A stretch of 51,623 nucleotides of DNA, from assembly GCA_017526785.1 (NCBI GenBank), contig JAFXQV010000026.1:1-51623 (forward strand), read 5' to 3'. Made by a program: the position numbers and the translations under genes. This document shows, piece by piece, positions 1 through 51,623 of the stretch. The notes beneath the pieces were generated by a model. It had not been told where the DNA came from and did no database searches. It worked only from the letters and a program-made list of their open reading frames with translations. Origin of the DNA: Oscillibacter sp. Its GTDB lineage: Bacteria; Bacillota; Clostridia; Oscillospirales; Oscillospiraceae. Position 1 is the first letter of the stretch; each line of letters starts with the position of its first letter.

Positions 1-126
1 AAGGAAGGACGCGCTGTCCGCAAGAACATCAGCATTCCGCAGTGGATGGATGAGAAAGCGACGCAGTACGGCTTGAGCCTTTCCCGCGTTCTGCAGGACG
101 CCCTTCGGGAGAGATTCGCGGAGTAA
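1..126 (+). CDS. HicB-family antitoxin, C-terminal part (cut by window edge)
   Basis: The frame is open from the left edge and gives 41 residues ending in a TAA at 124-126. The segment KNISIPQWMDEKA followed by LSLSRVLQDALRE resembles the C-terminal DNA-binding end (ribbon-helix-helix-like) of HicB antitoxins, which neutralise the HicA mRNA interferase and repress their own operon. The N-terminal HicB domain and any hicA would lie left of the window, so I cannot say whether the pair is intact. It borders mobile-element remnants, a common setting for HicAB. The call rests on a short match, hence moderate confidence. Confidence 0.6.
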   Translation, partial: KEGRAVRKNISIPQWMDEKATQYGLSLSRVLQDALRERFAE

Positions 127-214
127 CGCACACGTGCGACAACTGTCACACGCCGTGCGATAAGCGTGCGTTGCGGCAAATGACGGGCAAATAAAAAAGC
201 CGCCTCCGGCGTTA

Positions 215-386
215 GAGCCTGTTTAGTATCTCAAAATGTGCGGGCTATGCGGCGATTTTTCGTTAAACATGGCCTTTTTTATAGAAATAATTCAGTGCGT
301 ATCTCAGGGAAAAATAAGCCGCATGGGAGAAAATATGTTGCGCAGGCCATGCGCGGCGGGATAGCAACGGGATACTAAACAGGCTC
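215..386. mobile_element. 172-bp MITE-like element with 16-bp terminal inverted repeats and TTA duplication
   Basis: GAGCCTGTTTAGTATC at 215-230 is repeated exactly as its reverse complement at 371-386. TTA directly flanks both ends (212-214 and 387-389), as expected of a 3-bp target-site duplication. No coding frame is visible inside, so this looks like a non-autonomous miniature element. The GAG...CTGTTT start and the TNA target recall IS5-related (IS427/IS1031-type) elements; that family link is from memory and unverified. It lies just beyond a short GC hairpin and T-run that could end reverse-strand transcription (about 194-209). Confidence 0.6.
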
Positions 387-456
387 TTACAGCGTCGGGG
401 GCGATACCACAGGGACAGGTTGCTCCGCATGATACCAGCGACAAGGTTATTTTAAC

Positions 457-492
457 GCCTTTCTGAAAAAGTCCAGACTTTTTCAGAAAGGC
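457..492. other. Perfect 16-bp stem hairpin immediately before the integrase ribosome binding site
   Basis: Bases 457-472 and 477-492 are perfect inverted repeats around a CCAG loop. The hairpin ends one base before the AAGGTGA ribosome binding site (493-499) of the integrase gene that starts at 504. It could be a terminator insulating the integrase, a structure controlling its translation, or part of an attachment or arm-binding site. The sequence alone does not decide. Confidence 0.6.
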
Positions 493-503
493 AAGGTGAT
501 TTT

Positions 504-1658
504 ATGGCGCGAAAAGCGGCGGCGGGTACCGGAAACATCCGGAAAAAAAACGTCAAGCGGAACGGGAAGGAGTACGTCTATTGGGAGGCTCGCTATACGG
601 CAGGGTACGACCCCGGAACGGGGAAGCAAATCCAGCGGAGCATTACCGGAAAGACGCAGAAGGAGGTGGCGCAGAAGCTGAAGGAGGATACGCACGAAAT
701 CGACGAGGGGACATATCGAGAGCCGTCCAGACTGACTGTGGGGGAATGGCTGGATATTTGGCAAGGGGATTATATGCGCGGGGTTAAACCCGCGACGGAG
801 AAGGTTTACGCCACAGCCATCCGAATCCATCTGAAGCCCGCCTTGGGAGCCGTGAAACTTCAAGCTCTCCACCCGCATACAATCCAGCGTTGCATCAACG
901 AGATGGATGACAAATACGCATCCGGAACTGTGCATCGCGTCTACATGGTGCTTCATCTGGCGCTGGAACGTGCGTTTCAACTGAACTACATTCCCATAAA
1001 CCCCGCCGCCAAGTGCGAATTGCCCCGGAGGGAGCGCAAGAAAATCGTTCCGCTGGATACGTCTGCTTTTCTGAAAGCGGCGGCTGGAAACAGATTTGAA
1101 ACGCTGTTTCAGGTGGCGTTCTTTACGGGAATGCGGTAAGGAGAGCTTCTGGGGCTGAAATGGGAATGCGTGGACTTCGAGAGAGGCGTGATTACCATTG
1201 ACAAGCAGCTCCAGCAGAGAAAGAACGAGTATGTGTTCTGCACTCCCAAGAGCGGAAAGAGCCGCACGATTTCTCCGGCTCCGATGGTAATGTCTTATTT
1301 GAAGGTTCAACGCGGCAGTCAAATCGAACAGCGTCTCCGGGCAGACCCGTTGTGGGAGGACTCCGGCCTTGTGTTCACCGACGAACTGGGACATCATCTG
1401 GCGGTATCTACCGTGTTCGGGAACTTTAAGCGAATCGCCAAGGCGATTGGCACCCCGGAGGCAAGATTTCACGACATCCGGCACACATACGCCGTAAACG
1501 CTATCCGCGCCGGAGACGACATCAAGACAGTGCAGGAGACACTTGGACATTTCAGCACGGCTTTCACGCTTGACGTGTACGCCCATGTGACGGATGAAAT
1601 GAAGAAGGACAGCGCGGCGAAGATGGAAGTTTTCATGAAGAACGTTCTGAAACTGTGA
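504..1658 (+). pseudogene. Tyrosine recombinase/integrase interrupted by an in-frame TAA
   Basis: This phage/ICE-type integrase would be 384 residues. The start at 504 follows AAGGTGA by four bases. The N-terminus shows an AP2-like arm-binding region (YWEARYTAGYDPGTGKQ) and a SAM-like core-binding domain (TVGEWLDIWQGDY). The catalytic domain contains the first Arg in FTGMR, the HxxR motif in FHDIRHTYA, LGH in TLGHFSTAF, and the Tyr in TLDVYAHV. Codon 212 (1137-1139) is TAA exactly where relatives usually carry a residue in TGMRxGELLGL. A CAA-to-TAA change would explain it, because the frame continues without shift to the normal stop at 1656-1658. The two halves separate the catalytic Arg from His/Tyr, so the protein is presumably inactive unless the stop is read through. 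Confidence 0.85.
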
Positions 1659-1756
1659 CGCCGCGCAAAATCTGGTAAGGGAAAAACCAAGGGAAACCGC
1701 AAGGATATAATACTCTAAAACCCGCATAATTCCTTAATTTTTGGGCTTTTACGCCT

Positions 1757-1894
1757 TTAAGTGATTGGGATGTTTTTCCATTCAATCAGCGTCGTTTCAC
1801 CGGATTTCACGTACACGGTTTTGAGTTGCGTGTCGGGAACGTAGCCTTTGTTTTCAAGTTCCCTCATGGAATACTTTCCGGCCGATAGCTTTTG
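1757..1894 (-). pseudogene. Fragment of a SpaA/Cna-B-type surface protein
   Basis: Read on the reverse strand, an open stretch of 45 codons begins after an in-frame TGA (1895-1897) and ends in TAA at 1757-1759. It encodes LSAGKYSMRELENKGYVPD and then QLKTVYVKSGETTLIEWKN. This matches the C-terminal strands of SpaA-type (Cna B-like) beta-sandwich repeats found in Clostridia pilin and adhesin-like proteins, normally repeated many times in very large secreted proteins. Here only part of one domain remains and there is no ribosome binding site, so it is a leftover of a disrupted gene. Its upstream edge near 1895 probably marks the junction with the neighbouring recombinase element. Confidence 0.55.
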
Positions 1895-2101
1895 TCAAGG
1901 GAGTATGTAACTTTTTTATAAAAAAACGGGTGGAACACAAGATTTCCGCCCGTTTCCTGAAAACGTCGTGTGAGAGCTTTATACACGCTGGTGAGATTGT
2001 GAATAGCCCTACACATAAATAGCGATAAGGAAGTAACCCTATCATCGGCAGGAAGAAAACGATATTCTTTTCCTGCCGATGATTATTCTGTGTCCGGCGC
2101 G

Positions 2102-3912
<1,811 letters not shown>

Positions 3913-4194
3913 TCACGCGCATTGTTCGCTGTCCGACGAAATCAGACGCTTGAGTTTACGCCCCAGTAGCTCCTTCCCGGCGCATTCCGTGCTGACGATG
4001 TACGTCACGCCGCCGATGACGCGCTCCACCGTGTCGTGGAACGGATAATCCGGCTCCGGAAAGCCGCCGTACTCCGTATCCTGCCCCGTCTCCCGCTCCG
4101 TGTCCTCCGGGTATGCGTCTGTCGGCTCATAGATGTCGTAGACGTTCACAGGATCGTATTCAGACTGTTTGTTGCGTTTTTTGCCGTGTTTCAA
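3913..4194 (-). CDS. TnpW-like transposon-encoded protein
   Basis: I chose the TTG start at 4194, preceded by GGGGTG six bases away, over an upstream ATG (4233) that has no ribosome binding site. The resulting protein has about 93 residues. Its C-terminus, VERVIGGVTYIV followed by GKELLGRKLKRLIS, resembles the small TnpW-type proteins found in Tn4451-like mobilisable elements, whose function is unknown. The N-terminal half is acidic and low in complexity. It lies upstream of, and in the same direction as, the large serine recombinase, as expected for a shared element. The relationship is by motif only. Confidence 0.55.
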   Translation of the reverse strand: MKHGKKRNKQSEYDPVNVYDIYEPTDAYPEDTERETGQDTEYGGFPEPDYPFHDTVERVIGGVTYIVSTECAGKELLGRKLKRLISSDSEQCA

Positions 4195-4543
4195 TAATAT
4201 CACCCCGTTTCCATTCGGAATATTTGAAATCACGCGTTATCCTGTTTCGTGATTTCGGTCGCGGCGTCACTGTCGCGCCGTGTCTTTTCATATATGTCTG
4301 ACGCTTTGTCCAAACAATTAGAATACACCATAGCGCGGGCTGTGTCAAGACTTTTTTAGAATTTTTATACGCTGAAAATAGTTGAGAAATTATATCAAAG
4401 TCTGAAAATATCTTGCATTTATGGCGAAAATAATTTGAAGTTCACGGTTTCATGTCGCTTGTTCGTTCCAGAGCGAATAATATCGCTAAACTATAGCTAA
4501 AGTTTACGGATTTGTGTGGTTACAGCTACGTAACAGTGAACGG

Positions 4544-4586
4544 ACTGCGCAATGTCACGGACAAAATGTCCGCCACGTTGCGCAGT
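4544..4586. other. Hairpin in AT-rich to repeat transition
   Basis: ACTGCGCAA (4544-4552) pairs with TTGCGCAGT (4578-4586), and an inner CGGAC/GTCCG stem sits around AAAAT. No T-run follows. The hairpin lies just before the 144-bp repeat tract, in a stretch where I see no convincing gene (4195-5714). Confidence 0.35.
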
Positions 4587-4637
4587 CTACAAGACGTGAC
4601 CCGTCACGGCGTTGAAAACGCGCTGCGGCGGGTAATT

Positions 4638-5346
4638 TGCGTGATGCGCCATCGAAAGCGGACACGGCGTCGCTATCAGAATATGAACAATCGCTATCGA
4701 ACTGCAAACGTAACGCTGGGCGCGTGACGCCAATATAACGTCACGGACACGGTGTCACGGGTGCATGGGGCGTGGCGACACGCCGACATGAGGTTGTGCG
4801 TGTACACGTCACCGCTATCAAATTACGAACAATCGCTACCAATCCGCGAACGTGACACTGGGTACGTGACGCTGACGCGCACGTCGAGGACACGACGGTG
4901 CGAGTGCGCTGGGGCGTGGCGACACGCCGACGTGAGGTCATGCGTAGACATGGCGTCGCTATCAGAATACGAAGAAATGCTATCAAATCATAAACGTGAT
5001 ACTGAGTGCATGACGCCGACATGAGCGTCGCGGACACAGAGGCGTGGGTGTAGCGAGGAGTGGCGACACGCCGACATGAAGTTGTGCGCGGACATGGTGC
5101 CGCTATCAAATCACGAATGTGACGCTGACACGCACGTCGCTGACACGATGGCGCAGGTGCGCCGCAGGATAATGACACGCCGACATGAGGTCGTTCGCGG
5201 ACACGGTTCTGCTATCAGAATACGAACAACCGCTACTAATCCGCGAACGTGACGGTAGGCGCATGACGCCAATATAAACGTCACGGACGCGGCGGCGGGC
5301 CTGTCGTGACAGCGTGACGCCGACATGAGCGTCACGGACGCGACGG
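4638..5346. repeat. Tract of degenerate ~144-bp tandem repeats
   Basis: The anchor GACACGCCGACATGAGGT or a close variant recurs at about 4777, 4921, 5065, 5174 and 5316. Successive spacings are 144, 144, 109 and 142 bases, with one more diverged unit at the left. Each unit also carries GCTATCA(G/A)A(A/T)TACGAA and a CGTGACGC...GTCAC(G)GACACG segment. The 144-base period equals 48 codons, and both strands stay open across the first three units. However, the 109-base unit breaks the frame and no ribosome binding site or known domain is seen. It may be a decayed repeat-protein gene or a non-coding structured repeat. I could assign no function. Confidence 0.6.
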
Positions 5347-5372
5347 CGCGTGACGTTCAGCGCAGGACAAAC

Positions 5373-5554
5373 AAAAAAGCCACTTTGTTAAAAGTGACCC
5401 GATTTACAAGAATGTGTACGTTTTTGCAAAAACGCGCCATGAAGAAAACAGATAAAAACTGCTTTGAAACTTGCTCAAAACCTTGCGTTTTGGGGGAGTT
5501 TTTCTTTTTGGGGGCGCTTGCAAAAACGTACAGGTTTCTGTCGGCTTAGTTCAG
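5373..5554 (-). ncRNA. Candidate structured small RNA with intrinsic terminator
   Basis: On the reverse strand an exact TATAAT (5561-5566) would start a transcript near 5554. It ends at an 8-bp hairpin (5379-5398) followed by six Ts (5378-5373), a convincing intrinsic terminator. In between, TGTACGTTTTTGCAA and its reverse complement (5518-5532 and 5415-5429) form a 15-bp closing stem, extended by GCGCC/GGCGC. An inner hairpin CAAAAC-GCAAG-GTTTTG also forms. No protein frame with a ribosome binding site fits. No good -35 box is visible, and the transcript could instead be the tail of the hydratase mRNA. Its length resembles 6S-type RNAs, but I do not claim that identity. Confidence 0.4.
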
Positions 5555-5661
5555 ATGTATATTATAGCGGGTTCCACCCACACATATGTGAATAAACTGT
5601 GAACAAATTGTAAATTTTTAGCTTTGGAGCGAAGTTTTAACATTTTTGAAATATTGCGGCG

Positions 5662-5707
5662 CGGGAAAAGAAAGGAGCGGGTTCCGCTTGCGCGGCGAAA
5701 CCCGTTC
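5662..5707 (-). terminator. Terminator after the aconitase-family hydratase
   Basis: Eight bases beyond the stop codon, reverse-strand GGAACGGGTT pairs with AACCCGCTCC, extended by CGC/GCG, and a T-rich stretch (TTTCTTTT) follows. This is a likely intrinsic terminator. Confidence 0.6.
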
Positions 5708-5714
5708 CCGGGGC

Positions 5715-8006
5715 TTATTTCGCTTTGCGGCCGCGGTTGTAGTTGATGAGACAGCCCGCTTTCACAATCTTGCGTTCGTCGTCGGTCATGCCGTCCACGT
5801 ACAGCGCGATTTTCCCGGCCTTGCCGCCGCGAATGACGTAGGCCGCGATGTCGGACAAGTCGCCGTCGAGCGCGGAACGGATACCGGGGACGTAAATCCA
5901 GTCGCCCACGTCGAAGGCGTCCGGTTCCGACTTCATCTGGAACGGAATCATGCCCCAGTTCATCACGTTGGAGCGGTAGCGTTTCGTGGCGTATTCCTTG
6001 GTGATGTTGGCGAGGCCGCCGATGACGCGCTGGCAGGAAGCGGCCTGTTCGCGGGCGGAGCCGTCGCCCGGCTTGACGGCGTATATCACGGAGCCGATTT
6101 CGGTGTCAGCGGCGGAGACGCTTTCCTGTCCGGGAATTGCGCGGATAGTCTCGAAAATGTCGGTCAGCGCGGGTTCCGCCGCCGTGACATCCTTTCCGGC
6201 GACGCGGGACTTTTCCAGCGCGTCCACGGCCTTGGAGCGCCCGACGTAGCCGGGGTCGCGGCGGCTCAGCGTGAACTCCGCGAGGCCTAACGGGTTGGAG
6301 CGGAAAGAGGACGTTTCGCCGGACGGAATCAGCTCATCCGTGGTGGTGACGGCGTCCATAATCTTGGAGCAGACTTTCAGGAGGATGTTTTCGGTAAGGG
6401 CGCTCATGTCCGGCCAGTCCTTGATGTTGGGGCCGTAGACGAGGTCTCCCGCGTCGGCTCTGCCGAAGCCCTGATAGACGCGGCGCTCGTAAATGGCCGG
6501 GTCGAAGTTGTACGCGGGTACGTCGCCCCAGCAGTCCAGCGTTTCGGCGCTGGTGAGTACGCCGCCATTGGCGGCGGTCGCGGCGATGGAGCGGGCGTCC
6601 ATAAGCGCCACGGCGGCCATTTGCCCCTTGCCGGGGTTGGAGCCTTCCCGGTTGGGGAAATTGCGCGTGGTGTGCCGGACGGACAGGCCGTTATTGGCGG
6701 GGGTGTCGCCCGCGCCGAAGCAGGGGCCGCAGAACGCCGTGCGGAGAATCGCGCCGGACGCCATGAGGTCGGCGGCGAAGCCCTTGCGGGTGAGGTCGAG
6801 AAATACCGGCTGGGAGGACGGATACACCGACAGCGAAAACTCCCCGTTGCCACAGCTCTTGCCGCGCAGACAGTTGGCGGCCTCCGCGACGTTCGTATAG
6901 CCGCCGCCCGCGCACCCGGCAATAATGCCCTGCTGGACGTGCAATTTACCGCCACGGATTTTGTCGGTCAGCGTGTACAGGGCGCGGCCGCCGCTGACTT
7001 TCTCCGCCGCCTTTTCCACCTCGCGCAGAATGTCGCCCAGATTCGCGTTGAGTTCGTCGATTTCGTAGGCGTTGGACGGGTGGAACGGAAGCGCAATCAT
7101 CGGCTTGACCGTGGACAAGTCCACGTACACACAGCCGTCATAGTAAGCCACGTCGGCGGGGTTGAGTTCCCTGTAGTCGCCGCCGCGCCTGTGTTCCGTC
7201 AGAAAGGCCTTGGTGTCGCCGTCCGTGCGCCAGACGGAGGAAAGGCACGTCGTCTCCGTCGTCATCACGTCAACGCCGTTGCGGTAGTCGGTGGACATCG
7301 ACGACACGCCCGGCCCCACAAATTCCATGACCTTGTTCTTCACGTAGCCATTCTGGAATACCGCGCCGATAATGGCCAGCGCGACATCCTGCGGCCCCAC
7401 GTACGCCCGAGGCTTGCCCGTCAGGTAAACGGCCACAATGCCGGGATACTTGACATCATAGGTATCTTCTAACAGTTGCTTGACGAGTTCGCCGCCGCCC
7501 TCCCCGATAGCCATAGTCCCCAGCGCGCCGTAGCGGGTATGGGAGTCGGAGCCAAGAATCATCTTGCCGCAACCGGCGTGCATTTCGCGCATGTACTGGT
7601 GAATCACGGCGATATGGGGCGGCACATAGATTCCGCCGTACTTCTTGGCCGCCGAGAGGCCAAACAGGTGGTCGTCCTCGTTAATCGTGCCGCCGACGGC
7701 GCACAGCGAGTTATGGCAGTTCGTCAGCACATAGGGCAGCGGAAACTTTTCCATGCCCGACGCTTTCGCGGTCTGGATAATGCTGACAAAGGTAATGTCG
7801 TGGGAGGCCATCACGTCGAATTTCAGCTTCAGGCCTTCCATGTCGCCGGACGTGTTATGGGCTTTCAGGATGGAATAGGCAATCGTACCCCGTCTGGCGT
7901 CGGCCTTACTCCTGCCTTGCAGGGCGGGATGTTTCGCCGCGTCCGCGTCCGCCACGATTTCCGAGCCGTTGACCAGCCACGCGCCGCCGTCATATAACTT
8001 TACCAT
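5715..8006 (-). CDS. Aconitase-family hydratase (YbhJ-like)
   Basis: The protein has 763 residues. The start at 8006 ([10 protein letters not shown]) follows GAGGAGG, whereas an upstream ATG lacks such a site. It is a four-domain aconitase-superfamily enzyme: [20 protein letters not shown] and [16 protein letters not shown] carry the Cys residues that would hold a [4Fe-4S] cluster. The stretch [14 protein letters not shown] matches the substrate-binding RNFxGR-like loop, and the C-terminal swivel domain contains [13 protein letters not shown]. Members annotated simply as hydratase occur in many Clostridia. The substrate (citrate/isocitrate or another hydroxyacid) cannot be told from sequence. 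It is transcribed alone from an extended -10 promoter and lies downstream of metG in the same direction, separated by a palindromic repeat. Confidence 0.9.
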
Positions 8007-8062
8007 TCGTTTTTCCTCCTCGCATGGTTTCCGGTTCTGTCCGCGTAACGGACATCGCGAAA

Positions 8063-8071
8063 AGTATACCA
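8063..8071 (-). promoter_or_regulatory. Extended -10 promoter of the hydratase gene
   Basis: TGGTATACT on the reverse strand fits a TGnTATAAT-type extended -10 element about 55 bases before the hydratase start. The -35 region is weak. Confidence 0.4.
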
Positions 8072-8131
8072 TACGCGCCGCGAGATTACCAGAGCGGCGG
8101 GAAAGTTGTGTAAAGGAATCATTGGCAAAGT

Positions 8132-8180
8132 CCGCCCCTCCGTCACTCCGTGACGCCTCCCCCGCTGTGCGGGGGGCGGG
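8132..8180. repeat. Palindromic REP-like element downstream of metG
   Basis: An outer CCGCCCC/GGGGCGG pairing encloses two smaller hairpins, CGTCAC-TCC-GTGACG and CCCCGC-TGT-GCGGGG. Similar CCTCCGTCA...GACGCCTCCCCC palindromes are, from memory, scattered through intergenic DNA of related Clostridia. Here it probably also serves as the metG terminator structure, although it lacks a strong T-run. Confidence 0.5.
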
Positions 8181-8183
8181 ATA

Positions 8184-10274
8184 TCAGCAAAGTTTCGCTC
8201 CGGCGGGGATTGCGTCATCTAAAATGATAAGGTTCAATTTTTCCTCGCCGCGTTCCTTGTGGACGGCGGAGAGCAACATACCGTTGCTTTCCAGCCCCAT
8301 CATCTTGCGCGGCGGCAGGTTCACGATAGCGGCCAGCGTCTTTCCGATGAGCGTTTCCGGCTCGTACCACGGATGAATGCCCGACAAAATCTGTCTGTCG
8401 GTGCCGGAGCCGTCGTCGAGCGTGAAGCGCAACAGTTTCGCGCTCTTTTTGACCGCCGTACAGTCCTTGACCTTGACGACGCGGAAATCACTCTTGCAGA
8501 ACGTCTCGAAGTCGACGGGGGTTTCCGTCCACGGTTCCAACTCCACGGGCGGGAGCGCGGCCTTTTTGGCGGCCTCCGACGCCGCTTCCAGTTCGGCCAA
8601 GGCCTTGTCCATGTCCACACGCGGGAAGAGGTTCTCCCCCTTGGAGATTGTCGCGTCCACGGGGAGCGTACCCCATACGGCGGCACTGTCCCACGTTTGC
8701 GCGGCTTCCGGCGCGCCGATTTGCGCGAACAGCTTCTGGCACGATTCCGGGATAAACGGCGTGAGCAGTACGCCGCAGATACGCGCCGTTTCCAGCAGGT
8801 TGTAGAGGACATGTGCCAGACGCGCCCCGTTTGCGTCCATGTCCTTGGCCAGCGCCCACGGCGCGTTCTCGTCAATATACTTGTTCGCCCGCTGGATGAC
8901 CTTGAAGATTTCGGACAGCGCGTTATGGGGCGCGAAGGCCTCCATTTGTTCCTCGTAACGGTTCCGGAGACCGGACGCCAGCGCGACAAGCTGGGCGTCG
9001 TAGAGAAGCGGGTCGCCGTCCTGTACGGCGGAGAGCGTGACATCGTTCCCAGCGGACGCCAGCGCCGCTAAGTCGGTTTCGTCGCGGGTAGCCCCGGCGG
9101 ATTCCGGGAGCTTGCCGCCAAAGTATTTGACGGCCATTGCCGTGGTACGGGAGACAAGGTTTCCCAAGTCGTTTGCAAGGTCGGTGTTGATGGTCTGAAT
9201 CAGGAGTTCGTTGGAGAAGTTGCCGTCGGAGCCGAAGGGGAACGTACGCAGCAGGAAGAAGCGCAACGCGTCGACGCCGAACTGTTCCGCCAAAATATAC
9301 GGGTCGACGACGTTGCCTTTCGATTTCGACATTTTGCCGCCGTCGAGCAACAGCCAGCCGTGGCCGAATACGTGTTTTGGGACGGGTTCGCCCAAACTCA
9401 TGAGCATGGCAGGCCAGATAATCGAATGGAACCGCACGATTTCCTTTCCGACGATGTTGACGGCGGTCTGGCTTCTCTCGCACGAATTTTCGCGGACAGT
9501 CTCGCCGCGCCAGTAACGGTCGTAGTCGTGGTACTGGTCGTTCTCGTATCCAAGGGCGGTGATATAGTTGCTGAGGGCGTCGAGCCAGACATAGACGACA
9601 TGCTTTGTGTCGAAGTCGACCGGAATGCCCCACTGGAAACTCGTCCGCGACACGCACAAGTCCTCCAGACCGGGGTCAAGGAAGTTTTTGACCATTTCGT
9701 TGACGCGGCTCCGGGGCTGTAAAAAGTCCGTGTTCTCCAGCAGGTCACGGATACGGTCGGCGTACTTGCTCATACGGAAGAAGTAGGCCTCCTCCTCGGC
9801 GTCGACGACGGGGCGTCCGCAGTCGGGACAGCAGCCGTCTTTCAACTGGCTTTCCGTCCAGAACGATTCGCACGGCGTACAGTATTTTCCCTTGTACTTG
9901 CCAAGGTAGATGTCGCCGTTTTCGTACATGCGGCGGAAAATGCGCTGTATCGACTTGACGTGGTAATCGTCGGTCGTACGGATGAAGCGGTCATTGGAGA
10001 TGTTCATCAGCCGCCACAGGTCGCGGACGCCGCGCGGCCCCTCCACAATGCCGTCCACGAACTCTTTGGGCGAAAGCCCGGCCTCTTTGGCTTTTGCCTC
10101 GATTTTCTGTCCGTGTTCGTCGGTTCCTGTCAGGAAGATTACGTCCCGGCCTTTGAGGCGCTGGTAGCGCGCCAAGGCGTCCGTGGCGACGGTGCAGTAA
10201 GTGTGTCCGATGTGGAGCTTGTCGGACGGGTAATAAATCGGCGTCGTGATAAAATAGGGTTTGCGTTCTGACAT
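8184..10274 (-). CDS. metG: Methionyl-tRNA synthetase
   Basis: This 696-residue class I aminoacyl-tRNA synthetase charges initiator and elongator tRNA-Met. The N-terminal Rossmann fold has TTPIYYPSDKLHIGHTYC with the HIGH motif near residues 21-24. A zinc-knuckle insertion shows YCTPCESFW and CCPDCGRP. The KMSKS loop is at residues 314-318 (GGKMSKSKGN), followed by an anticodon-binding helical domain. The C-terminal 110 residues form an EMAP/Arc1p-like tRNA-binding domain (DFRVVKVKDC, LPPRKMMGLESNGMLL). The start at 10274 follows AAAGGAGG. The gene is divergent from the giant ATPase gene and shares a 203-base intergenic region with it. The leader from the likely -10 is too short for a T-box. 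Confidence 0.97.
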   Translation of the reverse strand: MSERKPYFITTPIYYPSDKLHIGHTYCTVATDALARYQRLKGRDVIFLTGTDEHGQKIEAKAKEAGLSPKEFVDGIVEGPRGVRDLWRLMNISNDRFIRTTDDYHVKSIQRIFRRMYENGDIYLGKYKGKYCTPCESFWTESQLKDGCCPDCGRPVVDAEEEAYFFRMSKYADRIRDLLENTDFLQPRSRVNEMVKNFLDPGLEDLCVSRTSFQWGIPVDFDTKHVVYVWLDALSNYITALGYENDQYHDYDRYWRGETVRENSCERSQTAVNIVGKEIVRFHSIIWPAMLMSLGEPVPKHVFGHGWLLLDGGKMSKSKGNVVDPYILAEQFGVDALRFFLLRTFPFGSDGNFSNELLIQTINTDLANDLGNLVSRTTAMAVKYFGGKLPESAGATRDETDLAALASAGNDVTLSAVQDGDPLLYDAQLVALASGLRNRYEEQMEAFAPHNALSEIFKVIQRANKYIDENAPWALAKDMDANGARLAHVLYNLLETARICGVLLTPFIPESCQKLFAQIGAPEAAQTWDSAAVWGTLPVDATISKGENLFPRVDMDKALAELEAASEAAKKAALPPVELEPWTETPVDFETFCKSDFRVVKVKDCTAVKKSAKLLRFTLDDGSGTDRQILSGIHPWYEPETLIGKTLAAIVNLPPRKMMGLESNGMLLSAVHKERGEEKLNLIILDDAIPAGAKLC

Positions 10275-10306
10275 AAAAACAGCCTCCTTTTTCAGTCGCG
10301 GGTTCC

Positions 10307-10334
10307 ATTATAGCGGAAACGGACGAAATTACAA
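10307..10334 (-). promoter_or_regulatory. Promoter of metG
   Basis: Reverse-strand TTGTAA (10329-10334) and an exact TATAAT (10307-10312) are spaced by 16 bases, 33 bases before the metG start. Confidence 0.55.
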
Positions 10335-10408
10335 TCCCCATTTTGCTTTTCGGCGCGGAATCGAACACACGGCACATATATTTTGATTGTGTCCGCGAAA
10401 AAACACTC

Positions 10409-10437
10409 TTGAAAATCGCTTGCGGATGTGGTATAAT
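10409..10437 (+). promoter_or_regulatory. Strong promoter of the giant ATPase/HEPN cassette
   Basis: TTGAAA (10409-10414) and TATAAT (10432-10437) are separated by exactly 17 bases. AAGGAGG (10464-10470) then precedes the GTG start at 10478. The match to the housekeeping consensus suggests steady expression independent of metG. Confidence 0.75.
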
Positions 10438-10477
10438 TTCTGTGGAAAAATTTTGACATGCACAAGGAGGCTTTTTT

Positions 10478-13400
10478 GTGTCAAGGCTTATCATGAAATC
10501 GCTCTCAAAATTGCGGAGCGGAGACGCCGTTTCCGTCACCTATGGGAACGTGACCCACCCGGAGACGCTCTCCGGGACTGTGACGGAGAACGAAACCGAG
10601 TACGACGCCAGTCGCAATCCCACTGGCGGAACGCTTATGCTGACGGATGAGGCGGGACAAGAACTGTTTTTGAGCTACAGCATCATTCACGGCTGGAAGC
10701 AGGTCACGTCAGTGTCACCCGCGCCCGTACCCGCGTCCGCGCCGATAGCGGCACCTGCGGCGGCACCGACGCCGATACCGGAACCCAAAATCGAGATTAT
10801 GTCCTTATTGAGAGACGAAGTGTCCGTTGCCGGACTTGCGCTCAGTGACCGGAAAATCCGTGACCTGTTCGGACAGCTCCCCCGTAAGGAACGGAAAAAA
10901 CTTGACGCCGCGTATAGTAAATTCCAATATGGGGTGAAATGCACCGACCGGGAGCGGATGTCAGCGGCGGCACGCGCCGCCTACCAACTCATCACCCAGC
11001 CGCAGACACTGCGTCAGGACGGCTGGAGTACGGACGCGGCCTGCTTCTGCGGGGCGCTTCTTGCGCGCGCGGGTCTGTACTACGCGGATGTGTTTCTTGT
11101 GGGGAGATGTTTCCACGAGGCCGCTCTGTGCGCGTTCCGGGAAAAGACGTGGGCGAAGGCGGGCGCGTACGCCGCGCTGGCACTGCTCGAACCCGATGCC
11201 AGACACCCCGAGGACTCTTCCGAGGAGGATTTGCTGACCATTCTGACGGTCAGCGCCCTGAACGCCAAAGACCTGTCGGCCATTCGTCTGCTGGACAAAC
11301 GCCTTGGTATCGCGTTTCAACCGAATCTGCGACGGGTGCTGGCCGCGCTGGTGTCCAGTCGGCCGCTTCCGGAGGCCGTCAATACGCAGGACACAGAGCG
11401 TACGCTTTCGGCACTCGCGCCGCACTTCCCCGGAACGGAAAGTATGGCGGAAATCCGGCGCTTCACGGCCTTGGAGGCCGACGAGGATGTGTCCGGCGGC
11501 GTCCAAATGCCGGAACCGCCCACGATTTCCGCGCCGCCCGAGCGCCGTTACACTGGCTGGATTAGCAAACTCGACTGGGGCGGCCGCCGGGGAGAAATCA
11601 CCGCGCCCGACGGGCGTTGCTACTTCGCCTATCAGGAAGTGGAAAAGCCCCTTGCCCAGAAGTTAGAGGAGAACTTAAATAACCGTCTGGAAGGCCCCCT
11701 GCTGTGGGTGAGCTTCATTCCCCGCGAGGGCTGGGCGTACGAAATCCGCGCCGCAGAATCGCCGCTTGTGCTGGCGCGGCAGGCCGCCGCGCGCGGGGAG
11801 TATGAGAACGCTATCGCCTTGTGCGAGGAGGCCGCGCTGACGCCCGACGCCCAAAACGCTATGGGCGACCTTGTGCAGTTCGCCTTGGAAAAGTTCCGCA
11901 TGGACAGGCAGACGGATACGCTCTACGAGGTGGAGTCGTTCTTCCGCGCCCATCAGGACGCCTACCCGCAGGAACCGTGGCGTATCGCGGCCGTCGGGCA
12001 GTTGTACTATGGCCTCTGTCAGTTCCCCGTGTCGCGTGAGTATCTGGGACAGGCGCTGCAGGCCGGACCCATCAGCGCCAAAGTGCGCTCGACGTTCCTC
12101 GCGCAATATATCCGCTCCTGTATCCGCAGTTACTACGAGAAGCTCGACCTGTCCCTCATGGACGACGTGCGGCGGAGCGCGCAAGAGTGGCTCGACCTCT
12201 ACCACAGCGACGAACTCAGCGGCGACGAACAGAACGCCCGTTTTTACCCGCGCATTCTGATTTGGAAGTGCCGCGCCGAGTGTGCGCTGAACATGCCCGA
12301 CGAGGCCGAGGAGGACTTGCGCCTTGCGTCGGAGGTTCTCCCGCCCTACGACGAACGCCTTGCGCGTTCGTACGCCGCGCTGGAGGAGACCCGCAAACGC
12401 GTGAACCGTAACCGCCCCGACGCAAACGGCGCTCCCGTGGAATCCAACACTTTTAATGACCCCGCCGTTTCCGGGGAAGATGTCGCGGAAGCCCTTCCCC
12501 GCGACGAGGACGCGTCCGGCGATGAGAATGCCGACGAAGACGAATACGACGAAGAAGAGCCGGAAGCCGGGGACGAGAATATGGAGACCGTCCCCTATCA
12601 AGACAAGGACGGCTGGGCGGCGCTCGGCCTGACGAAACAGGATATTGTCGGCGGCGCAATGGGGTTCGACGGCTCCGACGCCGTGCCGCTGGCCGTCGCC
12701 TACCTGAAAGCCGCCTCCACGCTCAACGATTCCCTCTTACCCGTCTACCGCATTGCCGCCCTTGCCGTCAGCGACCCCATGACGACCTGCGACTACTCCA
12801 TTTCCACGCTCCTGAACGCGTTCGAGAACATGGACACCGACTATCCGCGCTTGACCGACTTCTGTATGGGGGCGGCGTTTCTGCGGGCGTCGTTCCTGTC
12901 CGGGCGCGGCTGGGACTTCACCGCGCGCGGCCTCCGCGACAGCATTTCCGTCGTCCGGGACTTGCCCGCGCTACAGGGTGCCTGCGACACCCTCGACGAG
13001 TTCCGCAATCTCTCCGGGCAGGCCATGGACATTTACGCCGATTACCGGAATCAGGACGTGAACCGTATCCGGGACGAACTGGAAGAAGTCGTACACCACG
13101 CGGAGGAGGTCTACCGCCGTTTCGTGCTGACGCCGCCGCGTGAGGGTGTGCGTTTCGCCCGGCTTCTGGAAACGAAAAAAATCGCGTTCGCCAAGGAAAA
13201 CTGGCTTTCGACCATGGTTCACCACGTCATGGAACGCGACCACGCCGCGCTGGAAGCCGAACGGGACAACTTCGTGGAACGTTACCTGAACGGCGTGCCG
13301 CTGTTCTCACACAAGCAGTTGAGTACCGACGCCGTGGACGAGTTCATAGAGGACTGCTGGACGCAGGCCGCAAAGCGTCTGCGCCTCCAGAAGGAACACA

Positions 13401-16219
13401 CGGACTTGCAGGGCGACCGCCGGAATAATCTCCGCTCCAACATTACGGAAATGCTGGACGTTATCTGCCACTGGTACGCGCTGACCGGACGGAATTCCGG
13501 CATGATAGGGCGTACGCCGGAGGGAGAGGCCGCCGCCGCCAATCTCCACCCGCGCCTGTCCGGGCAGTTGGAGGAACTCGCCGCCTATTGTCAGGACACC
13601 GTGTTGCAGGCCGACACCCCGGAAGACCGTCTCGGCCTCCGCATTCTGGGACACACCGCGCAGGAACTCTCCGACCGTCTCGAAGGCCGTTGGAGTTTCG
13701 AGCAGGAAAATTTCTTCTATGTCACGTTCCTGAAAAGCGACGCCATTCTTTTGGACGAGGACTTTCTGCCGGACTTCTCCTCCACGTTCTGCGCCCTGCC
13801 GGAATTGAATGTGCTTGCCCGCATTCGCGCCCACGCCGAAAGCGAGTTTTCCGACTGGCAGACGCGCCTTGACCGCATTTACGGCCCCGACAGAACCGCC
13901 CACAACTACGGCACCGCCGCCCGCATTCTGGCCTATCTCCGCGCCACCGGCCACGCCGACGCCGTGACCGTCCCCGAAAACGCCGAACAGTTCGACACGC
14001 AGGCGCGTCTACAGGCCGGCGTCCGCTTCCGGAGCTTCTTGGAGGCCTACGCCCTCGCCATGAACTACGGGCAGATTATGCACTCCGACAATTTCTGTGC
14101 AACGCTGGAGGACACGGTTCGCTACTGGTACGTGGACTGCCTCAAAAGCCGGAACTACGGCTTCTTCAACCGGATTCTCACGCAGGCTATGGACAAAATC
14201 CACGAGAGCGCGCAGGAGTACGAATCGCTTCTCAGCGCACAGCTTGACGCGCTCATCAGCGGCAATCAGGAGCAGTTCGACCAGCACCCCGGCTATATTG
14301 ACGCCATCCGCGAACAAATCACCAATCAAAATTTCATCGTCGCGGAGGACTGGATGCGCCGTATCCGCGTCGGGGACTTCTCGCTCGATATCCAACAGCC
14401 GGAGGCGCTCGGATATCTGGAGGACTTCTGGAACAGCTACGCGGCGGTCTATAATAAGGTGTCCGACGCCAGCCGCTCTTTGTCCGCGCTTCTGGGCGGA
14501 CGCCGCGTCCGCAACAAGGACATGAAGGGCGCACAGCAGCTTATCGACAACTGGCTCAACAACGGCAGTCCGTCCAGCCCCGAACGTATCACGCAACTGC
14601 TCAACCGTCTGGGGTGGAACAACATCCAAGTGACGGCGTACCGCTTCCCCGCCGACCCCAAGACCGAAATCTACCACGCCAAGCAGGACGCGGAAGCCGC
14701 CAATATGACCGCGCCGCTTCACCCTATCGCGGCGTTCGGCTCCCGGTTAGCCCGGGAGGGTATGTACGTCGTCTGCCTCTACGGCTCCTACGACTGCGAC
14801 CGCCTCTACGAGAAAATCCGCTCCCTCGACGCACTCGACGGGAACAAGGTCATTCTGCTGGACTACGCCCTCGGCGGCGTCGACAGACGCGTACTCGCCC
14901 GCAAAATCAAACAGCGGGAAAGCGGCCTCCGGAACGTCTATCTGGTCATTGACCGCGTTCTCCTCTGCCACCTCGCCAACAACTACAACGAAAATCTGAT
15001 TAACCGTATCTTAATGGCGGACGGTATTCCGTTCTCGTACTGTCAGCCGTACGTCGTGGAGTCGTCGCACACCATGCCGCCGGAAATCTTCATCGGCCGG
15101 AAAGACGAACTGCTTCGCATTGAGGACCCCAACGGCGTGAACCTGATTTACGGCGGGCGTCAGCTCGGGAAGTCCGCGCTCTTCAAAAAGGCTCGCGGCG
15201 ACTTGGACGGCAATCAGGGACGCCGCGCCGTGCTGGTCGATATCAAGGACTGCGACTGCGCCGCCGCCGCCCGGAGGCTGTCCATGGAACTCATGGAGCT
15301 GGAAATGCTCCCCGACGACGGCCCCGCCATTGAGGACTGGGACGAACTCTGTGACCTGATTCGCCGCTATCTGCGCCGCAATGAGGATGTCCGTTATCTG
15401 CTCATCATGCTGGACGAGGCCGACACGTTCATTTCCGATTGCAGCCAGTACAACTACAAGCCGCTCGTGAACCTGAAAAACATCCAGCAAATTTTGCCGG
15501 GGCGCTTCAAGTTCGCGCTGGCCGGACTGCATAACATTATCCGTTTCAACCGGGAAGTGGCGCTCGGAAAGAACGCCGTCATTACGCAGTTCTCCTCCCT
15601 GAAAATTACGCCGTTCCGCACCCCGGAGGCGCAGGAACTCTTAACGGCTCCGCTGAGCTATCTGGGGCTGTCCCTGCCAAGCCGCGTGACCGTCTCGCAG
15701 ATTCTGGCCACCGTGAACTACTTCCCCGGCCTGATTCAACTGTACTGCCAGAAACTGATAGAATCCCTCCGCGCCCCCGACTACGCCGGGTACGATGTCA
15801 AGCGCACGCCGCCCTATGTCATCACCGACGACCACCTCCGCCGCGTCATGGCCGACAAGGAATTTATGGAGCAAATCCGGGAAAAGTTTGAAATCACGCT
15901 CCGCCTCGACCAAGACCAAGGCAGTTGCTACTACCCGCTGACGCTCTTAATCGGCTGGATGTACACGGACGAACCGTCGCGCGGCGGCTACACGGCGGGG
16001 GATATCCTCCGGCACGCGAAAGACCTGTCTATCGCGCCTCTGCGCGACCTCTCCGAAGAACAGGTTGACGCGCTCTTGCAGGAGCTTCAGGATTTGAACA
16101 TTCTGCGGAGCGTCAGTCAGGACACCTACCTTCTGGCGTCCAAAAACTTCCGCGACCTGCTCGGCTCCGATGACCAGATTTTCGAGAAGCTGTCCCGCAT
16201 GGGGGAGGGCAACGCATGA
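10478..16219 (+). CDS. Giant multidomain protein with CSD-like module, helical repeats and C-terminal P-loop ATPase
   Basis: The protein has 1,913 residues and starts with GTG seven bases after AAGGAGG. Residues 4-75 look like an SH3-type barrel, followed by a Pro/Ala linker. Residues 358-425 resemble a cold-shock/OB fold (YTGWISKLDWGGRRGEI, CYFAYQEV, LLWVSFIPREGWAYEIR). A long helical, TPR-like body is split by an acidic linker (about 665-700). Residues 1420-1535 form an alpha/beta segment leading to FIGR (1538-1541). An ATPase follows with Walker A GGRQLGKSA (1559-1567), Walker B LLIMLDEAD (Asp1646-Glu1647) and a winged-helix-like tail, so AAA+/STAND-like. There is no signal peptide or membrane segment, so it is cytosolic. 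It is translationally coupled to the HEPN-motif gene behind it. I infer a nucleotide-driven sensor or scaffold controlling that protein, perhaps against phage. The family name is unknown to me. Confidence 0.75.
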   Translation: MSRLIMKSLSKLRSGDAVSVTYGNVTHPETLSGTVTENETEYDASRNPTGGTLMLTDEAGQELFLSYSIIHGWKQVTSVSPAPVPASAPIAAPAAAPTPIPEPKIEIMSLLRDEVSVAGLALSDRKIRDLFGQLPRKERKKLDAAYSKFQYGVKCTDRERMSAAARAAYQLITQPQTLRQDGWSTDAACFCGALLARAGLYYADVFLVGRCFHEAALCAFREKTWAKAGAYAALALLEPDARHPEDSSEEDLLTILTVSALNAKDLSAIRLLDKRLGIAFQPNLRRVLAALVSSRPLPEAVNTQDTERTLSALAPHFPGTESMAEIRRFTALEADEDVSGGVQMPEPPTISAPPERRYTGWISKLDWGGRRGEITAPDGRCYFAYQEVEKPLAQKLEENLNNRLEGPLLWVSFIPREGWAYEIRAAESPLVLARQAAARGEYENAIALCEEAALTPDAQNAMGDLVQFALEKFRMDRQTDTLYEVESFFRAHQDAYPQEPWRIAAVGQLYYGLCQFPVSREYLGQALQAGPISAKVRSTFLAQYIRSCIRSYYEKLDLSLMDDVRRSAQEWLDLYHSDELSGDEQNARFYPRILIWKCRAECALNMPDEAEEDLRLASEVLPPYDERLARSYAALEETRKRVNRNRPDANGAPVESNTFNDPAVSGEDVAEALPRDEDASGDENADEDEYDEEEPEAGDENMETVPYQDKDGWAALGLTKQDIVGGAMGFDGSDAVPLAVAYLKAASTLNDSLLPVYRIAALAVSDPMTTCDYSISTLLNAFENMDTDYPRLTDFCMGAAFLRASFLSGRGWDFTARGLRDSISVVRDLPALQGACDTLDEFRNLSGQAMDIYADYRNQDVNRIRDELEEVVHHAEEVYRRFVLTPPREGVRFARLLETKKIAFAKENWLSTMVHHVMERDHAALEAERDNFVERYLNGVPLFSHKQLSTDAVDEFIEDCWTQAAKRLRLQKEHTDLQGDRRNNLRSNITEMLDVICHWYALTGRNSGMIGRTPEGEAAAANLHPRLSGQLEELAAYCQDTVLQADTPEDRLGLRILGHTAQELSDRLEGRWSFEQENFFYVTFLKSDAILLDEDFLPDFSSTFCALPELNVLARIRAHAESEFSDWQTRLDRIYGPDRTAHNYGTAARILAYLRATGHADAVTVPENAEQFDTQARLQAGVRFRSFLEAYALAMNYGQIMHSDNFCATLEDTVRYWYVDCLKSRNYGFFNRILTQAMDKIHESAQEYESLLSAQLDALISGNQEQFDQHPGYIDAIREQITNQNFIVAEDWMRRIRVGDFSLDIQQPEALGYLEDFWNSYAAVYNKVSDASRSLSALLGGRRVRNKDMKGAQQLIDNWLNNGSPSSPERITQLLNRLGWNNIQVTAYRFPADPKTEIYHAKQDAEAANMTAPLHPIAAFGSRLAREGMYVVCLYGSYDCDRLYEKIRSLDALDGNKVILLDYALGGVDRRVLARKIKQRESGLRNVYLVIDRVLLCHLANNYNENLINRILMADGIPFSYCQPYVVESSHTMPPEIFIGRKDELLRIEDPNGVNLIYGGRQLGKSALFKKARGDLDGNQGRRAVLVDIKDCDCAAAARRLSMELMELEMLPDDGPAIEDWDELCDLIRRYLRRNEDVRYLLIMLDEADTFISDCSQYNYKPLVNLKNIQQILPGRFKFALAGLHNIIRFNREVALGKNAVITQFSSLKITPFRTPEAQELLTAPLSYLGLSLPSRVTVSQILATVNYFPGLIQLYCQKLIESLRAPDYAGYDVKRTPPYVITDDHLRRVMADKEFMEQIREKFEITLRLDQDQGSCYYPLTLLIGWMYTDEPSRGGYTAGDILRHAKDLSIAPLRDLSEEQVDALLQELQDLNILRSVSQDTYLLASKNFRDLLGSDDQIFEKLSRMGEGNA

Positions 16220-17274
16220 ACCCCGACAATATCTGGTGGGGTCAGATTGGAAACTCTCTGCGCCTGCTGGCGAACGTGACGGAACATCTCCGCGACCATC
16301 GTTCGGCGGTGCTGTCCATGCCGGAGCGCTTCCCGTGGCGGGAGCGCTTCTACCGGGAAATCGACATCCGGCGCGCCCCGTACAGCGTGGCGCGTCGCCT
16401 GAAACGTGTCGCGTGGTCTGGCAAGGGCGAACCCGGGCAATTTATCCTGTCAGACATGTGTCCGCTCGACGTGCAGGCCGACTACTGGCCGGGGCAGACG
16501 TACGGGGAGTATCTCGCGTCCCGGCGCAATCTGACAATCAACGATTACGATATCTGGATTACCGGAGTACACCGGAAATCCGACCTGATGAAGTGGGCGG
16601 AGTTCGTGACGCAGTATCACGCCGCCGTCAGGGACGCGGAACCCCACGCGGTCTTTCTCATCGAGTACGACGGCCCGCCGATGAAGTCCGGGAACTTGGA
16701 GCAGATTTCGTGTCAGGTGGAGCGCTACGACTGCCGCGTGTTTTGTCTGGAAATGGCGGCGGCGCTGTCCGGAACGCACCTGCGCGACTATCAGGCCGAA
16801 CTCGCGTTGAGTATCGCGGGCAGTCAGCCGGAGCTCTGCGCGGCGCTTCTGGACACTGGCGGGCGTCTCGTGGAGGAACCCTTGGAGACGGCGCGGCAAG
16901 TCCTCGCCACGGCGCGCGACTCGGACGGCAAGCATTTTCCCGCCCAGACCGAAAGCGAACTCATCAGTAAGGTATGGCTCGCGGCCGTGGCGCTCTTGTT
17001 CCCGCTCATGGAGCGCTACCGTATCGACTTCATAGAGCGGCACAAGCTCGAACTGTCGCGCTTCCTGCCGATATCCAATTCCAACGGCGACGAAGTGACG
17101 GAACCATTTGACTTGGAAATCGGCGCGCTGTGCTACATCATCGCCAATCTGCGGGTACATTTATTCACCCCCATGGAGGTCAACGGACTGCGCCTCTGCC
17201 GCCGGATACGGAACCAGCTTGCGCACAACAAGCCCGTGGACTGCGCCGACGTGCAGGCCGTCATGGACTTGTAA
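16216..17274 (+). CDS. HEPN-motif protein, partner of the giant ATPase
   Basis: The protein has 352 residues. Its ATG at 16216 overlaps the previous stop (ATGA) and is preceded by GGGGGAGG. The first half is mixed alpha/beta with conserved-looking stretches (NDYDIWITGV, AVFLIEYDG, CRVFCLEMAAAL). The C-terminal half is helical and ends with RRIRNQLAHN, a classic HEPN R-x4-H motif (Arg332, Asn333, His337) typical of metal-independent RNases in CRISPR, toxin-antitoxin and abortive-infection systems. HEPN motifs can also be non-catalytic scaffolds, so RNase activity is inferred. The overlap with the ATPase gene implies co-production and probably a complex. No other effector is encoded in the cassette. 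Confidence 0.7.
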   Translation: MNPDNIWWGQIGNSLRLLANVTEHLRDHRSAVLSMPERFPWRERFYREIDIRRAPYSVARRLKRVAWSGKGEPGQFILSDMCPLDVQADYWPGQTYGEYLASRRNLTINDYDIWITGVHRKSDLMKWAEFVTQYHAAVRDAEPHAVFLIEYDGPPMKSGNLEQISCQVERYDCRVFCLEMAAALSGTHLRDYQAELALSIAGSQPELCAALLDTGGRLVEEPLETARQVLATARDSDGKHFPAQTESELISKVWLAAVALLFPLMERYRIDFIERHKLELSRFLPISNSNGDEVTEPFDLEIGALCYIIANLRVHLFTPMEVNGLRLCRRIRNQLAHNKPVDCADVQAVMDL

Positions 17275-17284
17275 AACGAAAACG

Positions 17285-17311
17285 GGGCTGTCTCAAAACG
17301 CGAGGCAGCCC
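17285..17311 (+). terminator. Hairpin ending the ATPase/HEPN cassette
   Basis: GGGCTGTCTC and GAGGCAGCCC form a 10-bp stem with one G-U pair, starting 11 bases after the HEPN-protein stop. The T-run is weak, so termination may be partial. Confidence 0.45.
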
Positions 17312-17387
17312 TTGACTGGAATATAATGGAAAATTAAAAAATACGGCGGCGGCGTCGCGGCATTCGGGGAAAAGGAAGTGGTATACT

Positions 17388-18758
17388 ATGAAACAATGGA
17401 TATTCTGGTTTTCGCTGACGCTGTGTCTGTGTCTGGCGGGGTGCGGCGTCGCGGGGGACGGGGACGCCGAAACCGTCGCGGAACCGGAGACTGTCCCGGC
17501 GCGGGCGGATTATGTCACCACGCTGTCCTTCTGGTTCGCGGCGAACGGTACCGGGGAATCCGTCATGCGGGAAATTCTGGACGACTTCAACGCCTCCCAC
17601 GGAGACTACTATGTGCAGGGAACGGTCTTTAGCGGCTATGAGGAACTCAACAACGCGGTAATGGCCTCCTTCACCACGGGGACAGCGCCCGATATTGTAC
17701 TTTTGGAGCGGGACATGTCCATAGACTTGCGGCAAAAGGGGCTGACCGTGGATTTGACGCGGATTTTGCAGGGGGACATTCATTTCAACGCCGGGCGCTT
17801 CCTCTCCGTCTATTACAATCAGGGCGTGTCGGAGGACGGGCGGATTTTCGCCATGCCGCTCTACGGCACAACGCAGGTATTGTACTACAACAAAGCGGCA
17901 TTCCGGGAAGCGGACATCGACCCGGAATCCATCCGGACGTGGGGCGACTTGGCCGACGCCGCGAGGGCGATTCAGGCCACTGGACACTATGCCTACGGCT
18001 GGGAACCCATGTGGGGCTACGAAAACATGCTTGACGCGGCGCTGTCCAACGGCGGCACGGTCTTTTCCCCGGACGGGCGCACGGTGACTATCAACACGCC
18101 GGAGTGGGTCGAGGTCTGGGAGGCGTTCCGGGAGTACCTCCACGAGGCGCGGATTATGCGCGTACACTCCGGCGGACACGGCTGGGAGTATTGGGACTAC
18201 ACGCGGAACGATGTCCTGCAAGGCGTCGCGGGGGGCTATACCGGTTCCTCCGGTGACCAGGCCGACGTTGACTTTGAGCGGGTGGGCATGCTTGAACAGC
18301 CCGCATGGCGCGAGGGAACCACCGCGCTTCCCGAGGCCAAAGCACTGCTTCTCAACGTCCTGAGTACGTCCGCGCAGGACAGGCAAATCGGCGCTTACGC
18401 GCTGATTCGGTACTTAATCGACGTTCCCGCGCAGGTTCGCTGGACAATGGGGACGGGCTATATCGCCGTCAATCAGGATGTCTTGCAAGACGGGGACTAT
18501 CAAGACTATCTGACCCGGAACCGGTACGCCCAAGTCCCGCTGAATCAGAGCAGACACGCCTCCGTGTACCCGTACGACCCCACGGGCGGCGTTATCCGGA
18601 AGGTGTTGCAACTGGCGGCCGACCAAGTGCAGATTGAGAACTTGAGCGCGCAGAAAGCGTTAGACGAGGCGCAGTGGAAGGCGCAACAGGCCTTGGACGC
18701 GACGCTTCCCCCGGAAGCCGTCGAGACGGGAAATCAGAATGGGGGCGCGGGAGAATGA
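17388..18758 (+). CDS. Extracellular solute-binding lipoprotein (family 1)
   Basis: The protein has 456 residues. A signal peptide ends in the lipobox LAGC with Cys19 as the lipidated residue, so it is tethered outside the membrane. Its features (DDFNASHGDYYVQGTVFSGYEELNNAVMAS, split here only for reading, then TAPDIVLL, MPLYGTTQVLYYNKAAF, TWGDLADAARAIQ) fit the family-1 carbohydrate-binding proteins of ABC importers (UgpB/MalE type). No ABC permease or ATPase lies nearby. Instead the stop overlaps the start of a BMP-type binding protein, and a hybrid histidine kinase follows. I therefore infer that it presents a ligand to the kinase rather than, or as well as, to a transporter. The ligand is unknown. 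AAGGAAG precedes the ATG by nine bases. Confidence 0.85.
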   Translation: MKQWIFWFSLTLCLCLAGCGVAGDGDAETVAEPETVPARADYVTTLSFWFAANGTGESVMREILDDFNASHGDYYVQGTVFSGYEELNNAVMASFTTGTAPDIVLLERDMSIDLRQKGLTVDLTRILQGDIHFNAGRFLSVYYNQGVSEDGRIFAMPLYGTTQVLYYNKAAFREADIDPESIRTWGDLADAARAIQATGHYAYGWEPMWGYENMLDAALSNGGTVFSPDGRTVTINTPEWVEVWEAFREYLHEARIMRVHSGGHGWEYWDYTRNDVLQGVAGGYTGSSGDQADVDFERVGMLEQPAWREGTTALPEAKALLLNVLSTSAQDRQIGAYALIRYLIDVPAQVRWTMGTGYIAVNQDVLQDGDYQDYLTRNRYAQVPLNQSRHASVYPYDPTGGVIRKVLQLAADQVQIENLSAQKALDEAQWKAQQALDATLPPEAVETGNQNGGAGE

Positions 18759-19930
18759 AACAAAGATGGTTCCAAAGCCTTTTCCCAATCGGGAGCAGGG
18801 ACACCCCGCCCAACGGCGGCACGTCGCGAACGCTTCGATTTCACAAATGGCTTGTGGCGTTTCCGGCGGCGGCCATGCTTCTGGTGGCCTGCTGGTTTCT
18901 GTTCCGCGTCCCTCCGCGCCCGGGCGGCGGAGCCGTATCCATTACGGATATCGGGATTCTCTTCAACGGCAACATTGAGGACAGAGGATACGTGCAGGCG
19001 CAGTACGAGGCGCTGGTAAGCGTGGCGGCGGAACGCGGCGCAAAGCTCCACGTACGGTCGTCTGTCCCCGTGGACGGGAATTTTCCGGTTCTGGCCGAGG
19101 AACTCATCCGGCAGGGCTGTCAGGCCATTTTCAGTGACAATTACATGTTCGACGACGACCTGCTCCGGCTCGCGGCGGCACATCCGGACGTGTACTTCCT
19201 GAACGCCTCCGGCATGGTGTCGGCGGACAACCTCTGTTCCTGCTTGGGGCGGGTGTATCAGGTTCGGTACCTGTCGGGCATTGTGGCGGGCATGCAGACG
19301 AAAACCGGGCAAATCGGCTACATCGTCGGCTGTCTGACGCCGGAATCCATACGCCAGCTCGACGCCTTCACCATTGGCGTCCGCAAGGCCAACCCCGGCG
19401 CGGTCGTCTACGTCCGCCATACCGACGACTGGAACGACGGCGAAAAGGCCGCCGCCATGACCTCGCAACTGCTGGACGCGCACCAAATCGACGTGCTGAC
19501 AGCGCATGTCAACCCCGTTTCGCCCCTGCGCGTGGCGAATCAGCGGGGCGTGTACACCATCGGGAACAACTACGACAACCGGGAACTGTTCCCCGAAACC
19601 TACCTCACGGCGTGCCTGTTCGACTGGAAGGCGTTCTTTTCGGCGCGCCTGAACGAATGCGTACAGGGACGCTTCACGGGTCAGCTCTACTGGGACGACA
19701 TAGAAAGCGGCCTTGTCAGCCTCGCGCCGCTGACAGACTTGGTCGTGCCGGGCGCGGGCGCGGCGGTGGCGGCGGAACAGGAACGCATGGAAAAGGGACA
19801 ATATGACGTTTTTTTCGGTCCTGTCACGGATACCTACGGCACGCTTCAACTCCGGGAAGGCGAAAACTTGTCCGACGAAACGCTTCTGCACAGTATCTTT
19901 TGGCTTGTGGACGGGGTGGTGATGGAATGA
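18755..19930 (+). CDS. Membrane-anchored BMP-family substrate-binding protein
   Basis: The protein has 391 residues; its ATG overlaps the previous stop as ATGA. A single N-terminal hydrophobic segment (WLVAFPAAAMLLVACWFLF, residues 31-49) anchors or lipidates it. The mature part resembles Med/PnrA-type basic membrane proteins that bind nucleosides or related ligands (DIGILFNGNIEDRGY, AEELIRQGCQAIFSDNY, PDVYFLNASG, VRYLSGIVAGMQTKTGQIGYI). It sits between a family-1 binding lipoprotein and a hybrid histidine kinase, with overlapping genes on both sides. That arrangement suggests a periplasmic-side co-sensor. Ligand specificity cannot be read from the sequence. Confidence 0.8.
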   Translation: MKQRWFQSLFPIGSRDTPPNGGTSRTLRFHKWLVAFPAAAMLLVACWFLFRVPPRPGGGAVSITDIGILFNGNIEDRGYVQAQYEALVSVAAERGAKLHVRSSVPVDGNFPVLAEELIRQGCQAIFSDNYMFDDDLLRLAAAHPDVYFLNASGMVSADNLCSCLGRVYQVRYLSGIVAGMQTKTGQIGYIVGCLTPESIRQLDAFTIGVRKANPGAVVYVRHTDDWNDGEKAAAMTSQLLDAHQIDVLTAHVNPVSPLRVANQRGVYTIGNNYDNRELFPETYLTACLFDWKAFFSARLNECVQGRFTGQLYWDDIESGLVSLAPLTDLVVPGAGAAVAAEQERMEKGQYDVFFGPVTDTYGTLQLREGENLSDETLLHSIFWLVDGVVME

Positions 19931-22437
19931 TGGAACGCGGCGGAAACGATATCGCAGACCAGCGCGTTCTCCGGCTCTCGCTGACACTGCTGGGCATGCT
20001 GTCGGCGGTGGCGCTGATAGGCGTGCTTCTTCACGCGCGGGTCAACGTCCTGCTCGACGGCTACATGGAGGTGCAGGGCGAAAAACAGGCCGAGACTTTG
20101 GCCGAACTGACGGAACGCCAGTTTCAAGTGGAGCTGACCGCGCTTTATACCGTCGCCAGCGAACTCCCCGGCATTGAGGGCATGCGCACGGAGGCGCTGC
20201 GGGCAATCCAAGAGGCGGACTACGCCGGGCGGATTGGCGTGCAGCGAATCGACGGCCGCCCCTTTTTCGGCGAGGCCTACAGCCCGCAGGACTTCCCCTG
20301 TATCAAGAAAGCGGTTCACGGGGAAAACGCTATCTCGTTCTGCCCCGGAAAAGGGCTGATGTTCTGCGTCCCCGCACTCCGGGAAAATCGCGTTTCCTTC
20401 GTGGTCTACAGGCTCTACCCGGAAACGGCGCTCTATGGGCGCTTCGGCGTGATGAGCTACAGCGGCGCGGGGCGGACGCGTATCACCGACAGCGCCGGAC
20501 AGATTATCGTCGCGGCGAGAACGGAGGCTTTGCCCCTGTTCGACGAGGACAGCCCCGCCGGGGGCTTCAAGGAACTGGAAGACAGGCTCTATGCGCGGAA
20601 AAGCGCCGCGCTGTTCCGCCCCTCCAGCGTCGGCGAACTCATGCTCTACGCCGCGCGGATTCGGGGTACCGACTATCATTTGTTGGGCTACGTCCCGAAA
20701 AGCGTTGTCATGCAGGGCATACAGCAAATCGGGGTTCTGGTGGTGCTGGTGTTCGCCATTCTGTCGGGCGCGGTCTTTGTGGGCGGCTTCCTGATGATTG
20801 TTTTGGAGAACAAGTCCCGCGAGAGTGACGCGCTCCGGGAGGCCGCGCGCGTCGCGGAGAAGGCCAGCATTGCTAAGAGCGAGTTTCTTTCCAACATGTC
20901 CCACGACATCCGGACGCCCATGAACGCCATTATCGGCTTTACCAATCTGGCGATTCAGAACCCCGCCGACACCCAGCGCGTCACTGAGTACCTCAACAAG
21001 ATTCAGGCGTCCTCCAATCACCTGCTGTCCCTGATTAACGACGTGCTGGAGATGAGCCGCATTGAGAGCGGCAGAATTGAACTCGACGAAACGCCCTGCT
21101 CTCTGCCCGCGATTCTCCACGACCTGAATACCATCATCGTCGGGCAGGTCGAGGCCAAGCAGCAGGAATTGACCATGAACGCCGAGAACATCGTCAACGA
21201 AACGGTGTGGTGTGACCGCCTACGGCTGAATCAAGTGCTGTTGAATCTGCTTTCCAACGCGATTAAATATACGCCGTCCGGCGGGAAGCTGTCCGTCCGG
21301 GTGATTCAACACCCCTGCGACACCCCCGGCCGCGCCGGGTACGAAATCCGCGTCAAGGACAACGGAATCGGCATGACCCCCGAGTTCGCCGCGAAAGTGT
21401 TCGACTCCTTCGAGCGGGAAAAGTCCTCCACCGTCAGCGGGATTCAGGGAACCGGGCTGGGCATGGCCATTACAAAGCGTATCGTGGACATCATGGGCGG
21501 TACCATCCGGGTCGAGACCGAAAAGGGCAAGGGTACGGAATTTATCGTAAATCTGGAACTGCGGGTGGATGACGAAAGCCACAAAAATTATGACAGCGCC
21601 GTATTGCAGGGCGTCCATGTCCTTGTGGTCGACGACGATTTCAACACCTGCGACAGCACCACGGCCATGCTGAACCAAATGGGCATGCGGGCGGAGTGGA
21701 CGCTTTCCGGCAAAGAGGCGGTTTTGCGCGCAAAGCAGGCTATGGAACGGGACGACGCTTTCGGGGTCTTTATGCTCGACTGGAAATTGCCCGACCTCAA
21801 CGGCGTGGAGACGGCGCGGCGGATTTGCGACGCCGTGGGGGAAAATGCGCCCGTTCTGCTCATCACGGCCTACGACTGGCCGTCCATCCGGGAGGAGGCG
21901 ACGGCGGCCGGGGTCAAGGGCTTCTGCGACAAGCCGCTGTTCGCGTCCGAACTGTCCGCCGCGCTGGCGCGGGTGCTGGGTGCCGCCCATGAGGCCGAAC
22001 AGAACGACGACGCCTCCGAACAGGAGTTCAGTTACGAGGGCTTCCGGCTTCTGCTCGTGGACGACATCGAGATGAACCGCGAGATTGCCGCCGTGGTGCT
22101 GGAAATGAACGGCTTCGAGGTCGAGGAGGCCTGCGACGGTACGGAGGCCGTGGAAAAGGTTCTGGAAGCGGCTCCCGGATACTACGACGCGGTATTAATG
22201 GACATCCAAATGCCCACCATGAACGGCTACGAGGCCACGCGGGCAATCCGCGCCGCCGACAACCCGAACGCCAGCATTCCCATTATCGCCATGACCGCGA
22301 ACGCGTTCGACGAGGACAAAAAGGCCGCTATTGAGGCGGGCATGAACGGCCATGTGGCAAAGCCGATTGACGTGTCCACATTGCTTCAGGTACTCTCGGG
22401 CGTACTGCGGCGCAATAACATGGAGAACCAGTCATGA
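19927..22437 (+). CDS. Hybrid sensor histidine kinase with two receiver domains
   Basis: The protein has about 836 residues; starts at 19927 and 19930 are both possible next to the previous stop. One transmembrane segment near residues 18-36 and a second near 265-290 bracket an extracellular sensor of roughly 230 residues. The cytoplasmic part has HisKA (NMSHDIRTPMNAIIGF, His326), HATPase (NQVLLNLLSNAIKYT, DNGIGM, GTGLGMAI), receiver 1 (VLVVDDD, Asp618 in MLDWKLPD) and receiver 2 (LLLVDDIEMNRE, Asp759 in LMDIQMP). There is no HPt or DNA-binding output, so phosphate must pass to a partner elsewhere. Gene overlaps with two binding-protein genes make it their likely signalling partner. Confidence 0.93.
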   Translation: MMERGGNDIADQRVLRLSLTLLGMLSAVALIGVLLHARVNVLLDGYMEVQGEKQAETLAELTERQFQVELTALYTVASELPGIEGMRTEALRAIQEADYAGRIGVQRIDGRPFFGEAYSPQDFPCIKKAVHGENAISFCPGKGLMFCVPALRENRVSFVVYRLYPETALYGRFGVMSYSGAGRTRITDSAGQIIVAARTEALPLFDEDSPAGGFKELEDRLYARKSAALFRPSSVGELMLYAARIRGTDYHLLGYVPKSVVMQGIQQIGVLVVLVFAILSGAVFVGGFLMIVLENKSRESDALREAARVAEKASIAKSEFLSNMSHDIRTPMNAIIGFTNLAIQNPADTQRVTEYLNKIQASSNHLLSLINDVLEMSRIESGRIELDETPCSLPAILHDLNTIIVGQVEAKQQELTMNAENIVNETVWCDRLRLNQVLLNLLSNAIKYTPSGGKLSVRVIQHPCDTPGRAGYEIRVKDNGIGMTPEFAAKVFDSFEREKSSTVSGIQGTGLGMAITKRIVDIMGGTIRVETEKGKGTEFIVNLELRVDDESHKNYDSAVLQGVHVLVVDDDFNTCDSTTAMLNQMGMRAEWTLSGKEAVLRAKQAMERDDAFGVFMLDWKLPDLNGVETARRICDAVGENAPVLLITAYDWPSIREEATAAGVKGFCDKPLFASELSAALARVLGAAHEAEQNDDASEQEFSYEGFRLLLVDDIEMNREIAAVVLEMNGFEVEEACDGTEAVEKVLEAAPGYYDAVLMDIQMPTMNGYEATRAIRAADNPNASIPIIAMTANAFDEDKKAAIEAGMNGHVAKPIDVSTLLQVLSGVLRRNNMENQS

Positions 22438-23042
22438 AAAAGGGCTTGCTTTACATTCACGGAAAGGGCGGCACGGCGCGGGAAGCGGAACATTACAGGC
22501 CGCTGTTCCCGGACTGCGACGTGACCGGCTTGGACTACCAGTCCCGGACGCCTTGGGATGCCCGGGACGAATTCCGGCGCTTCTTCGACGCCTTCGGCGC
22601 GGAACACGACCACATTATACTTGTGGCAAACAGTATCGGCGCGTTCTTCGCCATGCACGCGCCCGGCGTCGGGCGGATTGCGCGGGCGTACCTGATATCG
22701 CCCGTCGTGGACATGGAACGCTTGATTCTCGACATGCTGCGCTGGGCGGGCGTCACGGAGCGCGCGTTAATGGAACAGGGTACCATAGAAACCGCGTTCG
22801 GCGAGACGCTGTCTTGGGAGTATCTGGCGTGGGTTCGGGGACACCCGGTTTCGTGGACTGTGCCGACTTCGATTTTGTACGGCGGGAACGACCATTTGCA
22901 GTCACCGGACACAATACAGGCCTTCGCGTCGCGTGTCGGGGCGGATGTGACCGTCATGGAAAACGGGGAACACTGGTTTCACACTGCGGAGCAAATGTCG
23001 TTTCTGGATGACTGGATTCTTCGGAAGCGGGGAATACTGTAA
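22434..23042 (+). CDS. Small alpha/beta-hydrolase fold protein
   Basis: The protein has 202 residues; its ATG overlaps the kinase stop as ATGA. The N-terminus KKGLLYIHGKGGTA is the usual strand and oxyanion loop. VANSIGAFFAM holds the nucleophile Ser, GGNDHLQ the acidic residue, and GEHWFH the catalytic His, so the triad appears complete. It has no signal peptide. Relatives are serine esterases, lipases or thioesterases of unknown substrate. Being last in the sensory operon it may process a metabolite linked to the signal, but this is only positional inference. Confidence 0.8.
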   Translation: MKKGLLYIHGKGGTAREAEHYRPLFPDCDVTGLDYQSRTPWDARDEFRRFFDAFGAEHDHIILVANSIGAFFAMHAPGVGRIARAYLISPVVDMERLILDMLRWAGVTERALMEQGTIETAFGETLSWEYLAWVRGHPVSWTVPTSILYGGNDHLQSPDTIQAFASRVGADVTVMENGEHWFHTAEQMSFLDDWILRKRGIL

Positions 23043-23083
23043 AAACGTCACAATGTGTCCGAAAGCGGACAAGTAAATTTATG

Positions 23084-23111
23084 GGCTGTCCCATGCGCGG
23101 GACGGCCTTTT
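23084..23111 (+). terminator. Terminator of the sensory operon
   Basis: GGCTGTCCC and GGGACGGCC form a 9-bp stem with one G-U pair around ATGCGC, followed by TTTTCTGTTTG. It lies 41 bases after the hydrolase stop. Confidence 0.7.
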
Positions 23112-23177
23112 CTGTTTGTGCAACCCTGCAAAACTTTACCACGCGAAATTTGACATATCCTGTAAGCGAAAACAGGA

Positions 23178-23206
23178 TTGTTTTTCCGCGCCGGACAGAT
23201 TATAAT
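23178..23206 (+). promoter_or_regulatory. Promoter of the Na/Pi cotransporter gene, with upstream palindrome
   Basis: TTGTTT (23178-23183) and TATAAT (23201-23206) are 17 bases apart, 50 bases before the start at 23256. Just upstream TCCTGT (23158-23163) and ACAGGA (23172-23177) form an inverted repeat that abuts the -35 box and could be a regulator site. Confidence 0.55.
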
Positions 23207-23255
23207 AGGGCTGTCCCCGTATCCGACACATCTTCCACAAGAAACGAGGTGCAGA

Positions 23256-25079
23256 ATGAATCCATTTGACATACTGTCCCTGTTGGGCGGACTGGCTATG
23301 TTTTTGTACGGCATGCGTCTCATGGGGGATTCCCTGAAAGGGAGTTCCTCCGGCACGCTGAAAGTCGCCATGGAACAGGTGACAAACAACCCTGTCAAGG
23401 CTTTTGTGCTGGGCTTGCTTGTCACGGCGCTGATTCAGTCCTCCACGGCAACCATTGTCATTACCGCCGGACTTGTCGGCGCGGGTATCCTGACTTTACA
23501 TCAGTCTCTGGGCATTATCATCGGCGCGAACGTCGGCACCACCGTCACCGGACAGATTATCCGCCTGCTCGACCTCAACGCTTCCGGCGGGGCTTCGTGG
23601 CTGAGGCTCCTCCAGCCGTCGACGCTCGCGCCCGTGGCGCTCATTTTCGGCATGGTCGTGCTGATGAGCGGGCGCGTCAAAAACGCGCAGTCCGTCGGCG
23701 GAATCGCAATCGGGTTCGGCGTCCTGTTCTCGGGACTGCTCAACATGACAGGCTCCGTCAACACGCTGGCCGAATCCGGTATCATCGAGGGCATGTTTTC
23801 CCATCTGGGCTCCAATCCCTTTCTGGGATACGTCACGGGCGCGGGCGTGGCGTTCGTGTTACAGAGTTCTTCGGCGACCGTGGGCATTTTGCAGGCGTTT
23901 TCGGCGTCGGGACTGCTGACATTTAAGGCGATTTACGCGGTTATCGTCGGTATTTATCTCGGCGACTGCGTGACGACGGCGATTGTCTGCTCTATCGGCG
24001 CGGAGACCGACGCCCGCCGCGTGGGCATTGTCAATATCATGTTCAACTTTGGCAAGACGGTCGTGGTACTCGTGGGCGTGACGGTCGTACACCGCCTCGG
24101 ACTGCTCGACGGCCTCTGGAACCAGACCGTAAACTCGGGTGTCATCGCCAACACGAACACGGTCTTTAATCTGACCTCCGCCGTGTGCCTGTTCCCCATG
24201 ATTGGAGTTTTTGAAAGCCTGAGCCGCCGCATTGTCCCGGACGCCCCCGGAAAGAAGGAAAAGTATCAGGAGCAGTTGGACGCGCTGAACCCGGTGTTTT
24301 TCGACACGCCCGCGCTCGCCCTGCGGAGTTGCTACAACCTCATGATGACGATGTTCACGACCGCGCGGCGCAACATTGAACAGGCTTTCGGCCTGTTCGA
24401 CAGCTACGACGAGGCGGTACACAAGGACATTCTCACGGAGGAGGACGCCATCGACCGCATGACAGACCGCCTCAGTCACTACACCATGGAGCTGTTGCCG
24501 CACCTGCAAAACGAATACCATGTGCGGATTCTCGACCAGTATTACAAGGTTATCACGGAGTTTGAACAGCTCGGAGACCACGCCGTGAGCATGGCCAACA
24601 ACGCCGCCGACCTCTCGAAGCACCACGCGGAGTACACCCCGGAGGCCAGACGGGAACTCCAGATTCTGGAAAAGTCTATCGGACACATCTTAGACCTCAC
24701 CGAAGAGGCTTTCCGCAAGCGGAGTATCAAGGCCGCGTACGAGATTGAGCCGAACGTGCAGGCGGCCGGAGAGGTCATTAACACCTTGAAGAAGCGCCAC
24801 TTGGAGCGTATGCGCGCCGGAGCGTGTCAGATGTACTCCAACGCCAGCTTCACGGGGCTGATGATTGACATGAAGCGTATCGCCGCGACCTGTTCCAATG
24901 TCGGCGTGGCGACGGTGGTTCGCGTGCGCCCGGCGCTCGCCGACCACGAACATTTGTATTATGAAAACATGCGCTCCGGCGGGGACAAGGACTACAACGC
25001 GCTCTTCGACGCCGCCCACGACCTCTATTTCCGGGAACTGTCGCAAATTCCGGCCGTCGCCGAAAAGCGCCATCCGTGA
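23256..25079 (+). CDS. Na+/phosphate cotransporter, NptA/YjbB type with PhoU-like tail
   Basis: The protein has 607 residues. The ATG at 23256 lies shortly after GAGGTG. The first 320 residues are the two inverted Na/Pi-II repeats, each with the QSS motif (LIQSSTATIVIT and LQSSSATVGIL) that lines the phosphate/sodium pathway, plus GIIIGANVGTTVTGQII. From about residue 355 the protein is soluble and helical like PhoU (DAIDRMTDRLSHYTMELL, EFEQLGDHAVSMANNAADL), a known fusion in bacteria that probably gates uptake or senses phosphate. It has its own promoter, and its stop overlaps a possible start of the following diguanylate cyclase gene, so the two are probably co-transcribed. Confidence 0.93.
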   Translation: MNPFDILSLLGGLAMFLYGMRLMGDSLKGSSSGTLKVAMEQVTNNPVKAFVLGLLVTALIQSSTATIVITAGLVGAGILTLHQSLGIIIGANVGTTVTGQIIRLLDLNASGGASWLRLLQPSTLAPVALIFGMVVLMSGRVKNAQSVGGIAIGFGVLFSGLLNMTGSVNTLAESGIIEGMFSHLGSNPFLGYVTGAGVAFVLQSSSATVGILQAFSASGLLTFKAIYAVIVGIYLGDCVTTAIVCSIGAETDARRVGIVNIMFNFGKTVVVLVGVTVVHRLGLLDGLWNQTVNSGVIANTNTVFNLTSAVCLFPMIGVFESLSRRIVPDAPGKKEKYQEQLDALNPVFFDTPALALRSCYNLMMTMFTTARRNIEQAFGLFDSYDEAVHKDILTEEDAIDRMTDRLSHYTMELLPHLQNEYHVRILDQYYKVITEFEQLGDHAVSMANNAADLSKHHAEYTPEARRELQILEKSIGHILDLTEEAFRKRSIKAAYEIEPNVQAAGEVINTLKKRHLERMRAGACQMYSNASFTGLMIDMKRIAATCSNVGVATVVRVRPALADHEHLYYENMRSGGDKDYNALFDAAHDLYFRELSQIPAVAEKRHP

Positions 25080-25126
25080 GAAATCCGTTCCGTATCAAGA
25101 TAGACAACATGGAAAGGTCACTGGTT

Positions 25127-26761
25127 ATGTACTCGATACGAACAAAAATCACCCTGCTGACGGTATGCGCGATTGTCGCCGCCATGAGTATTTCGACCGT
25201 TTTCGGCGTCTTTTCCATCAAGAATTTCGGTGACAGCAGTTCCAAGCAAATCCTCCGCCTGCTCTGCGAGACCGGGGAAAAGAATCTGGACGCCTACTTC
25301 GGAAGCGTGGAACAGTCCGTGGAAATCGTTGCCGCCTTTGCGGAGGCCGACTTGACGGGCTTGGAGCCTGAACAACTGCAAAGCCACATGAACCGCGCAA
25401 GCACGATTTTCCGGCAAGCCGCAAGCCGTACCATCGGCGTCCTGACCTATTACTACCGGATTGACCCCGCCGTTTCCGAAACGGTGAAAGGCTTCTGGTG
25501 TATCAAGACGGACGAGGGCGGCTTCCAAGAGCATGAAGCGACAGACATCACGCTCTATGACACGGAGGACACGTCCGCGCTGGTCTGGTTCACCGTCCCG
25601 AAGGCGACCGGAGAGGCCATCTGGCTCCCGCCCTATGTGACAGATAATCTCAATGTGCGCGTCATCTCCTACAACGTCCCGATTTACTGGAACGGCGTAT
25701 TTGTCGGCGTGGTGGGAATCGAAATCGACTATTCCACCATGGCCGAACAGGTGAACAATATCCGCCTCTATGATAACGGCTACGCGTTCATCAACGACGC
25801 CGACGGCAACATTATCTATCACCCGCGCATAGACGTTGTGGAACTGACCGACGAAAACAGACCCAAAGCCCCCGCCGGACTGCTCAGTGACGAAACTTAC
25901 ATGCGGTACACTTATGACGGCGTGAAAAAACAGGCCGTGTGGCTTCCGCTTAACAATGGAATGCGCCTGAATGTGACCGTCCCCATGTCCGAAATCAACA
26001 ACGAATGGCAGAATATGATTTACGACAACTTTTCCGCTTCGGTTTTTCTGCTGGCGGTCTTTATCATGATGGCGATGCAGTTTACAGACCAGATTACCGC
26101 TCCCCTCCGGAAACTCACCGAGGCCGCCAAAGAGCTGAACGCGGGCAATTATGACTTCGAGCTGGATTATGCCAGAAACGACGAGGTCGGAACCCTGACA
26201 CAGGCTTTCCGGCAGTTAGTCCGTTACCTGAAAACCTACATCAGCGATTTAAACGATATGGCCTACGCCGACGCGCTGACTTCTGTCCATAATAAGGGAG
26301 CCTTTGACATCTACGCCCGCGAATTGCAGGCGCGGATAGACAATCCCGACGAGCATTTATGTTTTGCCGTGGGCGTCTTCGATTGCGACAACCTCAAAGC
26401 CATTAACGACCGACACGGGCATGACAAGGGCGACATCTATCTGACGACCGCCAGTAATTTGATTTGCGGGGTATTCAAGCACAGTCCCGTATTCCGGACG
26501 GGCGGCGACGAGTTCACCGTCATCATGCAGAATGACGACTACGAAAACCGGGCGGCACTTGTCAGCGCCTTTGAGAGGCAGAGCGCGGAGGCCTGCGCGG
26601 CGGCGCGCGCGCCGTGGGAACAGGTACATGTGTCCATGGGAATCGACGCGTTCGACCCGGAAACCGACAGTTTTGTTATTGACGTGGTGCGCCGCGCCGA
26701 CAAGCTGATGTACGAAAACAAACTCAAGCGCAAAACGGCGCGGCGGACAGGCGTACAGTGA
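25127..26761 (+). CDS. Membrane sensor diguanylate cyclase (Cache-like, HAMP, GGDEF)
   Basis: The protein has 544 residues from the ATG at 25127, which has GGAAAGG nine bases upstream. A GTG at 25076 overlapping the previous stop would add 17 residues but lacks a good ribosome binding site. A transmembrane helix (ITLLTVCAIVAAMSISTVFGVF) is followed by a Cache-like extracellular sensor (WLPPYVTDNLNVRVISYNVP) and a second helix near residues 305-325. A HAMP linker (ITAPLRKLTEAAKELNAGN) and a GGDEF domain with an intact GGDEF at 459-463 complete it. It should make c-di-GMP in response to an external ligand. No inhibitory RxxD site is seen before GGDEF. Confidence 0.92.
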   Translation: MYSIRTKITLLTVCAIVAAMSISTVFGVFSIKNFGDSSSKQILRLLCETGEKNLDAYFGSVEQSVEIVAAFAEADLTGLEPEQLQSHMNRASTIFRQAASRTIGVLTYYYRIDPAVSETVKGFWCIKTDEGGFQEHEATDITLYDTEDTSALVWFTVPKATGEAIWLPPYVTDNLNVRVISYNVPIYWNGVFVGVVGIEIDYSTMAEQVNNIRLYDNGYAFINDADGNIIYHPRIDVVELTDENRPKAPAGLLSDETYMRYTYDGVKKQAVWLPLNNGMRLNVTVPMSEINNEWQNMIYDNFSASVFLLAVFIMMAMQFTDQITAPLRKLTEAAKELNAGNYDFELDYARNDEVGTLTQAFRQLVRYLKTYISDLNDMAYADALTSVHNKGAFDIYARELQARIDNPDEHLCFAVGVFDCDNLKAINDRHGHDKGDIYLTTASNLICGVFKHSPVFRTGGDEFTVIMQNDDYENRAALVSAFERQSAEACAAARAPWEQVHVSMGIDAFDPETDSFVIDVVRRADKLMYENKLKRKTARRTGVQ

Positions 26762-26836
26762 ACGGCGGAGGGAGGCAAAATCGCAAGTTGTCCGTAATCC
26801 GTTCGGCAAATTCCTAAATTGCAAGGAGGTCTTACC

Positions 26837-28747
26837 ATGAAAAGAGGGAAATTCCGCGCCGTCTTGGCGTCGCTTCTCGCGTTCGCGCTGACGCTTCCGC
26901 CGTGGGCGTCCTGCGCGGGGTATCGCTGCTACTACACATTTTCCGACCGCCACGGCAACACAATCGCCGCGCTGGAAGACGCCTTTGCCTCGAAAGTCCT
27001 CTTGTTCACGCCCGGCGACCCATGGACGGAACGCGAAGAAAATCAAAAGCCCGAAAACGCGTTAGGGCTTCCCGACGCGAAGGGCGACGACGGCGACTTG
27101 AACCTTGGCGGCGGGGGCGTGCTGGTCGTGGAACTGGGATTACCGATTTATGACGGCTCCGGCTATGACCTGTTCGTGTTCGAGGCCGGGTCCGGCGGCG
27201 CGGAGGAAATGCAAATCGCCGTCAGTGACGACCTCGCCACATGGTACAATGTCGGCACGCTGTCGGGGAGTGTCACGGAGGCCGATTTGCACGGAATCAC
27301 GCCGGAGGGCGCGTCGTTCCGCTATGTACGCCTCACCGACGCCGGGAACAGTAACGGCGGCGCTTGGCCGGGCGCGGACATTGACGCCGTATGCGCTTTG
27401 AACGCGCTCACAGCCGACGATATCCCCACCGTGTACCGTTTCCGTGACCGTCAGGGGGTGTACCGCGGCGCGGCGGAAACCTCCTTTGCCGTCCGCGTGG
27501 TTGACTTCACGCACGGAGACCCTTGGACAGAGTACGCGAAGAACCAGTCACTGGGAGCGCCGCTCGGCCTGCCCGATTATTATGTAATCGGCGGTACTCC
27601 TGCCGGAGACTTGAATCTGGGCGCGGGCGGCTCCTTGACGCTCGAATTTGAAATGCCCCTTCGGGACGGCACCGGGGCGGATGTCTACGTGTTCGAGGCC
27701 GGCGGCACCAGCGCGGAGGAAGCCAAAGTGGAAGTCAGCGACGATTTACAAACATGGTTCGACGCCGGCTCTGTTTCCGGCTCAAAACTCTGGGTTGACC
27801 TGAATGGCGTCATTCCGGTGGGGAAGACGTTCCGCTATGTGCGCCTGACGGATTTAAGCAACGCTGGCGGCGCTTGGCCGGGCGCGGATATCGACGCCGT
27901 GTGCGGACTGCACGCAGAACCGGAACTTTTCCATTTCGCGGACAAGCACGGCGTCCCGTACTCCGTGCCGTCGCGGGCGTTCGCGGCACGCGTGGAGGAC
28001 TTCGTACCCGGCACCCCGTGGACAAACTCCGAAAGTAGCCGAAAAATTGAAAACGCTTTAGGTCTCCCGGATTCCGACGGCAACAACGGAGAATTAGCCC
28101 TTGGCGGCGGCGGCGTTGTGACGCTCGCCTTTGATGTCGAACTCTACGACGGCTCCGGACTGGACGTGTTTGTGTTCGAGATTGCTGCCGCTGTGGAAAG
28201 TACGCGGGTTGAAGTCAGCGCGGATTTGCAAACATGGTATGAAGTCGGCGTTTCAGAAGGCGGCTTTTCGGGCGTGGACATCGCCGGGAAAGTCCCGGAC
28301 GGCTTCGGGTTCTCCTATGTGCGCCTCACGGACTTGCGGGACGCCCCCAGCGGCACATGGCCGGGCGCGGATATCGACGCCGTGTGCGGCCTCCACACGC
28401 GGGAGAAAGCCGGAAGCGCGTACCCGTATCGTATCAACTCCGTGTTGGTTCAAAATGAAACAGGCCGTATCACGAAAGAAGAAATGTCCGTCGCGGTATC
28501 GGTCACAAAACTGGCGCAGCCGGAAAGCGCGTCCGTATTCCTTGTGGCCTGCGACGAGCGCGGACAGATGACCGGAAGCGTGGCCTCTGTCGCAATCGAC
28601 GGCAGAAGCGTCGGCGAGACATTCGACGTGGCTTTCCCGGTGGACAACCGCGCCGGAAACGTCGCGCAGTTGCGGGCGTTCATCGTCAGTGCCGCCCCGG
28701 ACATGGTTCCGTTGAGCTATCCCTTCGCCTACGCCGCAAAAGAATGA
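26837..28747 (+). CDS. Secreted protein with three cell-surface beta-sandwich repeats
   Basis: The protein has 636 residues. The ATG at 26837 follows AAGGAGG. A signal peptide ends near ASCAGY. Three homologous blocks of about 165-170 residues follow, each running F/VxPGxPWT, ALGLPD, LNLG/LALGGGG, YDGSGxDLFVFE, VSDDLxTWYxVG and a closing RYVRLTD plus WPGADIDAVCxL. This repeat is seen in bacterial cell-surface and extracellular proteins, and its ligand is not known to me. The third block ends near residue 520. A last domain of about 110 residues has no clear relatives by eye. There is no sortase, SLH or membrane anchor, so it is probably released or held by other proteins. Confidence 0.75.
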   Translation: MKRGKFRAVLASLLAFALTLPPWASCAGYRCYYTFSDRHGNTIAALEDAFASKVLLFTPGDPWTEREENQKPENALGLPDAKGDDGDLNLGGGGVLVVELGLPIYDGSGYDLFVFEAGSGGAEEMQIAVSDDLATWYNVGTLSGSVTEADLHGITPEGASFRYVRLTDAGNSNGGAWPGADIDAVCALNALTADDIPTVYRFRDRQGVYRGAAETSFAVRVVDFTHGDPWTEYAKNQSLGAPLGLPDYYVIGGTPAGDLNLGAGGSLTLEFEMPLRDGTGADVYVFEAGGTSAEEAKVEVSDDLQTWFDAGSVSGSKLWVDLNGVIPVGKTFRYVRLTDLSNAGGAWPGADIDAVCGLHAEPELFHFADKHGVPYSVPSRAFAARVEDFVPGTPWTNSESSRKIENALGLPDSDGNNGELALGGGGVVTLAFDVELYDGSGLDVFVFEIAAAVESTRVEVSADLQTWYEVGVSEGGFSGVDIAGKVPDGFGFSYVRLTDLRDAPSGTWPGADIDAVCGLHTREKAGSAYPYRINSVLVQNETGRITKEEMSVAVSVTKLAQPESASVFLVACDERGQMTGSVASVAIDGRSVGETFDVAFPVDNRAGNVAQLRAFIVSAAPDMVPLSYPFAYAAKE

Positions 28748-28780
28748 GATTGCGGAAGCCTGTCCGGAATGTCAGAAAAT

Positions 28781-28818
28781 GTCCTCGTGCCGCGGGTTGA
28801 CACGGGGACTTTTTTTTC
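28781..28818 (+). terminator. Intrinsic terminator after the surface-repeat gene
   Basis: GTCCTCGTG pairs with CACGGGGAC (one G-U pair) and eight Ts follow directly, 34 bases after the stop. This is a textbook terminator. Confidence 0.85.
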
Positions 28819-28873
28819 ATAAAATGGGCTTGACAGACAGAAAATCGGCACGCGTCGAAACGGAGGTGTCAAC

Positions 28874-30256
28874 ATGTTTGAGCTGGATAACCGTCCGGAT
28901 ATTATCAAGGCCATTGAGGAACTCGTGCAGGAAAAGCGTTACGCCGAACTGCGCGACAGGCTCTCCCCGCTGGAAGCGGCGGACATCGCGTCGATTTGCG
29001 CGGACTTGCCCGAAGAACGGATTCCGCTTGTGTTCCGGCTTCTGCCCAAGGAACTGGCGGCGGAAGTCTTTGTCGAACTCGATTCAGACCAGCAGGAACT
29101 TTTAATTCGCGGCTTCTCCAACACCGAACTGAAAGAGGTTCTGGACGAGTTGTACCTTGACGACACGGTGGATATCGTGGAGGAAATGCCCGCTGGCGTC
29201 GTCAAGCGCATTCTCCAGCACTCCGACCCGGAGATGAGAAAGAGCATTAACGACATTCTCAAGTATCCGGAGGACTCGGCGGGCAGTATCATGACCACGG
29301 AGTTTGTCGACCTCATAGCGACCATGACCGTGGAGGACGCGCTGAAGCGTATCCGCCGCACGGGTCCCGACAAGGAGACAATTAACGTCTGCTACGTCAT
29401 CGACGAGGGACGCCGCCTCATGGGCATGCTGACTATCCGCACCATTCTGCTCGCAGAAGAGGACGACATTATCGGCGATATCATGGAGCGGAACTTCATT
29501 TACGTTCGGACGATGGACGACCAAGAGGCCGTGGCGCGGGCGCTGAGCCGTTACGACTTTCTCGCGCTTCCCGTTGTCGACAAGGAAGAGCGCCTCGTCG
29601 GTATTGTCACGGTCGACGACGCCATTGACGTTTTACAGGAAGAGACCACGGAGGATATCGAGAAAATGGCGGCCATTCTGCCGTCGGATAAGCCGTACCT
29701 CAAAACCGGGGTCTTTGAGACGTTCCGCTCCCGTATTCCGTGGCTGTTACTGCTGATGGTGTCGGCGACGTTCACGGGGCAGATTATCGCCGGATTCGAG
29801 GACGCCTTGGCGGCCGTCACGGTGCTTACGGCGTATATCCCCATGCTGATGGACACGGGCGGAAACTGCGGCTCCCAGTCGAGCGTGTCCGTGATACGCG
29901 GAATCTCCCTGAACGAGATTGCGTTCTCCGACCTCGGGAAAGTCGTCTGGAAGGAAATCCGCGTGGCGGTCGTCTGCGGCGCGACATTGGCCGTGTGCAA
30001 CTTTGCGAAACTCATGCTGATTGACCACTTTGTGTTCGGGAACGCGTCGGTGACGCCGCTTGTCTCGGCGGTCATCTGCCTGACGATGGTCTGCACGGTG
30101 TTCTGTGCGAAATTAGTGGGCTGTACGCTTCCCATGCTGGCGAAACGGGTGGGCTTTGACCCGGCCGTGATGGCGTCGCCGTTCATTACAACGATTGTCG
30201 ACGCCATTTCGCTGTTTATTTACTTCCGCATTGCCACGGTATTGCTCCGTGTATGA
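28874..30256 (+). CDS. mgtE: Magnesium transporter MgtE
   Basis: The protein has 460 residues. The ATG at 28874 follows GGAGGTG. It carries the helical MgtE N-domain (ERIPLVFRLLPKELAAEVFVEL), a CBS pair (SAGSIMTTEFVDL, IRTILLAEEDDIIGDIM, DFLALPVVDKEERLVG) that closes the channel when Mg2+ is plentiful, and five C-terminal membrane helices with the selectivity-region motif PMLMDTGGNCGSQSS. It should import Mg2+. Only 55 bases separate the start from the previous terminator, too little for an M-box riboswitch. A TTGACA at 28832 is present but I see no matching -10. Confidence 0.95.
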   Translation: MFELDNRPDIIKAIEELVQEKRYAELRDRLSPLEAADIASICADLPEERIPLVFRLLPKELAAEVFVELDSDQQELLIRGFSNTELKEVLDELYLDDTVDIVEEMPAGVVKRILQHSDPEMRKSINDILKYPEDSAGSIMTTEFVDLIATMTVEDALKRIRRTGPDKETINVCYVIDEGRRLMGMLTIRTILLAEEDDIIGDIMERNFIYVRTMDDQEAVARALSRYDFLALPVVDKEERLVGIVTVDDAIDVLQEETTEDIEKMAAILPSDKPYLKTGVFETFRSRIPWLLLLMVSATFTGQIIAGFEDALAAVTVLTAYIPMLMDTGGNCGSQSSVSVIRGISLNEIAFSDLGKVVWKEIRVAVVCGATLAVCNFAKLMLIDHFVFGNASVTPLVSAVICLTMVCTVFCAKLVGCTLPMLAKRVGFDPAVMASPFITTIVDAISLFIYFRIATVLLRV

Positions 30257-30272
30257 TTGTGTCCGAAATGAA

Positions 30273-30300
30273 AGCCCCGTCCGGCGTACCGGGCGGGGCT
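30273..30300. terminator. Terminator between convergent mgtE and pyk
   Basis: A 12-bp stem, AGCCCCGTCCGG with CCGGGCGGGGCT (one G-U pair), surrounds a CGTA loop between the converging mgtE and pyk stops. It can serve both directions, although the T-runs are short. Confidence 0.65.
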
Positions 30301-30306
30301 TCGGGC

Positions 30307-31761
30307 TTATCTCAGATTGGCCTTGGCAAAGTAGGTTTCTTCCTCGCGGATGACGTGGGCTTTAATCAGGTTTGTGGCGACGCTCCGCCCCAGCGGCACG
30401 CCCGCCGTAATCACGACCGTGTCGCCGTCGACGGCAAGGCCTTCTTTCAGCGCGATTTCCGACGACAGCGAGAAAATACGGTCGGTGGAGTTGACCTCGC
30501 CCGTGAGGAACGGAATCACGCCCCAGCTCAGCGCCATTTGACGGCGGACTTTCTCGTGCATCGTCAGCGCGGCGACCGGACACGCCGGACGGAAACGGCA
30601 AATCATCCGCGCCGTGTGGCCGGAGTTTGTCGCGGTCAGAATCGCCTTGGCGTTGAGGTCTTTCGCCGTCAGACAGCAGGTGTGGGTAATGGCGTCGTTG
30701 ATATTGGCATCCGGGGTCATGCCGCTTTCCTGAAACTGCTTCCAGAAGTCGATAGAGTTTTCCGCCTCCCGGACAATATTGTTCATGGTGGCGAGCGCCT
30801 CCACGGGATACTTTCCGGCGGCGGTCTCCCCGGAGAGCATGACACAGCTTGTACCGTCAAAGACGGCGTTCGCCACGTCCGAAACTTCGGCGCGTGTCGG
30901 GCGCGGGTTTCTCATCATGGAATCCAGCATTTGCGTGGCGGTGACGACGAGTTTCCCGGCCTGCAAGCACTTCCGAATCACGCTCTTCTGAATGACCGGC
31001 ACGCGGGAGGCCGGAATCTCCACGCCCAAGTCTCCGCGCGCGACCATGATGCCGTCGGCGGCCTGTAGAATGGCGTCGAGGTTGTCCACGCCCTCCTGAT
31101 TCTCGATTTTGGCGATAATCTGCATACGTTCGCCGCCGTTTTCGCGGAGGACTTTCCGTATCGCCTCCACGTCGGACGCCTGCCGGACGAAAGACGCCGC
31201 GATAAAGTCGAAGTCGTTCTGAATGCCGAAAACGATGTCCGAAATATCCTGTTCCGTCAGCGCGGGGAGGCTGATGTGGACGCCGGGAATGTTAATGGAC
31301 TTGTTGGCGGAGAGCGTCCCGGCGTTGGCGGCCTTGCAGATGATTTCCGTGTCCCGGATTTCCTCCACGTCGAGTTCCACAAGGCCGTCGTCAATCAGGA
31401 TACGCTGGCCGCGCTGTACTTCCTGCGGGAGATTCGGGTAGGTCACGGACACCACGCCTTGATTGCCCGTGATGTCTCTGGAAGTCAGGGTAAAGATGTC
31501 CCCGGCTTTGAGTTCGATGCTTTTCGTCTCGAAACTGCGGATACGGATTTCGGGGCCTTTGGTGTCCAGCACGGTGGCGATGGGCAGTCCCAGACTGTCG
31601 CGCAGTCCGGCGAAGTTCTGGAGCCGGGCAAGGTGTTCTTCATGGGAGCCGTGGGAGAAGTTGAAGCGAGCCGCGTTCATGCCGCCGAGCATGAGGGCGC
31701 GGAGCGTTTCGGGGTTGTCCGTGGCGGGGCCGAGAGTACAGATAATTTTTGTGCGTCTCAT
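30307..31761 (-). CDS. pyk: Pyruvate kinase
   Basis: The protein has 484 residues. I chose MRRTKIICTLGPATDN at 31761, which follows GAGGAGG; a longer upstream start has no such site. It converts phosphoenolpyruvate and ADP to pyruvate and ATP. Typical stretches are NAARFNFSHG, LDTKGPEIR, the catalytic/K+ segment IIAKIENQEG, the active-site signature ARGDLGVEIP, and TATQMLDSMMRNPRPTRAEVSDVANA. The C-terminal regulatory domain (AILTATNSGHTARMI, HVIREE) lacks the extra PEP-utiliser-like domain found in Bacillus enzymes. It stands alone on the reverse strand with its own promoter. Confidence 0.97.
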   Translation of the reverse strand: MRRTKIICTLGPATDNPETLRALMLGGMNAARFNFSHGSHEEHLARLQNFAGLRDSLGLPIATVLDTKGPEIRIRSFETKSIELKAGDIFTLTSRDITGNQGVVSVTYPNLPQEVQRGQRILIDDGLVELDVEEIRDTEIICKAANAGTLSANKSINIPGVHISLPALTEQDISDIVFGIQNDFDFIAASFVRQASDVEAIRKVLRENGGERMQIIAKIENQEGVDNLDAILQAADGIMVARGDLGVEIPASRVPVIQKSVIRKCLQAGKLVVTATQMLDSMMRNPRPTRAEVSDVANAVFDGTSCVMLSGETAAGKYPVEALATMNNIVREAENSIDFWKQFQESGMTPDANINDAITHTCCLTAKDLNAKAILTATNSGHTARMICRFRPACPVAALTMHEKVRRQMALSWGVIPFLTGEVNSTDRIFSLSSEIALKEGLAVDGDTVVITAGVPLGRSVATNLIKAHVIREEETYFAKANLR

Positions 31762-31804
31762 ACTGGTGCCTCCTCGTGAAAATAACGACGGTTGCAATGG
31801 CCTT

Positions 31805-31833
31805 ATTGTATCACAGGGGAGATTGCTTTACAA
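31805..31833 (-). promoter_or_regulatory. Promoter of pyk
   Basis: Reverse-strand TTGTAA (31828-31833) and TACAAT (31805-31810) are 17 bases apart, 43 bases before the pyk start. Confidence 0.55.
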
Positions 31834-31939
31834 GATACGCGCACACGGTTTCCCGGCAAAATTTGTCGGCCTGTACGATACGCCTGCTTTCCGCATTCGC
31901 GGAGTTCATGGTTTCACATTTGACCGCTTATGTTTTACG

Positions 31940-32536
31940 TCACCGCGTCACCGCGTCCCCGCAAAGCGCGAACGCCGCGCCCATGACCAGTTTATCGGCC
32001 GTTTGCAACAGTGCCTCCTTGGGCAGTGACATTCCCCGGTCGAACCATGTTTTCATCAGCCCCGTCAGCCCGAACGCCACGAAGCTGGAAAAGTACGTCA
32101 GTTGCTCTTCCGTGAGCGCGGCATAGCGCCGCGCAATCAGCCGGCGTCCGTTGGCGCAGGCCAGCCTCTGGATACCCTCCAGAAAGCCGCTGCACGAATC
32201 ATTCTTGAACAGCGTCGCGCACGCCTCCCGGTGGGCTAATACGTAGTCCAGAAGCGGTTCAAAGAGGGGGCGCAGCGAATTTCCCGCCACGGCCTCCTGC
32301 AAATGCGCGTCGATTAAGGCCTGTGCCTCGTTGAGCATATCGTCCTCGACGCTCCGCATAAGCGCGGCGGTGTCGGGGTAGTGCAGATAGAACGTGCCGC
32401 GGTTCACGTCGGCGCGCTCGGTGATGTCCCGGACGGAAATCCGGGAAAAGCCCTTTTCCCGTAAAAGGTCCATGAAGCCCTGCTTCAAGAGCTTGCGGGA
32501 ACGTCTGGCGCGGCGGTCTTCCGAAATTTCCGCCAT
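31940..32536 (-). CDS. TetR/AcrR-family transcriptional regulator
   Basis: The protein has 198 residues. The N-terminal helix-turn-helix reads KLLKQGFMDLLREKGFSRIS followed by VRDITERADVNRGTFYLHY, typical of TetR. The C-terminal region is a helical ligand-binding and dimerisation domain (FLEGIQRLACANG, FVAFGLTGLMKTWFDRG) like the TetR_C group seen next to MMPL exporters. It is divergent from the coiled-coil/MMPL pair with overlapping promoters, so it probably represses both itself and that pair until a ligand is bound. The ligand is unknown. Confidence 0.92.
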   Translation of the reverse strand: MAEISEDRRARRSRKLLKQGFMDLLREKGFSRISVRDITERADVNRGTFYLHYPDTAALMRSVEDDMLNEAQALIDAHLQEAVAGNSLRPLFEPLLDYVLAHREACATLFKNDSCSGFLEGIQRLACANGRRLIARRYAALTEEQLTYFSSFVAFGLTGLMKTWFDRGMSLPKEALLQTADKLVMGAAFALCGDAVTR

Positions 32537-32604
32537 AATGAGTTGTCGCCTCCCGATATGCCGGAAAATTTCCCGGTTTTCCGGCGAATATGTAAAAATG
32601 CCTC

Positions 32605-32654
32605 TTGCGTTTTCAGCATGTCCGCATTATAATATACGGCTGTACGAAAGTCAA
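32605..32654. promoter_or_regulatory. Overlapping divergent promoters between the TetR gene and the coiled-coil/MMPL operon
   Basis: Leftward: TTGACT (32649-32654), 17 bases, TATAAT (32626-32631). Rightward: TTGCGT (32605-32610), 17 bases, TATAAT (32628-32633). The two -10 boxes share the palindromic ATTATAAT, so RNA polymerase can occupy only one at a time. A TetR dimer bound here would block both. A TCAACACTT direct repeat (32651 and 32671) lies just downstream. Confidence 0.65.
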
Positions 32655-32701
32655 CACTTTTTCGGTTAATCAACACTTGTCTATGAAAGGAAGTTTTCTC
32701 A

Positions 32702-35638
32702 ATGTCCGTCCGGAGATTGAAATGTCTGTTCTCCGTCGTGTTGTCGCTTCTGCTGACGTATCCCGCGCAGGCCGCGCCGATGGTCGACGACGGCGTACAC
32801 CCCGCCTACGACGAGGCCTACTACGCCACCACGGACTATTACGGCAATCTGACCAACGGAAGCGTGGTGAAAAGTTACACCTTGCGCGGCGCGTCCTCTA
32901 TTACGGATTACGGCGTCTACGACGAGGTTGTGAACCTCACCGACGGCACCGCGCCCTTGCGCGACAATGACCGCCTGCTTTTCCGTTTCGGACAGGACGC
33001 CCCGTCGCACTTCTACTTCGAGGGCAAGACAAAGGAACCCTTCGACAATCTCCCGTGGACGCTGGGCGTACAGTACCGCCTCAACGGCGTCCCGGTCAAG
33101 GCCGAGGAGCTGTCCGGGAAAACGGGTCTCGTGGAAATCAACGTCGACGCCGTACCCAACGAGGCCGCCAGCGAATACGCGCGCTACAACTACATCCTGA
33201 CGGCGGCGGCCGTGTTCAATCAGGACGACATCTTGTCTCTGGAAGCCCCCGGCGCGCAGATACAGTTAATCGGCAATCTCCGGGCGGTTCTGTTCTTGGC
33301 CTTCCCCGGGGAGGAAGAGCATTTTTGCATACGCGTCGGCGCGGAAAGTTTCGAGTTCAACGGCCTGACGTTTATGATGGTTCCCGCCACGCTGTCACAG
33401 TTGGACGAAATCGCCAAGCTCAGCGAAAAAAAGAATGACTTGGAAGACAGTTACCACGACCTTTCCGACAGTCTCGACACCGTGCTTGACACCTTCCAGA
33501 GCATGCAGAGCAACCTCTACGAGACCGCCAACGGGCTGGACAAATTGGAGGACGCCCGGAAAACGATTTCAGCCGGAAAGGGTACTGTCTATGATTCACT
33601 CGACCGGGTGCAGGTTGACCTTGAAACGCTCGCCGGGGCGCTCAGCCCGGTAACGCGCCACGCCAACGAGGCGGAAGCCTTCCTGACCGACAGCCGGAAC
33701 GCGCTCAACGCCCTTGTGGACACCGTGCTACAGATGAACGGGAAACTTTCCGGGCTGGAAGATTCCCTCAAAGCGCTGGAAAGCGGCATGGGACGCATGG
33801 AAAGCGGCCTGTCCGACATTGAAACAGGTCTCGCCGGACTGGAAAAAAGTCTGGTCAGCGTGGAATTATCCCTCGAGGACACGTCCAGCGGCCTGAACGA
33901 CACGGCGGGCAGTCTGACCGCCGTCGACACGGGGCTTGCGGACGTGGAAAACGGGCTGGAATCCATGGAAAGCGACCTCTCCGCGACCGAAAACGGCATG
34001 GAGACGCTGGAAAGCAATCTGGAAACGCTGGAAAAGTCTCTGGAAGCCTTGGAGGGTGGCCTGAAGGAACTCGAAAGCGGCAGTAAGGACGTGAAAAAGA
34101 TTCTCAAAGACGCCTCCGACATGGAACACGACCTTAACATGCTGGGCGACCAGATGAATGATACCGGGATTCCGTCGCGTTCGAGTTCGTCGGGCAGCGC
34201 CGTCGGCCTGACGCAGAGCGACCTCGACAACGTCCGGCAAATCGCCGCGCTGTACAATCTGACGGCGGCGGGCGCGACGCCCAACGAGGCCGCGTTCTAT
34301 ACGGCCATGCTCACCGCGCAGGGGCAGGACGCCGAGACCGCCGCGCAAGTCGCGGCACTGTTCCAATCCGGAAACGCGGCGGTCATCGAGGCGCAAGGCC
34401 TGACGGAAACCTATCAGACCCTGAAAACGCTTTACAACGTCCCCGACTTCCAGACATTCGCCGCCGCGATTCTCCAACAGCGCGGCTACACCGCCGCCGA
34501 CGCCAAGAAAACCGCCAAGCAAATGGAACAGCTCTGGACGCTCTACCAGTCCCCGGAAGGCTCCGCCGCGCTGGAACTGCTTCTTTCCTCCATCAGCAAC
34601 ATTGACCGTAACATTACCGGGGTAACGAACGACGCGAACGACACGCTCTCCGTCGTTTCCAGCACGGCGGCCGACGTGATGTGGGACCTCGCCGACCTCT
34701 GCAAAGAGCTGGACGACCTCACGGAAATGGTCGACGACGCCCAGAAAGTTTCCGAAATTCTCCGCGACGCGTCCGGCGACCTGCGTACGCTTTCGGGCGG
34801 TCTCCGCGACACGTCCGGCGACTTGCGTACGGTGTTGGGCGACTTGCGCGGCACGTCCGGCGATTTACGCGCCACGTCCGCCGCCCTGCGCGGGGCAACC
34901 GCCCCCTTAGAGGACAGTCTGCACAGTCTTTCGGATTTGCTGGAATCCCTTACCGACGCCTCGAAGCACCTGCGCGGGACGCTGGCCTCTCTGCGCGGCA
35001 CCTCCGGGACGCTCCGCGATGTCTCGGCGACCGCCCGCGCCGCCTCGGAGAAAGTCCGCGACACCTCCGCAGTGCTCCGCTCCGCGCTCTCCGACACCGA
35101 CGCGCTCCGGAACGTCCTCAACGCCTACGAACCCTCGGCGCGCGGCGCGCTGGAGACCGTCAGAAGCCTTACGGGCGTCTCGACAACCGCCATCCGCGAC
35201 ATGAACGAACTGATTGCGCGTACGGAAACCCTCTTAAAGTCCGGCGGCGACAAACTCGACACCGGGACACGCGACACCCTGCAAGGCCTGACTTCCACCA
35301 TCCGCAAGGCCGCCGACGGCATGGACAGCACCAAAGACTTGCGCTCCGCCAAAGACACCATCACGGATTTAATAGAGGACACTTGGGACGATTACAGCGG
35401 CGACGTGAACAACCTTCTGAACATGGATTCTACGGCGGAGGCGCAGTCGCTGACTTCCCCCGACAATCCGGCTCCGCAGAGCCTGCAAATTCTCATTCGT
35501 ACGCAGGAAATCAAGGCCGACGACGCCGACGACGAAGCCGGGGACAGTGCCGCGGCAAAAGACAGGGGTACGTTTCTTTCCCGTCTGGGGCAGATGTTCC
35601 TTGACTTCTGGAACGCCTTGACCGGGATTTTCCACTGA
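32702..35638 (+). CDS. Secreted long coiled-coil protein (YhgE/Pip-like), partner of the MMPL exporter
   Basis: The protein has 978 residues. The ATG follows AAAGGAAG, and a signal peptide ends near QAAPMV. Residues 30-235 form a beta-rich head (SYTLRGASSITDYGVYDEVVNLTD, separated here as one domain). The remainder is almost entirely helical with 7-residue-like repetition, such as SGLEDSLKALESGMG, and later runs of LR(D/G)TSG units. Such proteins recall the extracellular part of YhgE/Pip family members, which are usually encoded with RND/MMPL transporters. No transmembrane helix is evident at the C-terminus. It lies 12 bases upstream of the MMPL gene and opposite a TetR gene, suggesting a tunnel or adaptor for export of an envelope molecule. 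Confidence 0.7.
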   Translation: MSVRRLKCLFSVVLSLLLTYPAQAAPMVDDGVHPAYDEAYYATTDYYGNLTNGSVVKSYTLRGASSITDYGVYDEVVNLTDGTAPLRDNDRLLFRFGQDAPSHFYFEGKTKEPFDNLPWTLGVQYRLNGVPVKAEELSGKTGLVEINVDAVPNEAASEYARYNYILTAAAVFNQDDILSLEAPGAQIQLIGNLRAVLFLAFPGEEEHFCIRVGAESFEFNGLTFMMVPATLSQLDEIAKLSEKKNDLEDSYHDLSDSLDTVLDTFQSMQSNLYETANGLDKLEDARKTISAGKGTVYDSLDRVQVDLETLAGALSPVTRHANEAEAFLTDSRNALNALVDTVLQMNGKLSGLEDSLKALESGMGRMESGLSDIETGLAGLEKSLVSVELSLEDTSSGLNDTAGSLTAVDTGLADVENGLESMESDLSATENGMETLESNLETLEKSLEALEGGLKELESGSKDVKKILKDASDMEHDLNMLGDQMNDTGIPSRSSSSGSAVGLTQSDLDNVRQIAALYNLTAAGATPNEAAFYTAMLTAQGQDAETAAQVAALFQSGNAAVIEAQGLTETYQTLKTLYNVPDFQTFAAAILQQRGYTAADAKKTAKQMEQLWTLYQSPEGSAALELLLSSISNIDRNITGVTNDANDTLSVVSSTAADVMWDLADLCKELDDLTEMVDDAQKVSEILRDASGDLRTLSGGLRDTSGDLRTVLGDLRGTSGDLRATSAALRGATAPLEDSLHSLSDLLESLTDASKHLRGTLASLRGTSGTLRDVSATARAASEKVRDTSAVLRSALSDTDALRNVLNAYEPSARGALETVRSLTGVSTTAIRDMNELIARTETLLKSGGDKLDTGTRDTLQGLTSTIRKAADGMDSTKDLRSAKDTITDLIEDTWDDYSGDVNNLLNMDSTAEAQSLTSPDNPAPQSLQILIRTQEIKADDADDEAGDSAAAKDRGTFLSRLGQMFLDFWNALTGIFH

Positions 35639-35650
35639 GGAGGCGGCGTC

Positions 35651-37750
35651 ATGCTCGATAAAATTGCCCACTGGCTGACCCGTAAGCCCGCCCTTGTGCT
35701 GACAATCGCCGCCCTGCTGATGATTCCGTCCGCGCTGGGCTACGTCGCCACGCGCGTGAATTACGACGTTCTGTCGTACATCCCCGCCGATATGGACGCC
35801 TCGCGCGGGGAAAAGCTCCTCGAAGACCCGTTTAACATGGCCGCCACAAATATGTTAATCGTGGAGGGCATGCCCGCCGGGTACGCAAACGACCTTGTAC
35901 ACGCTATCAAGAACGTGGACGGGGTGTCCAACGTGCTGTGGCTCAGCAACCTTGTCGGGGTACAGTTGCCCGTGGACATGATTCCGGCGCAGTTCCGGGA
36001 CATGTTCTTCTCCGGCGACGCCACCATGATGTTGATACAGTACGACCACCCCGGCGCGTCCAACGAGACCATGAAGGCCATTGGGGACGTGCGGAAACTC
36101 TGCAACGAGAAATGTTTTCTGGCGGGCTTCTCCGTCGTCACCAAGGACACCCGCGACATCATGGAGGGCGAACTGCCGTATTTCGTCGGGTTCGCGGTTC
36201 TTCTGGCGCTGATTTCGCTGTCATTGTGTCTGGAATCGACCGTTTTGCCGTTCGTACTCATGATGAGTATCGGTATCGCCGTCGTCTACAACTTAGGCAC
36301 TAACGTCTTTATGGGGGAAATCTCGTTTCTCACGAAAGCAATCGCGGCCGTGTTGCAGTTGGGCGTCACGGTGGACTACTCCATATTCCTGTATCACCGC
36401 TATGTCGCGGAGCGCCCGGATTACCCCGACCGCCGCGACGCTATGGCGCAGGCCGTCGTGGCGGCGTTCCGGTCGCTGTCGGGTTCCAGCATGACCACAA
36501 TCGCCGGGTTTCTGGCGCTGTGCTTCATGCGCATGACGTTAGGTCGTGACCTCGGCCTCGTCATGGCGAAAGGCGTCGTCCTCGGCGTCACGACCGTGGT
36601 ACTGGTTCTGCCGTCGTTCCTGCTCCTGTTCGACAACTGGATTGAGCGGCACCGCCACCCGATTCTGATTCCCAGTTTCCACGGCGTCAACGTTCGCACT
36701 CTCCGGCACTACCGGATTTTCGTGTTACTCATGATACTGATTGCCGTGCCGTCCGTGTACGCCTCCAGCCGCGCCGAAGTGTATTACCAGATTGACGACT
36801 CCCTGCCGCAGGATATCGCCTCCATTGTCAGCAACAAGAAACTCAAGAACGAATTCAATATGGCAACGTCCCATTTCATCGTCATGCGCGACGACCTCAA
36901 CGCCGCGCAGATGAGCGACATTGAGAACAAAATTGAGAATCTGCCGGGCATTACGTCGGTAGTCTCGTATCATAAGATGTTGGGAAGCGGACTTCCCGAC
37001 TTCTTCATCCCGTCCAGCCTGAAAGAGATGCTGAAACAGGGCGGCTACCAGCTCCTGATGGTGAACTCGTCCTACCAGACCGCCACCGACAAAATACAGA
37101 AGCAAATGCGCGACATGGAAAGCATTCTCAAAGCCTACGACCCGGACGCCATGATTACCGGGGAGGGCGCGTTATACCAAGGCCTCATTGACACATCCGG
37201 CCCCGATATCCGCCTGACAAACTTTTTGTCCGTCGCGGCCATTTTCCTGATTATCGCCGTCACGTTTCAGTCGATTTCCGTGCCGCTGGTACTCGTGGCC
37301 GCTATCGAACTGGCGATTCAAATCAATCAGAGTATTGCCTACTTCACTGGTACGGAAAACTTTTTTCTGGCTCCGGTCATCATCAGCAGTATACAGTTAG
37401 GCGCTACCGTGGACTACGCCATTTTAATGACATCCCGCTTTCAGGAGGAGTTACGCGCCGGGAAATCCCGCGAGGAGGCCATACAGATTGCCGCCGATAC
37501 CTCGGACGCCTCCATTATCACAAGCGCGTTGGTACTCTTCGGCGCGACACTGGGCGTGTCGTTTATCTCCACCATTGGATTAATTGGCACAATTTGTATC
37601 ATGCTGGCGCGGGGCGCGGTCATATCGGCGGTGGTCAGCCTGTTCTTTCTTCCGGCGCTGTTGTATGTGTGCGAGCCGCTGTTTAACGTGACCTCCCTGC
37701 ACTGGCGCACGACGCCCGGTCAGAAAGACGTTCCGTCCGTCCCGGCGTGA
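35651..37750 (+). CDS. MMPL/RND-family exporter
   Basis: The protein has 699 residues. GAGGAGG precedes the ATG. There are two similar halves, each with one membrane helix, an extracellular loop domain of about 130-150 residues, and five further helices. MMPL signatures are FLTKAIAAVLQLGVTVDYSIFL with YHRY in the first half, and SSIQLGATVDYAILMTSRF in the second; the TVDY aspartates are the usual proton-relay residues. The family exports lipids, siderophores or drugs using the proton gradient. Coupling to the secreted coiled-coil protein upstream and the divergent TetR gene suggests inducible export. Substrate unknown. Confidence 0.92.
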   Translation: MLDKIAHWLTRKPALVLTIAALLMIPSALGYVATRVNYDVLSYIPADMDASRGEKLLEDPFNMAATNMLIVEGMPAGYANDLVHAIKNVDGVSNVLWLSNLVGVQLPVDMIPAQFRDMFFSGDATMMLIQYDHPGASNETMKAIGDVRKLCNEKCFLAGFSVVTKDTRDIMEGELPYFVGFAVLLALISLSLCLESTVLPFVLMMSIGIAVVYNLGTNVFMGEISFLTKAIAAVLQLGVTVDYSIFLYHRYVAERPDYPDRRDAMAQAVVAAFRSLSGSSMTTIAGFLALCFMRMTLGRDLGLVMAKGVVLGVTTVVLVLPSFLLLFDNWIERHRHPILIPSFHGVNVRTLRHYRIFVLLMILIAVPSVYASSRAEVYYQIDDSLPQDIASIVSNKKLKNEFNMATSHFIVMRDDLNAAQMSDIENKIENLPGITSVVSYHKMLGSGLPDFFIPSSLKEMLKQGGYQLLMVNSSYQTATDKIQKQMRDMESILKAYDPDAMITGEGALYQGLIDTSGPDIRLTNFLSVAAIFLIIAVTFQSISVPLVLVAAIELAIQINQSIAYFTGTENFFLAPVIISSIQLGATVDYAILMTSRFQEELRAGKSREEAIQIAADTSDASIITSALVLFGATLGVSFISTIGLIGTICIMLARGAVISAVVSLFFLPALLYVCEPLFNVTSLHWRTTPGQKDVPSVPA

Positions 37751-37768
37751 CGCCGACGCCTGTTCCGC

Positions 37769-37797
37769 TTGACATTCCCGGCGAATTTTGGCATAAT
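37769..37797 (+). promoter_or_regulatory. Promoter of the TIR/NB-ARC/TPR gene
   Basis: TTGACA (37769-37774) and CATAAT (37792-37797) are exactly 17 bases apart, 18 bases after the MMPL stop. GGGAGGTGGG then precedes the ATG at 37835. The gene is therefore expressed independently of the export operon. Confidence 0.7.
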
Positions 37798-37834
37798 CAG
37801 CCGGAGAAACCGTTGTCGGGAGGTGGGCGCGTTC

Positions 37835-40342
37835 ATGAGCGCATACGAGGGCGAGGGGCGGTACATTTTCGTCAGCTACAGCCACGCGGACAGCGGACGC
37901 GTACTCGGAATCGTCGCGGCCATGGAGGAGCGGGGCTATCGCGTTTGGTATGACGAACATATCCAAGCGGGGAAGCAGTGGACGGCGGAGCTTGCGGACA
38001 GAATCGCGGGCTGTGAAATCTTCATGCCGTTCATTTCCGCGTCGTTCGCGGCTTCCGAATACTGCATGCAGGAAGTCCGGCACGCGAAGAAAAGGAAACG
38101 GGTCATCGCGCCTCTGCTGTTGGAAAAGGGCGACTTTCCGGAGGAATTGGAATTTCTGCTGGAAAACAGGCAGAGGTTTTCCCTTGTGTCCAAGACGGAT
38201 GATAAACTTTACGCGTGGCTGGACGTTCAGCGGGTTTTCCGGCGTTGCCGCGACGCGACGCCGGACGACGCCATTGTGACGCGGAGCCGTCCGGCCGCGC
38301 CGTCGGCGGAGTTCGTCGGGCGTGAGGACATCCTGCGGGACATTGAGGACATATTCCGCGACGAAAAATCGGCGGTCGTGGTACTGCACGGCGTGGGCGG
38401 CATTGGCAAGAGTGAAATCTGCCGGAAACTGTTCCAAACGTATCGGTCTGAAGCCGGAACGCGTATCGGCTGGGCGATGTGGCGCGGGACACTCCGCGAG
38501 ACCTTTTACGGACAGTTCCCGGACATTGCCGACGAGAACATAGACGCCCACTGGCGGGCGGCACAGAACTATATGCGGACACTCGGCGAATTTCTGCTGA
38601 TGTTCGTCGACAACGCCGACGACATCTCGGACGAGGACGAGGCGCGGCTTACGTCGCTGGGTTGCCGCTTCGTGATAACGTCGCGGAAAGCGGAACATTC
38701 GGGGCGCGTACACGCCGTGGCGGCGGGGCGGCTGGCATTGGACGAGTGCCGGACGCTCTACCGCCGGGCGTACGTCAACTGTCGCGCCGACGACGCCACA
38801 TTAAATGACATTATCAAACTCGCCGGACGCCATACGCTGGCGGTCAGACTGTTGGCCAAGACGCAGAGAGCCGCACATCTGAGCGCGGCGGCGTTGCTGG
38901 ACAAACTGCGGGAATCGGGCTTCAATCTCGCGGGGAAAATCACATACCGCCACACCCCCGAACAGGACAACACCGCCGACGAAAGAGGCGTATTTATCGA
39001 ACACATGAGCCACATTTTTGAGTTGTCGCGCCTGCGGGACATGGACGCGTTGCGGGTTTTACAGGGAATGTCCCTGCTTGCGCCGAACACGCCGATAGCG
39101 TTTGAGACGCTGGAAACGTGGCTGGGGCTGGACGGTTTCGACGCCGTGAACTTCGCCATAGAAACGGGCTGGCTGGAAGAGACGCCGGACGGCGACGGCG
39201 TGTTAATACACGCCGTAATTGCGGCTGTGGTACGCCGCGAGGCCATGCCGGAAGAAACGTACATTGACGCCGTCGCGGGGCGGTTAAGACAAGCCATGTA
39301 TGTAGGCACAACGGAAGTTTTCACGACAAAACTGCCCGTACTGGAACACGCCATAGCGCTGGAACGCGTGGCGGGGTCTCTGGACTTGCAAACGGAGAAT
39401 TACGCAGGCATGCTCCATCAAATGGGATACCTTACCAATGAACAGGGGGACTATGCCAGCGCGTTGGAATGGTTTCAAAAGGCGTTGCGTATCCGGGAAC
39501 GCGTCCTTGGCACAGACCACCCCGACACGGCCACCACCTACAACAATATCGCGGCCGTATATGATGACATGGGGGACTATGCCAGCGCGTTGGAATGGTA
39601 TCAAAAGGCGTTGCGTATCCGGGAACGCGTCCTTGGCACAGACCACCCCGCCACGGCGAAAACTTACGGAAATATCGGTAAGGTATATCAGGCACAAGGG
39701 GACTACGCCAGCGCCTTGGAATGGCACCAAAAGGCATTGCGTATCTTTAAACGCGTCCTTGGCACAGACCACCCCGACACGGCCACCACCTATAACAATA
39801 TCGCGCTTGTTTACGATAACATGGGGGACTATGCCAGCGCGTTGGAATGGTATCAAAAGGCGTTGACGATAGTTGAACGCGTGCTTGGCACAGACCACCC
39901 CTCCACGGCGGCAACTTACAACAATATTGGTCAAGTATATTGGGCGCAGGGGGACTATGCCAGCGCGTTGGAATGGTATCAAAAGGCGTTGCGTATCTGG
40001 GAACGCGTCCTTGGCACAGACCACCCCGACACGGCCACCATCTACAACAATATCGCGGGCGTTTACAAAGCGCGGGGGGACTATGCCAGCGCGTTGGAAT
40101 GGTATCAAAAGGCGTTGCGTATCCGGGAACGCGTCCTTGGCACAGACCACCCCTCCACGGCCATCACCTATCACAATATCGGAACAAACTATTTTGCGCA
40201 GGGCGATTACAAGACGGCGTTGGATTGGATGAATAAGGCGCTTGCTGTGTTCTTAAAAGTTTTGGGTGCGGAACATCCATATACAGACATTGTGCGGGAA
40301 TACATGGACGCCGCAAAGCGTCACCTGTCGGGGCGGGAATAA
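37835..40342 (+). CDS. TIR / NB-ARC-like STAND ATPase / TPR protein (NLR-like immune receptor)
   Basis: The protein has 835 residues from the ATG at 37835, chosen for its ribosome binding site. Residues 8-135 form a TIR domain (RYIFVSYSHADS, GYRVWYDEHIQAGKQW, FISASFAASEYCMQEV), with Glu80 in the position of the NADase catalytic glutamate. A STAND/NB-ARC-like ATPase follows: EFVGRED, P-loop GVGGIGKSE (186-194), Walker B LLMFVDNADD (Asp259) and sensor-like RFVITSR, then HTLAVRLLAK in the GLPL position and a helical arm. From residue 538 there are six near-identical 42-residue kinesin-light-chain-type TPRs plus a diverged seventh. This is the architecture of bacterial NLR-like defence proteins: TPRs sense a trigger, the ATPase oligomerises and TIR destroys NAD+. 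The trigger and antiphage role are inferred. Confidence 0.9.
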   Translation: MSAYEGEGRYIFVSYSHADSGRVLGIVAAMEERGYRVWYDEHIQAGKQWTAELADRIAGCEIFMPFISASFAASEYCMQEVRHAKKRKRVIAPLLLEKGDFPEELEFLLENRQRFSLVSKTDDKLYAWLDVQRVFRRCRDATPDDAIVTRSRPAAPSAEFVGREDILRDIEDIFRDEKSAVVVLHGVGGIGKSEICRKLFQTYRSEAGTRIGWAMWRGTLRETFYGQFPDIADENIDAHWRAAQNYMRTLGEFLLMFVDNADDISDEDEARLTSLGCRFVITSRKAEHSGRVHAVAAGRLALDECRTLYRRAYVNCRADDATLNDIIKLAGRHTLAVRLLAKTQRAAHLSAAALLDKLRESGFNLAGKITYRHTPEQDNTADERGVFIEHMSHIFELSRLRDMDALRVLQGMSLLAPNTPIAFETLETWLGLDGFDAVNFAIETGWLEETPDGDGVLIHAVIAAVVRREAMPEETYIDAVAGRLRQAMYVGTTEVFTTKLPVLEHAIALERVAGSLDLQTENYAGMLHQMGYLTNEQGDYASALEWFQKALRIRERVLGTDHPDTATTYNNIAAVYDDMGDYASALEWYQKALRIRERVLGTDHPATAKTYGNIGKVYQAQGDYASALEWHQKALRIFKRVLGTDHPDTATTYNNIALVYDNMGDYASALEWYQKALTIVERVLGTDHPSTAATYNNIGQVYWAQGDYASALEWYQKALRIWERVLGTDHPDTATIYNNIAGVYKARGDYASALEWYQKALRIRERVLGTDHPSTAITYHNIGTNYFAQGDYKTALDWMNKALAVFLKVLGAEHPYTDIVREYMDAAKRHLSGRE
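39446..40201 (+). repeat. Six tandem 126-bp repeats encoding TPRs, arranged as three 252-bp pairs
   Basis: Units start at 39446, 39572, 39698, 39824, 39950 and 40076, exactly 126 bases apart, with a diverged unit at 40202. The first two thirds of each unit (GDYASALEW...KAL...RVLGTDHP) is nearly invariant at the DNA level. Odd units carry HPDTAT and NNIA; even units carry HP(A/S)TA and NIG followed mostly by AQ. The array thus probably grew by duplication of a two-unit block. Confidence 0.9.
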
Positions 40343-40374
40343 GGGGAACGCATGGCCGCGCGCGGCGCTGTCCG

Positions 40375-41400
40375 TCAAAATAACAGTACGGCGTCGCCGA
40401 ACGAGAAAAAGCGGTAGCGTTCTTTGACCGCTTCCCGGTAGGCGTTCAAAACCCGTTCGCGTCCCGCGAAAGCCGACACTAACATTAAGAGCGTGCTTTC
40501 CGGCAGGTGGAAATTCGTCACCAGCGCGTCCGTGACCTTGAATTTGTAGCCGGGGTAAATGTAAATGCCCGTCCAGCCCGCGCCGGAACGCAGGATTCCG
40601 CTTTCGTCCGCCCACGTTTCGAGCGTCCGGCAGGAGGTCGTACCCACGCAGACGCACCGTCCGCCGCCGGCGCGGGTACGGTTCACCAGTTCGGCGGTCT
40701 CCGGCGGCACAACGCAGTATTCCTTGTGCATTTCGTGTTCAAGAGGGTTCTCCTCCCGCACGGGGCGGAACGTCCCCAAGCCGACATGCAGTGTCACGGA
40801 GCCGATTTCCACGCCGCGCCGACGGATTTCTGACAGCAGTTCTTCCGTGAAATGCAGTCCGGCCGTCGGCGCGGCCGCGCTTCCGTTGACCTTCGCGTAC
40901 ACCGTCTGATAACGTTCGCGGTCGCGGAGTTTCTCGCGGATATACGGCGGCAGGGGCATTTCCCCGAGGCGTTCCAGCACTTCCAGAAAGATTCCGTCCC
41001 ACGTAAATTTTACGAGACGGTTTCCGTTGTCGAGGCGTTCCAGAATCTCCGCCGACAGTTCGCCGTTCCCGAACGTGACGACGCTTCCCGGACGGAGTTT
41101 CCGCCCCGGACGGACGAGGCATTCCCACACGCCGTCGCCGCGTTCCGTCAACAGCAGAATTTCACTGACGCCGCCGCCCGGCTGACGTTGTCCCAACAGC
41201 CGCGCCGGAATCACGCGGGAGTTGTTCAAAATCAGGCAGTCCCCGGGGCATAGAAAGCGCGGCAAATCATAGAAATGATAGTGTCCGATTTCGCCCGTGG
41301 CGCGGTTGAGCGTCATCAGGCGGGAGGCGTCGCGCCGTTCCGACGGGTGCTGGGCTATCAGTTCCGGCGGGAGTTCGTAGGAAAAATCGCTGGTTTTCAT
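40375..41400 (-). CDS. queA: S-adenosylmethionine:tRNA ribosyltransferase-isomerase
   Basis: The protein has 341 residues, the usual QueA length. The start at 41400 ([19 protein letters not shown]) is preceded by AAAGGA; an ATG 39 bases further upstream has no such site. It transfers the ribosyl part of SAM to preQ1 in tRNA, giving epoxyqueuosine in the queuosine pathway. Diagnostic stretches are [48 protein letters not shown] and [19 protein letters not shown]. It stands alone, convergent with the TIR gene, and is divergent from asd. No other queuosine genes are in the window. Confidence 0.97.
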
Positions 41401-41432
41401 GGGGAATCCGTCCTTTGTTACCGCTTCCGTTC

Positions 41433-41461
41433 TTGACAAGGCGCGGGAAGCGTGATAGTAT
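41433..41461 (+). promoter_or_regulatory. Promoter of asd-dapA
   Basis: A consensus TTGACA (41433-41438) and TAGTAT (41456-41461) are 17 bases apart, 61 bases before the asd start. Confidence 0.6.
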
Positions 41462-41522
41462 TTCTCCGCTTTCCCGCCGGGCGGGAAAATCCGTGTTTAA
41501 AACGCGTTGGGAGTGAATCCAT

Positions 41523-42608
41523 ATGAGAGAATATAAAGTAGGCGTTATCGGAGCCACGGGCATGGTCGGACAGCGTTTTGTAACGTTGCTGGCAAATCAT
41601 CCTTGGTTCCAGTTAGTCGCGGTCGCGGCGAGCGGCCGGAGCGCCGGGAAAACGTATGAGGAAGCGGTGTCCAACCGCTGGGCGATGTCGGAACCCGTCC
41701 CCGACGCCGCCAAAAATCTGACGATTCTGGACGCCGACGCCGACGCCGAACGTCTCGCCGGACAGGTCGACTTCTGTTTCTGCGCCGTCGACATGAAAAA
41801 AGAGGACATTAAAGCGTTGGAAGAACGTTACGCGAAACTCGAATGTCCGGTTGTATCCAACAACTCCGCCAACCGCTGGACGCCGGATGTCCCCATGGTC
41901 GTACCCGAAATCAACGCCGAACATCTGGACGTTATCCCGGCGCAGAGACAGCGTCTTGGCACCAGACGCGGCTTTATCGCCGTGAAGTCGAATTGTTCCC
42001 TGCAAAGCTACGTCCCGGCTCTGCACCCGTTGCGGAAATACGGTCTCGAGCGCGTGTTAGTGTGTACGTATCAGGCGATTTCCGGCGCGGGCAAGACGTT
42101 CGAGCGCTGGCCGGAAATGGTTGATAACTGTATCCCGTACATCGGCGGCGAGGAGGAGAAGAGCGAACAGGAGCCGCTTAAACTCTGGGGGCGTGTCGAG
42201 GGCGGACGCATTGTCACGGCGGAGAAGCCGTCGATTACCGCGCAGTGTTTCCGCGTGGCCTGTCTCGACGGACACATGGCGGCGGTCTTTATGAAGTTCG
42301 CAGACGGCCGCAAGCCCTCTATGGAGCAAATCCGCGACGACTGGGCGAACTTCCGGGGCGTCGCGCAGGAGTTACGGCTTCCGTCCGCGCCCAAGCAGTT
42401 CCTGCACTACTTCGAGGAACCCGACCGCCCACAGACGCGCCTTGACCGCAATCTCGAACACGGTATGGCCATTTCGTTAGGCCGCCTCCGCCCCGATACG
42501 CAGTACGATTACAAGTTTGCCGGACTGAGCCACAACACCTTACGCGGCGCGGCGGGCGGCGGCGTCCTGCTGGCGGAACTCCTCTGCGCGAAAGGCTACA
42601 TGGACTGA
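41523..42608 (+). CDS. asd: Aspartate-semialdehyde dehydrogenase
   Basis: The protein has 361 residues. It reduces beta-aspartyl phosphate to aspartate semialdehyde with NADPH, the branch point to lysine/diaminopimelate, threonine and methionine. The N-terminal Rossmann motif is VGVIGATGMVGQRF. The nucleophile Cys lies in VKSNCSLQS. YQAISGAGKTF, and later CFRVACLDGHMAAV with the active-site Arg/His region, complete the fold. The length and motifs suit the archaeal/fungal-like Asd subtype also found in Clostridia. It is followed after 28 bases by dapA, which uses its product. Confidence 0.95.
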   Translation: MREYKVGVIGATGMVGQRFVTLLANHPWFQLVAVAASGRSAGKTYEEAVSNRWAMSEPVPDAAKNLTILDADADAERLAGQVDFCFCAVDMKKEDIKALEERYAKLECPVVSNNSANRWTPDVPMVVPEINAEHLDVIPAQRQRLGTRRGFIAVKSNCSLQSYVPALHPLRKYGLERVLVCTYQAISGAGKTFERWPEMVDNCIPYIGGEEEKSEQEPLKLWGRVEGGRIVTAEKPSITAQCFRVACLDGHMAAVFMKFADGRKPSMEQIRDDWANFRGVAQELRLPSAPKQFLHYFEEPDRPQTRLDRNLEHGMAISLGRLRPDTQYDYKFAGLSHNTLRGAAGGGVLLAELLCAKGYMD

Positions 42609-42636
42609 CCAACATCACGGAATGGAGGATTTTATC

Positions 42637-43527
42637 ATGAAAAGCCCCATTTTCACCGGCTGCGGCGTGGCGATTGTGACGCCGTTCCGCAATGACGCCG
42701 TGGACTTCGACGCCTTCGGCAAAATCATCGACTGGCAGATTGACAGCGGCACGGACGCTATTGTAGTATGCGGCACCACCGGAGAATCCGCGACCATGTC
42801 CAACGAGGAACGCTTCCGCACCATTGCCTACTGTGTCGAACGCGTCAACGGGCGTGTCCCGGTTATCGCCGGGAGCGGCACCAACGACACCGCCCACGCC
42901 GTCGAACTCTCCAAGGACGCGCAAAACGCCGGAGCCGACGCGTTGTTACTCGTCACGCCCTACTATAACAAGGCCACGCAAACAGGCCTCATCCTGCACT
43001 ATCAGCGGATTTTGGACGCCGTGGAACGCCCCTGCATTCTGTATAACGTCCCGTCGCGCACGGGCGTGAGTATCGCCCCGGAGACCTGCGCCAAACTCGC
43101 CGGACATCCCAACATTCACGGCATTAAAGAGGCGTCCGGGAACCTGAACGCCATACAGGACATTTTCAACCTCTGCCCGGAAGATTTCTACGTCTGGTCG
43201 GGCAACGACGACCAGACGGTGCCGATTTGCGCACTGGGCGGACAGGGCGTGATTTCCGTCGTGGCGAACGTGTACCCCACGGAAATGCGCCGTATGACCG
43301 AACTGTGCAAGCGCAACGATTACGCCGCCGCCGGAAAGGTACAGGTTTCCTTGAAGCGGCTTTGTGACGCGATGTTTTGCGAGGTGAACCCGGTACCCGT
43401 CAAGGCCGCCATGAATTTAATGGGACTGCCCGCCGGGGAATACCGTCTGCCGATGTGCGACCCGTCCCCCGCGAATCTGGAGCGTATCCGCGACGTGTTA
43501 AAGGAATACGGACTGTTACAGGGCTGA
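42637..43527 (+). CDS. dapA: 4-hydroxy-tetrahydrodipicolinate synthase
   Basis: The protein has 296 residues. I chose the ATG at 42637, seven bases after GGAGG, over an upstream ATG at 42622. It condenses pyruvate with aspartate semialdehyde, the first step committed to diaminopimelate and lysine. The TIM-barrel motifs are GCGVAIVTPF, CGTTGESATMS, VIAGSGTNDT, the Tyr in ILYNVPSRTG and the Schiff-base Lys in HGIKEASGN. It pairs with asd directly upstream, so two consecutive steps are co-expressed. dapB and later genes are not in the window. Confidence 0.97.
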   Translation: MKSPIFTGCGVAIVTPFRNDAVDFDAFGKIIDWQIDSGTDAIVVCGTTGESATMSNEERFRTIAYCVERVNGRVPVIAGSGTNDTAHAVELSKDAQNAGADALLLVTPYYNKATQTGLILHYQRILDAVERPCILYNVPSRTGVSIAPETCAKLAGHPNIHGIKEASGNLNAIQDIFNLCPEDFYVWSGNDDQTVPICALGGQGVISVVANVYPTEMRRMTELCKRNDYAAAGKVQVSLKRLCDAMFCEVNPVPVKAAMNLMGLPAGEYRLPMCDPSPANLERIRDVLKEYGLLQG

Positions 43528-43541
43528 TTCTCCCTGCCGCA

Positions 43542-43575
43542 AGCCGTCGGAAGCGTACGTTTCCGGCGGCTTTTT
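43542..43575 (+). terminator. Intrinsic terminator of asd-dapA
   Basis: AGCCGTCGGAA and TTCCGGCGGCT form an 11-bp stem around GCGTACG, followed by TTTTT. The T-run touches the stop codon of the convergent DUF4160 gene. Confidence 0.85.
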
Positions 43576-43846
43576 ATCTGACGTATTTTTCGTATCCATG
43601 ATACGCAATCCAGAAATCACGGATTTCGTCGGCGTTTTCGTTCAAAAAGCGCATAATTTTGTTTAAGTCGCTCCGGGAAATCCGGGAGGCGTTATGCGCC
43701 AGTTCAAAAGTACCGTCCGAAAGAAGCCAGATTTTCGTGGAGTTCGCGCCCGGACGGCGTTTCGAGATATGCACATGGATTGGCTCTCCGTTCTCAAAGC
43801 TCCAAATGCTGATTTGAAAGCCGAACAATTCGTACAGCTTAGGCAT
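43574..43846 (-). CDS. DUF4160-family protein
   Basis: The protein has 90 residues; the start at 43846 is preceded by AGGAG. The sequence MPKLYELFGFQISIWS followed by GEPIHVHISKRRPGAN and a C-terminal IRDFWIAYHG fits DUF4160, a small family whose genes usually sit beside another small gene in a toxin-antitoxin-like arrangement. The function has not been shown to my knowledge. Its start lies within the end of the upstream partner gene (8-base overlap), so translation is coupled. Confidence 0.75.
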   Translation of the reverse strand: MPKLYELFGFQISIWSFENGEPIHVHISKRRPGANSTKIWLLSDGTFELAHNASRISRSDLNKIMRFLNENADEIRDFWIAYHGYEKYVR

Positions 43847-44084
43847 CTTCAAGCGCTCCTTCGGCAATGGCGTCGCGGTTGCGACACAAGAAACGCTGAA
43901 AGTAATCCACTTCGGCGGGGGGAAAGCCGTCGTTACGGATAATCCCGCCGTCCAAGTCCATAACCGCCGTATTGAAGCCCTTGTTTTTCGCCTGTTCAAA
44001 CGTAACCTCGACGCCGCTTTCTGTGCGCGTGTAGGTCACGACCGTGTTGCCGTGTACGCAGAGCGTGACGTAATGACGCCGCAT
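43839..44084 (-). CDS. Small protein paired with DUF4160
   Basis: The protein has 81 residues; the start at 44084 follows AAAGGAGG, whereas an upstream ATG lacks a site. It begins MRRHYVTLCVHGNTVVTY and ends RDAIAEGALEDA. I do not recognise a named family. It is a small soluble alpha/beta protein with no membrane segment. It overlaps the following DUF4160 gene by 8 bases, and the pair looks like a stand-alone bicistron. A role as antitoxin or regulator of its partner is possible but unproven. Confidence 0.65.
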   Translation of the reverse strand: MRRHYVTLCVHGNTVVTYTRTESGVEVTFEQAKNKGFNTAVMDLDGGIIRNDGFPPAEVDYFQRFLCRNRDAIAEGALEDA

Positions 44085-44190
44085 TTTCAACGCCTCCTTT
44101 ACGGCCTCCATGCTACCACATCCGGCGCGGATTTGCAATAGCCGTTGTCTTTTTTGCTGTCAAAGTCACTTGGCACCGACGACGAAAATT

Positions 44191-44220
44191 TTGACATTTA
44201 CATTTCCCGCGCTTTATGGT
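44191..44220 (+). promoter_or_regulatory. Promoter of the phosphodiester glycosidase gene
   Basis: TTGACA (44191-44196) and TATGGT (44215-44220) are 18 bases apart, 69 bases before the ATG at 44290. A TATGAT five bases further downstream is an alternative -10 with poorer spacing. Confidence 0.45.
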
Positions 44221-44289
44221 ATGATTCCCAGCGGCGGATTCATCCATAGGGCGCGTTTTGTCCGCCACCACAGAACGGAGGTTTTTTCT

Positions 44290-47200
44290 ATGAGGAAAAT
44301 ACGCTCATGTCTGGCGCTTTTTCTCGTCGCGGCGTCTCTGCTGTCGCTGACGTTCCCCGCGCTTGCGGACTCCGAGGCGCTCGGGACGACTGTCCAGCGC
44401 ACGGATACCGCCATTCACCAGAACACGCAGCTTTCGACCAATGTCTTTTGGAGTTCGTACTTCTCGAACTTCCGCACGGAAAATTTTGTCACCTACAAGC
44501 CCAACGGCGATGTAAAGCCGCTTGTGACCTACGGCGACGCTCTGACGGATGTCAGTACCATGACCCGCGCCGCGAACTACCTGCAGAATAACGGCTACCG
44601 GGTTGTGTGCGGAATCAACGGCGACTTCTTCAACACAAGAAACGGCCTGCCCGTGGGGCTGGTCGTCACGGACGGCAAGCTCCGCACGTCCGACGCCGGA
44701 TACTACGCAGTCGGGTTCCGCGCCGACGGGAGCGCGATTTTGGGCAAGCCGTCCCTGAAAATCCACGCCGATTTCGGCTACAAAATCTACGAGGAGAGCG
44801 GGTATGGCACGCAGGTCGTACGCGATATCGCCGCGATTAATAAGGCGCGTGTCTCGACGGGCGGCATTTATCTGTTTACCCGCGACTTCAGTTCCACCCA
44901 CACCACCGGGAACACGGAGAACGGCTTCGACGCCATTTGCACGGTTACATCCGGGTCACTGACCATCGGCGGCACGGTCAAAATGCGTGTCGACGAGGTG
45001 CGGGAGACCGCCAAGCCCACGCCCATCGGCGCGAATCAGATTGTCTTGTCTGTCAATCGCAAATCCAACGAATACTGGCAAAAGGCGTTTGTCAACCTCC
45101 CGGTTGGTTCGACGATTACGCTGACCGTCACGGCAGCCAATGAGCAGTGGAACACCGTACAGCAGGCCATGGGGGCGCTCTATCTGCTGGCCGAAAACGG
45201 CAGGGTCGTCAACACGACGCAGACTTCCAAGGGTCCCCGAACCGCTGTCGGGCAGAAGCCCGACGGAACTTTGATATTCTACACCATAGACGGCAGAATC
45301 AGCGGACACTCCATCGGCGCGACGCTCTACCAGACCGCGCAACGCCTGTTGGAGTTGGGCTGTTCCACTGTGCTGGGTCTCGACGGCGGCGGCTCCACGA
45401 CGATTTCCGTCACCATGCCCGATTCCAGCAAGGCCGCGACGATTAACAGGCCGTCCGAGGGAACCGAGCGCGCCGTCACGAACAAGCTCTTTCTCGTCTC
45501 CAACAAGAAAGCGACCGGAGTTCTTGACCACTTCTATTTAGTGCCAGACCACGCGGTGGTTCTGGCGGGAAGCCAAGTCCGCCTGAAAGTCACTGGCGTG
45601 GACACGGCTTACTTTCCCATGGAGGCGGCCTGTAATTTGAGCGCGTCCGCCGGAACCTTCAACGGACAGGTTCTCACGACGCCCAAGAGCGGCGGAAAGG
45701 TCACGGTCACGGCTTCCGCGAATCAGAAAACGGGCAGTACCGTCATCGAGGCCGTCACAACGCCCGATTCCATTACCGTACGCAACGCCGCCGGAAAGGC
45801 CGTCGAGACGTTGCAACTGTCCCCGGGGGCTTCCGCGCAGTTCACCGCCAGCGCCGCCTACAAGCATTTGAAGCTGTACGCCGAGGCGGGCGCGTTCAAC
45901 TGGTCGAACGCCACGCAGTGCGGCAAGATTTCGGAAACCGGCCTCTACACCGCCGCCAAGCCCGGAGACGATACGATTACCGTCACTTGTGGCGGGCGGA
46001 GCGTCAAGATTCCTGTCACGGTCTCCAAGGTTCCGTTGAAGGCGCTGGAAGATTTCGAGGAAACGCCGTCCGGCACCGGAAACGGCGCAGCGCTGGTCAA
46101 CGTCGTGGGCGGCGAGTATCCGCGTTACGGGCGCGGCGCTGGCGAGTTCCACTACGACATGAGCGGCCAGACCCCCACCGTCACAGAGGACAATTCCACC
46201 CGCATGACCCCCGACGAGCTTGCCGAGCTGTCGGGGACGGTTCCCGAGGAAGGCGTTCCCGTCTCGTGGGAGGCCGTGTCGGACGTGTACGGCGAGGATA
46301 TCGGCGTTTTGCCGCCCGAATTTGATGACATTATCCCGTCGGAAAACGGTCTGGCTGACGATTCCGGCGACATTCTCCCACCGGATGAAAGCGGCGACAT
46401 TCTCCCGTCGAACAACTTGCCGGACGAAAGCGGCTCCGTTGAGGTCAGTTCCGATATCGAGCAAGGGGAAATCTGGAACCCGGAACTGAACGGCGCGTAT
46501 GACGCTTCGGACGGTCAAGCATTCCATCATGACATCTCCGACGGGGACGCGTTCCAGTACGGCGGGCTGGAATGGGAGGACGCTTTACAGTGGGCGGACG
46601 CGTTCGCGTCTGTCGGCGACAACGACGAAAGTTTGTACGGCAACGCGGCCGCCTCCGTCCCCGACGGCGAGATTATCGCGCCCGACACCACAGGCGGCGA
46701 TACCGTCACGCCCGTTGACAGTGGCGATATCGTTACCCCTGTTGACAACGGCGGCGCGAAAGAGCCTGTTCCCGCGCCCGGTAACGTGAAACTGCTGGAC
46801 GGCGGCGGGAGTGTCGGCGTACAGTGGCGCTACACAAGGCCGTTGTCCGCGCCCGGTATCCCCTATGAGAGCGTGTCGATTTGGGTCAAAGGCGACGGTT
46901 CGGGAAATCGACTCGCCCTGCTCTGCCGCGACGCCTCCGGGAAAGAAGTACAAATCCCCGTCACCGCGCTGGACTTCACCGACTGGCGCAGACAGTTCGT
47001 GCCGCTGGGCAGTACCGCCTACTCTATCGCCGGATACGCCGTCAATACGCCCACCGGAACGGCCGACGACCAAGTGTTTGAGGAGACGCCCCGCGCCGGG
47101 GTCATCTACCTTGACCAGATGGTGGCCACTTACAACGGCCTTGTGGACACAGTCCCGCCCTCCGTCAAGCTCTCGCGCAAGGACAACGTGATTACGGCCA

Positions 47201-47967
47201 CGGTACAGGACAGCATGGACGGCGTTTTGCCGCGTACGTCGATTCGCGCCGCCGTCAACGGCGTCACTGTCGCGGGTTCCTATAACACCAGCACCGGAGT
47301 AATTACCGTGACCGTTCCCAAGGCCTCCGGCGTGCAGGAGCCGACACGCGTCACCGTCACCGCCCACGACGCCTCCGGCAACATCGGCCGCGCCTCCGTC
47401 GATATCGCCCCCTACAACGTCACCAACAAGTTTAACGACATCGAAGGCTGCTGGGCGAAAGACTATATCAACTTCCTGTATAACCGCAAGATTGCCGAGC
47501 CGTACGCCGACGGCGCTTATCACCCCTACGACATCATCACCCGCGCCGAGTTCGCCGTCATGCTGGCAAGAGCCATGAATCTGGACGGGCGGACGTACGC
47601 CGACGTACAGTTACCGTACGCGGACTTTGACGAGATTCCGGCGTCCGCGCTCCCGGCGCTCAAAGCCCTGTACGCCGAGAACATCATGCGCGGTTCCACG
47701 GAGGCCGACGGAAAGACGTACCTCAAGCCCAACAGCGGCCTGACACGCGCCCACGCCGCCGCCATGATTGGCCGCAGTCAGAAATTAGGCTACGGTTCCG
47801 CCGAGCTCAAGTTCCCCGACGCTGACCAGATTCCGGCGTACGCCGTGCCTCATATCCGGGTCATGGTCGCGCGCGGCATTCTGGCGGGCTACGCCGACGG
47901 CTATTTCCGCTACGGCAACAACATCTCACGCGGACAAATGGCGAAAATCCTCTACTTCCTTGCCTGA
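44290..47967 (+). CDS. Secreted phosphodiester glycosidase (NAGPA domain) with SLH cell-wall anchor
   Basis: The protein has 1,225 residues. The ATG at 44290 follows CGGAGG, and a signal peptide ends near FPALAD. Residues 95-395 form a NAGPA-type phosphodiester glycosidase domain (VVCGINGDFFNTRNGLPVGL, GPRTAVGQKPDGTLIF, TVLGLDGGGSTTISV), related to enzymes that uncover GlcNAc-1-phosphate linkages and probably acting on wall polymers here. Ig-like bacterial domains follow (to about 590). An acidic Ser/Asp/Pro-rich stretch with repeated SGDI(L/V)P-type units occupies about 640-840, and a carbohydrate-binding-like beta domain covers about 845-1045. Three SLH repeats near the end (FNDIEGCWAKDYINFL, YADFDEIPASALPALK, FPDADQIPAYAVPHIR) should hold it to pyruvylated wall polymers. 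Confidence 0.88.
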   Translation: MRKIRSCLALFLVAASLLSLTFPALADSEALGTTVQRTDTAIHQNTQLSTNVFWSSYFSNFRTENFVTYKPNGDVKPLVTYGDALTDVSTMTRAANYLQNNGYRVVCGINGDFFNTRNGLPVGLVVTDGKLRTSDAGYYAVGFRADGSAILGKPSLKIHADFGYKIYEESGYGTQVVRDIAAINKARVSTGGIYLFTRDFSSTHTTGNTENGFDAICTVTSGSLTIGGTVKMRVDEVRETAKPTPIGANQIVLSVNRKSNEYWQKAFVNLPVGSTITLTVTAANEQWNTVQQAMGALYLLAENGRVVNTTQTSKGPRTAVGQKPDGTLIFYTIDGRISGHSIGATLYQTAQRLLELGCSTVLGLDGGGSTTISVTMPDSSKAATINRPSEGTERAVTNKLFLVSNKKATGVLDHFYLVPDHAVVLAGSQVRLKVTGVDTAYFPMEAACNLSASAGTFNGQVLTTPKSGGKVTVTASANQKTGSTVIEAVTTPDSITVRNAAGKAVETLQLSPGASAQFTASAAYKHLKLYAEAGAFNWSNATQCGKISETGLYTAAKPGDDTITVTCGGRSVKIPVTVSKVPLKALEDFEETPSGTGNGAALVNVVGGEYPRYGRGAGEFHYDMSGQTPTVTEDNSTRMTPDELAELSGTVPEEGVPVSWEAVSDVYGEDIGVLPPEFDDIIPSENGLADDSGDILPPDESGDILPSNNLPDESGSVEVSSDIEQGEIWNPELNGAYDASDGQAFHHDISDGDAFQYGGLEWEDALQWADAFASVGDNDESLYGNAAASVPDGEIIAPDTTGGDTVTPVDSGDIVTPVDNGGAKEPVPAPGNVKLLDGGGSVGVQWRYTRPLSAPGIPYESVSIWVKGDGSGNRLALLCRDASGKEVQIPVTALDFTDWRRQFVPLGSTAYSIAGYAVNTPTGTADDQVFEETPRAGVIYLDQMVATYNGLVDTVPPSVKLSRKDNVITATVQDSMDGVLPRTSIRAAVNGVTVAGSYNTSTGVITVTVPKASGVQEPTRVTVTAHDASGNIGRASVDIAPYNVTNKFNDIEGCWAKDYINFLYNRKIAEPYADGAYHPYDIITRAEFAVMLARAMNLDGRTYADVQLPYADFDEIPASALPALKALYAENIMRGSTEADGKTYLKPNSGLTRAHAAAMIGRSQKLGYGSAELKFPDADQIPAYAVPHIRVMVARGILAGYADGYFRYGNNISRGQMAKILYFLA

Positions 47968-47980
47968 GAGCTTATCACAT

Positions 47981-48010
47981 TGCGCGGCCTGTCGCCGTAC
48001 AGGCCGCGCA
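47981..48010. terminator. Strong hairpin between the SLH protein and cytidylate-kinase-like genes
   Basis: TGCGCGGCCTGT and ACAGGCCGCGCA form a perfect 12-bp stem around CGCCGT. There is no T-run after it on the plus strand, so it may be a weak terminator or an mRNA-processing or stability structure. It ends about nine bases before the next ribosome binding site. Confidence 0.5.
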
Positions 48011-48029
48011 ACGAAAAGGAGTTGACAGC

Positions 48030-48671
48030 ATGAAAAACTGTATCATCACCATCAGCCGGGAATACGGCGCGGGCGGACACTCCATCGGCAAACGCGTCGC
48101 CGAAGAGCTGGGCATTCCGTTCTATGACCGCGATATCGTCAAGCAGACCGCCGAGGCCAGCGGATACCCCCCCGAACTCGTCGAGAGCGAGGGCGAGGAC
48201 ATTTCCCGCACAGATTCCATTATCCGGGGCATTGTCGCCTCCAGCGTGTTCTACAGCGACAGTCAGGACGTGATACACGATGTCCAGCAGGCCATTATTC
48301 TGCGCTTCGCGCAACAGGGGTCATGCGTGATTGTGGGGCGCTGCGCTGACGAGGTTATCCGGAAGGCGGGTATCGACGGACTGCACGTCTTTATCTACGC
48401 CGACGACGTACACCGCGCCATGCGCGTCAGTGAAATGCTCGGGCGCTCCAACGCCACGGAAATTCAGCGCTTAATGTCCCGCAAGGACGCCAGCCGCCAC
48501 GCCTATTACAATCGCTACACCGGAAAGAAGTGGGGCGACGGCCGGAATTATCATATCACGGTCGACAGCGGCGCGCTGGGTTACGACTTATGCGCGAAAC
48601 TCATCGTCGAGGCCGCGAAAGCCTTGGACGCCTCCGCCGACGCGAAGCCCAAACTGAAAAAGGACAAGTGA
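48030..48671 (+). CDS. Cytidylate-kinase-like family protein
   Basis: The protein has 213 residues; the ATG follows AAAAGGAG. The P-loop is NCIITISREYGAGGHSIGKRV, a diverged Walker A typical of the cytidylate kinase-like family in Clostridia, distinct from the essential Cmk. IPFYDRDIVKQTA, SCVIVGRCADEVIR and RHAYYNRYTGKKWGD also fit. It should be a cytosolic nucleotide kinase or related ATPase of uncertain substrate. It starts a run of five same-direction genes; the next begins one base after its stop. Confidence 0.85.
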   Translation: MKNCIITISREYGAGGHSIGKRVAEELGIPFYDRDIVKQTAEASGYPPELVESEGEDISRTDSIIRGIVASSVFYSDSQDVIHDVQQAIILRFAQQGSCVIVGRCADEVIRKAGIDGLHVFIYADDVHRAMRVSEMLGRSNATEIQRLMSRKDASRHAYYNRYTGKKWGDGRNYHITVDSGALGYDLCAKLIVEAAKALDASADAKPKLKKDK

Positions 48672-48672
48672 C

Positions 48673-49380
48673 ATGTTCAACGGCTTTTCACAGGCGACGG
48701 TCGACTTTATGTGGGGGATTCGCTTCAACAACAATCGCGAATGGTTTCAGGCGCACAAGCCGGAATATGTGGCCTGTTTCCAACAGCCCATGTCCGAACT
48801 CGCCGACGAACTCTGGGACTTTCTCAACGCACAGCGTCCCGGCGACGGACTGACCCGGAAAGTGACGCGGATTTACCGTGACGCCCGGCGGCTGTTCGGA
48901 CGCGGCCCGTACAAAGACCACTTATGGTTTACCGTGGAACGTCCCACCGAACCCCACGACGCGTGGACGGGCAAGCCCGCGTTCTGGTTTGAACTCGGCC
49001 CCGATTATTGGAGTTACGGCCTCGGCTACTGGATGCCGAAACCCGTTACCATGGCGAAACTCCGCGCCCGTATCGACCGCGAACCCGAACCGATGGAACG
49101 TCTGACGCGGCGTCTGAACCGAAACCCGGAATTTACATTAGAGCTGGACGAGTACCGCCGCCCGCGTTCGGAAGCGCCGTCGGAACTTTTGTCGCCGTGG
49201 TACAGGGCGAAATCGTTCGTGATTCTTCACTCCGAAGCGCTGACAGAGGAACTCTACAGCCGCGCCATTGTCGAACGTCTCAAAAACGGCTTTGCGTTCC
49301 TGCTGCCCTACTACGACTGGCTACAGGCCGTCGACGCGGAACCGGAGCCGGATTTATACGAAAGGAAGCGGAAATCATGA
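48673..49380 (+). CDS. DUF2461-family protein
   Basis: The protein has 235 residues. Motifs MFNGFSQATVDFMWGIRFNN, NREWFQAHKPEY, RIYRDARRLFGRGPYKDHLWF and WYRAKSFVILH match DUF2461 (TIGR02453). It is a common conserved family with no established function that I know of. It has no signal peptide or membrane helix. The gene starts directly after the cytidylate-kinase-like stop, and its own stop overlaps the HD-domain gene start as ATGA, so the three are presumably one transcript. Confidence 0.9.
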   Translation: MFNGFSQATVDFMWGIRFNNNREWFQAHKPEYVACFQQPMSELADELWDFLNAQRPGDGLTRKVTRIYRDARRLFGRGPYKDHLWFTVERPTEPHDAWTGKPAFWFELGPDYWSYGLGYWMPKPVTMAKLRARIDREPEPMERLTRRLNRNPEFTLELDEYRRPRSEAPSELLSPWYRAKSFVILHSEALTEELYSRAIVERLKNGFAFLLPYYDWLQAVDAEPEPDLYERKRKS

Positions 49381-49967
49381 AAACATGTCCGAACCGTGAA
49401 GCGGCCTTGTCGCTTCTGAAAAAGTACAACAGCGAGCCGTACCACATCCGCCACGCGCTGACGGTCGAGGGCGTCATGCGCTGGTATGCCAACGAGCTTG
49501 GGTTTTCGGAGGACGCCGATTTCTGGGCGACGGTCGGACTGTTGCACGACGTGGACTTTGAGCGCTGGCCGGACGAACACTGTCAGAAAGCCCCGGAACT
49601 GCTGGCGGAAATCGACTGTTCGCCGGAGTTCGTACACGCGGTGTGCAGTCACGGCTACGGGATTTGTTCCGACGTGGAGCCAACGGAGGTCATGGAAAAG
49701 ATACTCTTCGCGGCGGACGAACTGACGGGGCTTGTATTCGCGGCGGCGAAAATGCGTCCGAGCCACAGTGTGCGGGACATGGAGGTAAAGTCACTGAATA
49801 AGAAGTTCAAGGACAAACGTTTCGCGGCGGGATGTTCGCGGGAGGTAATCCGGACGGGCGCGGAGCGTCTGGGCTGGGAGTTGCCGGAACTCATGGAGAA
49901 AACGATAGCCGCCATGCGTACATGTGAGGACGATGTAAACGCCGTCATGGAGCCGCTGGAAGTATGA
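49377..49967 (+). CDS. HD-domain protein (predicted metal-dependent phosphohydrolase)
   Basis: The protein has 196 residues. Its ATG overlaps the previous stop and has AAAGGAAG upstream. YHIRHALTVEGVM supplies the first His, VGLLHDVDFERW the HD pair, and HAVCSHGYG plus ILFAADELTGLVFAAA the distal His and Asp, as in small HD hydrolases of the HDIG type. The substrate is unknown; nucleotides are usual. Its stop overlaps the next gene, a membrane protein of unknown role, again as ATGA. Confidence 0.88.
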   Translation: MKTCPNREAALSLLKKYNSEPYHIRHALTVEGVMRWYANELGFSEDADFWATVGLLHDVDFERWPDEHCQKAPELLAEIDCSPEFVHAVCSHGYGICSDVEPTEVMEKILFAADELTGLVFAAAKMRPSHSVRDMEVKSLNKKFKDKRFAAGCSREVIRTGAERLGWELPELMEKTIAAMRTCEDDVNAVMEPLEV

Positions 49968-50479
49968 AATACTCGTACAAATCCAGTGAGAAATTCCTGT
50001 CGATGGTACAGAGGGAATACGAGAGCGAAAAGGAACGCGCCGCCGCGCTTGATTCCAAAATTGCGCTGTCGCTTCCGGTGATTTCCGCTTACTTCTTCCT
50101 TCTGGCGCAGGACGCGAATATTCGTAAAGTGTGGCCTTTTGTCATGGAAGCCGGATATTCCGCCGCGAACGTAAGACAGTTTCTTTCGCTCTTGCTCTAT
50201 GTTATCGCTATATTAACCGCTTTTTTCTCTCTCTCCCTGATGATTCACGCCACATGGACACGTAATTTTAAGGAACTCGATATCATGCGTTCTAATAACG
50301 CGGTATTCATGTCCATGTCCCCGGAACTGTTTTCAGCGCGGATAGTGACGGACTATCTTCGGCAAGTCGAACGAAACAGAGAAGCAAACGGAGTAAGGTC
50401 AAAAGAATATCGAACAGGCTGGATATTTGGCCTTGTCTCATTGAGTTGCTTCTTACTGTATCAGGTGATGACACAGTGA
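49964..50479 (+). CDS. Membrane protein of unknown function, three predicted helices
   Basis: The protein has 171 residues; its ATG overlaps the HD-gene stop. An N-terminal charged helix of about 30 residues (SMVQREYESEKERAAALDSK) precedes a first hydrophobic segment (IALSLPVISAYFFLLAQ). A second follows at about residues 74-97 (LLLYVIAILTAFFSLSLMI) and a third at the C-terminus (GWIFGLVSLSCFLLYQVM). I recognise no family. The layout of a short cytosolic helix, two helices, a loop and a last helix resembles small membrane effectors of some conflict systems, but no sensor or nucleotide cyclase is beside it. That idea stays speculative. Confidence 0.7.
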   Translation: MKYSYKSSEKFLSMVQREYESEKERAAALDSKIALSLPVISAYFFLLAQDANIRKVWPFVMEAGYSAANVRQFLSLLLYVIAILTAFFSLSLMIHATWTRNFKELDIMRSNNAVFMSMSPELFSARIVTDYLRQVERNREANGVRSKEYRTGWIFGLVSLSCFLLYQVMTQ

Positions 50480-50500
50480 CCATGAAAGGAGAAAGCAAAT

Positions 50501-50797
50501 ATGGATGACGAAATGGATGATATCCTCCGGGAACTGGAAAACGGGGGAAATCCGGCGTTGAACGCCATCCAAAAGGAGAGACAGCGTGACGCGGAGAAGG
50601 CCGCAAAAATTCGCACAGTCGCTAAAGTGGTGTTTGTCCTTGGCGTCGCGGTGGTTATAGGAGGCCTCATGACACTTGGAAAGTCTGTCTTTTCGCTAAT
50701 CGGCGCAATTGCCGGGGGAGTGTTGCTGTCCGCTTCCGCAAGCGCACTGGCCGCAAGCAATATCTACGACCCGGATGACGATATAGCTCATCGCTAA
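50501..50797 (+). CDS. Small membrane protein of unknown function
   Basis: The protein has 98 residues; the ATG follows GAAAGGAG. An acidic start (MDDEMDDILRELENG), a basic helical stretch (KERQRDAEKAAKIR) and two hydrophobic segments (VAKVVFVLGVAVVIGGLM and SLIGAIAGGVLLSASASALAA) are visible. I recognise no family. It lies 21 bases after the preceding membrane-protein gene and before a strong terminator, so it probably ends the same transcript. Confidence 0.65.
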   Translation: MDDEMDDILRELENGGNPALNAIQKERQRDAEKAAKIRTVAKVVFVLGVAVVIGGLMTLGKSVFSLIGAIAGGVLLSASASALAASNIYDPDDDIAHR

Positions 50798-50809
50798 ATA
50801 AACAATAAC

Positions 50810-50848
50810 GGCGCGAACCTCAACCAAAGTCCGGGTAAGGTTCGCGCC
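50810..50848. terminator. Bidirectional terminator between convergent genes
   Basis: GGCGCGAACCT (50810-50820) pairs perfectly with AGGTTCGCGCC (50838-50848), followed by TTCGTT on the plus strand. On the reverse strand it follows the end of the small secreted protein gene. Confidence 0.7.
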
Positions 50849-50886
50849 TTCGTTATGCCATTATTGCGTCGGAATTTGCGCCGCCA

Positions 50887-51363
50887 TTATTGGCACAGTT
50901 CGACATTCTTCTGAGCAGATACTTTCCATTCAGGGGCAACTTTCCAGTTCATAAATCCGCCGCCTGTCGCGCCGATGTGTACGTGGTAATAGTCATACGA
51001 ATACGCGGTAACAGTCACGGTGTACGTCTGGTTGGGCTTCAAATCCAGTTTGACTTCGCTACCGGTCAACTTCTTGCTTTTTTCCTTGCCGTTGCTGTTC
51101 TTGTAGGTTACGGTATAGCGTCCATACTCTTCCGGCTGTCTGTCAGACCAGTACAAATTGGCTTTCCCTTTTGTCTGGGTGATTTTCAGGTCGTTTTTGC
51201 CCCACTTGCCGTTGGTGGTTACAGTGAAAGTGACGCTTTCATCCGGTTTACCCGTCCCCTTAATCTCCTGACACACGTTGCCCGCGACAGCAAACGTCAT
51301 GCACAGAGACAGAACCGTAGCAACGCACATCAGCATTGCAAACGCTCTTTTAATCTGTTTCAT
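50887..51363 (-). CDS. Small secreted protein of unknown function
   Basis: The protein has 158 residues; the start at 51363 has GAAAGGAAA upstream. A clear signal peptide (MKQIKRAFAMLMCVATVLSL, then cleavage near AVAGN) precedes about 130 residues of beta-rich sequence. This includes an Ig/fibronectin-like strand pattern (GRYTVTYKNSNGK, TYTVTVTAYSYDYY) and two Cys residues near the ends of the mature chain that could pair. There is no lipobox or wall anchor. It stands alone on the reverse strand, and I recognise no named family. Confidence 0.7.
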   Translation of the reverse strand: MKQIKRAFAMLMCVATVLSLCMTFAVAGNVCQEIKGTGKPDESVTFTVTTNGKWGKNDLKITQTKGKANLYWSDRQPEEYGRYTVTYKNSNGKEKSKKLTGSEVKLDLKPNQTYTVTVTAYSYDYYHVHIGATGGGFMNWKVAPEWKVSAQKNVELCQ

Positions 51364-51435
51364 ATTGTCCAGTTTCCTTTCAAGGCTGTATTCGGATAGG
51401 TCTAATTTTGTCGGGCGTCACCTCTCTTTCTTGTT

Positions 51436-51468
51436 CCGGCGTTCCTGTCCTGACAGGGTGTCCGCCGG
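51436..51468. other. Nested hairpin in the right-hand intergenic region
   Basis: An outer CCGGCG/CGCCGG pairing encloses CCTGTC/GACAGG. It lies about 75 bases upstream of the secreted-protein start. Another perfect 7-bp hairpin (GCCTTTC/GAAAGGC, 51503-51519) follows a TATAAT at 51495. Together these suggest a structured leader or divergent regulatory region, but no gene is identifiable between 51364 and 51623. Confidence 0.3.
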
Positions 51469-51564
51469 GGAACGAACTTTGATTCATTCATCCGTATAAT
51501 CCGCCTTTCTGCGAAAGGCACCAACGGGGTTATGAAACGCCGTGATGCCAACGCCTCAAAATTC

Positions 51565-51610
51565 TGCTATACTATCCACGGGAAAGTTCGGTAAACTACA
51601 GAACCCGTGG
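51565..51610 (+). promoter_or_regulatory. Extended -10 promoter and leader hairpin at the right edge
   Basis: TGCTATACT (51565-51573) is an extended -10 element. The sequence just downstream holds CCACGGG (51576-51582) pairing with CCCGTGG (51604-51610), followed by AGGTGAG. It is probably the start of a gene or RNA that continues beyond the window. Confidence 0.35.
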
Positions 51611-51623
51611 AGGTGAGTGGCGG

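Follow-up and report, generated by a model that had tools for sequence, protein, structure and literature searches.

In the DUF499-centred BREX-related Type 1 (Hma) systems, an ATPase of the ORC/STAND type carries at its N-terminus, in one chain, an HEPN RNase of the Abi2/Swt1 family, and a methyltransferase and a helicase-nuclease are encoded alongside (according to the available parts of PMC3710099 and PMC12839542). In BREX, BrxC is accompanied by an inactive STAND NTPase, BrxB (available part of PMC12839542). Avs/AVAST and TIR/SIR2-STAND-TPR proteins carry effector, STAND domain and sensor in a single chain with C-terminal repeats (PMC9122126, in the part available), and the pPIWI-RE system is described as consisting of a REase, a DinG helicase and pPIWI-RE (PMC3702460, likewise in part). 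An HEPN effector encoded by its own gene, next to an NTPase hub and, in some members, OB-fold parts, is found in type II and III-A CoCoNuTs (accessible sections of PMC11090510), and HEPN-MNT toxin-antitoxin modules likewise comprise two genes, with an HEPN RNase. The gene pair described here shares with Hma the combination of an ORC/STAND ATPase and a putative Swt1-like HEPN RNase, in a two-gene arrangement of its own. It lies in an Oscillibacter contig, in a window of 51,623 nucleotides.

Organization of the two-gene locus

The locus comprises the following features:

10409..10437, + strand: sigma-70-type promoter, TTGAAA-N17-TATAAT, 11/12 consensus matches
10464..10470, + strand: ribosome-binding site AAGGAGG, 7 nt 5' of the GTG start, read from the sequence
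10478..16219, + strand: gene 1, large protein of 1,913 aa, putative sensor-type STAND/ORC ATPase, GTG start
16216..17274, + strand: gene 2, predicted HEPN partner of 352 aa, ATG start, 4-nt overlap with gene 1

The 4-nt overlap, already pointed out in the original prediction, is read directly from the two ORFs. The single consensus promoter proposed there was also recovered, and the same site, with the identical 17-nt spacer, stands upstream of gene 1 in three of five relatives inspected (L027, L029 and L030, those in which the gene-start pattern could be located). Since 4 promoter-like sites occur in the 7.25-kb stretch and 1.9 (sd 1.4) are expected from shuffled sequence, the count is weak by itself. 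Both genes are under purifying selection (dN/dS 0.09-0.15, four relatives compared). The pair is flanked in the Oscillibacter contig by metG and by other genes that read as transport- or signalling-like.

Large protein and partner are inherited as one unit

The large protein and its partner are a real, near-obligate two-gene unit. The relatives in GTDB number 422, and the pairing counts rest on 80 loci picked by the ATPase alone. A complete partner lies directly downstream in 73 of these; in five more the partner is cut by the contig end and was recognized by a partner HMM built without those five (E 7e-15 to 1e-142), and at the remaining two (L055 and L102) the contig ends, leaving too little sequence for a partner. 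Among the 75 junctions that were measured, 34 show an overlap of exactly 4 nt (a script gave 33 of 74, and L048 adds one more). Protein distances of ATPase and partner co-vary (r = 0.912 over 61 pairs), with none of 2,000 permutations as high. The conserved pairing that the original prediction named as a support thus holds.

An even draw across the phylum led to the same picture: of 348 genomes, 10 had a strong ATPase match and nine a significant partner match, seven of the latter spanning the HEPN part only (profile positions from 246). All nine fall within the 10 ATPase-bearing genomes, and the tenth has the partner by inspection. G120, counted as a match, has one in-frame stop in the partner and an ATPase frame of just 917 residues, and its copy of the pair may be broken.

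The large protein carries a C-terminal ORC/STAND-type ATPase

The following parts were distinguished in gene 1:

10478..12577, + strand: residues 1-700, variable N-terminal region (column conservation), candidate recognition part
11540..11764, + strand: residues 355-429, putative cold-shock-like segment, found in some family members
12578..14722, + strand: residues 701-1415, conserved body (from conservation), residues 1270-1377 predicted helical
14723..15028, + strand: residues 1416-1517, conserved alpha/beta segment preceding the ATPase, also in plasmid relatives
15044..16168, + strand: residues 1523-1897, ORC/STAND-type ATPase and its C-terminal part
15152..15175, + strand: Walker A GGRQLGKS, residues 1559-1566, read from the sequence
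15413..15418, + strand: Walker B acidic pair D1646-E1647, read from the sequence

The C-terminal part of the large protein is an ORC/STAND-type P-loop ATPase, as indicated by its motifs, by Pfam matches across the family and by the predicted fold. The P-loop and the Walker B pair are found exactly at the residues originally reported, and the P-loop (G-x4-GK-[ST]) is kept in 63 of 63 aligned ATPases. The predicted structure matches in the PDB 2qen, ORC, BrxC and plant NLRs, and Avs3 loosely, in agreement with the AAA+/STAND reading first put forward. At E 0.01, the 63 ATPases match the Pfam families AAA_22 (44), ATPase_2 (26) and nSTAND_NTPase4 (3); the Oscillibacter large protein itself matches none of the three. 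Sequence searches of the PDB retrieved TnsC alone with the ATPase profile (E 0.09 and 0.24) and zero matches with the Oscillibacter large protein.

Mean column conservation per 50 residues, computed on 60 proteins, is 0.12-0.22 over residues 1-700 versus 0.28-0.71 over residues 701-1900. The length of the large protein ranges from 793 to 2,209 aa (median 1,876.5; 62 relatives with the frame start inside the contig), and Pfam hints of TPR in the variable region stay below the cut-off. The cold-shock-like module of the original prediction found no backing: no cold-shock domain of Pfam matched the large protein, and a 27-member profile compared with two true cold-shock proteins reached 2.2 %, no higher than 40 column shuffles, two templates making this a weak test.

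The partner ends in a predicted Swt1-like HEPN domain

Three features were delimited in gene 2:

16216..16941, + strand: residues 1-242, predicted ORC/STAND-like domain without P-loop
16942..17271, + strand: residues 243-352, predicted HEPN domain, Swt1-like (helix layout, hhalign)
17209..17226, + strand: putative HEPN motif RNQLAH with R332, N333 and H337; RN-x-[LIS]-[AS]-H in 74/74 partners

The C-terminus of the partner is predicted to be an HEPN-like helical domain of the Swt1-like kind, and thus a putative RNase. Arg332, Asn333 and His337, together with E266 and R269, are invariant in the 74 aligned partners (the alignment omits L055, L062, L098, L102 and L103 for contig ends and L056 and L074 for cut partners), and R-x4-H is kept in 10 further partners from plasmids and a viral contig; two Azospirillum partners have RRGMAH in place of RNxxAH. 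Of the other alignments, A4 omits L043 (close to the Oscillibacter copy), L059 (in-frame stop) and contigs short at the N-side, and A5 combines 49 of the 74 rows with three plasmid partners. Helices are predicted at residues 246-275, 302-312, 319-336 and 343-351, with a short one at 277-281, and E301, bordering the second (302-312), is kept in 70 of 73. The motif, at residues 332-337, would fall at the end of helix 319-336, where the HEPN definition places it (available part of PMC3710099). It also fits the R-x4-6-H pattern of the superfamily, a polar residue coming next to the arginine. The motif residues R332 and H337 of the original prediction therefore stand, its placing of the motif at the very end of the protein does not, as 15 residues come after it.

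By hhalign, the HEPN part matched a profile of 11 HEPN_Swt1 segments (of 12, four of the 11 being below the family cut-off) at 95.9 %, with 60 shuffles at most 4.8 %, and the seven segments above the cut-off at 91.1 %, with 60 shuffles at most 3.5 %. A reversed profile and the partner N-domain both gave 0.2 %, and the match falls to 10.9 % once the motif is masked. The HepT-like profile, for which four of 30 fetched loci were left unused, reached just 7.4 %. Invariant motif, helix layout and Swt1 profile match all favour the HEPN assignment originally made from the motif, and the helical domain predicted here is the opposite of the outcome that the original prediction had named as refuting it, a C-terminus without an HEPN bundle.

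Searches of the databases count on the other side. Pfam HEPN_Swt1 was matched by six of 74 partners (best E 0.01) amid other chance-level families, the Oscillibacter partner passes none of the Pfam HEPN models, and the HEPN profile, searched against PDB sequences, gave KU80 alone (E 1.3) and no HEPN entry. The fold search was moderate (best Foldseek E 5.9e-4, TM 0.34); because it aligned mostly the N-domain and barely covered the HEPN part, the lack of HEPN chains among the matches is uninformative. A duplication of the partner N-domain from the ATPase is without support, as their profile relation is 0.2 %.

Distribution and genomic neighbourhood

Pairs were found in Bacillota, Spirochaetota, Rhodothermota, Pseudomonadota and Actinomycetota, with a patchy spread. 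Most of the 80 GTDB loci come from Clostridia or related Bacillota, the record titles of many naming isolates or MAGs from gut or rumen, so the initial impression of similar pairs in other gut Clostridia proved right and too narrow. Among 149 relatives, the own genome counted, the ATPase is present in 10 and the partner in eight; within the genus, by comparison, 75 of 86 genomes have metG. The pair is thus not the core, syntenic element of all relatives that would have spoken against the original prediction, and its patchy spread disfavours a housekeeping role.

A plasmid survey matched 24 records, of which 20 were listed and 16 inspected. The HEPN partner accompanies the ATPase at nine of these 16 loci and no HEPN-profile partner at the other seven, which makes the family of the ATPase broader than the pair itself. 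Only one relative, from an IMG/VR viral contig, was found in viral sequence, where it adjoins phage-tail genes; the phage records searched gave no match, and a tblastn search of plasmids with the Thiodictyon partner retrieved its own record alone.

The neighbours vary, another support named in the original prediction, and metG adjoins the pair in the Oscillibacter copy, G009, G067, G069 and G019. The enrichment near defence genes named there has hints only: a PADLOC scan of 133 of 242 neighbouring ORFs matched, among the best 25 of 70 families, Cas10d, Csn2, Csb2, AbiEi and a DRT reverse transcriptase, and control loci too matched kinase, helicase and mad models among the best 25 of 48 families. 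The scan is suggestive of defence genes around the pair, the difference between pair and control loci being not countable per gene. CRISPR arrays lie near two of 99 pair loci (1.56 Mb) versus none of 60 controls (0.40 Mb), a difference that is not meaningful. None of the Oscillibacter copy's own neighbours is recognizable as a defence gene.

Relatives of the ATPase

In Azospirillum oryzae (L035) a pPIWI-RE module precedes this ATPase module in one fusion protein, with an HEPN-like partner alongside, and elsewhere among the relatives the ATPase core follows sigma-70 domains, even a whole sigma-70 factor. The candidate second subunits vary as well, from the P-loop-less ORC-like domain with HEPN, to the same plus an AAA_33 kinase-like domain, to unrelated proteins of ~925 aa; for the Cupriavidus second protein, a PDB sequence search gave zero matches. 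These fusions to pPIWI-RE or sigma-70 domains suggest a modular platform. That the ATPase serves as hub for a not yet described, exchangeable immune platform, with one core, swapped recognition heads and varied second subunits, is a tentative proposal to which we give slightly less than even odds. If true, an NLR-like switch and an RNase would be separate, co-inherited subunits across several phyla, and comparison of the natural relatives with pPIWI-RE or sigma-70 heads could reveal what each head senses.

Proposed function and alternative explanations

We consider, with a probability of about 0.6, that the pair is a two-subunit, NLR-like conflict system, of which phage as the cue, the complex, the sensing and the RNase activity are all parts that we infer. 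The variable N-terminal ~700 residues of the large protein, with its conserved body, would recognize a cue of an invader or crisis, and its assembly state would change as the C-terminal P-loop domain exchanges or hydrolyses nucleotide. The partner would dock on the large protein via its P-loop-less ORC/STAND-like domain, its Swt1-type HEPN RNase being presumably kept silent until the ATPase switches. Once activated, paired HEPN domains would cut RNA (tRNA, mRNA or rRNA), and phage growth would be halted through dormancy or death of the cell; an anti-phage function of the pair is what we infer from this scheme.

Toxin-antitoxin-like maintenance, with the HEPN toxin continuously restrained by the large ATPase and freed once the pair or the ATP charge is lost, and phage defence incidental or absent, would suit two often-overlapping genes that are patchily spread and partly plasmid-borne, the more so as HEPN domains serve as toxin-antitoxin effectors (PMC3710099, part available). 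A first gene of ~1,900 aa with a variable 700-residue N-terminus exceeds, however, the needs of an antitoxin, an MNT partner is missing and the HepT-like match is low, which makes this explanation unlikely.

The purifying selection and the kept metG neighbour could instead be read as a cellular role in surveying RNA or responding to stress, the ATPase remodelling ribonucleoprotein or ribosome complexes and HEPN trimming damaged RNA with no invader link; such a role is quite improbable given an ATPase in only 10 of the 149 relatives and in 10 of the 348 genomes drawn across the phylum, versus metG in 75 of 86, the plasmid copies, the variable N-terminus and the relative fused to pPIWI-RE. Still less probable is an HEPN-like domain catalytically dead or merely nucleic-acid-binding, the ATPase complex acting itself, e.g., on invading DNA, for which the RRGMAH of the two Azospirillum partners and the ATPases without HEPN partner would speak, but not the R, N and H invariant in 74/74 nor R-x4-H in the 10 plasmid and viral-contig partners.

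Comparison with known systems

The original prediction could not match the architecture to a named defence system, and the databases agree: for the Oscillibacter proteins Pfam gave sub-threshold TPR and DUF6548 only, NCBIfam one chance match and PADLOC 2023 no model. No account of the pair was found in the literature covered, which leaves out most subscription papers, so novelty is unproven.

HEPN-MNT modules are set apart by the 1,913-aa ATPase that here takes the place of an MNT gene, of which Pfam found none, and by the poor HepT-like match. The McrB-type GTPase and McrC homologue of CoCoNuTs belong to a different fold and family (PMC11090510, accessible sections), and the Oscillibacter large protein is without a PIWI part by Pfam, unlike the pPIWI-RE system. 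With respect to the single-chain Avs/AVAST design, the ATPase is here C-terminal and the effector on a second gene, and no PADLOC model matched. Compared with BrxC and BrxB, the small subunit bears a predicted HEPN domain instead, and neither Oscillibacter protein matches a BREX model of PADLOC. DUF499 is not among the eight Pfam families matched by the 63 ATPases at E 0.01; whereas in Hma, as far as described in the available parts of the sources cited above, HEPN is fused to the ATPase in a locus of further genes, the core here is two genes, with HEPN separate, on a P-loop-less ORC/STAND-like domain.

The pair is a tightly paired, patchily spread system, most of its GTDB loci coming from Clostridia or related Bacillota, and a conflict system of this kind would add to the bacterial relatives of NLRs a two-subunit design, made of a sensor ATPase and a P-loop-less ORC/STAND-like HEPN effector.

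The gene pair and its putative promoter

The two overlapping forward genes of the original prediction were recovered at exactly the coordinates claimed, as were the P-loop and Walker B positions of the large protein. The elements of the locus are as follows:

10478-16219, forward strand: gene 1, ORF for the large protein (ATPase), 1,913 aa
16216-17274, forward strand: gene 2, ORF for the partner, 352 aa, sharing 4 nt with gene 1
10409-10437, forward strand: promoter-like site TTGAAA-17-TATAAT, 11/12 consensus matches
Large protein, from residue 1559: GGRQLGKS (P-loop)
Large protein, from residue 1646: DE (Walker B)
Partner, residues 332-337: RNQLAH

A promoter-like site of equal spacing was found upstream of the gene in three of the five relatives looked at; the other two gave no match to the start pattern used. 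Comparison with four relatives gave dN/dS values of 0.09-0.15, placing both genes under purifying selection. The cold-shock-like module read into the large protein was not confirmed, having no Pfam match and a profile match of 2.2 % to two true cold-shock proteins, the two templates used, equal to that of shuffled sequences.

Association of the ATPase with its partner

A degenerate pattern from the ATPase-region alignment, run on GTDB contigs, retrieved 432 stretches, 422 of them relatives, and the best 80 of these 422, selected by the ATPase alone, were examined. A complete partner (median 355 aa, range 340-464) lay directly downstream of the ATPase in 73 loci (72 by script, L048 by inspection), and in five more (L056, L074, L062, L098 and L103) the partner was cut by the contig end and was recognised, at E 7e-15 to 1e-142, by a partner HMM built without those five. 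The pairing was found, complete or cut, in 78 of these best 80 loci; nothing significant was seen in the only 211 bases past the ATPase of L055, and the L102 contig stops within the ATPase. The exact 4-nt overlap recurred at 33 of 74 script-measured junctions, plus L048.

Of 348 genomes drawn evenly from the phylum, ten had an ATPase match that was strong (E below 1e-60) and 12 others had weak ones (E 1e-4 to 1e-7). Partner matches, seven of them to the HEPN part only, occurred in nine, all within the ten ATPase-positive genomes and nearby on the same contig; the tenth, G420, has downstream a 475-aa ORF with RNCLAH. Pairwise protein distances of ATPase and partner were correlated at r = 0.912 (61 pairs), a value reached by none of 2,000 permutations (maximum 0.115); for the diverged pairs the value was 0.718. 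This correlation is the mark of a unit and not of contact, since the shared descent of linked genes also yields it.

Distribution and possible transfer

Counting the window's own genome, the ATPase was present in 10 of 149 relatives and the partner in 8, G007 carrying as an ORF a diverged partner not picked up by the partner search. By comparison, metG, adjoining the pair in the window, was present in 75 of the 86 genus genomes. Upstream of the pair, metG was found in the window, G009, G067, G069 and G019, and other genes in G003. The remaining contigs stop close to the pair, so that the downstream side is visible in the window, G003 and G069, where the genes all differ. The next gene after the window pair matched in two of the 86 genus genomes, one being the window's own. 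This gene (17388-18758), which we take from its sequence to be solute-binding-like, has a second copy in the window's genome at G000:C2:121188 (65 % identity) and occurs in 1 of the 85 other genus genomes. The window's genome also holds two HepT-like matches (G000:C28:78736-79020 and G000:C27:18195-18476).

In the ATPase tree, copies from Lachnospiraceae MAGs (L057, L061) fall inside a 14-row group (99/97) otherwise of Oscillospiraceae, Butyricicoccaceae or unplaced members, and that of a Spirochaetales MAG (L090) groups at 100/100 with seven copies from Clostridia, most of them Lachnospiraceae, its long branch and odd composition making its position unsure. These placements point to transfer, the alternative being mis-binned contigs.

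The ATPase region matched 24 plasmid records. Among 16 loci inspected, nine had a HEPN-profile partner (Salinibacter, Thiodictyon, Methylocystis, Streptomyces, Agrobacterium, two Azospirillum, Bradyrhizobium and Microvirga) and seven had none (Brasilonema, Bosea, Euzebya, two Streptomyces, Cupriavidus and Burkholderia), one of these two Streptomyces ATPases (L204) being broken. The pair adjoins phage tail and endolysin genes on one IMG/VR contig (L202), possibly part of a prophage or of a gene-transfer-agent cluster. Some copies seem to be decaying: L059, L204 and G120 show in-frame stops or a broken frame of the ATPase.

Possible defence-related neighbours

When 133 random ORFs of the 242 neighbouring 86 loci were compared with PADLOC defence-system models (E 1e-10), 70 families were matched, the 25 listed including Csb2/Cas56g, Cas10d, Cas5, Csn2, AbiEi, a DRT reverse transcriptase, and AriA and mad models. 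A control set of 130 ORFs, taken from 20 stretches picked arbitrarily, matched 48, the 25 listed being mostly PD-T4-6 models, plus mad3, mad6, C3a189 and MkoA. The difference in kind is suggestive, families and not genes being counted; no per-gene ratio is given because a single protein matches many models and 25 families were listed per set. CRISPR arrays lay close to 2 of the 99 pair loci and to none of the 60 controls. In L164 (2749-13087) the pair is ~2.6 kb from an array of ten repeats, and the gene between them (4049-5563) is, judged by its sequence, probably the Csb2-like PADLOC match.

Relatives with other heads and second genes

L035 (Azospirillum oryzae, NZ_CP054617.1), 693-10463 and 10556-12133: pPIWI-RE-ATPase fusion, then partner
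L032 (Brasilonema pBOCT2), 3879-10748: sigma-70-ATPase fusion
L207 (Cupriavidus), 10454-13255, and L208 (Burkholderia), 10397-13165: ORF in the place of the HEPN partner, 4-nt overlap with the ATPase

The Azospirillum oryzae protein is 3,256 aa long and combines pPIWI-RE X, MID and RNaseH domains with the ATPase module as its C-terminal part; its partner carries RRGMAH and an AAA_33 domain. L203, L040 and L209 likewise have the module behind a pPIWI-RE module and a HEPN-like partner with an AAA_33 kinase-like domain, the pPIWI-RE domains being Pfam-checked in L035 and resting on RNaseH annotation in these three. The Bradyrhizobium, Agrobacterium and Microvirga partners show RN-x-x-AH followed by a second P-loop (AAA_33 assigned by Pfam in the Azospirillum oryzae and Bradyrhizobium proteins only). 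The partners of L035, L203, L040 and L209 could possibly join an RNase and an RNA kinase in one chain, beside a guide-binding PIWI-like protein. In L203 (Azospirillum ramasamyi) two genes are annotated (687-3227 and 3252-10463) where the sister species has one RNaseH-annotated ATPase gene.

The Brasilonema fusion places a sigma-70 factor (regions 1.2, 2, 3 and 4) at the N-terminus of an ATPase of the same family, and the next gene matches PLD and an SNF2-type helicase. The second gene of Cupriavidus and Burkholderia encodes a protein of 922 to 933 aa that gave no HEPN match. That of Euzebya (L038, 10133-12820) encodes one of 895 aa, which matched TPR weakly and the HEPN profile not at all. These varied heads and second genes support a bolder reading, that of a modular platform.

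Proposed mechanism and relation to known systems

The favoured reading of the pair is a switch of the STAND type in two subunits, its effector a HEPN RNase, that most likely acts against invaders. STAND/ORC ATPases have been described as nucleotide-dependent assembly switches (PMC9122126), and HEPN RNases as metal-independent (PMC3710099) and, as a rule, dimeric (PMC13092281). The partner would dock via its own ORC/STAND-like domain and the ATPase switch would control the RNase. Docking appears the best explanation of this domain, with a parallel in BREX, where active BrxC is reported together with the Walker-less STAND protein BrxB (PMC12839542).

A full-text literature search of partial coverage did not find the present pair described, and DUF499 was absent from the Pfam matches listed for 63 ATPases. 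The closest described systems are the BREX-related DUF499-HEPN (Hma) systems, characterised by a HEPN domain fused to the ATPase and by a methyltransferase and a helicase as part of the locus.
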